From Nereocystis luetkeana (taxonomy: Eukaryota > Sar > Phaeophyceae > Laminariales > Laminariaceae): a stretch of DNA of 64,000 bases. The stretch lies in the NCBI GenBank assembly GCA_031213475.1, contig JARUPZ010000027.1, positions 2,169,001 to 2,233,000 of the forward strand, given 5' to 3'. Within the stretch, counting starts at the first letter, position 1; each line of letters starts with the position of its first letter. Both the position numbers and the translations under genes were made by a program. This document shows positions 1 through 64,000 of the stretch, in pieces. The notes under the pieces were generated by a model. The model was given only the letters and a program-made list of their open reading frames with translations. It was not told where the DNA came from and made no database searches.

Positions 1-62
1 GATGGGGATGCGAGGGTCTATGATCATAAGACTACGGGCATACAGGATAGCGAGTACGCTCC
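1..62 (+). repeat. R500 repeat, tail fragment
   Basis: The stretch GATGCGAGGGTCTATG followed by a CATA-CGACTACGG-like segment matches the final 60 bp of the R500 family and is followed by a C-rich run. It may be the end of a copy that begins left of the window. Confidence 0.6.
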
Positions 63-90
63 CCCACCGATATTGTAAGCCTGGTACATT

Positions 91-590
91 ATAGGCTGGG
101 CTGGCGTGGGTCGGCGACCACGCTGTAAAACACGCCTCTCACTGCGTGAGGTAGACAACCAGGGTACGGTTTTTTCTTCTTTTTTTGCGGTCACCACGGC
201 TGGTGGTCGAGTTATAGATTATTTTTGTGGGGGGAAAACCGTTACTCCGCACAAGGGAAATGATCGTATCAAGTAGTGTTTTATGGTTAGGCGCCCAAGA
301 GGCAGTTACATACAGTAATACCTCCATTGCTACCTGGAAGTGGCCGCATCACAAAATAAATCAATGAATCGACGCTGTCATCCATACGCAAGTACGCCTC
401 ACAAGCGGTTCTTCGTAGGATGCAGCTTACCCTTCATGGGACTCGCCCAACACCTCACGAGGCTTCGCGCTTGGTGCAAGCAATGTCTGCCTGGTCGGTG
501 AAAATCCGACGTGCTCCGTCCCGGCATTGTAGAGATGCCAGGGTCAATGGTCATACGACTACGGCCATGCATGATGATGAGATGCACCCC
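91..590 (+). repeat. Dispersed 500-bp repeat (R500), copy A
   Basis: This is the first of three near-full copies of one repeat; the others are at 30268-30775 and 35350-35868. Shared landmarks in order are CACTGTAAAACACGCC-like, a T-run followed by GCGGTC, CACCCAAGAGGCAGTTA, CATCCATATGCAAG-like, CGCTTCGCGCTTGGTGCAAG and a tail ending at GGCCATGCAT. A C-rich run follows the tail in each copy. A tail-only fragment lies at 1-62. No coding potential is conserved between copies. It lies downstream of the last visible LRR exon, probably in an intron. Confidence 0.8.
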
Positions 591-843
591 CCGTCCCCCC
601 CCCGCGCCTTGCCCCCTGCACCTCGAGAGACATCGAATCACTGCATAAGACCCACGTTCCTCAAGCAACTAGACGCGTGTATCACCCCCGACAAAAAATA
701 ACTTTGATACAGCAGTTGTGGCAAAACACCGTAACAAGTAATCGGCTGCTTCGTCGGGGCCGCCTCAGTCATGTGACCCCCCCCCCCCCCCGCCCCGCGC
801 TCAACTAACCAGAACGCCTCTAAACTGGTGCGGTAAACCTCAC

Positions 844-3236
844 CTCGTTCGGCAAGGCCTCGAGGATGTTCCCGGTGAGGTACAGCTCCACCAGGAGCGA
901 CAGGTCTCCTATAGAAGACGGGAGGCGTACCAGAGCGTTACCCTTGAGCCCCAGCCGCCGCAAGCCCGACAGCTGGCCGATCTCGGAGGGGAGCCTTGTC
1001 AGCCGGTTGGCGGCCATATTCAAGAACTGAAGCCCGGTCAGCCGCGCGATCTGGGCGATGAGACGGGGCGAGGGAGTAGCGCTGTAAGCGTCGCGAATTC
1101 CGGCACGAGACGTGTATAGCAGAGGTATTTTGAGTAGGATCTCAACGCATGCACGAACGACAACAACAAAAAATTGCGTTTTCCACGAATGACAAGAAAA
1201 AACGCTTCCACGAAAGACAACCCCCCAAAACCCAAAACGCCAAAAAAACTCCCACAGATGACGAAAACCAAAGCAAAAAAAAAGTGAAGCAGAAAAATAA
1301 AACGGACTCGCAAGAAAAAAAAAAAAAAACGATGCGCGAGCTGCATAACGTCCGGGGGGTCATGGTGCAGCACACAGCAGCGCCAACGGGAACAGCATAA
1401 TAGTAATTATCGCTATCGTGCGGATAGAGGTGGTCGTAAGCGACGCTGTGGACGTCGTTGTGCTAAAAACTTGACGGTGCAGCACGTATGCAACGCCCAC
1501 CGCACACGGGAAGAAAACAAATGGGGCTGCGCACAAGGGTTTCCGGGACACCCGTCGTCGATTGTCTCCTCCACTACCAATAACAACAACACCCACCAAT
1601 ATCACCACCATCAACACCAACACCAACACCGCGACACCATCAACACCAGCACCACCTACACCACCAAAACTACCAACACCCAAACCAATATCGCCATCTA
1701 CACCGCCACCACCAACAACATCACTATCATCACTTAACACCTGCACTATTAATAGGAACGCAATCGACACCAACAACACAACAAACACCAAAACACCACC
1801 AACACAACAACCACCAAAGCATTCACCACCGACACCGCCAACGCCACCCTAACCAACACCAACATCATCACTAGCAAGCATCACTACCACCACCACCACC
1901 ACCACCACCGTTGACACCACCATCGCAGCAAACTTCAACACAATCAACATCATACCACCAATACCACCAACACCAACACCACCGACACTACCAACACCAA
2001 CACCAACACCACCAGCAACACCAACACCACACACCAATACGACAGAAAACACCGACACCGTCACCCCACAACCACCACCGCCACCGCAATCCCCCCCACC
2101 CTCAAAACAACGGTAAAAAAAATCCACGGCGACCGCCAACCGCTACAACCACGCCAGCGCGTGCGCCTCACCTCTGGGGGCATCTCCGCGATATCGTTGC
2201 TCCCCAAGTCAAGGTCTTCCAACGACTGCCCCAGCTCCAACAGCCCCGGCGGCACAACCGTCAACCTGTTCCGGCTCATGTCCACGCTCCTCAAAACTCC
2301 GGCCAGTCTCGACACGGCCGTCGGAATATCTCCGTCCGCCAGCCCCTGTCCCGGGAGGGATAAAGTCGTCACCCTGTGGAAAACCAGCCCGGATCGTAAT
2401 ATAGCTCCCGGGAAACGGCACATGCGGCGCAAAACGACCGCCGAAAACACGGTCGAGTCCTTAGCCGCCGCCGAAGCCGCAGCCCGCTCCGCCACCGCCT
2501 CCGCGCTCAGCGCCCCCCCACCCCCCCCGACCGACCCCCTCTTCCCGCCGCCCCCCACCCCCCCCCCCATCCCTACGGACCCGTCGCACGACCCTTCCCG
2601 CGTTTTCGACCGCCGTCTGCGCCCGCCGCCGTTTTGCTCGGCGCGTCGATCGTGACGCCCCCGTCTCGGGGTCCCCGCGGCGAGAGTCTTCAGGGTCCCG
2701 CCGTTAGCTACGCGCCGTCCGAGAGCGGTCGCGGCGGCGGCGGCAGCGGCCGTAGCAGCCGCGGTAGGGGCGGGGGCGGACCCGGAGGCAGCGGGAGCGG
2801 AGGCGTTGGTGGTGGCAGCGGCGGAGTCGGCGCAGTTGCTGCAGCGGGGTCGGGTGCTTTGGCCCTTGCGGTTAGCGCTGCCTCCGCTTTTGGTGTCACC
2901 GCCGCCGCCGCCGCTACCACTACAGCTATCGTTACCGCTGCCGTTACCGCCGTAACTGCGCTCTCTATAGTGACCGGCGCCAGACCCGTTGCTTCCGATC
3001 CACCCCCCGTTGTTGACGCGGTCGCTATCACACCGGCAACTACCGCCGTTGCTGACGCCGTTGGTGCGGTGAGCTTTGTCCCCATTTGGAGCACCAACCC
3101 GAGGTGCTCCTGCGGTCCCGTTCTGAGACGACTGCGGGCGGTCGCTGCCGGTCCCTCCCAGGGTGCGGGAGGAATCTTCGCGGCAACTTTTCTGGTCGGA
3201 CGCCTGCATAGCGAGACACCATGGGGAAGAGGGCAA
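844..3236 (-). CDS. Leucine-rich-repeat protein, 5' part (continues off left edge)
   Basis: Exon 1 is 2172-3236 (355 codons) and exon 2 is 844-1050 (69 codons); both junctions are phase 0. Residues 1-280 are low-complexity Gly/Ser/Ala/Thr with basic patches, without a signal peptide or membrane segment, so an intracellular protein is likely. LRRs begin near residue 289 with two 25-residue units. The next unit is split by the intron (LDLGSNDIAEMPPE joined to IARLTG) and restores an exact 23-residue repeat, which fixes the acceptor at 1050. Exon 2 then carries units such as LQFLNMAANRLTRLPSEI and LRRLGLKGNALVRLPSSI. Its length of 207 bp is exactly three 69-bp repeats. A donor (GAG|gtgagg) at 843 shows that more exons follow, beyond the window. 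An in-frame ATG at 3209 is an alternative start. LRRs are protein-interaction scaffolds. Whether a GTPase (ROCO) or other domain follows cannot be seen here. Confidence 0.85.
1051..2171 (-). repeat. LRR-gene intron 1 with CAC/CAA trinucleotide array
   Basis: This is the intron between the two LRR exons, with donor gtgagg at 2171 and acceptor cag at 1051-1053, read on the minus strand. From about 1565 to 2115 it is almost entirely degenerate CCA/ACA/CAC triplets on the plus strand (GTG/TGT/GGT on the transcript). A-rich tracts lie at 1180-1330. Open frames here encode only His/Thr/Gln or Val/Gly runs and are not genes. Confidence 0.75.
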
Positions 3237-3794
3237 GGGGGATGGGGGTCGTCAGAAGGGAAGAAATGAAATGCTGCGCTTTGGCTGAACGATTCATGCC
3301 TGCCGCAGCTGTGGTGTGTGTACTGGTTTGTTATATACCAGGTATACTCGTAGAGGAAGTTATAAACTTCGCGATGTATACACGAGTATCCGAAAAAAAC
3401 AACTTCGTACCGTGGTATCACCAGGGTGGACAGGAGTACTGTACCATACACGACCAAATACGCCACGTTCGACAAGAAAAAAAAAGAAAAAAGACAACAA
3501 AGCGGAATGCATGCCCTGTGTCCTGGCACCGCTTTCCTACGTAAACTCAGAGGGTTTGCCGCCGTCGACAGACCCTTCTACACTAAAGAATACCAGGTAC
3601 GCGTCCGTATATACGTAGTGCAACATATTATATATCATACTTGAGTTGCCACACTAAACTAGCGGTACGGCCACGGCTCCCCCGTGGCGCTAGCCCTGTG
3701 TTGGCCATAGTTAGTGTAGTTTGTAAGTACATACCTGGTATTCTCAATAGAATTGTGTGCTGTGATGTACTACTCTAAACCGAAACGTAAGAGC
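3237..3794. other. Region upstream of the LRR gene, no gene seen
   Basis: This is the 5' flank of the LRR gene on the minus strand. No TATA-like or other promoter element can be named with confidence. Three exact TACC(A/T)GGTA motifs fall at 3336, 3591 and 3732. The open frames present are short and A-rich, without recognisable domains. Confidence 0.4.
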
Positions 3795-5260
3795 CACCGT
3801 GCGGGGTGGTATCGACCCGGGGGATGCCCATTTTCATCTCCGGGGTTGTTTAGTTACACATGTATGGAAGGATGTCTGATCCGGGGGTGGGGCCATATCA
3901 TCCACGGGTGCGGCGGGACCTCGACGTTGTTCCGTGGGGCAACCCGCAGATAGTAAGTTCCCATCCCCGGATCATAAATCCTTCCATACGCCTACAACTT
4001 CGACAACTCGCGGACGAGGGCACACATCCCCCGGGTTGATACTGCTGCGTAAGGAAACCTCAACCCCACTGGTTGATTCACGGTTGGCTGGTTCTCACGG
4101 AGGCAGCGCGGGGTGAGAGTTCGGCGGGACCTCGACGTTGTCCTGTGGGGCAACTCTCGTTGCGCGCTGGCTCCATCAGACCCAGCCAACCGTAAATCAG
4201 CCAGTAGGCTTGGGGTTTCCACACCTTGCGGGGCGGTATCGACCGGGCGATGTCCGCTTTCGTCCGCGGGTTATTGGAGTTGTAGATGTATGGGAGTATT
4301 TATGATCCGGGGATGGTACATTATCATCTCCGGGTGCGGCGAGACCTCGACGTTGTCCCGTGGGGCAACTCTCGCCGCGTGCTGGCTCCATGAGAGCCAG
4401 CCAACCGTGAATCAGCCAGCGGGGTTGGGGTTTCCACACCTTGCGGAGCGGTATCGACCCGGGAAATGTCGGTTTTCGTCCCCGGGTTGTTGGGCTTGTA
4501 GATATACGGCAGGATTTGTGATCCGGGGATGGGACCTTATCCTCTCCGGGTGCGGCGGGAGACCTATAACTTGTCCCGAGGGGCGACTCTTGCCCCGCGC
4601 TGGCTCCATCAGCCCGAGCTAATCAGAAACCAGCCAGAGTGGCGTTGGGGTTTCCACATCTCGCGTGGCGGTATCTACCGGGAGAATGTCCGTTTTTGTT
4701 TCCGGGTTGTTGGAGTTGTTCATATACGGAAGGGTTTCTTATCCGGGGATGGGACATATCGTCCCCGGGTGCGGCGGGATTTCAACGTTGCCCCGAGGGA
4801 CAACTTTCGCCACGCGCTGCCTCTAGGAGCCCCACCCAAATTAGCAATCAGCCGACGGGACCGGGGTTTCCACATATTTTTGGGCGGTACCGACCCGGGC
4901 TCCGTTTTCGTCCACAGGTTGTTGGAGTTGGAGATTTACGGAAGGGTTTATGATCAGGGGATGGTGCCTTATTATCCCCGGGTGCGGCGGGACCTCGACG
5001 TTGTCTCGAGGGGCAACTCTCGCCGCGCGCAGGCTCCATGAGCCGCATCCAAATCAGCAATCAGCAATCAGTCGATGGGGTCGGGGTTTCCACACCTTGC
5101 GGGGCGGTATCGACCCGGAGTTTTGTTGGAGTTGTAGATTATGGAAGGATTTATAATGCGGTGCTGGGACTTTATCATCCCCGGGCGGGGAGGGACTTCG
5201 ACGTCGTCCCGTGGGGCAATCTTCGCCGCGCGCTGGGTCCATGAGAGCCAGCCAACGGTG
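3795..5260. repeat. 217-bp tandem satellite with one inverted unit
   Basis: The landmark CGGTATCGACCCGG recurs (with variants) at about 3806, 4231, 4446, 4668, 4884 and 5101, a spacing of about 215-222 bp. Other phased landmarks are TGGCTCCATGAGAGCC, GGGGTTTCCACACC, TTGTTGGAGTTGTAGAT and GATCCGGGGATGGGAC. The segment at about 3951-4093 is the same unit in inverse orientation, which explains the doubled gap between the first two landmarks. Long open frames across the array on both strands change frame from unit to unit and are judged non-coding. Confidence 0.85.
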
Positions 5261-5718
5261 AAACTGCTGCCGGTGCTGCTGCTGATGTTGCTGTTTTTTG
5301 CTGGTGCTGGTGCTGGTGCTTCTGCTTCCGCGCTGATGCGGAATACTGTGCGTTGGTGGATGCAAGGTCGTGGCGTAATTCCGCCACACCGCACTGTTGG
5401 AATCGGTCAATGGGCTGCCTGTTTGAACTAAAGCCAGCAACTATGGCTGCATGCCTCAATCGGCCAATGAAGTGCCTGTAACTGTACTAAAGCCAGAAGC
5501 AATACCCGACAGGCTTGGGGACCGGCCCGCGGACCGGCTCGGGATTGTCGGCAGCTCGGAGCGACGACCACCGACGCGACGCGACACCTAGTGTTCCACT
5601 GGTTGTGGCACCCAGCCCCCCTGCCAGGCGCTCTGGATCGTGCTTTTCAACTCGAGACATACAGACAGACACAACAACAGCATTCATGTAACAGGATTTC
5701 CTACTTGAAGCTACCATC
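5261..5718. other. Unassigned spacer
   Basis: This begins with a CTG/TGG-rich microsatellite-like stretch at 5265-5330. No gene or known repeat family of this window is visible in the rest. Confidence 0.3.
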
Positions 5719-5815
5719 TTAACCCTTTTAACACCGCAATCCCTTTTGGGGGAAAAACTACTTAGACTTTGACTCGTTCGTGCCTAAAACAGGACTGCGG
5801 TTCTGAAAGGGTTAA
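5719..5815. repeat. TTAA-flanked MITE, copy 1
   Basis: TTAA stands at both ends (5719-5722 and 5812-5815), enclosing an inverted repeat of the family with arms reading CCCTTTTAGAACCGCAGTCC and its complement, here diverged. A 4-bp TTAA duplication is typical of piggyBac-type elements, so this is inferred to be a non-autonomous relative. It is short and non-coding. Confidence 0.8.
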
Positions 5816-7642
5816 ATATCATACTTGGATTTATCACAAAAATACGTAGAACCGAACGAAACAAAATCGAAAGAGGACGAAAACAAACACGTGGACGGTT
5901 ATGGGGGGAGCCTCCTCTATTTATGGGGGGAGCCTCCTCTATCTCGACCAGTCCCACGACTGTTACGCGTATCAGGCACACTTGGTACCTGGTACCTGGT
6001 ACAAGGTTTTTCATTCATGGAGGCATTCGGACGTGGGGTGGCGCAAGGTAAAATCCGACGACAGTTTGTAATTTGTGCCACTGAAGAAAACGAAAGGCCC
6101 ACGAACTGTTGAACTTTTCAATTATATACTCTATAGAACCCAAAAAATGAAAGCCATAGCGACCAGCGAGCGGAAACCGGTATACCAGGTAAGAACTTAT
6201 TCCGGTAGCACACAGAAACGGTTACACCCGATGTTTGGGATTTTTCCAGCGCGTGGTTCCGGCAGGTATCAGATGATGAATTTTGAAAAAAAAAACCGAC
6301 AACCCTACCCCCAAACTCTAACCCTGCTCCCAACCCCTACCTTACCCGTAATAACGTTGTCGGGAAGGATTCGACCAGTTCAAATTTATACTCTACTAGA
6401 GTGCACACTCATGAAAAAAATCTCGGCTACGACGATACAATAAAACGTGTCTGATGAATCCACGCTACAGCCATCTCATTACCGGCTATATTTCTACAAC
6501 GGTATAAACAACAAACTGTTTTATTTTCTAGAACCGGAGGTTTCAAGATCTCCGCAGGCGTGTTCGACACGGGAACGGGCGAATCGCGGGTCAATCGCGC
6601 CCGTTTTTCCCCGTTTTTCCTTCAAGTTTCACCAACCATTTTGTGAGAACGCCGGTGGTCGCTTCTTCAAGATTGGAGTTCGAAAAAATGTTGAAACCCT
6701 CGAGTTTCCTCCAATCCGTTTCGGACACATTTATCTGGAAAATAGGTCATTTTTTCCATGAAACCGCGATATCTATCTGGAGTACCTTGCTGATATTGAG
6801 TACAGTGATCTTGGAAACTTCGGATGAAGACCCTGGAGAAATGAAGAAAGGGTCCGGAACTTCTCTCTGAAGAGCCGCGAGTACTCCGAAAAGAGCTATT
6901 CGGAATCCGGGATAAAAAACAGCTGAAGGCGCGTAAAATATTATTATTATACGTAGCGAACCGAGGTTCGGATCAATTTTTCGGATTTCACCATCCTCTT
7001 GAGAGAGATGGCTCGAATCCTACCACCCTGTTCGGCGATATAAACACCATTTGGGTATGAATATGAGTACCCAAACGGTCCTTGCGTTTCCGGACAGAGT
7101 GGTACCCGGTACATCTTAGCCGTGGGAGGCTGGGACAGGCTACGAGCAATATGTGTACTGAGAGGGGGAGAGCTCCGGTCCGCCGCCGAGCCAACGAGGA
7201 AAAAACAAGACCATGGGGCGAAAGTTCTGCAGGGCGGAATTTACGAATTTACCATAACCTCGAAACAAAACACAAAAAAGTCGACACATAACACACGAGA
7301 AACGAGCTGGCTCAATTCGGCGAGCGGTACTGGCATCATGGTCTCATGCAAGCGACCTTCCCGGAGAGAATTGTCACCCCAACTACCTACAGCCCGCTGT
7401 GGTGCTACGGAGCTACATTTGGTAGGATGGATATATTTTTTACCCCAACCATCTACAGCTCGGCGTGGTGCTATAATGTGATCTGTGGCGGAATAGACCC
7501 TTTAGTACTTGAAGGAAGACCTTGAAGCGTAAGGATTCGGCTTCAGAAGTGGCGCTGTCAAGAGACAGCCGTCCTGGACGTAGTGCACCGAACCTCAACA
7601 TTGCCATCGACACGAACTCTTACCATTTTAACCTAAACCTCA
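5816..7642. other. Unassigned intergenic DNA
   Basis: No gene is recognised. A 24-bp tandem duplication ending GGAGCCTCCTCTAT lies at about 5901-5945, and two overlapping TACCTGGTA motifs lie at about 5983-6000. The region 6400-6900 has several open frames on the plus strand without recognisable motifs or convincing splice structure. Confidence 0.3.
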
Positions 7643-7735
7643 ACCTTTTTAGGACTGCTGTCCCGTTTGGGAGACAAACCATTCAAATTCCAAGTAGTTT
7701 GTCCCCAAAACGGGACTGCGGTCCTAAAAGGGTTG
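7643..7735. repeat. TTAA-type MITE, copy 2
   Basis: Inverted arms CTGTCCCGTTTGGGAGACAA and CCAAAACGGGACTGCGGTCC surround a short loop. The flanking TTAA sites are degenerate here (TCAA on the left, TTGA on the right), suggesting an old copy. Confidence 0.75.
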
Positions 7736-7823
7736 ACCTTACAAGGCAACCTAAACTTTATCTTCAACTTCAGCGGAATCTGTAACCTCAACGCTAACCA
7801 TAAACTCAACGCTGTTGATAGCC

Positions 7824-7920
7824 TTAACCCGATTAGAACCGCAGTCCCGTTTTGGGGACATACCACTCAAATTTCAAGTAGTTTGCCCCCGAAACGGGAC
7901 TGCGGCCCTAGAAGGGTTCA
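7824..7920. repeat. TTAA-type MITE, copy 3
   Basis: TTAA on the left at 7824-7827, then the arm ending AGAACCGCAGTCCCGTTTTG and the inverse arm GAAACGGGACTGCGGCCC. The right flank has decayed to TTCA. Confidence 0.78.
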
Positions 7921-8199
7921 ACAAGGCTACGGTCGGGGGCGTCACTTTCGGGTCCTTCGTTTTCAGCCGCTTAGAGCCGCTCGGTCGGGTGACTGCCCAC
8001 TTGTTTGCCGTTTGCAGTCTTGATTTTTCATGCTCTATGGCTTCGCGATACGCACCGCCATACTACTGGAAGTGTGAGATTGCTTGTTACGAGGGCGCCA
8101 ACAACATGTTTTCAAGTCCGATGCTGAGTGGTGTACAGAGCCACTCGCCCGAATGGTCTGCACGCGGTGATGCAAATGGAGGTAGCTCCCTCCCGTAGC

Positions 8200-8572
8200 A
8201 CTAGTCGCCATCCTCGACCTCAACGCTATCCTTAACCTCAGCATCACCCTTAACCTCAGCAACGTCATTCGTAGACTCAAACGTAGTCCTAAACCTCAGC
8301 GTGCTCCTTTTCCCGAACGCAGCACTTCACTACAACGATGGCATGAACATCAACGTTCCCTTCAACCTCGACGCTAGCCGTAACTTCAACGTTACCCTTA
8401 ACCTCAACGTCATCCTTAGAACCTCAAGGTTGCCCTTAACCTCGACGTCATCCTTAACGTCAACCTCATCCTTGTTGTTGGGACTCAACGTCGTCATTAA
8501 TTACCACCAACGTAATCCTTACCCCCGACCTAGTCCCCAACCTGAACGTGATCATTACCCTCAATTTTACCC
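8200..8572. repeat. Degenerate AACCTCAACGTCATCCTT array
   Basis: About 370 bp of imperfect units close to AACCTCAACGTCATCCTT (period about 18, with shorter variants), followed directly by a TTAA-type MITE. Non-coding by inspection. Confidence 0.7.
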
Positions 8573-8670
8573 TTAACCCTTTTAGAACCGCACTCCCATA
8601 TTTGGGGACAATTCACTCTAAACATAAGTAGTTTGTCCCCAAAACGGGACTGGGGTCCTAAAAGGGTTAA
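8573..8670. repeat. TTAA-flanked MITE, copy 4
   Basis: Perfect TTAA on both sides (8573-8576 and 8667-8670) around arms CCCTTTTAGAACCGCACTCC and CCAAAACGGGACTGGGGTCC. One of the cleanest copies for defining the element and its duplication. Confidence 0.85.
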
Positions 8671-9643
8671 ACTCAACGCTATCTTTGTAACCTCCATGTA
8701 ACACTCAACAAGAAAAAACTGTTGTTAATAATAGTCCCCGAGCTTGCATGCGATGGACGGCTTCACTCCAGAAACAACGAAACCTTACTCGTACACCTTG
8801 CTCTTATCTTGTACCAGGTGTCATACATGCCCACACATACCGCAGTCCAACCTTTGGGCACTCGCATCATAACAGCTACCAGTCTGATCACAACTATTGT
8901 GCGATTTCAGCTTGATCACCGAATCGTAGGAACGTGCAGCTATTAGGGCCCATCTTAACGGGGAATTTTATTTTTTTCAATTTGATTTTGTTGTTTTTTT
9001 TCTAATTTGATATGCACCTGATTGGCCGAAGAGTGAACGACCAAGCAGGCGAACTAGAAAAATTGAATTTGGGCGAAAAGTCTTTTGGGACTTTTTTCGT
9101 GTTATTTTTCGAATTCCAATTTGGAATTTGGGAGTTCCTCGGACTTGACGTAGCATGTTCATGGTAGGTCAACACTCTAGGTGGAGTCTGGGGCGATTCT
9201 AGGCCGCTTCGGCGACCACGATCGAGGCGATAAAACGCGAACCTCAACGAGAGGTGACCGGATCAATAGCCGCGCCCACGCCCACACACCATAGCACATC
9301 GTACCCCGGCGGTGGCGCCTCAAAAGTAATCATGGCGGCCGTAATCCCAATTTTTCGGCCTGCCGATCGGCAAATGAGCAAAAAAACGGAGGATACGCTC
9401 GGGACCTCGATAGCTGCATCACCGCTGCTGTTCCGCACGTCGCGCTTGGGTGCTTCCTCCGCCCACCCAAGACACCCTGAGAGTGATAGCTTCCTATCCT
9501 GCGCGACCAAAAAGAGAAAGAGGCTGGCGGCGGGGCGCACGCGGAAGCGTAAACCTTTGCTCTCCGTCTACGCTCGTCGCTGTTTGTCTGCTGGGCGTTG
9601 TGTGACGCGGCGCGTTCTTCCAGAATATTTTTTGATTGGCAAC

Positions 9644-9752
9644 TATTACGGGGGGCCATAGTTAACAGGACCAAATATTGTTAATAAAAATGCTCAAACA
9701 TATAGGTTTTTATGTATACCATAGGTCCTGTTAACTATGGTCCCCCGTAATA
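9644..9752. repeat. TA-flanked MITE (TTACGGGGG ends), copy 1
   Basis: TA (9644-9645), then TTACGGGGGGCCATAGTTAA, ending ACTATGGTCCCCCGTAA and TA (9751-9752). It is about 105 bp with long terminal inverted repeats, inserted inside the GGGCC-ended element. Confidence 0.88.
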
Positions 9753-9849
9753 GTACGCTGTTCCCCGATAGGGCACAAACACGTTTTTTTTTCGAAATCA
9801 AATTAAAATTCATTGAAATTAAATTTTTACTCCTAAATAGCGTTCCCCG

Positions 9850-9945
9850 TTAACTCCTTTAGAACCGCAGTCCCGTTTTGGGGACAAACTACTTGAAATT
9901 TGACTGGTTTGTCCCCAAAAGGGGCTGCGGTTCTAAAGGGGTTAA
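9850..9945. repeat. TTAA-flanked MITE nested in a TIR, copy 5
   Basis: The right inverted repeat of the surrounding element should read CCCCGTTAAGATGG. Here TTAA is duplicated (9850-9853 and 9942-9945) with an 88-bp MITE between. The intact left inverted repeat serves as the empty site, so target-site duplication of TTAA is shown directly. Confidence 0.9.
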
Positions 9946-10437
9946 GATGGGCCCTTACAGAGGGGCGGGAAAACACATAAAATAGAATATTGTAGTAGTG
10001 GGGGTTGGGGGCGAGAGGTGATGAAAAAGCACGGTGTCACCAGGGGATGCCCAGATATCACCCCCGGGGTTTCCCACTCACGCTAAGATTTCTCTTTATT
10101 TATCGTTTTTTTTTCGGTCACGACACCTTCTACCATGGCTGTACTGGAGGTTCAGAGCCGTCGAGTTTGGCGTGGATTGCAAGAGTCAATCGCTACCATT
10201 CTTTTTATGCCGTCTCTTGCCAAGGCCCCTTTGGTTTTGCAGCTGACGAGCTCTTCGATCGGCCGAAATATCTGCGCAGATATTAAATTATTATTCCTAA
10301 TCACCTCTGCTACAGACCTAGCTGCGGACATAACTCAGAATCGATGATGCCACCTGGCGGCGGGGGTTTCCGGGGTGCGGGCAACGATTGGTCCTTATTA
10401 TTAGTCTGGTGCTTTTGTGATGGGGCGATATATCGAG

Positions 10438-10814
10438 GTTGACAAAGGTCGGATTTCGAGCTTGCGATTTTTTTTCTTCTTTTTTATCATCACTTTTACT
10501 TTCCAGCCTAACTCGTAGGAGTTTTTTTACCCTCAGCGGTCTTCTGAACAAGCCGTGGTCACAGGTGTCGTCCCTTCTCCCCCCCGGTACGTGCCTTTAT
10601 TTTTTTGTCACGCATCGGGTTCAGTATTCCCACAGCTCGTTGATGTTCATCGAACGTAGCTACCTCACGCTCTCGCGCTTTCCGCTAATATTTTTTTCAA
10701 GCAAGAAGATATCCCTGCTGTACGAGCATGCACTCGGTGAGACTTGAACCCACGGAATTGGTCATGATAGGCACGCGGACCACCTACCAAGCCACCGGGG
10801 ACGCCGGCTTATAT
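10438..10814 (-). mobile_element. tRNA-derived SINE, family 2
   Basis: Read on the minus strand, a tRNA-like head spans about 10730-10812: it starts GCCGGCGTCCCCGGTGG, has an A-box-like GGCTTGGTAGG and a B-box GGGTTCAAGTCTC. The body follows (complement of the CAAGCCGTGGTCACAGGTGT region at 10550) and ends in T/A-rich sequence near 10470. Related body pieces occur at 31735-31990 and around 39866-39915 and 40746-40850. Confidence 0.7.
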
Positions 10815-11164
10815 ACTCACGAAACCAACGCAAAAAAGGGGATGAAAAAAACGTCAACAACAAAAAGTTACGAAGAAAACTCTCTGAAACTGCGATATGC
10901 TCGTGATCAGACAGGTTTATCCTATCACAACATAGAACAGAATACCTGGCGACTCGCTAACAACTGAAACGCAGCAGACCAAGCAAATCAGTGCCCGGTC
11001 CAGTCCCACATACTCGTACCGGTATGCGCCGTGGTTGATCGAAAACATATAAATGGCCACGTATCGTGAAGTAAAACATAATGACATCATCACGTGCCGC
11101 CAAGGTCAAGGATACAAGTAGTATAGAAATTACGAACAACCTTCTTCCTGGTGGGCCCAAGCCT
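10815..11164. other. Unassigned spacer
   Basis: No gene, tRNA or known repeat is recognised in these 350 bases. Confidence 0.3.
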
Positions 11165-11261
11165 CGACCCTTTTAGAACCGCAGTCCCGTTTTGGGGACA
11201 AAGCACTTGGAATTGGAGTGGTTTGTCCCCCAAGTCGGGACTGCAGTAGTAAACGGGTTAA
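11165..11261. repeat. TTAA-type MITE, copy 6
   Basis: Arms CCCTTTTAGAACCGCAGTCC and its inverse at 11240-11257, with TTAA on the right (11258-11261) and a decayed left flank. Confidence 0.78.
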
Positions 11262-11369
11262 GGGACGATGCATCCAATCGCATACTGCATACACCGGTAA
11301 GCAATGGTGAAACGTGTCTATGTCTAAAGCCCGCCGCTTGACCCGCTCCCGCCCCCCCAAAAAAACAAA

Positions 11370-11434
11370 CACCAGGTATATATACATATATATAAATACA
11401 TATATCTATATATATATATAGATATATATATATA
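11370..11434. repeat. AT dinucleotide microsatellite
   Basis: TATATA/CATATA repeats directly before the poly-T of the SINE. A second AT array (11768-11850) follows the SINE, so the SINE split one AT-rich array. Confidence 0.75.
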
Positions 11435-11767
11435 TTTTTTTTTCTCATCCCATTCATTATCTTCGCACATCTTCTTCTCTCTCTCCTTCCAACTCGTAAC
11501 TCAGATCCGGGGTCACATGGCAGGCTCCTCTACCCCCTTTCCGCTACGGTACGTGCCTTCATTTTTATCGCGAGAAGATTTCAGCCTTTTCTTCCCTCGT
11601 CGACTCGCATCGAATTGTGCCTACCCACGCTGCAAGGCGCTCTCAACAATTGAATCCTTTTTTATTTTTTGCAAATAAAGTCAAGGTCCGACCCACCTCG
11701 GGCTCGAACCCAGGACTCGAACAAGTAGAATTCGAGGTTAACCTCTTGAACCACCGGGGCGACCGGC
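11435..11767 (-). mobile_element. tRNA-derived SINE, family 1, full copy
   Basis: On the minus strand it begins with a tRNA-like head (GCCGGTCGCCCCGGTGG, A-box-like GGTTCAAGAGG, B-box GGGTTCGAGCC at about 11698-11711). A body common to five copies in the window follows, and it ends in poly-A (poly-T on the plus strand at 11435-11444). The head with internal pol III boxes and the A-tail define a SINE. It is flanked on both sides by AT repeats. Confidence 0.85.
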
Positions 11768-11807
11768 ATAATATATATACATACATATATATCTATACCA
11801 AGGTATA

Positions 11808-11839
<32 letters not shown>

Positions 11840-11850
11840 TATTTACATAA
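11768..11850. repeat. AT dinucleotide microsatellite
   Basis: A run of TATATA/TACATA repeats on the 5' side of the minus-strand SINE. Confidence 0.75.
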
Positions 11851-11970
11851 ATAAACAGGCGCGAAAACGATACGATATGTACCAGCATACTTCGTAAAAG
11901 TTGTATAATAGTAGTTGGATAAAATATCATGGGATACGAAGTCTAAGACGATAATAACATGATACATAAC

Positions 11971-12180
11971 AGTAGGCACAATTCGATGCGAGTCGACGAG
12001 GGAAGAAAAGGCTGAAATCTTCTCGCGATAAAAATGAAGGCACGTACCGTAGCGGGAAGGGGGTAGAAGAGCCTGCTGTGTGACCCCGGATCTGAGTTAC
12101 GAGTTGGAAGGAGAGAGAGAAGACGATGTGCGAAGATAATAAATGGGATGAGCAAAAATAAAATAAAATAAAAATAAATA
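11971..12180 (+). mobile_element. SINE family 1, 5'-truncated copy, plus orientation
   Basis: It starts at GGCACAATTCGATGCGAGTC, lacks the tRNA head, runs through GACCCCGGATCTGAGTTACG and ends in an AAAATAAAATA tail. ATAAC occurs just before the start and near the end of the tail, a possible short target duplication. Confidence 0.8.
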
Positions 12181-12578
12181 ACAAGGTACCAGGTACCACC
12201 AGGTACCAAGTATAGAAATACGAGGGCGAAAACATGGGGTGCTACTGTAGCTCTCGCTATTTCTTTGTTATTCATACAGTAAAAACAACCAAGCTGGTGG
12301 GCGGCAATGGTACCAGGGTACGAACTATTTTCATGTTTTTCGGGCGTACGGCGTGGGTCGCCTTCAGACTTCCAGGATCTCTGCGGATTCAGACTTCCTG
12401 TAGAATCTCCGGCTTCCTATTTGTTGTATTTCTTATACTCTAGGATCTCCGGCTTCAGATTTCCTACGGGTTTCCGGCGACACCGAGCTCGAAAGTAAGC
12501 AAAGTTGTAAGGAATGCCCTGTATTCTAGGCGGCCAACTCGCTCACGGTATGTACGCGAAAACAATACCATTGGTGAC
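12181..12578. other. Spacer with degenerate GGATCTCCGGCTTC repeats
   Basis: Between about 12368 and 12480 the words AGGATCTC, CCGGCTTC and TTCCT recur irregularly. A TACCAGGTA cluster lies at 12185-12207. No gene is recognised. Confidence 0.4.
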
Positions 12579-12779
12579 TCAACCCCTTTAGTACTCCAGT
12601 CCCGTTTTGGGGACAAGCCACTCAATTTCCAAGTAATTTGCCCCCCTTTGTCCCCAAAACGAGACTCCAGCCCTAGAAGGGTTACCCTTATTTTGACTGC
12701 AGTCCCGTTTTGGGCACAAACCACTCAAAATTTCAAGAGGTTTGTCCCCGGAACTCGACTGCAGTCCTAAAAGGGTTAA
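12579..12779. repeat. Two adjacent TTAA-type MITEs, copies 7 and 8
   Basis: The first copy (12579-12684) is followed without spacer by a second (about 12681-12779, TTAA at 12776-12779). Both have the CAGTCCCGTTTTGGG-type inverted arms. They share a decayed TTA(C) junction, as expected if one inserted at the boundary of the other. Confidence 0.78.
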
Positions 12780-12815
12780 ACAGGAAGAGGGCTTAAACAG
12801 GGTATCGGGCTTAAC

Positions 12816-13051
12816 TATTACGGGGGGCCATAGTAAATAGGACCAAATATTCTTATTACGGGGGACCATAGTTACTAGGACCTATGGTATACAGAAAAAC
12901 CTGTATGTTTAACCATTTTTACTAACAACATTTGGTCCTATTAACTATGGTCCCCCGTAATAGTGAATATAGGTAAATACATATTGGTACCTGGTACCTG
13001 GCAGGTTTTTGAGTGTACGGTAGGTCCTATTAACTATGTTCCCCCGTAATA
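12816..13051. repeat. TA-flanked MITE interrupted by a second MITE (outer copy)
   Basis: The left half (12816-12853) ends ...AAATATTCT and the right half (12963-13051) starts GTGAATATAGG. Together they rebuild the family sequence around a single TA. The right half also contains an expanded TACCTGGTACCTGG insert at about 12988-13003 where other copies have only TA. Confidence 0.85.
12854..12962. repeat. TA-flanked MITE nested in a sibling copy (inner copy)
   Basis: A complete element, TTACGGGGGACC at 12856 through GGTCCCCCGTAA at 12960, flanked by TA at 12854-12855 and 12961-12962. It is in inverse internal orientation relative to the outer copy. The host MITE supplies the empty site, so the TA duplication is demonstrated. 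Confidence 0.9.
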
Positions 13052-14340
13052 GGGTTGGAAACAAATTTACAACAGGGTACTCTGTAAAAGTACTACCCAT
13101 TAGATGGGCACAACTTTCGGGCCGCGGCGCGGGTCAGACTTTCGTTCGGTCATTCCCGCTTTTTTTCAAACTTGCCAAGTGAGGTCACGGGTGGGTTGCC
13201 CACAAAGACATAACAACGACCAGAAGCCGTGAAACAGAGCACCACTATTTGTGTGAGTGGAGTGTGAGAGGGGTGCTACGCTGAAATCGTCCGTCTTCGG
13301 CAGGTGGAAGTGGTCGAATCGCTGCTTGGGTGTGTACTGGTTGGAGCTGGGGGTTAGCAGAAAGCCGAAATCAGCAGGTTCCAAAAACTTTAGCCGTAAC
13401 ACCTGCAAGCACCGTTCTAGACCCGGAGTTCCTAGAAACAAGCAGGGGGTGGGACTTCTCGGCTGGCGTGATGGTGCAACATACCAGTGTCGGGTCCCGG
13501 TCACACTTTGGAATATGTAGAGCACATTTCGATGCCACGTAACCTCGCTTCTGACAATACCTGAATTGTTCGTGTAAAAAAAAAGTGTATTTACTGCTCC
13601 GTTTCGCGCGGGGCTACTACTGTTACCAACCGCATCCTCATTTGGAAATCCGTGACTCGATTACCTACGTGAAACCGGGGGAACTTACCAAATACGAAAC
13701 ACGCCTGGGTACTACAAAACTTCCCTCTCCGACCCGTGGCCTTAAAGCTTTAAAATACGGGCGAAAGGGATGACCGACACACACAAAAAAAAAGAGCCAG
13801 TCTGAAGGGGTTGGAAATACCGAGTGTGAAAGTTACGAAAACACAAAAAATACACGCGGTTTCATTGCACCATGTTTGCCTGTGAGACAGCGGTCTTGAG
13901 GTTTTATTTCACAGTATGGCGTTCTGGCTGGAACAGAACGGCTGGGATGTAACGGTCGTTGCACGCCTTCAATACGTCAAGCGAGATGGGCGTAATGCAT
14001 AACTTTCATACTTTGTATTAACCCGTGCTTTCTACCCCAAGACATCCAGCAAAGTCATCCAATAATTAACGCACCTGGATCATTCCGATTCGCATTCCTA
14101 TCTATCTATTAATACCAGAGACGTAAGTCGCTGGAATCTGAAATATTTTGTGATCACGAGCTGCGACAGCAGCAGCATACCGGTACAATACAATACTATT
14201 AATAACATCCCACACAATCAAAGGTCCACCAGATAAGTACTGACTGTTGTACACGGAATGCCGCAGCCGGGCTGATGGTTGCAACGCACAACCCCCAACA
14301 CATCATACCTCGTACATCACACGGTATCATGTGGACACAG
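13052..14340. other. Unassigned intergenic DNA
   Basis: I find no recognisable gene, tRNA or window-specific repeat here. Open frames of 60-120 codons around 13166-13540 overlap on both strands and show no motif. Confidence 0.3.
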
Positions 14341-14661
14341 CACAGCAGTCGTCCTGACGTCTACTTTTTTTTTCTTCTTTTTTTTCTCATCCCATTCATT
14401 ATCTTCGCACATCTTCTTCTCTCTCTCCTTCCAACTCGTAACTCAGATCCGGGGTCACATAGCACGCTCTTCTCCCCCCTTCCCGCTACGGTACGTGCCT
14501 TCGTTTTTATCGCGAGAATATTTCAGCCTTTTCTTCCCTCGTCGACTCGCATCGAATTGTGCCTACCCACGCTGCAAGGCGCTCTCAACAATTGAATCCT
14601 TTTTTTTATTTTTGCAAATAAAGTCAAAGTCCGACCCACAGCAGTCGTCCTGACGTCTACT
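14341..14661 (-). mobile_element. SINE family 1, 5'-truncated copy with 25-bp target duplication
   Basis: The body (14366-14636) is the family 1 SINE on the minus strand, with poly-A end (poly-T on plus at 14365-14373), lacking the tRNA head. It is flanked by a perfect 25-bp direct repeat, 14341-14365 and 14637-14661 (starts CACAGCAGTCGTCC). This is the product of target-primed reverse transcription, so a LINE-type machinery mobilised it. Confidence 0.92.
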
Positions 14662-14866
14662 GCCTGTATACTGCTCATATATCACATCATATTATACAGA
14701 ATTGCAGAATTACATTACACAATCAACCATCACACATCCTCCACCCATACCAAAACAACAAGTTACAAATTACACAGCAGTCGCGCCCATTCGGCCCTGA
14801 GTAAGGCGACGTTGGTTGTACGCTAGTGGTTGGTCTTCGGTTCTTGGTTATTCGTCCCTTCGATTG

Positions 14867-15557
14867 GGTATCGTCTCAAATGCAACACAAGCCATTACAT
14901 AGCTCCGCCGGACGCCCGCTTGGTAGGGACATGCACGCATTGACAAGGCTCCTGTGTTCCTTCCCCCTCCTCCCCCCCCTCCCCCGCCCCGATCCGCTTC
15001 GCTTGTGTCTTACTTTTTGTTGATTACTATTACTCATAATGACATTGTTAGGCCACTTCTTATGCTGTCGGATTTGCAGTCAGTTGGAAATGGTGTTATC
15101 AGCACGTTCGCAAGAGCTTTTGCCCCGAAAATGTGCGAAACTGCTGTTTCTCGCCTCAGATTGACTTGGACTTTTCTCCAAGACCTATCTAGAGGTGTTT
15201 CCCGCTTCTCCATGCGCCCAGATGCAGGAAATCACCTCCGGTACTTTTCCGATTCAACTGGGTCAAATACGATTACGATCAGGGATCGGATCGGAAAAAA
15301 CGTTTTTTCCGATCCGATCGGGGTTTTTAATCGTATTTGACCCAGTTGGATCGGAAAAGTACCGGAGGTGATTTCCTGCAACTGGGCACCTGGAGAAGCG
15401 GAAAATAGCTCTAGATAGGTCTTGTAGAAAAGTCCAAGTCATTCTGAGGCAAGAAACAGCAGTTTCGCACATTTTTGGGGCAACAGCTCGTGCGAACGTG
15501 CCGATAGCACCATTTCCAACTGACTGCCAATCCGACTGCATAAGAAGTGGCCTTACG
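14867..15557. mobile_element. 690-bp foldback element, copy A
   Basis: A 180-bp left part (TATCGTCTCAAATGCAACAC, then a C/T-rich tract) is followed by two inverted arms of about 250 bp each (about 15049-15300 and 15301-15555). The arms meet at a near-perfect palindrome around GGATCGGAAAAAACGTTTTT. The second copy (27508-28197) is nearly identical in length and sequence, so movement or duplication was recent. No transposase is encoded. A transcript through it would form a very long hairpin. Confidence 0.88.
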
Positions 15558-16012
15558 TGTGTGGTGTGTGCGTTTTTTTGTTGCGTTCATTCGATCTGTT
15601 CCAGCTAAAATATACCAGGTAATCTGTTCTGTTCTGTACAGTCAGTACGATGGTGGTTAATCGGAAACAACGGGGGCGTCGATTTTTTTCCGCGGACAAC
15701 CCGCTTCCTCGTCACCCCCCCTGATGGTGCTGGGGGGGGGGGGGGGGGGGTAAGGGCTAATAAGATTGCTGTTCACACCTGAATCCCACTGCTGTGCCGC
15801 TGAAGGGATACGAAAGTCTGTTAAAAAAACACAACAAGAACGAGGCTTCGCATTGTTTCTAATGTGCTCTATATGTAGGTACATACCTGGTACCTGGTGT
15901 GTATATTCCGGTACGTGCTACCAGGTGTATATTAACACTACTTCTGCTGTACGAACTGTTCCGTGTTATCAAGAGTAGGAAAGCCAGTCGCCCCGGTGGT
16001 CTCGCATACTGC
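15558..16012. other. Unassigned spacer with G-run
   Basis: Contains a G homopolymer at about 15734-15750 and TACC(A/T)GGTA motifs at 15613 and 15883. No gene is recognised. Confidence 0.3.
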
Positions 16013-16121
16013 TATTACGGGGGACCAGAGTAAATAGGACCGAATAATGTTAGAAAAAATAGACAAATATGTAGGTTTTTATGTGTACCGTAGGTCCTAT
16101 TAACTATGGTCCCCCGTAACA
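16013..16121. repeat. TA-flanked MITE, copy
   Basis: TA then TTACGGGGGACCAGAGTAAA through CTATGGTCCCCCGTAA. The right TA has mutated to CA. Confidence 0.85.
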
Positions 16122-16214
16122 GCGTTGATGTCGAGGGTTCGAGTCTCCGTGTACAGTTAATATTCTCAAGTAACACCAGCTGTCAGAGAGTGCCTCTACA
16201 TCAGGAGAGGTTAT

Positions 16215-16427
16215 AGCCACAATTCGACGCGAATCCACGAAGGAAAAAAGTGCCTATTAGTAACCATTCTCGCTATAAAAATGCAAGGCACCTATCGTAC
16301 GTAGTGGTAAGCGGGGAGAAGCGCGTATTGATAGTATTCATATGTGACCCCGGATCTGAGTTACGGCCAGGAGAGAGCAGGCGCAAGAACGGAAAATAAT
16401 AAAACGGATGGGGAAAAAAAAACGATG
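16215..16427 (+). mobile_element. SINE family 1, diverged plus-strand copy
   Basis: CACAATTCGACGCGAATCC through GACCCCGGATCTGAGTTACG and an A-rich tail at about 16410-16424. It is clearly more diverged than the other copies and lacks the tRNA head. Confidence 0.7.
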
Positions 16428-16678
16428 AGGTATATTTTTTTTTGTGTTCGGCAGTACATAGGTGCCACAAGCCACCACCAGCACCGGAGGCTGACGCGGC
16501 GGCTTGCCGGTGGCGATGTTGCGTTTTACGAGTTCGTTGGTCGATGATCCATGTGTCGCGGGCTGCAAATAACCTGTTGCATGTTCGAACGAACAACTTG
16601 CAAATAACGCAACAAGCAACACGCCCGCCTCACGCTGCACAGGGGAACCGGAAATAAGTTTGCGGGGTTTGGTGGGAA

Positions 16679-17112
16679 GCGAGTTTATAAGCCTTAAAAT
16701 TCGAGTAGCGTTCGTTAGGTAACATTTTTAGTCTACATTCCCAGCAATGGCGTCGCAGGCAGGGTGTGAGATTTTGAAGAGCGAGGTCGGTGGTTCGGTT
16801 CTCGCCTTCATCCCCCGAAAAACAAGAAAAAAGGGGAATATCTCATACATCATGTTCAAGAACCTGTAAAACTCATTCACTTAGAAAACACCCAGGAAGG
16901 AACCATGAGAGCAATGCGATCATTGCATACCGCGTCCGGTACCGAAAAGTCGGAGGAAAAACTTGGATACTCAAGAGTCTCATCGGGGTTCCTGACTTAC
17001 TCGCAAGAAGAGATAAGTGAGTTTTTTTGTGAGGGAGAAAGTGGTGGAGAGCGAGTTCATAAGTCTTAAATTCGAGTAGCGTTTGTTACGTAACATTTTT
17101 AGCCAGCATTCC
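16679..17112. repeat. 63-bp direct repeat, 371 bp apart
   Basis: The segment around TTCGAGTAGCG and GTAACATTTTTAG occurs at about 16679-16742 and again at 17050-17112, with several differences. The DNA between is not repetitive and holds no recognised gene. It could be the ends of an unrecognised element or a local duplication. Confidence 0.6.
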
Positions 17113-17387
17113 CTACGGGGGCAAGGTTGTGGTTGTGACTGTGGTGAGCCGGGTGACGAAGATAATGTGATGCGGCATGTGGCGAGAGAGGCGAGAGCGG
17201 CGATTCCAGGTGCGTCGTGTGGCACGGTCTTCTGATGTACACGAAATAAAGTACTCGCGGACATGCGACGTGGGTGTATGGATGTGTCATTTACGGGGGG
17301 GAGGGCTGATAGAACACCCGGGTAGGCAAACAAAACTTTACTCGCCCTCTTATATACCAGGTGTGCTTGCTTTAGTCTGAAACCCTT

Positions 17388-18201
17388 TTAGGGCCGGTCC
17401 TAACGAGGAAAAGAAACAAAATAAACGAACAGACTTTTCGCTTTTTCGTAAATAAACAGCAGGTTGACTTCTAACGAGAAAAAAAACGAAAAAAAAACGA
17501 AAAAAAAAAATAGGAAGTCCAGTCGAACTTGTACGCGGTGCAACCTTTCAGAATGACTCAACCGCCACAGCACGTGATACCCGGCGATAGCGCTCAGCAA
17601 CGACGACGGTGGATAGACACGACTCGCATACGCGAGGCACCCTCCACAGCAGGCGGTTCTCGTGGTCCAACCTGCTCCCTCCGGAGTGCACTAGAAGTTG
17701 TGTATCGGCCATCGCTGTTCGATGGCAGACGTTGAAATGTTGAGTGGCACTCATATCGAAAAATAAACGGCCACAGCCACTTCCTGATCCCCCAGTTTCT
17801 TGCGAGGGCACCCCATGGTGATTCCCTACCCATATGTGCTCGCGCCGTTAGCAGACAAGCCGCGTGGCAGCCACATGCACTACCTCGGCCATCGCGCGCT
17901 TGCCAACCGCTCGTCAAAACTTTATCGGAACATCATCCCAACGCTTCGAGCTCCTCCTACAGTATGTCCCTCTTCACCCCTGGGAAGCCCATATTTCGTC
18001 CATTCGGCACCCATTTCGTAAAAATCAAGTGCCCTGGGACTGGAAAAAAAAAACAACATAAAAACGGAGGTATCGGGATCTCTACTTCTATTTCTTTTTT
18101 TTTACCTATAAAACTCACGTGCCCTTTGTTTAGTTCTGCTTCGTTTTTTTATTTCGTTTTTTATATCTTGTTTTTTTCCCCCTCGTTAGGACCAGCCCTT
18201 A
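17388..18201. mobile_element. GGGCC-ended TIR element flanked by TTA, element 2
   Basis: The left end at 17391 reads GGGCCGGTCCTAACGAGGAA. The right end at 18198 is the inverse of GGGCTGGTCCTAACGAGG. TTA lies immediately outside both ends. The terminal sequence resembles that of the element at 8943-9957 (GGGCC, TAACG, GGAA in register). At 808 bp without recognisable transposase, it is inferred to be a non-autonomous PIF/Harbinger-like element. Confidence 0.75.
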
Positions 18202-18765
18202 GCACATGCCTGCTGTAACGTGCTTTATTTTGTGTGTGGCCACATGGTGGAAACCCGATTTGGGTGGGTCAGGTTGGCGTGGGATCAGGGTGCCACGGGG
18301 GCCCTGCCCGCGGCTTACTACAAACCTACCCAGGGTTAGTTTGGAGGGCTCAGTCCAGGGTGGGACCAGGTCGAGGTGGGACTAGGGTGTCACGTGGGAG
18401 CAAGGTGGGGGTGCGCACACTTTCAATTTATCACCCAGTGTGCAATTAGGCGACCACTGACTGTACGTGAGAGTTTATGGATATGCGCATTTGCGTCATG
18501 CCCAGGCAGAAGCCGGTTGGGCGTGGTTATGGTACATACCATACACGCGCACACTTGGCAACGTAGTTTCTTAGGGGAATGTCAACACATATCGGATTCG
18601 GACGAAAACGGCCTACGGTACCTGGTGTTTATTCGTTCGCCGAATTTGCAGCTTGAATCCCCAGCGTCACTTCTTATTGGTAATGGGTCACACGGAATCG
18701 GCGGCCCCATTCCGTTGAGACATCGAAGGTATTTTGTACTCTGTACAGGGCTCTGCAAACAATAA
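18202..18765. other. Unassigned spacer, G-rich at left
   Basis: 18240-18410 has irregular GGGACCAGG/GGTGGGA words. No gene is recognised. Confidence 0.3.
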
Positions 18766-18866
18766 CTAACCCTTTTAGAGCTGCAGTCCCGTTTTGGGGA
18801 CAAGCCATTCAAACTATAAGTGGTTTGTCCGCATAACGGGACTGCGGTCCTATTAATAGGGGGTTA
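18766..18866. repeat. TTAA-type MITE with TATTAATA at its right end
   Basis: Arms CCCTTTTAGAGCTGCAGTCC and ATAACGGGACTGCGGTCC. Where the other copies continue CCTAAAAGGG, this copy reads CCTATTAATAGGGGG, one of the TATTAATA sites discussed in the findings. Confidence 0.75.
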
Positions 18867-20210
18867 CGCAAAACTTTGAAATATGGAAATCAAACAGACA
18901 GGAAATATTTTAGAGCGTCCATCAGACTTACAGGCCAGGTCGTCACTGAGGAAGGCAGGAGTGATGCGAGTCGAGCGAGTCTACCATGAATCGCCGCTAA
19001 CATCTCCATCAGATGGAACCCTTGTGCGGACTGAGTCGTAATAGGCCTACATATGACTCTCTGCTCATCGATGATACGATTGTGCAGCAGTGAGATGTAC
19101 CAGGTACGGTAGAACACTATCACACGGGTGATACAACAACACACACCCCAGGGCGAGTTTCCGAGACAAAATTCTCGATCTAGGGGGGCACACACAACGA
19201 ACATGCGGCTTTGGGGAGATTTCGTCGGCCTCCTTCCATACACACACCGTTCGGCGTTTGCACCCTCACCGTTGTCGAGCAAATCACCTTGGAAAATCGT
19301 CCGAGGGTGTGTGCGTACTTATCACACGTGTCATAAAATGTGATACGGTGTACCAGGTACGGTAATATGGTCGTCGCAACGAGCCCATCGTCGGTCGTCA
19401 TCATCAGTCTACTCTGGTCTACTGCCTACTGCTGTACCAGGTGAGCTGAAAGTCTCCGGCCGACCTCCACCACGCGACGATGACACGGTGGGTGGTGGTG
19501 GTGGTGGTGGTGGTGGTGGGTGTCACCGCTAGTTGTAGGCTTCGAAAACCGACTGTGCGATTATGTGATGATGCATGCGGCTGCCCGAAAGACGGCGTGA
19601 CCCTGTGTTGTAATGTTGTCATCCAGATATTTTGAAAAAAAAGCAGGCCGACGTGAAAGCTGAGATCCGTCCACAAAAAAATCTCCAACATTACAAGATA
19701 GACATATGAATGGTATATACTGTATACAGAAGGTCAACCCCAAGGCTTTGCGTGCGGAAGCCACGAGTCGCTTGTCGCGGATCTCTCGACTCCCTAGCCC
19801 CAAAATCGCGTTTTCGTTTCCCATGATAGTGGCCAAACGAACAGCATCGGCGGAATAATATCCTGAGCCCCAAAATTCGTTTCCCGTAAGAATTGGCCTT
19901 TACACACGTGGAAAAAACGAAGACGTACATACTTTCTAAAGGATGTGACGCCGTCCGCCGGGTATTTCGTGAAAAGAACGAAACAAGGAAAGAACGAAAC
20001 GCCAAAGGCTCACGAACGATCGTGCGATTCTGTGTGTACCAGGTACCAGGTATAGAATAAAGCAGTATGCACGAGTGTTCGAGCAAAATACTTCCACGAA
20101 GAGCGGCGAGATACGAGATGTAAAGAGCGTGTGAATATTCATACAAATACGTGAGCAGTGAGTGGATGTATGACCCTTATGGTGTGTGTACTCTTTTGAA
20201 CCGCCGTTCT
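18867..20210. other. Unassigned intergenic DNA
   Basis: A (GGT)n run sits at about 19488-19519. TACCAGGTA occurs at 19097, 19351 and twice near 20037. Open frames on the minus strand between 19690 and 20146 show no motif. Confidence 0.3.
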
Positions 20211-20395
20211 TTCAATTCGTGGACATCCAGCACATCCAGTGTCCGCGCCGATTCTTCATCCGACGTACACAGAGATACAAGCTCTGTGTACGAAACCACG
20301 ACACAGCAGAGCTACATACTCCATCGCAATGAAGTAAGCAGAGCAGACGATGCAATGCCATGCTCATCGTACTTGATACGACAGGCGTGTGATTC
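20211..20395 (+). repeat. Dispersed repeat pair, copy 1
   Basis: GACATCCAGCACATCCAGTG, then TGCCGATTCTTC-like words through GATACGACAGGC are shared with about 63775-63955 in the same orientation, with moderate divergence. Family unknown. Confidence 0.65.
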
Positions 20396-22431
20396 CTGTG
20401 GTGTATGCGCAAAAAGTACGAGAGATGAAGCGGCTGCCTGCCGCCGCAACAACAAAACAACAACAACATAAAGCAACAACAACAGCGAAAAAAAACCCAG
20501 CAATAATAGAAGCAACATCGAGAGGCATTCCTGATGCGGAATGCTCAGCCCGTATCGACGCACAGATGCGCGTCAGACTGGAAAAGAAAAGGGGCATGGA
20601 CGGCGATGTCACCATTCATGATGAAAAACAACGACTGCTGGTCTGAACGATTGTTGCTGTTGCTGTTTTTGCTGCTGCTTTGCCTGAATCGACACGCACG
20701 TATATATACCCTCACGTCCGTCCACTCTGATTGCGGGGAGCAAAGCCAAGTGCCTACGCGGTCGGGGGGACTGCTGCTGCCGTGTTGCGGCTGCCGCAAG
20801 GCTGTTTGTTCGTGTGGACTATCATTGTCCGAAGAAGTTTGCCCTCAAGTTTGGGGCTTCCTCGCTCTATCTTTTGGGAAGAGCAGCAGAGGTATCCATC
20901 GTGATTTTGGTTTAGGTATCGTGTCATAACCGATATTCATACGAAGTACGTCCGCAAATGTAAGGAACGCTGTGTGATTAATAAGGGCATAACACGGTCC
21001 TTACAAATCCGGACGGATTTACGACGGCATCACTTGGTTTTTATTTTTATTTTTTTCTGTTCTCGCGCTTTTATTAAAATAGGAGGGACAGGTGGCGGTT
21101 TTACCATGAAATCACGAATTTGCGTGTGTCTGCTGTCTGCTGCCGCAAATTCTTGTGAAAATGCCCTACCTCGTAGCAGGGTCGGGTAGGAGGCGGGCGA
21201 GGAGCTTCGATAGCGCCCTCTCGATCACGTAGCGCATAATTACGGCCCCTTGAGCTCTCTAGACCACTCAGCTCTGCTGACAGCTGAACTACTGATGTGT
21301 TCCGTGCATTTGTTGCATTTTGAAATCAAGCATCAGTATCTCACGAGTACGTGTTGGTTTGTCTCTTTGCTTTGTTGTGTGTCCATCATCACAGCAGAAC
21401 TAATTGTTTGTCATGAAAAAGTACGGCTCATCCGACCTTCCACGTTCCTTTCGTCTCCCTGCGCGACGAAAAAAACCAGGTATGAAGGTCAATCTGGGTC
21501 GAACTCGAGCCCTTCCAAGGCGCTCCAGAGTGCTCATGCGTGTCGGGTTTGATCTACAATCGCCGGCATGCGGGCGGCTAGAGACTAAGCTGATATACCT
21601 GGGATATTACTGCTTCTGTTTTGCGGCCTGCTGACTATACGAGTACAAAGACGGAAACTAAAGGTTACGCATATCATACGTACCACCACGGTACGGTACG
21701 AAGTACAGCAGTACCAGTATTCCGGTATTCGGGAAGAACGATGCCGCACCTTCCATGCCGCCACCGCCACGACCACCAAAGCTAGAGCTAGCGGTGCTCT
21801 GAGCTCCTTACCCCAGGGAGGACCCCCAAGCGATCCCATGTTGCAGTTTATTGGAGACTCTGACGAAGCAGGACAGGTAGTGCCAGCAGAGATGTTTGCG
21901 ACACATAGCAGCACCAAACCCAAAGCAAAACACACCCACACCGATCAAAGATGTCAGCAGACCAAGCGTCAAGCAGTCAACCGGTCAGGGTCATCCGTCA
22001 CACGTCAAGGTATTTTCTTCCGTCTAGACTCTTAATCAACGAACTAAACTTTAAGTTTTTTTGTCTGTCCTCAGCTTTTTGCCGTCTATATACGTCCGTC
22101 AAGGAACATATTTTGACGACATCTGTCAAGGGGGAAAAATACAATCTCCTGACATCTTTGACGCCGACGATGCGGCTTTTTTTTTCATTTTTCACCGCTC
22201 CGGTAGTCGATATCCTGCGGAGGCGTTCTCATGCTTGTCAACCAAAAAAATGTCAACTCGGTTTGAGGGGACCACCCACCACGTCGACGCTGCGCGTCCT
22301 CTATTCATCCTCACGTCGGCAACCCGTAGGGTTTTGCCCAGTACTCCAGGGAGGCTACAGCGTATACCAGTTCATTTTCTCTGAACTGATAGTGTACTGA
22401 GTGAAGACCCCTCCGATTATCAAAGTTACGG
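20396..22431. other. 5' flank of the SnoaL-domain gene
   Basis: No gene is recognised. AAC/AAA-rich DNA lies at 20440-20520. The interval just before the gene (21940-22430) is unremarkable, and I cannot place a promoter or transcription start. Confidence 0.3.
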
Positions 22432-22581
22432 ATGGGTGTATTGTCGCCCACTGCTACTGCTACGTCTTCACAAGGCGTTGCAGCAGCGGCACCAACACCA
22501 GCACCAGCGGCACCAGCACTAGCAGCGGCAGAAGCAGAACCGACTAGACTTCACGATGGCCGCAGGAAGCACGGGTTCCGC

Positions 22582-25500
22582 ATGCTCCGACCACTCTCCG
22601 CGCAAGGAGCTGTAATGCTCTCGGCCTTCGGCAGCGCCCTTCTCGCATCCACCCCCCGCTCCGAGGCGCTTCTGGTGACGCCCTCGGCGCAAGCAACAGC
22701 AGCGCTGGCAGGAAGACATGGCCGACACGGCGTCGGGCACACCAATACTTGTTACACCTCCACAGCCGCTAGCGTATTTTCCGGGACCCGTCCGGTGCCG
22801 CCAAGAGCAGTAGCGGGGCGGGAGTGCGGCAGCCTGTTGATGGTGGTGCCAGCATCGCGCCCCGGGGGTGAGGGCGATGGGCTCGGGGAGGGTGAAGGCC
22901 ACGTTGAAGGGGACGGTGCGCTTGGCGAGTCGGGGGTGGTGGGTGAAAACGTTGAGATGAGCCTGGGGCAGCTCCAGACGGACGAGGAGATAGACGAGGA
23001 AGAGGAGGGGCAGGAGGTCGTTACCAGCAGCTCGGAGACACGGTGCGTATGTCTAGCATGCCTAGTATGCCTATGATAAGAGCTCTACCGCTGTAAAGTA
23101 CCCCGGTACATACTTGCCATTGTAAAAGCAGTGCCCAACATGTTACATAGCGTAGGAGGCGTACGTATGATATGATACCGGTAGCAGCCAGCGTAGACCG
23201 TTAGCGTTGTGTGGTGGTTCAAGCTTGCTGTGTGATGCACATCTCACGACCCTGCTGCTGACCTTTACCTTGGTTCACGGGATGAATTGGCCCATCTCGC
23301 GTGTCAACGTTTGACGTTCCGTTGGTGCATGCTGTCATGGCTGTCATGGCATACGAAGCGTACCTGGTACGGCCGTACTACAGCAGCACCTTTCGTCACC
23401 TTATTGCCCTACGACACAAATCGGAATCCTATTAATAGTCCTTCGCTCTCGCCGAGAACAAGAAGAGCATGCTCCTGCCGAATACAGCGGTAGACTCACA
23501 TGCCAGCGACCGGGCTGCAAAATACCTGGTACAGCATTGGCCTACAGCAGAAGTAAGATATGAAATTTCATACCATAGTAACAGGTACCAGGTATCATGG
23601 CCGGTGGATCGCCGATGGCTACTGAAAACCCTGGTGAGAGAGAGCCCCATCTTGAAACGGAAAGCGGGAGGGGGGGGGGGCGGTGAACTCAATATCATGC
23701 ATGGCCGTAGTCTTCCGACCATAGACCCTCGGATCCCTAGAATGCCGGGACGGAGAACGTCGGGTTTTCACCGGCCAGGCAGATATTGCTTGCACCAAGC
23801 GCGAAGCGCCGTGAGGTGTTCGGCGAGTGGCATGATGTGTGAGATGCATCCTACTAAGAACCGCTTGTGAGGCTAACTTGCATATGGACAACAAGCTTCA
23901 AGGAGGAGGAGGACGAGGAAGAAAGGGAGGAGGAGGGAGGCGGCGGGGGGGGGGGGGGGAGGGGGAGGAGGAGAAGGAGAGGGCGTTTTTTATCTCTGTG
24001 CGTGTGTTCTTGCGCCCACGTCGGTGTACACTACTAATATTACGGGGGACCATACCTGGTAGTAAATAGGAACAACTATTCTTAGTAAAATAGCGAAATA
24101 TATACCTGGTAGGTTTTTATGTATACCTTAGGTCTTGTTTAATATGGCCCCCCGTAATAGTGTACCAGTACATTCCTTCCCGCCCCTCCGCCCCGTCCGG
24201 TCTGCCCGCCTGTCTGTCCTCTTTGCCTTATCGCTCTTCCCAGTCCTTGTCCTTAACCTTATCCTCATCATTTTTTCCTTATTCCTATCCTTGTCCTTAC
24301 CCCTGTTGTTCCCTCGTTTGTGGTAAAAAAACGCCTCCAATGTGGGCAGCGTGTCAGGCAGTGCCGGCGGTGGCGTGGGGGAGACGGGCGAAGAACCGGG
24401 GAATAACAGTAAAGGTAGCAAGAAATCAAAGAAGAAGAAGAAGGGCAGGAGGCCTAAGCTTCGGGGGGAGGCACTGAGGGATGAACTGATGAGGCGGGAG
24501 AAGGTGGAGGAGGTGGCCGTTTTAGAGGTTAACTCGCAGTTCTACCGAGCTAGAGCGTACAAGGTATGTCAGAGGGGGAGGCAGGGGGGGAAGAAGGGAG
24601 AGGAAAGAAGGAGGAGGGGGGGGGGGGGGCGAGGAAGGAATAAAGGGAAGAACACGAGGGAGGGGGGGGGGGGGGGGGAGCGGGGAGGAAGGAAGGGAGG
24701 AAAGGAGGAAAAGAGAAGGAGACAGTGAAGAAACAGGGTCCCTTCTGCGACCACGAAGGAGTGGGCGGAATTCAATGCGATTGTTGCCGAACCCTTTGGG
24801 GACTAGACAGGGGAAAACGTGGCATTTTTCTATGATGACAGCACCGGCCACACTTAGCCGTGTGGGATGCTGGGTTGTAAATGTGGGAATTTTATATGCT
24901 TAGGTCTGAACTACACTCAATGCAAGGACTTGTACGAGTCGCGTGCAGCACGATACTACCAGTGTTCGTCTTACTGTGCGGTTCCATTAGTAGTAAACGC
25001 TCGGTGAGACTGCACTATAAGAATTCAAGTCCCTCTACCTGGGGTTACGGAGTGATGAGAGCAATATGCGTGCGGTCCTTCATCCGTCACGAGCAGGGAG
25101 TAGATAGAGTGCAATTACCGTGACGCTGCTTATTTTGTGTTGTGGGGTTAGAGCGCCGTGCTAGCATGCTGCAGCAGTGGGCGATAAGGCTGCTACCCGC
25201 TACCCTTGCCTCCTGTGCGTTGGGGCGGAGTAAAGGCATGAAAGGACGAGCCATCGAGCTGGGGTGGGATGGGAGCTACGAAAAACTGTCTGTGCGGTCA
25301 GTCGATCCCTGTTGTTGTGATCATCGTTGTGCTGCAACGCTTTTATGCCGGCTGTGAAACGAAACGGTGCACCCGGCGACCGATCACACGGAAGCAGCGC
25401 GAGTAGAAGGTGTAATGTGTCGTGAGGGATAGCCCGTCGCGAGAGCTAACCAGGAGCAGCCCTCGTCACGTTTTCTGCGAGGGGCCTTCAAGAAGGCTCC

Positions 25501-28500
25501 GACATATTACGGGGGACCATAGTTAATAGCACCAAATATTGTTAGTAAAAATAGCGAGATATATAGGTTTTTATGTATACCATAGGTTCCATTAACTATG
25601 GCCCCCCGTAATAGTATGCATACAGCAGCGCACCGTTGAGGCGTTGTAGTGATATTTTTGGCGATACCGGAGGTATTTTGCTCAGACCTCCTGTTGCACA
25701 TGCCTATTTTCGCGCGGGCGTTCTGTTGTAGAGACCTGCTGTTGCACAGACCATTTCTACGAATAGTATTGTTTTGCTATTCAAAGGCACGGATGGCAAA
25801 TCGCGCGGTCTGATGCTATTACGGGGGACCATAGTTAATAGAACCAAATATTGTGAGAAAAATGGTTAAATATACAGGTGTTTATGTATACCATAGGTCC
25901 TATTGACTATGGTCCCCCGTAATAGTACGTGGAAGTAGTAGCACAGCAGTATCATACTGACTGGGCGTGGTGGATAAATCATGAACCAATCTCCCGCTGC
26001 CCGAGCTTGCTCCCCGGATGTAAACCCTCCTGACCCCCCGCTCCTCCCCGAACTTGCTGTATTTTCCAAAACGCCTGCTCACTCCCCAGGAGATAGACGA
26101 CCTTAAAGACGTGTGGGATAAGAGCGATCTGTCGGAGTGCATTCGCAGCGTCGGGGCGCCGCTCAAGGGCTACAGCGACATCATAGAGGTGCGCCCAATC
26201 TACGCCAGCCACCACTTGTTTTCGCCACAAGCTTGTATAACTGCCAGCTACTAAAGCTGCAAGCTGCTCTAGCTGCCAGCAACTGCTGGTACATCGTAGC
26301 TGCGAGATACTATACCTGCTATAGCTGCAAGCTACGCGCGAGCATTGTGTTCGTGCGAGCTGCGCGCAGGCATTTAGTCTTTGCAAGCTGCGCGCGATCG
26401 TTGTTTCCGTTTGGTGCAGGTGTACCGTGCTTTGGTTCGCCGTCTTGTCTTGGTGCTGCTTGTCTTTGCGCGGCGGTAGCTGCTTCGAGAAGCGCGGTGC
26501 GGTCAACACGTACGTTGTCTTTTTATCTGCCTTTGGTCTTCACCGTTGGGAGAGGAGAGCGGCGTTATCGGATGATAGTATGTTGGGTGCGATCAGCTTG
26601 GGCGGCAATCCCGCCGGCAGCCCCCTCACGCCGTCGCCCACGCCCCCCCCCGACCTTTTTGCTCCAGCTATGAAAGAAGAAACGGTAGCGGTAACGGTGG
26701 CGGTAGCGGGAAGCGGTAAGATTTGGCATGCAATCAACGGTAACGGTATATGTAGCAGTAGCGGTAGCGGTAACTTTAGCAGTAACGGTAGCGGTAACTT
26801 TAGCAGTAACGGTACCGGTAGCGGTAGCCTTATTGTACCTGGTAGAGGATATCGATACCGTTGGTGGTCACGGTAGCATTAACGAAAACGGTAGCGATGA
26901 CGGTAACGGTAGTATTGACTGTAACGCTATCGGTAGCGTTGCGGTAACGGTAGCACTAACGGTAACGTGCGGTAACCTTACCTTCGACGGTAACATTTGT
27001 TTTTTGTCGCTGAGATTAACGCTAACATCAACGTTGACATTAACGCCAACGTTGAAAACGGCGTCGACGCGATGGTAGGTGACTTGCGCCGCACCACTCC
27101 GTAGACCTACAGCACATAAGACTCGGGGCGGGCGAAGCCGTTCATTGAAAGAAAGCACCCCCCCAACTGGAACGCTCCACCTGCTGCTTGTCGCTTTGTC
27201 GCCTTGCCGGGATGTAATGGCTGGTACGGGTCACCTCCCTTACACATGCGCAGGAGTACAAGACGGAGTTTCTCCTGGGGAAGAAGCAGGAGAAGCCCGG
27301 CCTGCGGCCTTTCAAGATCAGGAACCTCGAGGTGACTCACAGAGCTAGCGAGTGTCTGCGGTGGCAAAGGTGTGCGTGTGCGCGCGCACGCGGTCCTGGG
27401 ATAAACAAATTCATCGGGTCTTCCGTCGTGGAAGTTGAGCTTGGTGTCGGACTTTTGTCGGAATAGCGGGGCGGGCTTGTGGGCGGGGGTGGAGGGGGAG
27501 ATGAGACGGTATCGTCTCAAATGCAACACAAGCCATTACATAGCTCCGCCGGACGCCCGCTTGGTAGGGGCATGCACGCATTGACAAGGTTCCTGTGTTC
27601 CTTCCCCCTCCTCCCCCCCCTCCCCCGCCCCGATCCGCTTCGCTTGTGTCTTACTTTTTGTTGATTACTATTACTCATAATGACATTGTTAGGCCACTTC
27701 TTATGCATTCGGATTTGCAGTCAGTGGGAAATGGTGTTATCAGCACGTTCGCAAGAGCTTTTGCCCCGAAAATGTGTGAAACTGCTGTTTCTCGCCTCAG
27801 AATGACTTGGACTTTTCTCCAAGACCTATCTAGAGGTGTTTCCTGCTTCTCCATGCGCCCAGATGCAGGAAATCACCTCCGGTACTTTTCCGATTCAACT
27901 GGGTCAAATACGATTACGATCAGGGATCGGATCGGAAAAAACGTTTTTTCCGATCCAATCGGGTTTTTTATCGTATTTGACCCAGTTGGATCGGAAAAGT
28001 ACCGGAGGTGATTTCCTGCATCTGGGCCCATGGAGAAGCGGGAAACACCTCTAGATAGGTCTTGGAGAAAAGTCCAAGTCATTCTGAGGCGAGAAACAGC
28101 AGTTTCGCACATTTTTGGGGCAAAAGCTCGGGCGAACGTGCCGATAGCACCATTTCCAACTGACTGCAAATCCGACTGCATAATAAGTGGCCTTACGATT
28201 TTTTTTGTGCATGTGTTTTATATCTGTTTTTTGTGTTTGTGCAAGGCTACATTGCGGCTTATACCACCTTTTGTTTACTCCATGTTTGGTCTATTGCGGT
28301 AGGCCCTGTTTGTGACGCTCGTTTATTTTTTGCTGTTTTTTTTGTTACTTTTCCTTTTTTAATTTCGTTTTTGTTCTCTGGTTCCATTTCCATGGTTTTA
28401 GGTTCGGACTTGCGGGACGCTGGCCTGGGTCACCTGCGTGGAAGACCTGCGAAACCCATACAAACCCTACCCTAAGACGGTGAGCCGCGGCGAAGAAGGC

Positions 28501-28679
28501 TCCGATCGATAAATACGGCTATGGATGGAAAGCGGGACTACCCTCTATATTTTGTATTTTTGGTCGGGTCGAGCCAGGGGTGAAACGACACGGTGGCCTC
28601 TCATGCAATAGTAGTAGTAGCAGCAGTAGTAGTATTAATAGTAGTTGCTGTAGTAGTATTAGTAGTAGTAGTAGTAGCA

Positions 28680-28748
<69 letters not shown>

Positions 28749-28763
28749 GTAGTAGTAGTAGCA

Positions 28764-28811
<48 letters not shown>

Positions 28812-28820
28812 TAGTAGTTC

Positions 28821-28903
<83 letters not shown>

Positions 28904-31900
28904 CTACTACTACTACTACTACTAGTAGCAGTATTAATAGTAGTAAGTGGCAAAAGTAGTAGCAGTAGTAGTAGTAGTAGTAGTAATGATGGTAGTGATC
29001 GTAGTGACGGAGGGACCTCACTCACTGGCATTGACGGCGGGACGCGAACCAATGATGAAGGCACAATCGTTGCGATTTCATGCGCAGGCTCGCGTACTGC
29101 CGTCGGTAAACATGATGGTAGGATGACAGGCCATCGACGAGGTAGTGGCGGTCGATCACCCGCCCGCCCGCCCGCCCGCCTTCGTCGCAGGTGGGCGTGC
29201 CGTACTTCACGGCGGGGGACTCTTGTGGGTCAGGGTTGGGGTGTTTGGAACAAACCGTCAGGATCGGGGTGCTTAGAATCTGACCTTTTTTTTTTCAGTC
29301 TATCGCACGATAACACGCAGCAACGTTTCGAGCTACGATAGCGAGACTTGAGAGAGCGCACACAGACGCCAGTCTGCTGTCAGTCGGCTGACAAAGACTC
29401 GCGCCTGTTGCCGCTCACTCTTTTGCCGCTGCTGTGGCTAGAAGAGCTTGCTTGTCGCGTGATGGTGCGATAGAATGCCAAACCAAAATATATTTGTCAG
29501 GTTCCAAACACCCCAATACTAAGCCCAGCCAAGCCCCCCAACGTGGACCTTGACGCGCTCACCTCCGACCAAGGCGATGAAGGGCCATCGACAGCTCCTG
29601 AAATGTTGGTAGCTGCTGGCAAGTAGTCGAGAAGAGGTGTTTCCTCCCTCTACACGAGTGGTATTATTAGTATCGTTAACATTTGAGTAGTGAATCGCGT
29701 ACCTATGGCCTCGACGAATGGTGTCATCGACGAGGTACAATATCCATGCAACGGTTGGGTCGAGAGCCTGGCACCCACAACAAATATCGTATTCTGAGCC
29801 TGGTCCAGGTATTGGGACCCAGGTGTAGCGGCCTAAAAAGCAAGAGAGAAATGCGGTTTTGTCGACCGTCTACCGTGGGAGGAGCGTGCAGCGGTTATGT
29901 ACGACTACGTGTCGCCATGCTGCGCGTGTGTCGTGCACTTCGGACGCACCTCCTGCCCTAACAGCCGGCAGTACAGTGGTGGCACTGTACGAGGTGGCCG
30001 ATGCTGTTATCGTAGCATCACTCTTTTTCGCCACTTTTCCCCCGTGGAGCCCTCTGTGGACTATCACTTCACACCCGTAACCATGAGCGCTACATTTCCC
30101 CCCCCCTGGAGCCCTACCGGTAGGTTGGGTGTGTTAGAAAAACTACCCATCTACCCCCCCCCCCCCCGCCACACGCTCCGTCTCGAAAGGGATGCGTGGT
30201 CAATGGTAACATAACTGAGACAAGCACACACCCCCCCCCCATTACCCCCCCCCCCCCTGTATATTATATATAGGTTGGGTTGGCGTCGGTTGCCAACGAC
30301 ACTGTAAAACACGCCGCGCATTAATCCAGCTAGACAACCAGAGTATCGTTTTTTTTCGCGGCGGTCGGTCACAGCTGGTGGTCGATTTGGATCGTGTGCG
30401 CGGGGTGGAGAACCTTTACTCTGCACAAGGGGAATGATCGTATCACGTGGTGTATATGGTGAGGCACCCAAGAGGCAGTTACGTAGTACTCCCATTGCTG
30501 TCTGTGGAAGTAGCCACACCGGATATTAATTTTACTCATTGAAGCTGTCATCCATATGCAAGTCCGCCACACAAGCGCTCCCTATTAATAGTACGATGCG
30601 GCTCACCCTTATTGCGACTCGCCGAACACCTCACGGCGCTGGCGCTTCGCGCTTGGTGCAAGTGATGTCTGCCTGGTCGGTGAAAACAGACGTGCTCCGT
30701 CTCGGCCTTGCAGGGATGCGAGGGTCCATGGTCATACGACTACGGCCATGCATAGTACCGAATACACCCCCGTCCACGACTGCGCTGAGATAGCGTGGCG
30801 GGTATATCGAGTACAAATGTTATTCAAGAAAAATACAAACCCATCTCATGAATCAACCAAAACGAAACAAAACAATAACAAATCAAACCATAGAAACCCA
30901 GCCGAACCGAATCAAACCAGACCAAACCAAACCGAACCACACCACACCAAACAAAACCCATCCAAACCAAACCAAACCATGCTCAAACTCAAACTCACAC
31001 CCAACCCCCCACTCCCCCTCCCCCCGACGGACCACCAGGTCCAGCTGGTGACGAACGTCTTTCGCAAGACCAGCAGTGGCTGGCGGCTCGCGCGGCATCA
31101 CGCGTCGGACCGAGACGTCGCCACCCCGAAAGGCTCCTCTGGAGGGCCTAATGTGTCGGCCGTGATGGGTGGCGGCGGCGGTGGCGGCGGCAAACAGTCC
31201 CGCGACGGGCAGTCGGGGAACAGCCTTCTGTCACACTTCGTCGACGAGAACGGGAAGGTTACAGAGCTCTCGGCGAGAATGTTCCGCGTCTCCGACGGGG
31301 AGATAACGTGAGCGATACACTATACATGATGACATAATCACAACGGTGTGTTTATCAAATAGCAGGGTATACAATCTGGGAGTGTCCGGGTACATACCCG
31401 AGCAGAGTATATACCATACCTGAGCAGGGTGTATACAACCTGAAGGTACCCGGGTACATACCCGCCCGAGCAGGGTATACCTGGTGTACAATATGAGGGT
31501 ACCCGGGTACCTGGTACTTACCCGAGCAGGGCATATACAACCTGAGAGTAAGGCTTACACTCTAAGGGTACCGGGGTACATGCTCGAGCAGTGTATATAC
31601 TTTATTTGGGTACCCGGATACATATCCGAGTTTGACCAAAACGACCGGGTCTGGTACCCGCGTACCCCAGGGCATATGCTAGTATACCCTACTATACACG
31701 CACCTGCATAGTATTCCCCGGTGCATGTTTTTTATTTTATTTTTATTTTTGTCAGTATTTCTTTCCAGTTCCAGCTCGCGCGAGTTTTTTTTGTGTGTTC
31801 GGCGACCTTCTGAACAAGCCGTGGCCACGGAGGTGTCCTCCCTTTTCGCCCGCGGCACATTAACTGATTGCCTTGTATTTTTTATTGCGCAGAGGGTTTC

Positions 31901-34900
31901 GTTCAGCATTCTCGTTTGTCGTCGTTTTTCATCGAAATTATACCAGCTCACGCTATCTTGCTTTCAGCGACCGAGGTTTCACTGTTGTCTTTGTCGTAGA
32001 GTTCTGACCCCCGAACTACAGCCAGTAGGAGTGGCAGTCTAGCTAGCATGGGTTAGACTCCCCAAAACCCAATATCATCCTAACTATTAAGATATTACAG
32101 TTTAGGGTTTCCAAGGTACCTTTGGGGCTGGGGTTTCCAGGGCTTCCAGGGTGCCTTCAGGGGTAGGGGTCTCAGGCTGCATTTTGGGGTAAGGTTAGGG
32201 ATAATAGGGTTACAGGGGTATACGTGTTCAATAACTTCAGTCATAGGGCAAACTGCAGTCCCGTTTTTGGGGACAAACCAATCAATTTCTAAGTAGTTTG
32301 TCCCCAAAAACGGGACTGCAGTCCTCAAAGGGTTAAGCCGCTCGAGAGCGCGAGAGAGTAGCTCGGCGCTTGAGAGGGGACCCTCGACCCTTCGGAATGC
32401 GGTCCTGCCGAAGGTGTCCGATACAACAGCAGTATTTGTCCTTTGGGGGGCGTGGCATAGCGACGTAGCGACCTTGTAACGACAAGTGCGCTCTTATCAA
32501 GTGCCTAGGGAGAGCGTGTGCGGCCTTGCAAGTATCATCATCACCATGCGCGTGTGTTTTACAGCTCGGTATGTTGGAGTTCGGACACACGCTCTATGCT
32601 AGTCTAATAGTCTACCAGTCTATTACTCTCTTATTAATAGGCTGCTTCGTGCGGCCGATGCTGCAATCGGCCTTTTGTTTCAGCGTGAATTCCCTCTGTA
32701 CTATACCTGGTACAAGCGAAGCCTCCAAGGAGTCAAGTTTTGTTTTCTTTTTTTTTGCCCTCCGGCGGGCGGGTAAAACATAGCTTAAGGTCACCACTCT
32801 CCCACATCTACGTGTGTCGTGTGTCATATTTAGCTCGCTCACAGAATACCACCGGGATGGCGTAGCACCGGTGTCTGGTACGTAGATGTTGTGCTTGGTA
32901 TAGATGAAGGTCCAACGGGATGACCTGTCATGGTAACATGAAGGACTCGACTCGGATTCCGCTGTTTTGCGCACAATTTGTGCTGTGCCTTTTCGTTTTT
33001 CATTATAATGGGGTAGACTATGCCACTAGACGTATGCCATTGAGCTAGTGTGTTATCGACAATAGCATGGAGGACTCGGCTCGGGTTCCTCTGTCTTGCG
33101 CACGTTTTGTTGTTGTTGTTGTTGTTGTTGTTGTGCCTTTTCGTTTTTCGTTACCTCGGGGCAGACCATGGCACTAGACTGATGCCAATGAGCTACCTGC
33201 GGTGTGCTATCAACGACGATACAAAGACCAACACTACACAAAGGAACAAAAAAAAAGAATAGTAAATTAATACGAAAGGAACAACAACAGCAGTAACAAG
33301 AACAACACACAGCAAAAACATATAAGACGAGTAACAGCAGTAGGAGTAATAACGAAGAATAGGAACATCCACCACAACATTATGGGAACAACATCAACAA
33401 GAAAAGAACAGGAGCAGCAACAGGAGCAACAACAACAATATTAACAGCAACTACACTACTTGACTTACAACTGCAGCTACAACTGCAGCTAGGTAACTGA
33501 GCGGCAACAGGCGTCGGTCGAGCTTGCCTTACTTTGTTGCTCTTTCTTTTTCCGAAATTATATTCAGGGTGCACATGCCCTCAAAAATGGAAAACCGTGC
33601 CAGGGTGACGGCCAACATCACGCCTTTCTCTCCGGGGCAACTCATTTTTATCGTACGAACTACAGCACATTACACCTACAGCTGTAAGAACGGAAAAGCT
33701 GGTCCAGGGCTGCATTTCCTGCTTGAAAATGGGTGTGCTGTCTACTAAAATCGTGTATAACGGCTCTCGAATCTCTTGTCGTCCAACACCCTCCCGCATC
33801 TATTTGGTACTGCAACTCACGCGATCAACCAAGCTTTTTCGGCCATCAAGGTCAATTCTTCAAACAAGCCCAGAATATGGGCCAACACGCCTCACTCTTT
33901 CTTACAACAATTCGCTTCGGCCCCCGACCTCTATTAAAGGTAATGGAAAATATTGTATTACGGGGGACCATAGTTAATAGGACCTATGGTATACATAAAA
34001 AACTATTTATTTAACCATTTTTAATAACAATATTTGGTCCTATTAACTATAGTCCCTCGTTATAGTGGCATTTTACAGTAGGAGTGTGGCGGACGGCGAC
34101 TTTCGAAAAACTCGCCGTGACGGACGGACGCTTGCCAAGTACCTGGTAGCCCACAACCGCGAAACCTCATTGCAATTTTGGAGCTCGCTTGAAAAAATGC
34201 AACCCGCCGCAATTTATCGGTGTTTATTGTTTCAGGGTCAACCGTGCTCTCGGACCAACTCCAGTAGATCCCACCCCGATTTTAATCGGTCAACACCTCC
34301 CCCCTGCTCCCCCTCGGACCTGATACCATTTGGCACCCTCTTAGTGGTTCTTGAATATAACCAGCCCTAAGCAGGAGCCGCCGGAGGCTGAGAGCGCGAA
34401 GCGCGATTCGTAATCGATCGGGTTGCATTCGTAATTCTGCTGTTCTACAGTAGGGTTGCAATTAGCACTGCCCATGTTATAACCGTAGGTGCTATACCTG
34501 GTTGGTTTTAGTGTGGAGACGTCGGGGCCCTGTGGTTATATTTTGTAAATACGCGCGTCCGTAAAAGGTGCTCGTTTGTTTTGTTGATGGAAGGACCCTA
34601 GTGGACTCGTTTGTTTGCTAAGATGATAATGCTCTTCTCCTTTCCCGTTCTTGTTGGAGATCAGACCGGTCGATATCTCCGACCTGAACATAGACCTGAC
34701 CGACGGCAATGGTGATGACGACGACGACGACGATGACGACGAGATTACCATCGAGGCCTCGGTGGAGGACGAAGACATGGACAAGATTACGGGCGGCCGC
34801 GATGGCGGTGGTGGTGGGAGCAACCTACCGCCCTATCTGCGCAAGCTTATTCAGGACAAGGCGAGTGACGCATGTTTTAACCGGGGGTAGGTGGGTACGT

Positions 34901-37314
34901 TGGTAGCGTAGGTACGGGTAGGACAGTATGCAGTTAGGTGTGGTTCCAGGTACCGGTAGGTATTAATAGGTACGACGCAGGTAAAAGTGAGGTGTATCGA
35001 TAAGTCGGTGAGACATATCAGGTAGGTAAGTGACCCGCGCCGGCGCACGGATTGCTTGGGGCTGGTTTAAATTTGCGGGAAAGCATTGGCGAGAGGCGGG
35101 GGGGGGGGGTGGCGGAGCTCATTAATGTCATAGTCCGTTGTCTCAGATTAACGTTGTTGAAAAGTCCCATGTCGTCCTCGTTAAAAAGGCTTTTTTGCCG
35201 CCAATGCGTACGCGCCCGAGTCGGGCCGACAATACTCAAAGGTTCGGTTTCGACCGCCCACATACCTTCTGCAGCTACTTATTCTGTGCTGCAGCACATC
35301 GCCAGGGCATGTGACAACAAAAGCCCATGTACCCCCCCCCTATGTATTTTTCGTAGATTGGGTGGGCGTTGGTCGGCAACGACACTGTAAAGCATGCCGC
35401 TCATTACGTGAGCTAGACAAGCAGGGTACGACTTTTTTTTTTCGGCGGTCGGTCACAGGTGGCGATCGAGTCGGATCATGTGGTCGGGGTGGGCAACCTT
35501 TACTCCGCACCAGGGGAATTATCGTATCACGTACTGGTAGTGTTTGGTAACGCACCCAAGAGGCAGTTAACATAGTACCAGGTAGCTCCATTACTGTCAC
35601 TGGAAGTGGCCACACGCGGAAGTAAATAATTTCATTGAAGCTTTCATCCATGTGCAAGTCCGCCTCACAAACGCTTCTTATTAATAGTAGGATGCAGCTC
35701 ACCCTTCATGCGACTCGCCGAACATCTCACGGCGCTTCGCGCTTGGTGCAAGCAATGTGCGCCTGGTCGGTAAAAACCTGACGTGCTCCGTCACGGCACG
35801 GCATTGTAGGGATGCGAGGGTCTATGGTCATACGACTACCGCCATGCATGATAATTAGTACACCCCCCTCCTCAAAAACGGTTCTCAGTAGGATGCTGCT
35901 CACCCTTCATGCGACTCGCCAGACACCTCACGGCGCTTCGCGCTTGATGTAAGCAATGTCTGCCTGGTCGGTGAAAACCCGACATGCCCCGTGCCGGCAA
36001 TGCAGGGATGCGAGGGTCTATGGTCATACGCCTCCGGCCATGCATGAGATCGAGTACATATCTCCTATCGAGTAAACCCCCTCCCCTCCCGCTCCCCCCC
36101 CCGAACACCCACCCACTCTCTCACCTTGACGTATGTTCCTCTGGACTTAAGAAGACTCATACTAGGGATGAAAAACTCTAAAACTCTTGAAAATCAAGTA
36201 CAAACTCAAAAACCCACTGACTATTAATAGAACGATTTCGTTGAAACTTTACTGAACGAAAAAAACAAAAAAGGTGAAGGAAGCAGTGAGCAAGACGGAC
36301 CTGAAGGCCATCATCAGGCGCCGCGATGGTTCCGACGGCGGAGGACCGAAGGACGCCGGGGCCGACTGGGAGTTCAAAGATGGCATTCCTGTTTCGGGAG
36401 GGGGGGGGGACGGATGGGGTGACGGTCGGCGCAGTCGAGAAGGCGGCGGAGGTAGGGGATCTGGGTCTCGGAAGGACGATGATGAGGATGATGAGGATGA
36501 GGGCAATGTGAGGGAGTCGAGGGAATTGACGCGGGAGACGGTGGATGCTGTGAGGAAACTGGCGGCGGCGGGGATGATCGAGGACAAGGAAAAGCGCTTG
36601 CTTCTAGCGGACGTGATTCGGTGAGTGTGGGCGCGGGGGGGGTGGTGGGTGATTATGACGGATTTGGTGGTATTCATGGTCGCGGTAGTGGTGATTTAAA
36701 TGGGAATTACGTTCCCCCCCTCTCATTTTCGTTGTGGGGGTAAGGGGGATGACTGCCATGGTCATGGTAAGATCATTGCGATGGGAATGATAACGGTGAT
36801 GGCGAATTGTGACGATGGTGAGGATGATTAACACGGTGGTGGGAACCAGGACTCGACGCACGCTATATGCGGCCGCTCGATGCAAGGACCTATGGCAACT
36901 CGATCATCAGGCCGGAGGCGAGAGGTTCGATTAGTTTGACCCCTGCCATACGAAAGGCTGATTGAACAAAGTTGTCCTAACCCGCAGCCGAACAAGTAGT
37001 GGGCAAAAAAAATACTTGGATCATCACACCATTACATTACCTACACACGTAGTTCGATAATCGAGTTTACGATGTATCTTCTCCAAGCGTTTTTATGTAT
37101 TTTATTCCTTGCCCCCCCCCCCCCCCCTACGCTTGCCACCTCGTTTGTTGTATGCAGAAACGCCTCGTCCGATGGGCCTTCCATCACCGAGGTGGCGTTT
37201 GAGGTGCTGGTGGGAGGGGGCATGGGGCGAGAGTTCGACCCCACGGGGTGCGAGGAGTTCGTCGATCAGTGCAAGGCTTTCGCCATTCAGCTGGCGGATG
37301 AGCAGAGAAGGTGA
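22582..37314 (+). CDS. SnoaL/NTF2-like domain protein with long charged extensions, nine exons
   Basis: Exons: 22582-23042, 24350-24563, 26090-26188, 27254-27331, 28402-28479, 31039-31307, 34665-34860, 36274-36620, 37158-37314; about 632 aa. All junction phases agree across the model. The SnoaL-like fold spans residues about 205-335: VLEVNSQFYRARAYK (exon 2 end), VWDKSDLSECIRSVGAPLKG (exon 3), FKIRNLE (exon 4), GTLAWVTCVEDLRN (exon 5) and LVTNVFRKTSSGWRLARHHA (exon 6). Such domains form a small cone-shaped barrel that binds ligands or dimerises; the substrate is unknown. The N-terminus is hydrophobic (residues 9-33) and may be a targeting segment, but lacks a clear ASAF motif. Exons 7-8 add an Asp run, LPPYLRKLIQDK and a Gly/Asp-rich linker. 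Exon 9 gives EVAFEVLVGGGMGREFDP. An in-frame ATG at 22432 would add 50 residues. The gene ends at TGA 37312-37314 unless that site is spliced. Confidence 0.85.
23691..23912 (-). repeat. R500 repeat, partial inverted copy (SnoaL-gene intron 1)
   Basis: The complement of the R500 tail: GGCCATGCAT end at the left, CTTGGTGCAAG and the AAGCGGTTCTTAGTAGG region at the right. It provides the version without TATTAATA at the site where copies B and C carry it. Confidence 0.8.
23895..23985. repeat. GA/G-rich purine tract
   Basis: AGGAGGAGGACGAGG-type repeats leading into a long G-run at about 23946-23959, in intron 1 of the SnoaL-domain gene. Confidence 0.7.
24038..24159. repeat. TA-flanked MITE carrying two TACCTGGTA inserts
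   Basis: A family copy with ends TTACGGGGGACC and GGCCCCCCGTAA. Relative to sibling copies it has 7 extra bases at two places, 24053-24061 and 24103-24111. At each, a single TA has become TACCTGGTA. This is the cleanest evidence for the micro-insert described in the findings. Confidence 0.9.
24564..24735. repeat. Purine-rich GGA array at start of intron 2
   Basis: G-runs and GGAAGGAGG words start directly after the donor of exon 2 of the SnoaL-domain gene. The opposite strand gives only Pro/Ser-rich open frames. Confidence 0.7.
25505..25613. repeat. TA-flanked MITE, copy (intron 2)
   Basis: TA, TTACGGGGGACCATAGTTAA through TATGGCCCCCCGTAA, TA. Its internal GAGATATATAGGTTTTTATG is a reference empty site for one of the TACCTGGTA inserts at 24103. 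Confidence 0.9.
25817..25924. repeat. TA-flanked MITE, copy (intron 2)
   Basis: TA, TTACGGGGGACCATAGTTAA through CTATGGTCCCCCGTAA, TA, 204 bp from the previous copy and in the same orientation. Confidence 0.9.
26225..26405. repeat. AGCTGCAAGCT-type degenerate repeat
   Basis: The words AGCTGC, GCAAGCT and GCGCGAGC recur through the first 200 bp of intron 3 of the SnoaL-domain gene. Confidence 0.5.
26675..27065. repeat. GGTAAC/GGTAGC hexamer array (intron 3)
   Basis: Nearly 400 bp of GGTAGC, GGTAAC and AACGGT hexamers, degenerate toward the right. It encodes Ser/Asn/Gly or Val/Thr runs in every frame and is non-coding. Confidence 0.8.
27508..28197. mobile_element. 690-bp foldback element, copy B (SnoaL-gene intron 4)
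   Basis: Same structure and length as 14867-15557: leader with C/T-rich tract, then inverted arms of about 250 bp meeting at GATCGGAAAAAACGTTTTTT. The copies differ at only a few scattered positions. It lies inside intron 4, so the pre-mRNA would contain the hairpin. Confidence 0.88.
28606..29005. repeat. (AGT)n trinucleotide array (intron 5)
   Basis: About 400 bp of AGT/GTA repeats, switching to the complementary (ACT)n at about 28902-28920 and back. This gives long poly-Ser or poly-Val/Leu open frames on both strands that are not genes. The local inversion allows a perfect hairpin. Confidence 0.9.
30268..30775 (+). repeat. R500 repeat, copy B (intron 5)
   Basis: A near-complete copy, from GTTGGGTTGGCGTCGG to the tail GGCCATGCAT. 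It carries TATTAATA at about 30584 and is followed by an ACACCCCCG C-rich stretch. Confidence 0.85.
30840..31012. repeat. AACC/AAACC-rich array before exon 6
   Basis: AACCAAACC-type repeats, about 170 bp, just upstream of the pyrimidine tract and acceptor of exon 6. The minus strand is correspondingly GGTTTGGTTTGG. Confidence 0.7.
31325..31690. repeat. 40-bp array rich in GGTACCCGGGTAC (intron 6)
   Basis: Imperfect units containing CCGAGCAGGGTATAC, AACCTGAGGGTACC and CGGGTACATAC recur about eight to nine times. Many units contain the palindromic GGTACCCGGGTACC core. Confidence 0.75.
31735..31990 (-). repeat. SINE family 2, partial body copy (intron 6)
   Basis: TTTCCAGTTCCAGCTCGCGC, then TTCTGAACAAGCCGTGGCCA and GAGGTGTCCTCCC align with the family 2 body at 10500-10600. 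The tRNA head is not recognisable. Confidence 0.55.
32246..32335. repeat. TTAA-type MITE, copy (intron 6)
   Basis: Arms CTGCAGTCCCGTTTTTGGGG and CCAAAAACGGGACTGCAGTC, right TTAA at 32332-32335. The left terminal bases are missing or diverged. Confidence 0.78.
32930..33225. repeat. Tandem duplication of about 130 bp
   Basis: GGACTCG(A/G)CTCGG, TTTTGCGCAC, TGTGCCTTTTCGTTTTTC and GCCA(T/A)TGAGCTA occur in the same order at about 32940-33050 and 33070-33195. The second copy carries a (GTT)n expansion at 33107-33132. Read on minus, GTAGCTCATTGGCATCAG is A-box-like, so a tRNA-related origin is possible. Confidence 0.65.
33956..34064. repeat. TA-flanked MITE, copy (intron 6)
   Basis: TA, TTACGGGGGACCATAGTTAA through CTATAGTCCCTCGTTA, TA, with a diverged right end. 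Confidence 0.88.
35350..35868 (+). repeat. R500 repeat, copy C (intron 7), with micro-inserts
   Basis: A full copy up to GGCCATGCAT. Compared with copies A and B it carries TACCAGGTA at 35575-35583, TACTGGTA near 35539 and TATTAATA near 35680, each where another copy has only TA. Confidence 0.85.
35878..36056 (+). repeat. R500 repeat, tail-only copy (intron 7)
   Basis: Begins at ACGGTTCTCAGTAGGATGC and ends GGCCATGCAT, followed by a C-rich tract at 36068-36110. It lies in tandem behind copy C. Confidence 0.8.
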
Positions 37315-37636
37315 TCCTGTCCGTCTGTTGCGCCGTGCTTGTGGGTCGTGCGGCTCGTGAGAGTCGTGCCGGTCGTGCCAGTCATGCGAGTCGTGCGGGA
37401 CAGGCATGTCTGCTGCGCGGTGGGCAGACACCATGGAGACCCTGGCCTTCGATGCTTGTAGAGTATCAAATCGCCTTGTATTTCCCATGACCCCGACCCT
37501 GTCGAAAATATTAGTGAAAAAAACATATCACCCGACCCCCCCCCCGTCCCCCATACCGCACCCCGCGGCCGTCCCCTCTCACCCACAACGCCCTCCCTCC
37601 ACGTTCGAACTCCTTCTTCGCGTTTTGTTTCTTCAG

Positions 37637-37672
37637 CCAACGACGGCGGTGGTGGAAGTTCTGGGCGAGGAG
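37637..37672 (+). other. Possible extra 3' exon of the SnoaL-domain gene
   Basis: A good pyrimidine tract and acceptor (TTTGTTTCTTCAG) precede 36 bp in phase 2, ending at a GAG|gtagcg donor. If exon 9 is spliced at 37310 (AGAAG|gtgatc) rather than ended by TGA at 37312-37314, this exon would add a Trp/Arg-rich stretch (QRRRWWKFWARR) and the gene would continue. I could not find a following exon with matching phase, so this is an alternative only. Confidence 0.25.
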
Positions 37673-39860
37673 GTAGCGTGTTCGCACTTTCTCCTGTTCT
37701 CCCATCTAAAGAGCTCCCGATTTTATATCTCCTGCTTTTCCCGCGCTTTTTTTGCAAGAGGGGAACAAATGCGCCAGGAGACTGTCGTCTCGGGTACATG
37801 ACTGCCTACTTTGGCCTCCAAATATTTAGTTTTAGTGTACGGGGTTGTCAGTCAACTGGTAAAATCGCGGTCTCCTACCAATAGCATCTCTGGAGGGGAG
37901 AGGCTGAAACCGTGTGGGGGAAATCATAAACATGCGCAGCACTGCGAGCGCATGGGGGCAGAAGGGGCGGGGCAGGGCCGGGCCGGGCCGGCGCGGGCAG
38001 ATAACGAGAAAATGGGAGGGTGCGGGGAAATAATGTTAGCCCGTTGATTTTCTGCCAAACTTATCATAAACTTATTTCAAGTTTCATGCTGGATGATGGG
38101 GGACGTGCTTTTTTGGACTTGAAGGGGAAGAAAATATGAAGGGCATTATTGGAAATCGAGGGATCGGCCACGCGACACAGCCCGGGCCGCTGGGTTAAGA
38201 GATATCGAAATTTGCGCCCGAGCCACGGCGCAAGGAGTTCCGCGACACTACTGTGCATACTCGTACTGTCGCACGCCCATGCTGGATTACCTAGTCAGTA
38301 GGCAGCAGTAGGTAAGACCACGCTCATCGTGTTTTGGTCGTTCTGTACCTGGGTCTCTGAAGGGTTGAGCTTCTGGCCTCTCCAAGGTGTCACAACCTGA
38401 CTTCGACGCGAGGCCAGACGATGAGGGGTGGGGGACAACGTGAAACTCTTGGCTTCTACTAAAGTTGTATCCTTCCTGGGTCCTCCATGAGGTGGTATAC
38501 AACCCGTAGCACGCTTTCATCGAAGCATCACTCTTACACGCAGCTTGCGAGTATGAGTTTTGACGATATCTTCGATATCACACGCGCGATCGAAGTATCA
38601 CATGCAGCTTGCAAATACGAGATTCGACGACATCCTCGATCTCACATCACAGCTACGGTGTCCTTTCTAGTTTGATAGAAAGGCTTATCAAAATCTGACT
38701 CGGGGGGGGGGGGGCGGGGACGCTAAACCTTAACCTTGGCCACCGACGTAGTCGTAGGGGCGATGTCTTCGAGTGTGCGGACTGGCTTGTGCCAAAGTTG
38801 TCTAACCCTGTTACCCCCTTCGGGACTTTAACGGGAAAATTTGACGATAAAAGTGGCGATTACAGCAACGGCCACTGCAGGATACAATGGTTGGGGGGTG
38901 ATACAATGGTTGGTGTCCGGAGTTGCAAAGGTTGAAGGCAAGGAGCCGTAGGGCACGGGCGCAGCATGATCCTATCCATACTGCTGCGCGCTAACTCTGC
39001 TCCTTGGCGGTTGCCAGCACCAAAGTTATCATCGTTTTGGTCTCCATCTCGGAGTCCCAAGGGTTAACATGAAGGCACGGCCAGAAATGCGCGGAGGGGT
39101 TAGGGGTGGGGGTGGAGAAGATGTTGACCCTTTGACATAAGAGGACGGGCCGAGTCACCCTACGTCAGCACGAGTGAAATTTTTACCTGGTACATGAATT
39201 ACCAACTCAGCGTGAAGAGCTCCGAAGTGAAATAAGCACTGCCTGCTGAGGGCGATGTTCTTCACCTCCAAGCAGCAGCGCCCGCTATGTCCCCAAGACC
39301 CATATCCACATAGGAAACCTGGGGATGTACCCCGGATGTCCCCTGACAACCACACACTGCTCGCAAAAATGGTATTAATGGGTGTTTGATTGTGGTGGGT
39401 GTCATGGTAGAATGGTTGGACCCCTTCGGGGCTCGAGATTGAAACCATGTTGGAAAATTGTGACGATCGGTCACACGAACCAACCCGGGCCACTACTGGC
39501 GTAGGGGATATGCCCAATCTGCAATCTGTATGCGGTACGCTCGGATAATGATGATACTCGTACTGCGTGCGGTTGCACACTCCCACTCTAGTGTCACTAT
39601 GGCATTGCCTTCAATGATCTTGCCCCACCTGCTTATCATGACACCACTACTACTGTAGACGCTTGAGAAGAACGCGCTCACTCACTCACTCACTCACTCG
39701 TCGAATTAGTCAATCTACCACTCAAGTACCCTGGAAGCATCGTCCAAAATTGGCGTTTGGCTTTAGCTCTACGTGGTGGAGTTGTCTGGTGGCTATGCTT
39801 GGGCCCCATGATGGGTTACAGGTACACGCTTTCTTCATCACTCACCGCACATTTTTGGTA
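37673..39860. other. Intergenic DNA, no gene recognised
   Basis: Contains a 65-bp tandem duplication (GATATC/TCGAAGTATCACATGCAGCTTGC type) at about 38510-38645 and a G-run at 38701-38714. Open frames are unremarkable. Confidence 0.3.
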
Positions 39861-39865
39861 TCCTC

Positions 39866-40850
39866 GCTTTCCAGCTCAATTCGCAGGAGCTTTTACAGCG
39901 GCGCTCCGGACAATGTTGAGATCAAGGTCGGGGCACTTTGTACCCCTGGACAAGTTTGCATACTAAGCCGGTACTCGTTTTAGTACTCACGTGTGTCGTT
40001 TGCTTAGAGATAGAAGAAGAGCAGCAGCTTTATTCCTTTCGTGCACGCATAAACTGGGACTGGGGAGCCAAGCTCGTGCCTCGCTAGGAAAACCCCTGGT
40101 TTTCCATTTAAGATACGCCTCCCAAGTACTACAAATGCGGTCCCCATACCTGAACCCAGGTAATTACCAGGCTTTCAGCCTCATTCAAAACAGTATCATA
40201 ACACTAGCCCACTCTGATGAACCGTATATGCATAATTATGGGGGATTCGTGGAAACCCCGATTCCGCAAGCTATAACCTTTATGAGTCGAAGATACTGTT
40301 CCTCAAAACCCACTCCCACACCTCTGAGCGGCAAGGTACGTCAAAAAAGATAAAGGAAGGAAGGTCTAGCCTTGAAGGGCAGGAATAAATGCCCCGAGTG
40401 GTTAAGGGATTGGACTGGAAACCCGTTGTGGCTATCACGCGCAGGTTCGTGTCCTGCCGACGACGCCACTTGTTAAGATCAAGGTCGGGACACTTTGTAT
40501 CCCTGGACAGGTTTGCCTATTAAGCCGGTAGTCGTTGGTACTCACGTGTGTTGTTTGCTTAGAGATGGAAGATCAGCTTTATTCCTTTCGTGCACGCAAA
40601 GACTGGGAGCCAAGCTCGTGCCTCCCTGGGAAAAACCCTGGTTTTCCCTCCAAGATACGACGTCTCCCAAGTACTACGAATACGATCCCAATACCTGAAC
40701 CCTGGTAATTACCGGGCCTTCAGCCTCATTCAGAGCAGTACCATAGCAACAAGCCGTGGACACAGGTGTCTTTCTTCTCCCCCCCGGTACATGCCTTCAC
40801 TTTTTTCGTACAAATATTTTAGCATTAAATCTCATTGTTCGTCGATGTTT
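39866..40850. mobile_element. Nested SINE complex with tRNA-Ser-derived member
   Basis: A 275-bp body (AGATCAAGGTCGGG to CAGCCTCATTCA) occurs twice in direct orientation, about 39917-40200 and 40472-40745. The second copy is directly preceded by a tRNA-Ser-like head (40388-40466). The pair is bracketed by two halves of a family 2 SINE body, left 39866-39915 and right 40746-40850 (AACAAGCCGTGGACACAGGT), suggesting insertion into that SINE. Confidence 0.65.
40388..40466 (+). pseudogene. tRNA-Ser(GGA)-like sequence, SINE head
   Basis: CCGAGTGGTTAAGG (D arm and A box), GGACTGGAAA (anticodon GGA), a variable arm, and GCAGGTTCGTGTCCTGC (T arm; one B-box mismatch), ending CCGACGACG. The 3' acceptor strand is intact, but the 5' strand (expected CGTCGTC-like) is lost. 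It is therefore not a functional tRNA and is best read as the head of the SINE that follows. The same 3' end, TTCGTGTCCTGCCGACGACG, reappears at about 41944-41963 joined to a different sequence. Confidence 0.65.
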
Positions 40851-41215
40851 ACCGAATGAATGAGTATACCAGGTATTCGCGCACCCACTGTACGATAGGA
40901 TGCGTGTGAGGCGTGTTTCATCCGAGGGGCATCACCTATGATACCTGGCACTGGTTCATTTTTCTTTCGTTCGTCTGGGTCGTGTTGAGTGAACACGTAG
41001 GGGCTTTGCCCCGACCTCCAAGACACTAATTCCGCCTGTTTGCGGTTTCACAAGGTTGGAAAGCTTAGTTGACGGTTGATCACCGTCCCCTTTCCACAGG
41101 AGTGCAGCGGGGAGTGCCTAACCGCTTGACCCCCACTCATAATCTAGGCGCTCCGCGCATTACTAGTCCCAGGTAGCAGGTAACTACGACACATCAATCG
41201 CATTTGCCGTATCCG
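40851..41215. other. Unassigned spacer
   Basis: TACCAGGTA occurs near 40867. No gene is recognised. Confidence 0.3.
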
Positions 41216-41217
41216 GC

Positions 41218-42040
41218 CACGCTCGCCGTAACATAATGTGAAGGTGTTACCTACTGAGCTATAGGGGTAAAAGATCGATCGATTACCCATGTGAAGGGGT
41301 TGCCTACTGAGCTATTGGGGTAAAAGATCGATCGATTACCCAACCCAGGGTAACCCTTATAACACTTTCCCCCCCTCTGAACGGCGGGGTCTTTGGAGCG
41401 TCGGAATCGTGTACGTCGGTATGCTCACCTACTCGCTTCGTTTCACTACCTACCTGGGAAGCCAGGGAGATAGATGTGTTTTTAGGGACGCACGCGCAAG
41501 CGTTTCCGCAAAAGAAACGTTCGAAGTGAGATTCGAACCCGTGACCTGGACGACGTCAAATGTGAATGGGTTACCTACTGAGCTATAGGGGTAAAAACTC
41601 AATCAATTACCCTACCCAGAGTGATATCCTTAAAACACTCTCCCCCCCTCTGAACGGCGGGCTATTTGGGGCGTCGGGACCGTATAGCTCTGTACGCCCA
41701 CCTACCCGCTTCGTTTCGAACACGTTGACACACGCGCAGAAACACAGCGAGCGCACGTTGCGCCAACACGAAGCAGCATCTTTTGCATCCGTGACACTTA
41801 TTTTGACCGATCAAGTTTATGTCACATGTAATCGGCAACCGTTTCACGCGATGGTACAACAGGAACCAGGGAGATAGATGTGTTTGTGAGGACGCACGCG
41901 CAAGCGTTTCTATAGAAGAAACGTTCGAAGTGAGATTTGAGTTCGTGTCCTGCCGACGACGCCTAATGTGAAGGTGTTTACCTACTGAGCTATCGGGATA
42001 AAATATCGATCGACTACCCAGCCCAGGGTAATCCTTATAC
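41218..42040 (-). repeat. tRNA-derived SINE family 3, clustered copies
   Basis: On the minus strand TAGCTCAGTAGGTAACCC (A box) and GGGTTCGAATC (B box, 41530-41541) lie about 40 bp apart, as in a tRNA. The A-box part recurs at about 41240, 41305, 41575 and 41985. Body words CTGAACGGCGGG, CGCTTCGTTTC and GGGAGATAGATGTGTTT repeat in the same order. The copies overlap and are partly truncated. Confidence 0.7.
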
Positions 42041-42109
42041 CAATAACTACTGGAGCATACAGTGCGAACGCTGTAATCAACTGAAGTCAAGACCAACGTA
42101 GGCTGCTCT

Positions 42110-42840
42110 AGTCAAGTGCGCAAAATAGAAAATTGGACGTATACAACAACAACAGACCGAGTCACCAAAACAACCACGCCATCACAACCACAGCACCTAC
42201 CCGCATTAGCACCATTGCCACCCAGAGCTATAACAGAACCAGCGACATCATCGCACAAGCCGGGCGTAACCAGGGGGAGTGACAGCAGCTCCATTGTCCA
42301 GCTGCGCATGAAAGGAGGGTTCTGCTCGGGACAAGGATGCGGGTCGGAGGGTGGGAGACACATACGAAAAGCGTTGTCTCGCCCCGCGAGACGAGGCATC
42401 GTCCTAGACCTCAACGCACCCCGTCAATACGGAAAAGGAAGTTGCCACCGCGGGTTGTCGCGGACGCGCATAATGAAAGGGTGGGAAAGGAGGGACGCGG
42501 CGCCTGGGCACCGCCGCTGTCGAAGAAGGAGCCTCGCTCAAACGGCGGTCGAAGAGAGGTTTCGGGCTATTTCAGGAACAAACCTGCCTCTCTCCACATG
42601 TCATTAAATATGTTTCACCCCAGCATGGAGTCGTCAAACGAGCGTTGCGGCGCTTGGTGGCTCTTGCGTACGCGGCGCGAGGGGTCTCCGCGAGACAGAG
42701 ACGGCGGGGCGCTTGGTCCAGGCCGAATCGAGAAAGCGGCCGCAAGGGGCGATCGTCTCGGCTACGTGGCTAACATCGTGTGTTGTGATTTTATTTTCGT
42801 CAGGGCTTTCATGTTATGTGTACTCATTCAGCCATGACTT
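42110..42840 (+). other. GC-rich stretch with two overlapping open frames, nature uncertain
   Basis: Two plus-strand frames stay open together (42116-42607 and 42337-42837). They share no recognisable domain. FCSGQGCGSEGGR and RRGIVLDLN in the first frame, and Arg-rich RETRHRPRPQRTP in the second, are the most protein-like pieces. Base composition resembles exons rather than the surrounding AT-richer repeats. It could be a small gene, an exon of an unrecognised gene, or a decayed one. Confidence 0.25.
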
Positions 42841-43985
42841 CAACATTATGCTCGTACCATAGGGTTCAAACGGTAGCACTTTATCGTCGTTGAAGCACAA
42901 TCTACCTCAGGTGCTCAATGAGATGTGAACAACTAAAGTTCCCTACCTTCAGTGATTCTAAATATGTCCCCTGTAGCTCTCACTGATGGAGCCCTTCACT
43001 GATTATCCTTCGAAATGTCATTCGAGTACTCGTATTACTGTTGTTGTCTGCGACGTTGGGGAGGGGCTTCACTGACATGGTACGAGATCCGCGGGACTGG
43101 CCGCTGCTTCTCGTTCCCTACGATGATGGCAGTACTACCCGAGAGTTCCCCCCCCAGCTAACTGGCCAGAGCTCTGACAAACATGGTCTCGGACGACCGA
43201 GACAGAGCAGAGCTCCGAATCGCCACCAGATAATCGCAAACAATAAATATAAAATAAAGGCGGTGTGGCGCATACCATGTACCAGGTAGTATGTATATCG
43301 TGGTGCACACCATGTGCGCGTGGCACGCACCATGTGTGTGGCACACACCCTGTGTATGTCCTCCGTTATACATCCACATTCGAAAGAAGAAAGGGCGGGT
43401 GGGCAGGGGAAAACGCACAATATATTATAGTCCCACGTTTTAGGCCTATCGACAGCAACACGCAGTGTCATGCCATCGCTCGTGTACCTTGGCTATGCTC
43501 CAGCGGTTAGCAATAGAAGGCAGGGACTAGACGACGGGGCACTGTTGCTGTGCTTCTCTGCTGTAACTCAGAACTATGGAATGTCGTCAGAGGGTCATGG
43601 TTGATTTCTCGGTAGCCAATAAAAAACAGAAAATAAAAAACTACGTACGCACTGATGACCTTTCCCCTATTTTCAAGTTCAATATCGTATCGTATTGACG
43701 TTACAAAAACGTAACGCCGTAAAATTATGACCCTGTGTTTTACTGCAGAAACACGCAACTACCGTCTTTCTCGACCGGTGCATGCGTGGGTAGGAGTTAC
43801 TAGTTGTACGTTGTTGCTGATGTTATGCCAAGTTCTTCGTCCGACCGTTAAACCTCAGAGAAAAAAATACACCGGGGAACAGCACAATACCATTACCGTA
43901 GAGCAGGGCAATCGTTGCCCTGCTGTTCCCTAGGTGTTACCATTTATTTACTTGGTAGTATTTCGTAGTTTTTATAGAATTATTA
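42841..43985. other. Unassigned intergenic DNA
   Basis: A run of CACCATGTGCG/CACACCATGTG words lies at 43300-43350. No gene is recognised. Confidence 0.3.
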
Positions 43986-43989
43986 TTAA

Positions 43990-44660
43990 AATTAATTGTG
44001 AAATACGTCAGCTGTGAGTTCGGCTGATTAAATAGTTGATACCCAGCTTTGCAAGCTGCTGCGTAATACGTCGCGTCTGCACCTCGTTTTTACCTAATTT
44101 TAGAATTTATTTGTATGGTAAGCCCTTCGCACGTATTCTATACCAGGGTATGTATTTCCTTGTTAGGGATATAGGCCAGTGACTCCCCTGGATGCTACCC
44201 GGGTCAACAGGACAATTTACATAATCATTCTGCGGCACTGATACTATCTAACCCGAGTAAGGGAGAGTAATATGACGTTGCAACTTGTTGAAATCTTTTC
44301 ATTTACAAATAAATATTGATTGAATACTGTTAAGTTTTTGTATGGGATGGCTCTAACTGGGAGTAACTTTTCCGAGGGATGAGTTGCTGCTGTTGCTGCT
44401 GCTGCTGTGATGCCTAGATTGTATTTGATATGGCTCGAGGTGGCACCTAATTCAGGCATCGATATTCCCGAACTATATGGTGATGTCCTCTTTATAAAAA
44501 AACTAAAAAAATACGTCAGCTGTGACGTCAACCAATCGGCAGATCGGTCGATACTCAACTTTGCAAGCTGCGTGAACCGTTCGCGCGTTTTCCACTATTT
44601 CCCTAGCGATTTACTACTGGCCGGTGACTCCCCTGAATGCTACCAGGGTCGACGAGACGA
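43990..44660. repeat. Diverged direct repeat of about 200 bp
   Basis: AATACGTCAGCTGTGA, ACTTTGCAAGCTGC-like and GTGACTCCCCTG(G/A)ATGCTAC occur in the same order at about 43998-44205 and 44513-44660. Family unknown. Confidence 0.6.
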
Positions 44661-47600
44661 TAAAACTTGTACCATTTCGTACGCTGAAGCAGCAGATCGA
44701 CACGCGAAGGTCGGGGTACACAAGATAATCGAAAGTTGGTTTACAACAGTTTAAACGTGACGGGCACACCAACACACTGAAACATGTTTGAAATACTCCC
44801 TGTAAATGTTGCAGCAGATGATCTTGACGTACCAGTACATGAGTACGTACGTGTTTGTTGGGGAGTCTCACTAGTTATAAAAATGGTACGAATAGACATT
44901 ATTATCATTAGGCTTGCCTTCCGACAATATAGCGTAGATGCCACTCCAATATAAACCGTTGATCTATGATTTGGTCTGAAAATCGTACTTGCAACTACGT
45001 ATTGTTATTTAATTTACCTTACAGCAATAGTATATACCTGGTATGAGTTAACTATTATTTCTGATATGCAGACGTAGTTTTGTATTGTTGTATTGATTAG
45101 AACCTACATGATACAGCAGCGAGGAGAATAGACCCGTCGAACAAGGACACGGGGAACAGCACAAAACCATCATTTGGCGCTGCATTGCAATCACTAATTT
45201 GTCTCCGAAACGAGGGGAGCGCGCGGCCGGCATTCGAAGCAAAGTTCGAGGATGACTCCCTAGGAAAGAAGCCTCATACACACAACAGCAGAGAGCAACC
45301 GCCCGGAACTGGTATCTCTGAAAACGTCGTCGTACCGGCGTCATATTTTTTAGCGTCTGACTACGAAGACGACTTATTTCTGCTCCGTTGGGTGGGGGTC
45401 ATTGGTCTCTCGAGTTATCTTCACGGCCTGCTCGCAAGTGGTTCGCAACCAGCCGCCATCCTCCATCAGCGGCTGATGATTTGGTTGTTCTGTTTGAACG
45501 CACGATAAAATATCACCAATCGTTTAATGGTAGTGTTTGTTCAAGACGTATTATGGGAGCAGTTTAGCATCCCATCAATGAAAAGGACTCATTCACGCCA
45601 AAAAGCGCCCACCGCCCCCCCCCCTTCTCACTCTCGGCCCCCCCCTCCCCTTCCCCTCCCCCCTCCCTCCCTTCCTTCCCTCCCCCCCCCTCTCTCTTTC
45701 TTTCGTAAAGGCGTCGTGTCTCAAATTTTGTAGCACTCGATCAACGAACAGAAAAAAAAAATCAGAAAAAAAGAAAAAAACATGTGTATCCTCGAAAAAG
45801 AGACAAAAAACAACGGCCATAAAAAACATTAAAAAAAACTTGTCTTTTTGCCCTCCACACCAACCAACCTCTTCCTACGCACCACCTGTTTGTCTCCAGC
45901 AACTCCTCTCCGGCGCAAACTGTCGATGCTCACACGAGTCATTCCCAAAAACGAATAAGAAGAAAAGTACCAGGTACGCTGTATAAAAAAGTGGGGCTCG
46001 TTGCCACCATCGCCCCCGCCGCAGCACGTATGCTTAAATGTATAGTATGCCCACGCCACGCAATTCAACTGACGCGCTTGGCGCCTGCGCAATTCATACA
46101 CATCATCCTCATCCTACACCTTCCTCCTCCGTTCGAGATCACCAGCAGAACACACCAGGAGCTCCTAACCCCGACCCCCCCCGCTGTCCCCCCCTACCCG
46201 TCTCGAAAAGAACGCCACATTACACGCTTCAGAGGACGGACCCAACTCCATTGTACATTGACCGTCTCTTCTTGTTAAATGCGCGCTTTGTACTACCGAT
46301 GACCGGCACGCCCCCCCCTTTGCCCCCCTTCCGCCCAACCATCCTCATTAGTATTCATGAAATGCGCATCATTATCTATTTTGTCCATGACAGTTATTTT
46401 TTCAGTTTCAAGGGGCGGGCTGCGCATCCACATGTAATGTGTCGAAGAATGGAAGAAAAAAATAGGAAAATAGTACGCGTCTATCTAAAATCCAACAAAC
46501 ACACAATTAATTCCAGCACAAAATAATATACTTCGTATGGTATTATACATCCATCCACCTATTCACCGCATGCGCAAAACGCCCGAAGACGAGATCATGT
46601 GACGCAAACAATAAAAACGCCATTATCTCTTGTACAAAGCAAGCACTTCCTTCTTGGACCGCTGTCTGTCGTCGTTGTCGCGATCGGCGGTACGCGCGTT
46701 TCTCAACACACAAATACACAAAACACACAAAATACAAAAAACGCACCGACAAACAAATTTGACAGACAGGACAGCGAGTGTTCAAGAAACACGGTCTTAA
46801 CCCTGCACCCTACTATACGTATGATGAATCGAAGCGACCAATCACGGAACGAAAACCCAGCAACCCGCGTCTACTAATACCAAACATACGATGATTTACT
46901 CGTTGATCATATTAGGCCATATACTACCGATCGTACAAGTGGACACCAAACAAAAGTACAACAAAAGTACGCGCTACGTATCGGGGTTACGAATACATAC
47001 CTACGTACTGTGGTATTTACTTGGTTACTGTATTGACACGGGTCGGCCGTTCGACGTGCTCGATCTCCTCCCCGCGCGTGGTGCTCGGAACATACCACTC
47101 ACCACGACATTTCATCACGTTCCCCTATATTTCATGCGGCGACGATCCGAACAGACATGGAACATTCCCACCACCCTCCCTCCCTCCCTCCCTCCCCATC
47201 CCTTGACCGCCCCCCCCCCTCCCCTCCCCTTCAGCACATGCCTTCCTCAAGCCCCCCCGTCCCCTCCCCTCCCCTCTAGCACATGCCTTCCTCAACCCCC
47301 CCCCCTTCTCCATACGCCCTCCCTCCTTACGCCGCTCGAAATAATAAAATCGTACGAATGCACGTATGTACGAAAACGAAGAAACAAAAAACTCGTCATC
47401 ATCACTACGCAGCAGCAGTGCGGACCAGAACTCCAAGGCACCACACCCACCAAGGTACGGAAGCGTCGCTGTCGCTGTTGGGGTATACGAGCGAGCCAGC
47501 GAGCTCACAAGAATTAGGAGCGACGCACCACCGCACGAGAAGCACCACCTCCCCTCCCCACCCATTCCCCCTTACGCACCCCCCTCCCACCCTCACGGTG

Positions 47601-47950
47601 AACCCGTCCCCTCCGCCCACGCTTCGTACAGAGCAACCCCCTTCTCCCTGCTCGCGCCGATAACGCCAACAAACCGTACCAAAACCGAGGCGGGCGTTTA
47701 CGGCCACGCGAACGGACTTTTCTCTCAATGTCGTTTTTTCCTTTACATGCCGCCATATATACACAACGAAAACTTCGGCGGAAAAAAACTGAAATTATGC
47801 ATTCCCATTCTGCCCCTTCGCCTACATTTTGCGTCTCGCAGCCAACAGCCTCGCACACGCCCCTAACACATTCTCTTCTTTGGGAGCGCTTGCTCTACGT
47901 GCAAAATGTACGGTGGGATGGACGACAAACCATAACGGTTAGGTCGGGAT
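44661..47950. other. Intergenic DNA with C-rich runs, no gene recognised
   Basis: Pyrimidine-rich stretches lie at 45610-45700 and 47170-47310; the latter has a duplicated AGCACATGCCTTCCTCAA segment. Long open frames on both strands (up to about 208 codons at 46891-47517) are low complexity (Pro/Ser) and show no domain. Confidence 0.3.
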
Positions 47951-48034
47951 AAAGAAAAATTCGCGGTAGGGCTAGTGCGGGAAAGGGTTTTACGGGTGGG
48001 TGGTCAAAACCTGAACTTACCAGTAGGGTTGGTA

Positions 48035-48170
48035 GGTAACCCTAAACTTAGGGTTGGTCTCAGGGTTGGTGAACCCTAACCCTAAACCTGTAGGGGTTAA
48101 ACCCTAACCCTTCTGGGACCCAAAAACTGGGGGTCGCCCAACCCTAACCCTCACCCCTGGGGTTGACAAC
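48035..48170. repeat. Interstitial telomere-like TTAGGG/CCCTAA tract
   Basis: Interspersed CCCTAA, AACCCT and TTAGGG words in both orientations (for example AACCCTAACCCTAAACC at about 48080 and CCCAACCCTAACCCT at about 48136). TTAGGG is the telomere unit reported for brown algae. The tract is degenerate and flanked by single-copy DNA, so it is an internal remnant rather than an end. Confidence 0.7.
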
Positions 48171-48734
48171 CACGGGAGAAAAAGACTTCGGGGCAGCGAT
48201 AGTCGACCCTGAAATCAAGCAAGCAGACGGAGGACCTTGAACCGCTTGATGATTGCTACGTAATCCTGCCTGCGGCGGCCGCGCTCTTAGAAGGAAGACT
48301 ACTACTGTGGGTCGAAAAAGACCACCAACACAACATTAAAAAAAAAATCGAAAAAAGAGGAAAGAGGGCGGGACGGGAGAAACACTGAAACAAAAAAAGA
48401 TATGTGCTGCGCTGTATCAGGCAGGAACGACGACAATGTCAGAACGGCCGTGACGGCGTTACATCTTCCTTACGCGAGCGTTTCCGCCAGTCCCTGCCCC
48501 TCTCTCCTTCCTCGCGTCCCGAAAACCTCCCACCCGTCCAATCTTGCTCCTCTCTCTCGTACATAATGCAGTGAGAATCCAGGGGAAATTCTAGTAATAG
48601 CAAGGGGTGCGAAGAAGACTTTGAAGTAAATATTGTATTTTACTTCGTATATGTGCACGCAACCGCCTGACGCTTGTTTGTTCTATGAACGCGACGTCCT
48701 TCAGTTACTTTTCTTGTCCACGCCCGCAGACCTC
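48171..48734. other. Unassigned spacer
   Basis: No gene or repeat family is recognised. Confidence 0.3.
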
Positions 48735-49165
48735 GACATTGATATCGATAATGTCATCGATACCGATAGACGACAGCAAACATCGATATCGATAACCATA
48801 GCAAACATCGAAATCGATAGAAAACATCGAAATCGAAAAACATCGAAATCGATAGCAAACATAGAAATCGATAACGATATCGACAACGAAAGATATCCAT
48901 GATAAAATCGACATCTATATCGAAAAAGGCATCGATCTCGACGATGACATCAATATAGATCGAGTTCGATGTCGTTAATGCCAATATCGATACTGACCCA
49001 AACATCGACATCGATGACGATTTCGATGAAGCCAGCAAACATCGAAATCGATAATGGCATCGACCTCGACATCAACAATAACATCGATGAAGAGATCAAC
49101 ATCAACATCGAAAAAGACATGCAAATCAATGTCGACATCAAATCGACCTCAACACCGACACCAAC
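48735..49165. repeat. Degenerate ATCGAT/ATCGAAATCGATA array
   Basis: About 430 bp of GACATCGATATCGATA, AACATCGAAATCGATA and similar words with a loose 6-bp phase. It encodes Ile/Asp runs on plus and Ser/Ile/Met runs on minus and is non-coding. Confidence 0.85.
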
Positions 49166-50295
49166 CTTCGCCTAACGCCAACGCTCCATCCGACTAATTG
49201 CGCAAACAGAGGGGAAGTAACCCCCCAGCTACCCCGTGCCCCATGCAATCCCACCTCCCCACCCCCCACCCCCATGCGCACCCTAAACACCGTATGAGTC
49301 CGGGGCCAAAGCCGGGACAATTTTGTAGACGCCCAAATCAATAAAACTGGTCAGGAACGAAGTTCGGAACAACTTCCGAGCCACCGAAATCAATCAAGCC
49401 CGCCCGGGACGAAATTTGGGATCACTAAAGTCGGTCCGGGACTAAATCCGGAACAATTGCCGAGGCACCTGCCGGTAACATTTACTTGCCTGCATCAGCA
49501 GTAACAAGCGCTTGAGAGGGGGTGGCGTGCAAGCGCTACGAGTACAGGGCGCGCGGCGTAAACACCCCCCAACGGCGCCGTCGCCGCCATCGCCGATAGC
49601 GTTGCTACCGCAACTGCACACATGGAACACCTACCCGACCGCCGTCCGAAAAGAAAAAAGGAGGCATCGTATGCCATGCAACATAATGCCAAGCATCTAT
49701 CATGTCATGCAATGCAACGAGCCCGTCTGCCGGCCTCACGTACTCGACAGAACGCAGCAGCAGCAGTCTGGCACCAGTACGTGGGGCAAAGGGCTGGGCA
49801 GCACGGAGCGTTCGTATAGATATAGAAGCTAGCTAGCGCGGGGGGGTGGGGCATACTAACGGCACGCGAAAACCGACCGGAAGACAGTCCGCACGGCGGC
49901 AACAACCACACACCGTCCAGAAGAAGGAAAGCAATGGGAAGGGGGGGGAAGGCAGGGGGGGGGGGGGGGGGGGTGAACAGACCGGGGAATCGACGGATAC
50001 ATGATTGCCCGGCCGACCACCCCATCTCTATTTGTATGTATACTTGATTTGATCTGTATCTACAGTACACCGGGTGGGAGTTCCTTAGGAGGGAGAAAAG
50101 GGATGGGAGGGGGTGTCCTTTACTCCCCTGCAGCAACCGATGCTGCGTTACCTGTCTTTTCAGCTTCTGCCGCCGTTTTTGTTGCTGCTGTTTAAGCTGC
50201 TGCTGCTGGTACTGTTGCTCTGCTGCTAACGATGGCCAAGCTGCTGCTGATGCTGGTGGTGGTGATATGATGGCTCTGATGATGATATCCGGTGG
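49166..50295. other. 3' flank of the Yippee gene
   Basis: A long G-run lies at about 49957-49972. ATGCAACATAATGCCA/ATGCAATGCAACG words lie at 49675-49720. GCTGCTG-rich DNA lies at 50190-50240. No gene is recognised; the 3' untranslated region of the Yippee gene may fall here. Confidence 0.3.
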
Positions 50296-53200
50296 CTACC
50301 ATCTAGCACTGTCGGCGAAAGGCGCGTTTTCCGAACCCCACCCGACGATGTTGTTGGATCCGCAACGGTCCGATCCGAAACGGCCGGATTCGAAACGGTC
50401 GGACCCGAAACCGTCGGATCCGAAACGGTCGGATCCGAAACGGTCGGATCCACCGCAGTTTTCGCGAGTGACGGCGCACCTTTCCAGGATGAACTTTCCT
50501 TCCTTGTACTTCTGGTTCTTTTCCGCCGCCTCCTCCTGGGGGCCAAAAAAATAATCCAGAAGGAAGAGACAAGACGAGACATGACAAGACGAGACAGGAT
50601 GAGCTTATACTAGAAAAGGCACTGACAATATGCGGCAAGGAAGAGCAAGGTAATGTTAGTACACCTTACGGTAGGAAATTTGAGATTTGAGCTATACGAG
50701 TACGGTTTCCGTGTGTATGTGCACTAATTGTCCCGTCGTCTTCGACATTGGCGGCAAACTGCTCCCGTCCGAAACCGCTAGACGGCACGAAATAACCGAG
50801 CCTCTGTAGCTGGTGCACACTTTCGATCAAAAGCAAAAATATAGAGTACGTAACTGGTGCCCGGTGTAAGTGTAAAATAAGTAGGGCTGATCATGAGCCC
50901 GTGGTCCGAGCCGGGCCGGACCGGGCTGGGCCGACCAGAAAATTGCGATGGGCCACCGGACCGATCTCAAAATTGTGATGAGCCGGACCGGGCTGGGCCG
51001 AGTACAGCGAAAGTGTGATTGGCCGGGCTGGGCTGGGGTAATTGGAAAATTGATGGGCCGGGCCGGGCCGGGCTGGGCCGGGCCGTGAAAAAATGAACAT
51101 GTGATGTGCCGGGTCGGGCCGCGGCCGAAAATCCAAGAAATTGGATGGGTGGGATGAGCCGGGCCGCTGCTCATCACCAGAAAAAATGGTAGACCGGGCC
51201 AGGAGCGGGGCCTATCATCTTGAAATTTAATTGGCCGGGCCCATGATATGTGGGCTCTATATCGGCCCCGCCGCTGTACCCGTGAGACGGTCCACGTGTC
51301 TTCACGGGCCGGCCCGGGCCGCGGCCTATGAGAGGTGGTGTACTACCTGATGCCTCGACGAGCGCCTCTGCGCGCTCACTTTTCGCCTGTGCCGATCTGC
51401 TGCTCGCGGCGAGAACTAACTTCCACTCCGCTCCGCGGTCCTTGTGCAAATGTCTGACCAAAGCCTTGGTGCCGTTGTGGGAGTACAGAAGACTATTCTT
51501 GCCGTCTCCGCGACGCAGGCGGCATCTGGGTTATTGCCCTGGTTCGGCCCGGACGGAACCGCCGGTGAAAACTTCATGAAGTAGGCCCAGCCGGGGGATA
51601 TCTTCTGACCGAAAGTTACCGCGAGGTTCACCCTCGTGCGTGTCGTTGTCGAACCGGGAATGAGAACTCTATTGCTGTGTTATGGGAAACCCCCGTCAAA
51701 AGATCGCTGGCGTTATCTTTGCTCTCTTCGGAAAACAGATCGATAGCAGGTGTTGCAGCAGGAGGAAGCGGTGGTCAACCAGTCGGGACGGACGCCATTG
51801 GACCGGGCCGTTAGTGGGCAAGAAACGTGTGGGTAGAAGGTAGTGCATGTTACCTCATGGGCCGGAAGCACTCGGCGCACGGAATCCAGAAGATTAAAAG
51901 CGAAAACAAAGCAAGACTAGAAAAAAAACACGTCAGAGCATATGCGTGCACCTTTTAGCGCGGGACAATACATGGACCGGCCCGTGGCCCGGTCTGTCAA
52001 ATCCACGGGCCGCCCATCGGCAATGGTGGACCGGGTCCTACAGAGCCCGTGTCTAATGGGCCTCGCTGCCAATGTCATGCGTCGGGTCGGGCTGGGCCGG
52101 GAAAATCGAAAACGTGATGGGCTGGGCGGCACACCGTAAAGTCGCAGCGCGAGATCAAGCACTCGCCCAACTGGTCCGGAAAAAAATGAAATTATGATGG
52201 GCTGGGCCGGGCCGCGACCCATGCTCTGGAAAGTTTATGGTTGGCACCGTAGAGTCGCAGCACGTCCTTCGCGGCCGAAAAGAAGGCCACTCCTCCCCTA
52301 CTGGTGATTATGAACAAAGGATAACGGAGGAAACCTCACCAGCCTGGTGAATGGCGGCACCATGCAATCGCAGCACAAGATCAACTACGCGCGCAACTCG
52401 TTCACGGCCGAAAACAAGACCACTCCACCAGCGAGGAGTGGCCTTGTGTTCGGCCGTGAGGGAATTGGGAGAATACTTGATATCGTGCTGCGACTTTATA
52501 GTGCCGTTCACCAACAAAGAGCAGCACAGCAGCATCGGCAGCAGCAGCGGCAGTAGCAGTAGCAGGGGAGGTGACGGCGTGCCTGGTTAGCTAGTGTCAC
52601 CTATTGTTCGTTTTACCGCTGACACGAACCCCACTGAATACAAGTGATTACGAATCGGCTCGAGTTAAAAATAAAATAAAGATTCAAGTACAGGGTACTG
52701 TAGTATCGTAGCCGCCCCTTTTGATGAGCATACTCTTCGACTCCGATTAATTTCATCCTAAAACAACCACTGCTGCAACTATCACCAACAATACTGCCTT
52801 CCACTACTACTCCTATTAACACCGCCACTACTACTACCACCACTATTAATACTGCTACTGCTACGATTACTACAACCAATACTACTGTACTAACACGGCT
52901 GCTATTGATGTTATTGCTCCTACTACTGATCTGCTGTGTACTCTTGCTGTGCGTGTTGAAGGCCTGCAAGAGAAGAGCAGTGACTACTTACTGCACCATA
53001 AATGCAAACAACAGTGCAGCAACAACAGAACAGCATTACCAGTACTCGTATACATCACAGAGCAGTACAAAGAGCTCAGTCGCAAGAGCATCCGGTATCG
53101 GAAAAAAACGTGTCGGCCCATTTGACATTATATGTACCAGCGCAAATGTAATTATAGATCTATCAGGCAGCGCTACCCCCGCGGAACAACGAAAACTCGA

Positions 53201-56200
53201 ACACACGCACAGATAACCGAGAGACGAAAACAAGAGCGACATGAAACTGACGAGAAGACAAACATACAACGAAAAGACAAAAAAAAACGATCGTAAAGAC
53301 GAAAAAGACGAACACACGGAAATATTTGTTGAGCAGACAACACCAACACCAACAACAATAGCAGAGAAACTCGAACCAACAGAAAGCACCGCAACAGCAG
53401 TTCGGCAGGGCCCAAACCAGGTAAAATAAAAGAAAGACGATGACGACGACGATGAGTTTTAAATGGGCATTTAAGCGTGCGGGATGATGTCGGATTTTTT
53501 GCGCCCGACATCTGCAGCTTGCCCGTTTCTTGGTTCGTCTAAATTTTAGTGTCGACGACAACGACTACGACGGGTGGGTCAATCACGACGAACGCCGAGT
53601 TTAGCCAATCACGGTGACGACGACAAATTGGCTAATCACGACGACTCAGGCCTGATCGGCCAATCGCGGCGACGACGACCGATTAGCCAAATACGGCGAT
53701 TCGGGACCGATCTGCCGATCCTGATTTCTAACACAGCCAATGCCACCTCCACCGCCACCGCTATCACCAAGCTGCCGCTTCTCCCCGCAATCACAACATA
53801 CACAATACACGCTTACACATAATTGAGTACAGGATCCCTATTAAGCCCTATAAAGAAAACGAACGCTAACAAGCCCATGCCGATATTCGCAGGAACGTCA
53901 GAAATTCCGAGCCGATGTGTAGGGGAAAAACAGAAACTCGGGAGCCCTTAAGCTGTTATATTGAGACTTAGTGTAGAATATACCCTTCACCAGATGATAA
54001 CTCCAGACTGAGTCCAGCATTCCCGTTTCTTACTATGAATAGGTGTTCTGTACTGTACACACACTATACACGCACAAACGAATTTTAGTCGCACATAACA
54101 CGAGGCATGTTTGTGTCTCCTTTTAGGTATTTGGTAAAACAACACTTCCGGTCCGGGATCTATGGCTATCATCCTGAGAAGCGGCCCGCCTGAGTTTCGT
54201 GTAATTTATTGTCCTGCCTGATACCACTGCAAACTCCTAGCTGTGCGTTTTAGTGATGACAGGCTATATTGCGGCAATTACCTATAAACACGGGAGATGA
54301 TGATCTCCAACAACTAAACACACTGTCCGCACGAACGCAAAACAAAAAACGCCGATATGACCCATACACTCCTTCCTTGCTGTGCCTTTTCGTACGGCAA
54401 TGGCTTTCACATTCCTTCCTTGCTGTGCCTTTTCGTATGGCAATGGCTTTAACATAATGGAAGGTCAACAGCATCACACTCTGCTCAAAAGTACAACACA
54501 CAAAAAACGAAGGAGAAAATGTACGACCGATGCACGTACGTACAGTACCATATACGAGTACCTGGTATATACAAGGGGCTACGCAGACTTGCTTGGTGGG
54601 CGAATAATGTAGAGGAGAGGGCTGATACTCGATGCCAAGAGATTGCGAGCGTGCGTTTACACTCTATGGGCGTTGGAAAAGGCTGCAGAATGCTGACGAT
54701 TACTTGCCGATTAGTGAAAAAGCGGCGGAATGCTAGAAGGCGGTGTAACTAACTCCTAACTCAGGGAGTACGCGATTATCGACAGCGCAGCTCCGTAGAA
54801 AGGTGCCGTCACAGCAGCCGCTGTAGCAGTACTGCTGTCGCTGTACATCTCCGAGGCCACGTAATACAGCTCCACTGCAGCTGTCGCTGTACGATAGCGT
54901 ACACATCAAACGCGCTTCTGGCCGTCATAAGTGCTGCTGGCTGGAGGTGATATGCGATACCTCCCTCATATAGGGCATAATTTTTCATGGATGGCAGTTC
55001 TCACCTAAGCCCGGGTGGCATGTGCTATCGGGGCGTCCCATCATCACTTATTTTCTGCAAAGTTGAGTGCAATTGCTCTCCACCACAACTCTCACGTCTG
55101 ACGTTCTTGCAACAAAACAATCTAAAATATACTGGTATAGCAAAATAATGCACGCCCACCACAAGCCCCCGCTCGCCCGAAACAACATAGAGAGGAAAAC
55201 CGCGGGCAGTCGCGATTCTATCGTCCCCCTCGAGTACAACCTCTAACCCCCCCCCCTCGCCCTGGTCCCACCCCCAACCCTCCCTCATATCTCGCCAAAG
55301 CGTGAACTCACGTATTTCCAGCCGAGGTCCGCCCCGCAAGCGGAGCAGGTGATGTCTGCGACGACGTGCATGCCCGTCAAGAGGCGTCGTTCTTCAGGCC
55401 TGCCCGCTGTGACGTTAACGCAGCGCTCGAACAGGAACGCGCGCCCCCCGTGCCCGTGGAAGCACTGGCACCATATGCCAGGATGTCCGACACGACAAGG
55501 GTAAGGATGAGGTAAATGATAAGCGTAAGCATAACGGTAGGGATTAGGGTAAGTAAAACGGAGGTCAAGGATAGGGATACGGGAACAAACAAGGCTGAAG
55601 GTAAGGATCAGGACAATAAAGAGAAGAAGGGTGCGCACCAGGGCAAGGAAAAGGAAAAGGATGAGGACAAGTACGAGGGTGAGACAACGGTAAGGTCGTA
55701 CAAGGTTGAGGACAAAATATAGCGACACGTACCGGATAAAGACATTCATAGGGACAACGACGACGGGAACGAAGAGGGTAAGGATAGGGACAAGGACAAA
55801 GACAATGATAGTGATAAGGATGAGGATAATGATATAAAAGGGATTGTATAGCGATAAGGATAACGGGGGGATGGTGGGAAGCATGCAACGAAAGGTGGTG
55901 GGGTCGGTGTTGGTGGTGGTAGAGTTCCTGTAGTATTGTTTGTGCCGTTCTTGCTATCTGTTCTCCCCTCTCGGCCGTTACACGGCCGGGGTTTGCAGTG
56001 GAACACAGACGGTATCGAACACGCTGATACCATGGGAGTCCACTACTAGTACGAGTCATTTGCATGAACCGGGAAGACAACGCAAAACACGCCGGAGCTA
56101 CGAGAGACGCGGCTGATACATCTCCAAGCAAGAAACCGAACAGCTAACCACTACAAATTGAACAAAAAAACAAGCAAGAACCGAACAAGAACCCGAACAA

Positions 56201-59200
56201 GCCGGATCAGAAACGAACTACGACACTAGATCAGAAACCGAGTAAGGAATTCACCGAACAAGAACCGAACAAGAAACCGAACACGAAGCCGAGCAAAAAG
56301 CCGGATAGGAAACTGAACAATAATTCGAACAAACCGAACGAGAAACCGAACAACCGGCCAAGAAGCCGAACAATAAATCGAACAAGGAAACCAACACGAA
56401 GTTCGACTGATGGTACGCTTTACCCTCCCGAGCGGACGCGCTCACACCCTGGGCATTGCGCATGTGTATATCATGATGGGGAGGTTATTCTTTGAAGGGT
56501 TGCTTGAGGGGTGGCATTTTACTTGAAGAGTTAAATTCCATTCCACTTCCTCCTACCTGTTTTGTTGCCTTTCTTCGCATTTCTTCGTTGTATGGTACTT
56601 GTACCGTAGTACAAAAGCACGTACCTGGTATGGTCAGCTGCAGCGATACTTTTAGCAGTGAGTCCAACGGAGAAAAATGGACAAACCCTCAAGTTTTGAC
56701 GCAAAAGCTGACTGTTTCGCTGGTTGGGTACGTTGGTTGATTATTTCATTGATCGATCGATTGCTGGACTGATTGCTCGATAAATTGACTGGTTTACTGA
56801 TCGAGTCATTGGTTGATTGGTGCACATGTCGGCCGCGCGTGTTGTCTTACTCGATCTCCCGCTCTGTCGTCCTAAAATGGGAGCACAAGGAGCCGCTTTA
56901 CTTACAACACCGCCGCAGTGCAATGCACACAATGGTTGCTGCAACAGACGGTGGTCATGTGTTGCACTTGTATGATTTGAAGCATGGTGTTCGAGATACT
57001 CCGTCATGCAAGATACAAAAGGTTGTGTGCGAGATAATCTGTGAAGGATCACTCTCACCTCGGAAATTACGTGGTCGCGCGTTGCAAGGTGGGCACGGCA
57101 CATGCAGCACGTGTACACCGAGCTTCCCCCCTCCAGGTACACCTTCTGAATGCGATGTCGTGAGCGATACCGTCACGCAAGCGGCATGATATCGTGAGCA
57201 ATATCGTCAGCGATAGCGTAGGCGATACCGAAAGCTATACCGGAAGCGATACCACGAGCGATACCGTAATCGATACTGTGAGCGATCGCGCGAGCGATAC
57301 CATAGGCGATACCGAAAGAAATAGCAATACCGTGAGCGAGTACCGTAGGCGGCAACGTAAGCGATAACGAATGCGACAACGAAAGCGGTGCGATTAATGA
57401 CAAAGCGATACCATAGGTGACACAGTAGGCCATACCATGGGCTGTTTCCTAAGCGGTACTGAAAGCAAAAAAGGAAAGCGACACCGTGAGCGATACCGTA
57501 AGCGACCGAAAGCGATACCGTAACCGATACGGACAACGAGGGATGCCGGAAGCGGTGTTATGTGCGATACCGTAAGCGATACCAGGTAAGCGATAGCGTG
57601 AGGAATACCGGAAGCGATGACGGAAGCGACAGCGTCAGCCATCACGGAAGCGATACCGTAGGCGATACGGAAATTGAAAACGTGAGCGACACCGTGAGCG
57701 ATAGAGGTAGCGTTTTCGTGAGCGAATACGATAAGCGATACTGAAGCGATACAGTGAGCGATAACGACACCGTGAGCAATCCCGAAAACGATCCCGAAAA
57801 CGATATAAGTGATATCGGAGCGATGCCGTAGGAAAAGCCGTAAGGGATACCGTGATCTATGCCGTGAGCGTGGGCGATAGAGTAGGCCATACCATACGCG
57901 ATAACGTAGGCGACGCCGAAGGCATCACCGTCAGCGAAGCCATGAACAACACCGTGAGCGATACCAAAAGCTATGCCGAATGAAATACTGGCTGTGAGTC
58001 AGCGATACTGTGAGCGATGTCATTAGCGATACCGTAAGCGATACCGTGAGCGATCCACAATGCCATATGTTTACTAGTTGCAGCATATACACAGTGAAAA
58101 AGTTCACGTCACATCGTGCTAAGGCCACGGAAGGTCTCTCGGGAATCTGTTGTCGAGTACACGCGCGTGAGCGTTTCGCCAAACTACACAAAGGGCTTCG
58201 CAATAGCGTAAGGAATTTCCAAACAAGATCCGTATTTCCAAATATCAGAAAACGTGCTGCAAATAAACAAGAATCCAGAGCTTTTTCGTTTTTTGCCTAC
58301 TTTTCGGGCAAAAACAAAGACTACCTCGTAATTTTCCCGTCCGCACGTTTTTCGGGTACGTCAGCTTCTAACTGTGGTTTAAAATGTCCGGCAGGACATC
58401 AGCGAACTTTTGGTGAAAACCATTTTTTCATAGGTGATGGAGCCATGGTGCTGCAGGAGGCTCCCGCGCGTGAAACATGTTGCGATTATGCGAGTTGTTT
58501 TTGCTACTGGCTCGCAACTTCGAGTTCACGGAAATATCTCGTGAGTCGTTTTTGGCGGCCTACGACTGATGTGTGGCGCACCCCACCCCCGGACACACCC
58601 CATCAGGAGCGCGCCTCAATTTCGCGGGCCGTGGTTTTTGCTTGTGAGGAGCTGCAGCTGTTCGAAACGTACAGTTGCGGGTAGATTTTGGTATCCTCTC
58701 GTGTACCCCATATTTTGACCAATTTCGATCACTGCAGCACCTCAAGTCGAGGTGCAGGTCTCTGCTCGGAAAGCGCAGACCGCTAACTTCAAGAGAATCC
58801 CAAGCTGCTATGGATGAAACACTAAGCTAATACACTCGCAATTTGCTAAGGCACGAAGGCCCATAGGCTTCGTGTCCAAATAGCGGCGAAAACTACTTTG
58901 CCGAAAAACATTTAGAGATTAGTATCACCCGAGAACCTGGCCATGGGCGGTGGATAAGATCGTCCGCGGCCTTAATGTTCCGATGTCGAAATGGTCCCGC
59001 TCGCGATTGGGATCATTTAACGTTACCCAAGTTACGAAAAAACATGTAAGGTACCTGGCAAGTCACCAGAAACAAATTTCCATAGCTGGTTAGGCGATTG
59101 CCCCCGAAGCTACGAAATTCAGACTTCAACACAAACAACGCATCAGGTTTCACATAATTGTACGTAGAGCCAACTGCTCACCTTGAGCGCGGCGCCAGTC

Positions 59201-60192
59201 GTCCGGCCACTAGTGGAGGCTGAAACCGCCACCGCCGCTCCCGCCTCCCCCGTCAGCGCCCCCGTCCCCGCCACGAAGGCGTTTTCCGCCACCCCTGTCC
59301 GTGCTCCCGGCGGCGCCCCGCCTGCCGCAGCTGGCACCTCCGCAGCCGGTACCTCCGCTGCCGCCGCTACCGCCACCGCCGGAGCGCCGCCGTCCTCGTC
59401 AGCAGCGCCCGCAACGTTACTGTCGCCCACCCCCATCCCGACCCCCACCCCCACCACCGCCGCTGCCGACGCCGCCGAGCGCTCAACCCCTCCTCCCACG
59501 GACACGCCTCTGGTAATTGAAGGAGGCGATGACGACAATGACGACGACGAAGAAGGAGGAGAAGAAGAAACTAGAGACAAGGCAACCTGCGCCCCCCTAA
59601 CCCCTACCGGCGCCACCGCCGCGTGTCGCCTCGGGCGGCGCGGTGACGCCGATTCGCCGCTGCCACCGCCGCTGCTACTGCCACTGGCGGTGGCGAGAGA
59701 AGTAGGAGTTAGAGACGCCGGGAAGGCGGAAGCTCCAATCGACATAATCGAGGCCCAGACACCGCTGATGCCGCCGCCGCCGCTGCCGCCGCCACCACCA
59801 CTGCTGCTACTGCCACCGTCGCCGCCGCCGTTCCCACCGCTTACCCGAGCGCTAGAGGCTCTGCTGCTGCTGCTGCTGCTTCTGCTGCTGCGCGCGGGCG
59901 ATGATAGACGGATCATGGAAGGGTTCCTTGATGACGACGCCAACGATGACGGCGGCGATGACGACGACGATGACGATGACGACGAGAACGCCGAAGAGAA
60001 GGATGACGATGAAGATGACGACGAGGAGGAAGCGAGGGAAAGCCGGGGTTGAAGCGTTCCGCGGGCGCTAGCTGCCGGGTGCCTCAGGCCTGAACGCGGA
60101 AGGAGCGGCGGCTGGGGCGGGGGCGGCGGGTTTGCTTCCCCGGAGCGGGCGAGCCTTCCGCTTTCCATCGAGAAAACGGCCGAAGCCATCAT
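50296..60192 (-). CDS. Yippee-like zinc-binding protein with extended N- and C-termini
   Basis: Minus-strand exons: 59182-60192 (probable first exon), 57059-57145, 55312-55464, 50296-50535 with TAG at 50296-50298. All introns are phase 0, giving about 496 aa. The domain reads TCCMCRAHLATRDHVISE, then FHGHGGRAFLFERCVNV, GMHVVADITCSACGADLGWK, then QKYKEGKFILE. The spacing C-X2-C-X19-G-X3-L-X5-N-X13-G-X8-C-X2-C-X4-G-W-X-Y fits the Yippee family exactly and spans two splice junctions, which validates them. Zinc ligands are C350, C353, C406 and C409. Yippee proteins are small conserved eukaryotic proteins found in nucleus and cytoplasm, with roles such as GID/CTLH ubiquitin-ligase association in animals and fungi; the role here is unknown. 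After KFILE, where most family members end soon, a tail of about 60 residues is built from GSDRF repeats. Intron 3 is 4.8 kb. Confidence 0.9.
50336..50458 (-). repeat. Coding 15-bp minisatellite in the Yippee 3' exon
   Basis: Eight imperfect 15-bp units of the GGATCCGACCGTTTC type on the minus strand (plus-strand unit AACGGTCGGATCCGA). They encode GSDRF with variants GSDGF, ESGRF and GSDRC. The period is a multiple of three, so copy-number change keeps the frame. Confidence 0.85.
50880..51320. repeat. GGGCCGGGCC-rich array (Yippee intron 3)
   Basis: Degenerate units of GGGCCGGGCTGGGCC alternating with GAAAATTG(C/T)GATG, period roughly 50-60 bp. A diverged continuation lies at 51790-52215. 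Open frames on minus are Gly/Pro/Ala/Arg-rich (GPARPGPA) and judged non-coding. Confidence 0.75.
51790..52500. repeat. Second GGGCCG-rich array and CCGTA(G/A)AGTCGCAGC repeats
   Basis: GGGCTGGGCCGGGAAAATCG-type units, then three copies of a segment with CACCGTA(G/A)AGTCGCAGC and GGCCGAAAA(G/C)AAG at about 52128-52170, 52245-52300 and 52360-52430. The third copy has CACCATGCAATCGCAGC in place of CACCGTAGAGTCGCAGC. Confidence 0.65.
52735..52905. repeat. ACTACT/ATTACT trinucleotide array (Yippee intron 3)
   Basis: Irregular CTACTAC, CACCACTA and ATTACTAC words over about 150 bp, including one TATTAATA. Confidence 0.65.
53565..53715. repeat. CAATCACGACGACGAC-type short array (Yippee intron 3)
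   Basis: GCCAATC(A/G)CGGCGACGACGAC units, about four copies of roughly 36 bp. Confidence 0.65.
53716..55311. other. Rest of Yippee intron 3, no gene recognised
   Basis: A 46-bp direct repeat (CATTCCTTCCTTGCTGTGCCTTTTCGTA) lies at about 54366-54450. CAGCTGTCGCTGTAC words lie at 54790-54900. No second gene is seen inside the intron. Confidence 0.35.
55495..55870. repeat. GGATAAGG/AAGGACAAGG array (Yippee intron 2)
   Basis: Purine-rich GGATAAGGATGAGGATAA-type units just 5' of exon 3 on the minus strand, where they provide a long pyrimidine-rich region before the acceptor. Confidence 0.8.
56155..56405. repeat. GAACCGAACAAGAA array (Yippee intron 2)
   Basis: About 250 bp of ACCGAACAAG and AACCGAACAAGAAACCG units, period about 14 with variants. 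Confidence 0.8.
56700..56825. repeat. TTGATTGATCGATTG-type short array (Yippee intron 2)
   Basis: GGTTGATT, GATCGATCGATTG and GACTGATTGCTCGAT words, period near 12. Confidence 0.5.
57165..58060. repeat. GCGATACCGTGA array, about 900 bp (Yippee intron 1)
   Basis: Some 70 degenerate 12-bp units of GCGATACCGTGA or GCGATACCGTAA. It starts about 20 bp outside exon 2 and fills nearly half of the inferred intron. Both strands read as periodic Ser/Asp/Thr/Val or Tyr/Arg/Ile frames, all non-coding. One unit carries TACCAGGTA (57581-57590). Confidence 0.88.
58061..59181. other. Rest of inferred Yippee intron 1
   Basis: A plus-strand frame remains open from the array to 58684 (about 200 codons outside the array) but shows no domain and no splice support. 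From 58685 to 59181 nothing is recognised. Confidence 0.3.
59182..60192 (-). CDS. Probable first exon of the Yippee gene (Ser/Gly/Ala-rich extension)
   Basis: An open frame of 337 codons starts at ATG 60192 and stops being protein-like exactly at a donor, CTCAAG|gtgagc (59182/59181), phase 0. The next exon at 57145 is also phase 0, and nothing else between has both an ATG and a donor in phase. The sequence is poly-Ser, poly-Gly and Ala-rich, with no domain. The opposite strand is also open (59183-60052) but starts without a convincing ATG context and encodes Ala/Pro/Asp runs. Joining this exon to the Yippee core is an inference; a short MG(R)-type start in a tiny unseen exon would be the family norm. 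Confidence 0.5.
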
Positions 60193-60777
60193 CCAGGAGG
60201 ATAGGGTTTATGTAGTTTCAGTGAGTGCGCACAGTCGTACTACGACGGTGGTGGCGATGGTGGTGCTCCTGCCGTTACTTTCTTCGCGACGGAGATGAGC
60301 TCGACCTGCTTTGTCTTCGCTCGGACTGTTCCGCGCTCCCTCCTCGATCGATGGATAGATTTCGACGATTTCGATGATGGTTCAGGTTATTGAGGTTTCG
60401 GTTGCTTGGTTGCTTGGTTGATTCCTGTCGCCAGCTCTGCCGCTGCCACCCCCGGCTTGGAGGAACCAGCGAGGTGCTATGATTGGCGGGCGCTGGGGAG
60501 GGGAGGGAAACAAAGGGCGAGAGAGACGTACAGATCATTGCGGTATATACGGAAAATATTAAATGGTACCGATCAGGGCAGATATCACACCACAAAATAC
60601 GAGGTACTGCTGTTGTATATCATGGTGCCGATAATTATAATTAATGATGACAAGAGTATGTACAGTAGTATAAGGTCGGTGGACGATAGTATGACAATGA
60701 CAACAGCGGTTGTAGATACCGGTATCTATTTATTGGTGACACGACACGAACAGCCCACCCATACACTAACACTAAAA

Positions 60778-60832
60778 ATCTATTATTAATATTAATATTA
60801 ATATTAATATCACTACTATTATTAATATTAGG
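60778..60832. repeat. TATTAA/ATTAATATTA microsatellite
   Basis: Tandem ATTAAT hexamers, flanked on the right by GGTACCAGGTACG. Confidence 0.8.
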
Positions 60833-61177
60833 TACCAGGTACGTATTTGAATATTTAAACAATTAGCTATTGATACGTGGACACTTTTATGGCATGCCTC
60901 TTATACCCCTACTGGACTCGGCTGTTGTCGTGATTCAATAGGCGTACGGACGGACGGGTTTTCAAGTGTTGCTGGTTGGTCAATCGGTTGCATCCTGTAT
61001 CCGCTAAATGCGAAAACAAGCGGGGAACGCGCACCCGGCGTACATATCGAGACGACGCCCTGCATACAATTGCATAAGCCTGTGAAGTGTCGCAGATTTC
61101 CTACAAGTTATTGTAGCAGACAACATACCTGTACGTGTCAATGATTCCTGTGATATCATACATACGTACCTGGTACC

Positions 61178-61288
61178 TATTTGCGGGGGACCATAGTAAA
61201 TAGGACCAAATATTGTTACTAAAAAAAGGTAAAATATATAGGTTTTTGTATATAGCATAGGTCCTATTAACTATGGTCCCCCGTAATA
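61178..61288. repeat. TA-flanked MITE, copy
   Basis: A diverged left end (TTTGCGGGGGACCATAGTAA), then AGGACCAAATATTG, ending CTATGGTCCCCCGTAA and TA. TACCTGGTACC abuts the left end and TACCACCTGGTA lies just right of it. Confidence 0.88.
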
Positions 61289-62478
61289 GTATCTGGTACC
61301 ACCTGGTATGAACCAACTGAACGTGGCTGATGATGTGAGACCAAGCATCAGGCCTCCGCAAGATTCGTACGAGGATCAAGTCGTGGATCGTGGTTAGCGG
61401 CGAGATTTGGTGCACACAAAGTGGACGGTAATCGACGGCACGCGTCGACATAGGCAGCCGCTAGCACCGTGCCCCGCCGAGCATGCACCGCGCTTGGCAT
61501 TCGGGATGGTGCCCTGGCCCTTGGCACCGGCCTGCAAATGATATTTCAAGGTCCGCTTTAAGTATTAATAGTGTTCACCTGATGCGGTCGCTGCTACTGC
61601 TGCTACTGCTGCCGCTGCTGGTGCGGCTGGTACTACTCTGCTGCTGCGGCTTGCTGAACTTGGACGAATAATCAATCGTAGATATTTGATGTTGAATCGG
61701 ACAGCCGGCGAAAACAACGACCATGGTGAGAGTTCAGACAGAAGCAGTTCCTCGTCCAAGTGCAGATCGGGGGGGGCGAATAGGGCGCCCTATTGCGGAA
61801 GGCACGCGTGGCGGGTGCAGTCGCAAACGAGGGGCAGAGGGAGGGAGCCAGCCTTGTTATCACACCTGTCACGTCTTGGACGAACTGTCTCGAGGGTCGT
61901 AATTTTTCGTAGTACTCGTAGGTAGTAGCAGTTTTGGTCGAACAGAGCCAGACTTTGCCTTGGCAGAGAATACACTGCCGTTCCTTTACAGTCTGGTTTA
62001 CGGCGTGGCCGTAGAGGCAGTGGGTGGAAGGCTCGGTTCACTGAGGGTGTTGCCGTCTTCTTGCCGCAGTTCGTTGGCTGGTGCTTGCGGAAGCTGTCCT
62101 GTCTTTCGCATAAGCCGATGTACTTGAGAGAGCTTGGTGGGGAAATAATCTGTAGGGCCAGCTTCAACAATAAAATCATCATTTTTTGTATAGGTTTTTG
62201 ATGCGGATTTTTTTAAAAATGGGCCTAAAAACAATTCAAAAGTCAGATTTGCTCGCGATATGCCCACAGAATCTGAAAAAATTAACTTTATTTTGGCTCC
62301 ACATATCGGACCAAAAATTAAGTGGCGACCTACTGCTGTATACCTGGTACCTTTTTACCCGACTGACTTGACGGTTCGGCGCGTCGTTGCGTCACTGAAC
62401 CCATCAAGTCAGCTGTCCCAGGAACCTCAATCAGCAATCACAGCAGCAGCTGCAGCAGCTTCGAAGTACATCCTAAAC

Positions 62479-62879
62479 ATGAGGGACGCATCATCAGCAG
62501 CGCTAGCAGTGCTGGCGGCTGCCTTGTGTACGGGCAGCTCGGTCGCATTCCTGACGGGAGGTGGAGCCTTCCTCGGAGGGCAAGCTCGTCATCCTACCAT
62601 GTCCCAGAACATGTGCCACTCGCGGCCGACCACCTGCATGTCTTTTGTAGACACCGACAAAGCTGCAGCAGACGCTGCTCGGACTCTGGGGGCGTTCCTT
62701 GCGGGTGCCACGCTCATCTTTGGGAGTGGCGGAGCTGCGCTAGCTGATGGGTCGACTCAGAAGTTCAGTCTGCCGCCTGTCTCGCAGTCCAAGGACCGTT
62801 GCATGTTCAAGTCGTCCGCCATGGGACAAGCTAACGCTGCGCGGGATAAGCTGTACGACCTGCGGGAATGCGACCTCAG
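62479..62879 (+). CDS. Thylakoid-lumen protein, first exon (probable pentapeptide-repeat family)
   Basis: Exon 1 encodes 133 codons plus two bases and ends at CTCAG|gtggga (phase 2). The leader is tripartite. Residues 5-22 form a signal peptide ending at SVAF (21-24), matching the ASAF-type motif that sends proteins into stramenopile plastids. A Ser/Thr/Met stretch follows (35-56). Residues 70-89 are a hydrophobic thylakoid segment ending GGAALA before DG (cleavage near 89/90). The mature part starts DGSTQKFSLPPVSQSKDRC and includes ARDKLYDLRECDL, which resembles the start of lumenal pentapeptide-repeat proteins (LRECDL as first unit). The family call is from memory of such proteins; the repeats themselves lie beyond the intron. 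The ATG at 62479 is chosen because the signal peptide starts there; an in-frame ATG at 62260 gives a longer, non-hydrophobic start. Confidence 0.75.
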
Positions 62880-63323
62880 GTGGGACTTGGGGGGAGGGGG
62901 GGACACGGCTTATGAATGCGAGTGCATTTGTCCTGGATGCAGTATCAATTCGGTGTCACCAGATGGCTTACACTGCTGATGATGGCAGAATCATGCACAA
63001 CCAACCCCTCACGGTACACGCTGTTCCATTGACACACGACTGCTCTGTTCGGAAATTTAAGCGTGATTGTGTTATTCATATAGATGCATGAATGGCGCTT
63101 ACATTTCCGGACATGTTGGTATACCGGTAATGCAGCGCCTTTTGTACGAACACGTATACACTGACCCGCCAACAAGAAACAGCTATTTAGGAGTACGTAA
63201 TCTGGGCCAGCCTGAGATTCTTATTTGGGCGCCATCTTCAGACAACCTTGAGCATAGGCTTTTGTATAGGATTTAGTGTAGATTTCACCACCGAGCCGTA
63301 TTTCTTAACCCAATTTTCATACG

Positions 63324-63673
63324 TTTTTTTTTTTTTTTTTTTTTTTTCCATCCCATTCATTATCTTCGCACATCTTCTTCTCTCTCTCCTTCCAACTCGT
63401 AACTCAGATCCGGGGTCACATAGCAGGCTCTTCTCCCCCCTTCCCGCTACGGTACGTGCCTTTCATTTTTATCGCGAGAAGATTTCAGCCTTTTCTTCCC
63501 TCGTCGACTCGCATCGAATTGTGCCTACCCACGCTGCAAGGCGCTCTCAACAATTGAATCCCTTTTTTTATTTTTTGCAAATAAAGTCAAAGTCCGACCC
63601 TCCTAGGGCTCGAACCCAGGACTCAAACAAGTAGGATTCGAGGTTAACCACTTGAACCACCGGGGCGACCGGC
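63324..63673 (-). mobile_element. SINE family 1, full copy
   Basis: Poly-T of about 24 bases at 63324-63347 (poly-A tail on minus), family 1 body, then the tRNA-like head ending at GGGGCGACCGGC (63662-63673) with B box GGGTTCGAGCC on minus. ACG with T-rich DNA on both sides (TTTTCATACG, TTTTACG) may be a short target duplication. Confidence 0.88.
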
Positions 63674-63774
63674 TTTTACGTATACTCGTACGTAGCGTTC
63701 TCCAAAAAGGGAGCATCATGTTTTTGTTGGGCACTTTCTTGTGGCGGGTCTATGTGTGTGTGTGTTCTCCGTTC

Positions 63775-63955
63775 TTTCTACCCGTCGACATCCAGCACAA
63801 CCAGTGTCCGTGCCGATTCTTCAATCCTAGAAGAGATACCAGTTCTGTGGTCACAAAGCTACGCCACAGAGATACTATGTTGCCACGTGTGCAGTGTGCA
63901 CTGCTGCAGTGGGCAATGCAAAGCCATGTCTGTTATACTAGATACGACAGGCACG
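63775..63955 (+). repeat. Dispersed repeat pair, copy 2
   Basis: GACATCCAGCACAACCAGTG through GATACGACAGGC, matching 20211-20395 in the same orientation. Confidence 0.65.
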
Positions 63956-64000
63956 ACATACGCAATCTATGAAATAGTGAAACAAAAAGAAACAATCAAA

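Follow-up and report, generated by a model that had tools for sequence, protein, structure and literature searches.

The word TACC(A/T)GGTA, which is dispersed through the window (the whole 64,000-base stretch of DNA analysed) and through the genome of Nereocystis luetkeana, is most probably (about 0.86) the excision repair scar of a TA-targeting transposon of the Tc1/mariner type, with a palindromic MITE of ~79 bp as the likely donor family. The preliminary description of this DNA had proposed a Tc1/mariner-type scar made of two plus three terminal bases, and this proposal is supported by the gain of the insert at TA, its recurrence, its palindromic flanks and the polarity of its variants. 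The scars are very probably a readable genome-wide record of past jumps of an ~80-base element from TA sites.

Abundance and distribution of the sites

The window contains 35 exact TACCWGGTA sites (where W = A or T), against a mean of 0.36 and a largest count of 2 in 100 dinucleotide shuffles. The excess described earlier is therefore upheld, with these figures in place of the at least 34 sites and about 0.5 expected that were first given. The sites are sparser outside the window, where twenty 10-kb stretches hold 56; with the window counted in, 256.4 kb of non-N sequence holds 91. A genome-wide count against a control had been suggested as a check; the extended pattern TACCWGGTA-N10-TA has 18,460 + 18,520 matches and its reversed control 160 + 129, a 128-fold enrichment over the whole genome. 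By extrapolation, the genome total of CCWGG sites is on the order of 10^5. One-base variants of the word are in excess at 8 of its 9 positions, the TA included. The majority of sites are solitary, with unrelated flanks. Local hopping of the donor was rejected because the scars are no more clustered than random TA (19 gaps measure at most 300 bp; simulated mean 14.5, maximum 24, 300 simulations).

Single CCWGG footprints, identified in the window as exact word matches, are located at 3336..3344, 3591..3599, 3732..3740, 6183..6191, 12187..12195, 15613..15621, 15884..15892, 19098..19106, 19351..19359, 23361..23369, 23523..23531, 23586..23594, 26836..26844, 31508..31516, 32704..32712, 34140..34148, 39184..39192, 40867..40875, 43280..43288, 45035..45043, 45968..45976, 54559..54567, 56622..56630, 57580..57588, 60833..60841, 61167..61175 and 62341..62349. 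Runs had been described at 5983, 20037 and 12990. Two of these are tandem pairs of exact matches, at 5986..6001 (sites 5986 and 5993) and 20037..20052 (sites 20037 and 20044; CCAGG on the + strand), and near 12990 there is one intact exact match (12988..12996) adjoining a decayed neighbour. A four-base variant, TA-CTGG-TA (TACTGGTA), is present as described, with its start at 35532 rather than near 35539 (35532..35539); its variant class shares the target preference given below. The six-base variant TA-CCAGGG-TA was read in the sequence at 12311..12320 (its variant class was examined) and at 44141..44150. At L011, scars have been copied within a palindromic repeat. Five viral contigs have tandem sites, each holding two overlapping ones; these were put down to chance.

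Gain of the insert at TA and target preference

The TTACGGGGG MITE copy at 24038..24159 (+ strand), a member of the family whose own footprint is TATTAATA, carries two CCWGG footprints, at 24053..24061 and at 24103..24111 (MITE consensus position 63, the recurrent site). As the preliminary description claimed, sibling copies at 25505..25613 and 61181..61288 (both + strand) have TA only at the compared sites. An insert had also been claimed at 35575 in copy C of the R500 repeat; the site is present at 35576..35584 and the L035 copy of the same repeat aligns there with TA only, while the comparison with the window copy near 238-398 is weaker because that copy aligns there only with other gaps.

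Wider alignment of repeat copies for presence or absence, likewise suggested earlier, also shows gain at TA. In a 117-nt MITE family, one particular TA is empty in 3,004 genome copies and holds CCWGG in 320 (~10% of copies), with CCTGG and CCAGG in a ratio of ~60:40 (hand count of 100 of the 320, among the matches listed). Among 88 MITE copies there are 18 internal insertions of at least 3 nt, of which 14 have the form TA-x-TA (15 counting one decayed copy), and 8 of these are exact CCWGG; 22 calls at alignment ends, in unaligned flank, were removed beforehand. The commonest insertion of at least 5 nt between repeat copies is CCTGGTA in any rotation (13 entries, ~9 places), a count that included L023, L024, L028 and L029; these four loci were excluded from later counts as duplicates, and L021 was excluded throughout. 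CCWGG and its variants occur in repeat copies with both TAs kept, as expected of an excision footprint. For each of nine local insert-bearing MITE copies, the nearest relative by distance (no tree was built) lacks the insert at that place. Since CCAGG and CCTGG both occur at one TA and the insert-bearing copies are not nearest kin, the inserts arose repeatedly. TA alone is the common state in the repeat families, and presumably the ancestral one.

The flanks of the scars show a palindromic integration preference (107 sites; chi2 of 41-54 per side at +6 and +7) that appears independently on either side of the CCWGG sites and reads, outward from the TA, pyrimidine, purine, T, n, n, T, A/T. This analysis omitted 20 tandem sites, and the preference is the same after removal of microsatellite-like flanks (4 CCWGG sites, 8 TTAA sites and 3 MITE sides left out). 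The same preference is found around CTGG (31 sites), CCCTGG (9) and CCGG (23); against the proposed reading, the mirror core AGG also scores a little better than random draws (25 sites, p 0.03).

Candidate donor and proposed mechanism

The preliminary description found no intact donor in the window. A likely one is present at 7021..7104, where an 80-bp palindromic MITE with CCA...TGG ends is flanked by a TA duplication (TA-CCACCCTGTTCGG...CCGGACAGAGTGG-TA; 78.3 bits, the best window copy). A degraded copy that has lost one TA lies at 63039..63121 (- strand, 67.2 bits), and a possible degraded copy at 20940..21021 (weak model match, 25.7 bits, E-value: 5e-4). This candidate donor family of ~79 bp, with ends CCACTCTGTCCGG…CCGGACAGAGTGG, has ~22 copies per 345 kb; the model was made from 12 of them, and the six lowest-scoring could be chance matches; weak matches, L032 included, were retained in the count, and L006:1-40 was dropped as a truncated copy. 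Four full copies have 77-80 bp between the TAs, and the TA is duplicated on both sides of the element (e.g. window 7021-7104, L001, L007 and L035). In 12 aligned copies, 71.7% of the cells in the 31-nt arms are paired, compared with 31-42% in slid versions, the arms being taken from the consensus, which favours the pairing score. The element is well below the ~600-bp limit for MITEs, with inverted ends and many copies, and so can be classified as a MITE. Its 18-base terminus has 198 exact matches in the genome (control: 0), and its copies have diverged to a mean column identity of 71%.

The CCWGG scar is tied to this MITE by its terminal bases and target preference, rather than by a direct pair. 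The 31 donor flank sides fit the CCWGG profile in register only, with 0 of 5,000 random draws fitting as well, and do not fit the TTAA or TTACGG profiles (p 0.91 and 0.89). Judged on these sequence features, the MITE is likely to be the donor family of the scars. The TTACGGGGG MITE is matched by another scar, TATTAATA, in the way that CCWGG matches the ~79-bp MITE, and the target TAC-TA-GTA, common to that scar and that MITE, provides a positive control. The two pairs (CCACTC MITE/CCWGG and TTACGGGGG MITE/TTAA) serve as mutual controls in one genome.

The proposed model, in which we infer the transposase, the overhang length and the A-A joint, would run as follows. The transposase inserts the ~79-bp MITE at a TA inside a palindromic target, and the TA is duplicated. 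Excision would leave three bases (CCA) as 3' overhangs on either side of the gap. End joining would pair the two CCA overhangs by a one-base A-A overlap, followed by gap filling, and the mismatch could be resolved either way to give CCAGG or CCTGG between two TAs. Minor joints would be CTGG, CCGG, and CCCTGG or CCATGG. Both TAs are kept in the scar and would be open to further insertion. CC(A/T)GG would in this way follow from the terminal CCA of the element, as two overhangs with one A·A mismatch.

The variants are polar: C-n-TGG is enriched for n = 0-3, and the mirror forms are enriched less or not at all. The n = 0 form, TGG, is in part MITE sequence, as are TATGGTA/TACCATA, which are only 1.8-fold enriched. 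CCATGG, which complete filling-in would produce, is rare (none in 345 kb; 5 of 40 forms at the MITE site on which a search was anchored). The six-base CCCTGG is commoner than CCATGG, and the simplest model does not account for it. A model with five-base overhangs (self-annealing CCAGG) was dropped because the variants are polar, no full CCWGG ends were found and the CCACTC element supplies CCA. Donors with full CCWGG ends were sought, with none in the data and none sure at the recurrent MITE site. A repeat with the head TACCC(A/T)GGTTGTC was also rejected as donor; since it is preceded by an A-rich tract and has no matching inverted end among the pairs listed, it is read as SINE-like.

A different element with CCA or CCWGG ends, now rare or lost, could have left these Tc1/mariner-type footprints, the 79-bp MITE being only related to it and sharing its choice of target. 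In favour of this, copies of the 79-bp MITE are old and have diverged, scars outnumber them ~8:1 (91 sites, 11-12 copies in 256 kb) and no direct occupied/scarred pair was observed. No single site turned up in each of the three states (empty, filled with the 79-bp MITE, scarred). The joined flanks of the 22 donor copies gave no clear empty twin (the L035/L037 match is gapped there and L032 matches itself). However, the 79-bp MITE matches in both its terminal CCA and its in-register target preference, and the sole other TA-CC inverted pair that is clearly TA-bounded is a 586-bp element ending in CCG; the remaining TA-CC pairs, some of them unchecked, seem to be parts of longer inverted repeats or of the TTACGGGGG MITE. 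Such a lost donor is accordingly considered unlikely. The scar surplus would also suit programmed DNA elimination in each generation, with the sequenced nucleus lacking most donors, but the scars are decayed, were copied in the L011 palindromic repeat and coexist with copies of the donor family, and so look inherited; elimination is scarcely credible.

An exact, palindromic word with preferred flanks might be a selected protein-binding or regulatory site. The clean seven-base gain at TA in repeat copies (~10% at one MITE position), the excess of one-base variants at 8 of 9 positions, TA among them, and the shared flanks of footprint-like length variants make this very improbable. Spread of TACCTGG units by a seven-base minisatellite or replication slippage would explain the eight CCWGG pairs at seven-base spacing; however, two of the eight mix A and T, which simple slippage would not produce, and most sites are single in unrelated flanks. 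Slippage would moreover require a first unit and gives no reason for a TA with palindromic flank preference, and it can hardly be entertained. If the sites are excision scars, the tandem runs plausibly reflect repeated use of the regenerated TA. A rather unlikely extension of the excision reading is that a host or domesticated transposase purged most MITE copies, with excision largely uncoupled from re-insertion and repaired by one stereotyped joint. If true, scars several-fold above the remaining copies would be a near-complete log of purged elements.

Known systems, significance and further searches

The termini of Mos1 begin with CCA and its usual scar holds one overhang (TACCATA). The present element shares the CCA ends and differs in that most of its scars seem to hold two overhangs with a one-base overlap. 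The central A/T of the Sleeping Beauty / Frog Prince footprint TAC(A/T)GTA presumably comes from a mismatch between two identical overhangs. This footprint is tabulated as C(A/T)GTA (PMC3878927), the Sleeping Beauty-type donor site keeps three-base 3' overhangs and mariner transposases nick three bases within the element (PMC7827188). The TA target, the TAs kept on both sides and the central A or T are alike; the core differs (five bases, CCWGG, not three), as do the ends (CCA, not CAG), and the organism is unrelated. Stowaway MITEs leave short terminal fragments beside TAs and can re-insert at the scar TA (PMC1925063), and the short, palindromic, TA-flanked MITEs described here resemble those of grasses in this respect. 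Unlike Stowaway, one scar sequence dominates rather than several, and the terminus is CCACTCTG rather than the CTCCCTC given for grass Mariner elements in PMC4423477. Stowaway membership was rejected on this terminus, and piggyBac membership because the target is TA, not TTAA, and a scar remains rather than a seamless excision. A rice survey found excisions nearly always accompanied by deletions or filler DNA (PMC4423477). The brown alga Ectocarpus has almost 12,000 Mariner-Tc1 copies in 17 families (PMC12477816), likewise abundant non-autonomous TA elements (likened by description, not by family sequences); the main text of that account contains no words beginning 'footprint' or 'excision'.

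The proposed mechanism is already known from Tc1/mariner footprints; what is new is the scale, the stereotypy and the pairing of donor and scar in two systems. Transposons usually leave few and varied excision scars, and here one joint dominates. With one dominant joint at ~10^5 sites by extrapolation, excisions become countable, placeable and roughly datable in a single assembly. Transposon exit frequency, DNA targeting and host end joining can be tested from the scars, and the effect of seven added bases in genes is open to study. At 7 and 6 bases, the scars are so short that repeat annotation does not find them.

Transposase searches gave 0 matches to DDE_3 and 0 to Transposase_1 (the control of the latter search was also silent), and 28 to DDE_1, unlinked to the ~79-bp element. 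The pogo-like DDE_1 locus L051 was rejected as source because inverted ends bordered by TA did not show up there at the thresholds applied. A Pfam scan of four long ORFs of the window gave one marginal match. No match to the CCACTC terminus was obtained either in viral contigs (searched with 18 bases) or in prokaryote genomes (searched with 23), collections not intended for eukaryotes. The search anchored on one MITE site gave no sure donor, CCAG plus non-G ends being outside its scope. One of the 40 forms at that site, C29:6150988, resembles the right end of the ~79-bp element. Two perfect donor termini enclose 1,884 bp at C14:3458714-3460597.

Abundance, gain and target preference of TACC(A/T)GGTA

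The preliminary description of the window took TACC(A/T)GGTA to be an insert scattered through the sequence, with CCTGG lying between two TA dinucleotides. This is borne out by 35 exact sites in the window, versus a mean of 0.36 and a maximum of 2 in 100 dinucleotide shuffles. The genome-wide count that it proposed agrees: in 465 Mb (1,987 contigs), TACCWGGTA-N10-TA occurs 36,980 times and the reversed control pattern 289 times. The window is G000:C27:2169001-2233000 of this genome, and a plastid-protein-like ORF suggests that the source may be a brown alga or an organism close to one. The sampled sequence, 256.4 kb without Ns, contains 91 TACC(A/T)GGTA sites, and the stretches outside the window hold 56. 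Extrapolation from the 91 sites per 256.4 kb, from the 56 sites and from the TACCWGGTA-N10-TA count combined with TA frequency gives a genome total of very roughly 1.3 to 3 x 10^5.

Gain of the insert can be followed in repeat copies. The TTACGGGGG MITE family, whose consensus is 117 nt long, is represented by 88 copies in the data. Insertions in these copies were called blind to the motif, keeping internal ones of at least 3 nt and dropping 22 calls at alignment ends (unaligned flank). Of the resulting 18 insertions, eight are exact CCWGG between TAs (one within a compound insert) and six others read TA-x-TA (including CCGG, CGTGG, CCCTGCCTGG and CTTAA). The last four comprise one decayed copy and three unrelated insertions. 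When all repeats are compared with each other, the commonest insertion of at least 5 nt is CCTGGTA in any rotation (13 entries, at about 9 of 394 insertion places). Genome-wide, the MITE position AAATATA-TA-GGTTTTT is empty in 3,004 exact copies and holds CCWGG in 320 (about 10%); because empty copies are the majority, TA alone is presumably ancestral here and the insert derived. In the same MITE orientation, a hand count of the first 100 of the 320 gives 60 CCTGG and 40 CCAGG, and the presence of both at one position rules out a single inherited insert. All nine local insert-bearing copies have a nearest neighbour without the insert (pairwise distances). In a minisatellite-like region of sampled locus L011, one unit exists both as AGC-TA-TTGTTT and as AGC-TA-CCTGG-TA-TTGTTT, and on the opposite strand the unit carries two tandem scars.

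Flanks were profiled at 107 independent sites (central base A in 55, T in 52), with the scar removed before scoring. The preference is identical left and right of the TA: a pyrimidine at +1 (A only 7%), a purine at +2, T at +3 (43%) and +6 (52%), and A or T at +7 (86%), with nothing further from about +8. It persists without microsatellite-like flanks, and the recurrent MITE site scores 2.9 and 4.4 on this profile (mean for random TA: -1.05). Such a TA-centred palindromic preference is as produced by an integrating transposase dimer. The Tc1 target consensus is CAYATATRTG, which the inner part of the preference resembles. Gain at TA, recurrence in repeats and palindromic target preference thus support the initial proposal that the inserts are transposon scars.

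The CCACTC element as candidate donor

The suggested search for inverted ends of the form TA-CCA...TGG-TA revealed a short palindrome, TA-CCACTCTGTCCGGAAATGTAAGG...CCTTATATTTCCGGACAGAGTGG-TA, here called the CCACTC element (77-80 bp between TAs in four full copies; mean column identity 71% in 12 aligned copies). In its 31-base arms, which were read from the consensus and are favoured by this, 71.7% of cells are paired, versus 31-42% in slid versions. A covariance model gave 46 matches on both strands of 344.7 kb, reduced to 22 copies and one truncated copy; the model was built from 12 of these 22, and the weakest six are uncertain. The window and loci L001-L020, a sample not picked by MITE match, contain 11 copies (12 with the truncated one) versus 91 scars. 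Across the genome, its 18-base terminus TACCACTCTGTCCGGAAA was counted 198 times and the control not once.

The element was located without use of its flanks. Its 31 flank sides nevertheless score 0.32 on the CCWGG profile, versus -1.14 for random TA, and none of 5,000 random draws scored as high. The match vanishes when the profile is slid by 1 to 11 bases, and the same sides do not match the TTAA (p 0.91) or TTACGG (p 0.89) profiles. No transposase was tied to the element among DDE_3, DDE_1 and Transposase_1, and no one site was observed empty, occupied and scarred. Two perfect, facing termini 1,884 bp apart (G000:C14:3458714-3460597) are a possible autonomous or longer element. At G000:C8:5902231-6074335, seven same-strand copies of the terminus are spaced about 27-31 kb apart, as in a large tandem duplication.

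A probable second donor and scar

The word TATTAATA (TA-TTAA-TA) provides a positive control. It is dispersed (67 in 256 kb, where 1.8 would be expected from a nearly identical data set), with window sites at 1747, 14107, 14197, 18851, 23430, 28633, 28932, 30583, 32632, 34961, 35679, 36222, 52844, 60784-60827 and 61563. The sites at 28.6-28.9 kb sit within a GTA microsatellite and the group near 60.8 kb within an AT-rich tract. Its flanks favour G, T and A at +1 to +3 (56, 53 and 49%), as do those of TTACGGGGG MITE insertions (62, 64 and 57%). With microsatellite flanks excluded, GTA still follows TA on 16 of the 142 sides of TTAA sites and 27 of the 118 MITE sides, compared with 750 of 35,612 random sides, so microsatellites do not account for the shared preference. 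L011 shows one kind of TA in three states: empty, with TTAA, and holding the MITE. Given these states and the common flanks, the simplest reading is that TATTAATA arose as the scar (TT + AA) of the TTACGGGGG MITE, in which case a scar retains the target signature of its donor.

The joint, its variants and known systems

Both strands of the CCACTC element end in CCA, and three-base 3' overhangs are described for SB and mariner (excerpt of PMC7827188). Excision would leave a CCA overhang on each side, if the overhang length is the same. A one-base overlap of the two would place A opposite A, and mismatch repair in either direction would give CCAGG or CCTGG.

The variant forms mostly fit this joint. 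C-n-TGG forms are enriched at n = 0 (90 versus 50.6, in part MITE sequence), n = 1 (31 versus 12.7), n = 2 (127 versus 3.5) and n = 3 (9 versus 1.1). The AGG mirror forms give 25/28.7, 12/15.6 and 3/1.1 for n = 0, 1 and 3; at n = 4 the counts are too low to weigh and point in the opposite direction (1 and 3 versus 0.3). The CCWGG target preference is common to CTGG (31 sites, p 0.0005), CCCTGG (9, p 0.0005), CCGG (23, p 0.0095) and CCTTGG (3, p 0.0005), weak at AGG sites (p 0.03) and absent from CAGG, CGAG, GCAG and TTAA sites (p 0.34 to 1.0). Among 57 matches at the MITE site (hand count), 44 are TA-CCCTGG-TA, three CCCCTGG and none CCCAGG between two TAs. In a separate search, five of 40 forms are CCATGG, and one resembles the right end of the CCACTC element, adjoining a GGTTTTT target. 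One-sided sites number 3,224 (control: 497), and among 28 of these listed, eight have CCAGGG(G)-TA and none CCTGGG-TA. The excess of CCCTGG over CCATGG falls outside the simplest form of the joint model.

The Tc1/mariner scar mechanism, the A/T centre, as in the Sleeping Beauty scar C(A/T)GTA (excerpt of PMC3878927), and re-use of a scar's TA (excerpt of PMC1925063) are already known. A paper on Ectocarpus transposable elements describes many Mariner-Tc1 MITEs, and the main-text portions consulted gave no match for the words footprint or excision (PMC12477816). The motif, queried as one whole word in the full-text literature, yielded no papers. A wider search on footprints in algae gave mainly general algal papers; the 15 listed of 2,135 had neither footprint term, which carries little weight. 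No report was found of the element or of its five-base joint, and the scale and the paired controls are unusual.

A third TA-flanked word, TACAGCAGTA/TACTGCTGTA (window 21704, 19427 and 62331), is likewise dispersed but not palindromic. It has 29 sites in 345 kb (25 in a 264-kb sample versus 0.8 expected), and its flanks match the CCWGG profile weakly (p 0.008). A TA-flanked 586-bp element with inverted ends CCGTAATCATGCGAAGGTTCGCACC lies at L005:7600-8188, one end being present also in L030. A SINE-like repeat, with an A-rich tract followed by TACCC(A/T)GGTTGTCTA, occurs at about 97-190 of the window (minus strand) and in loci L008, L017 and L026. At 57176-58070 of the window, 12-base units similar to GATACCGTAAGC form a degenerate array. 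Two related long inverted repeats lie at 15047-15556 and 27685-28199; their arms measure 255 and 230 nt and are 91 and 94% complementary.
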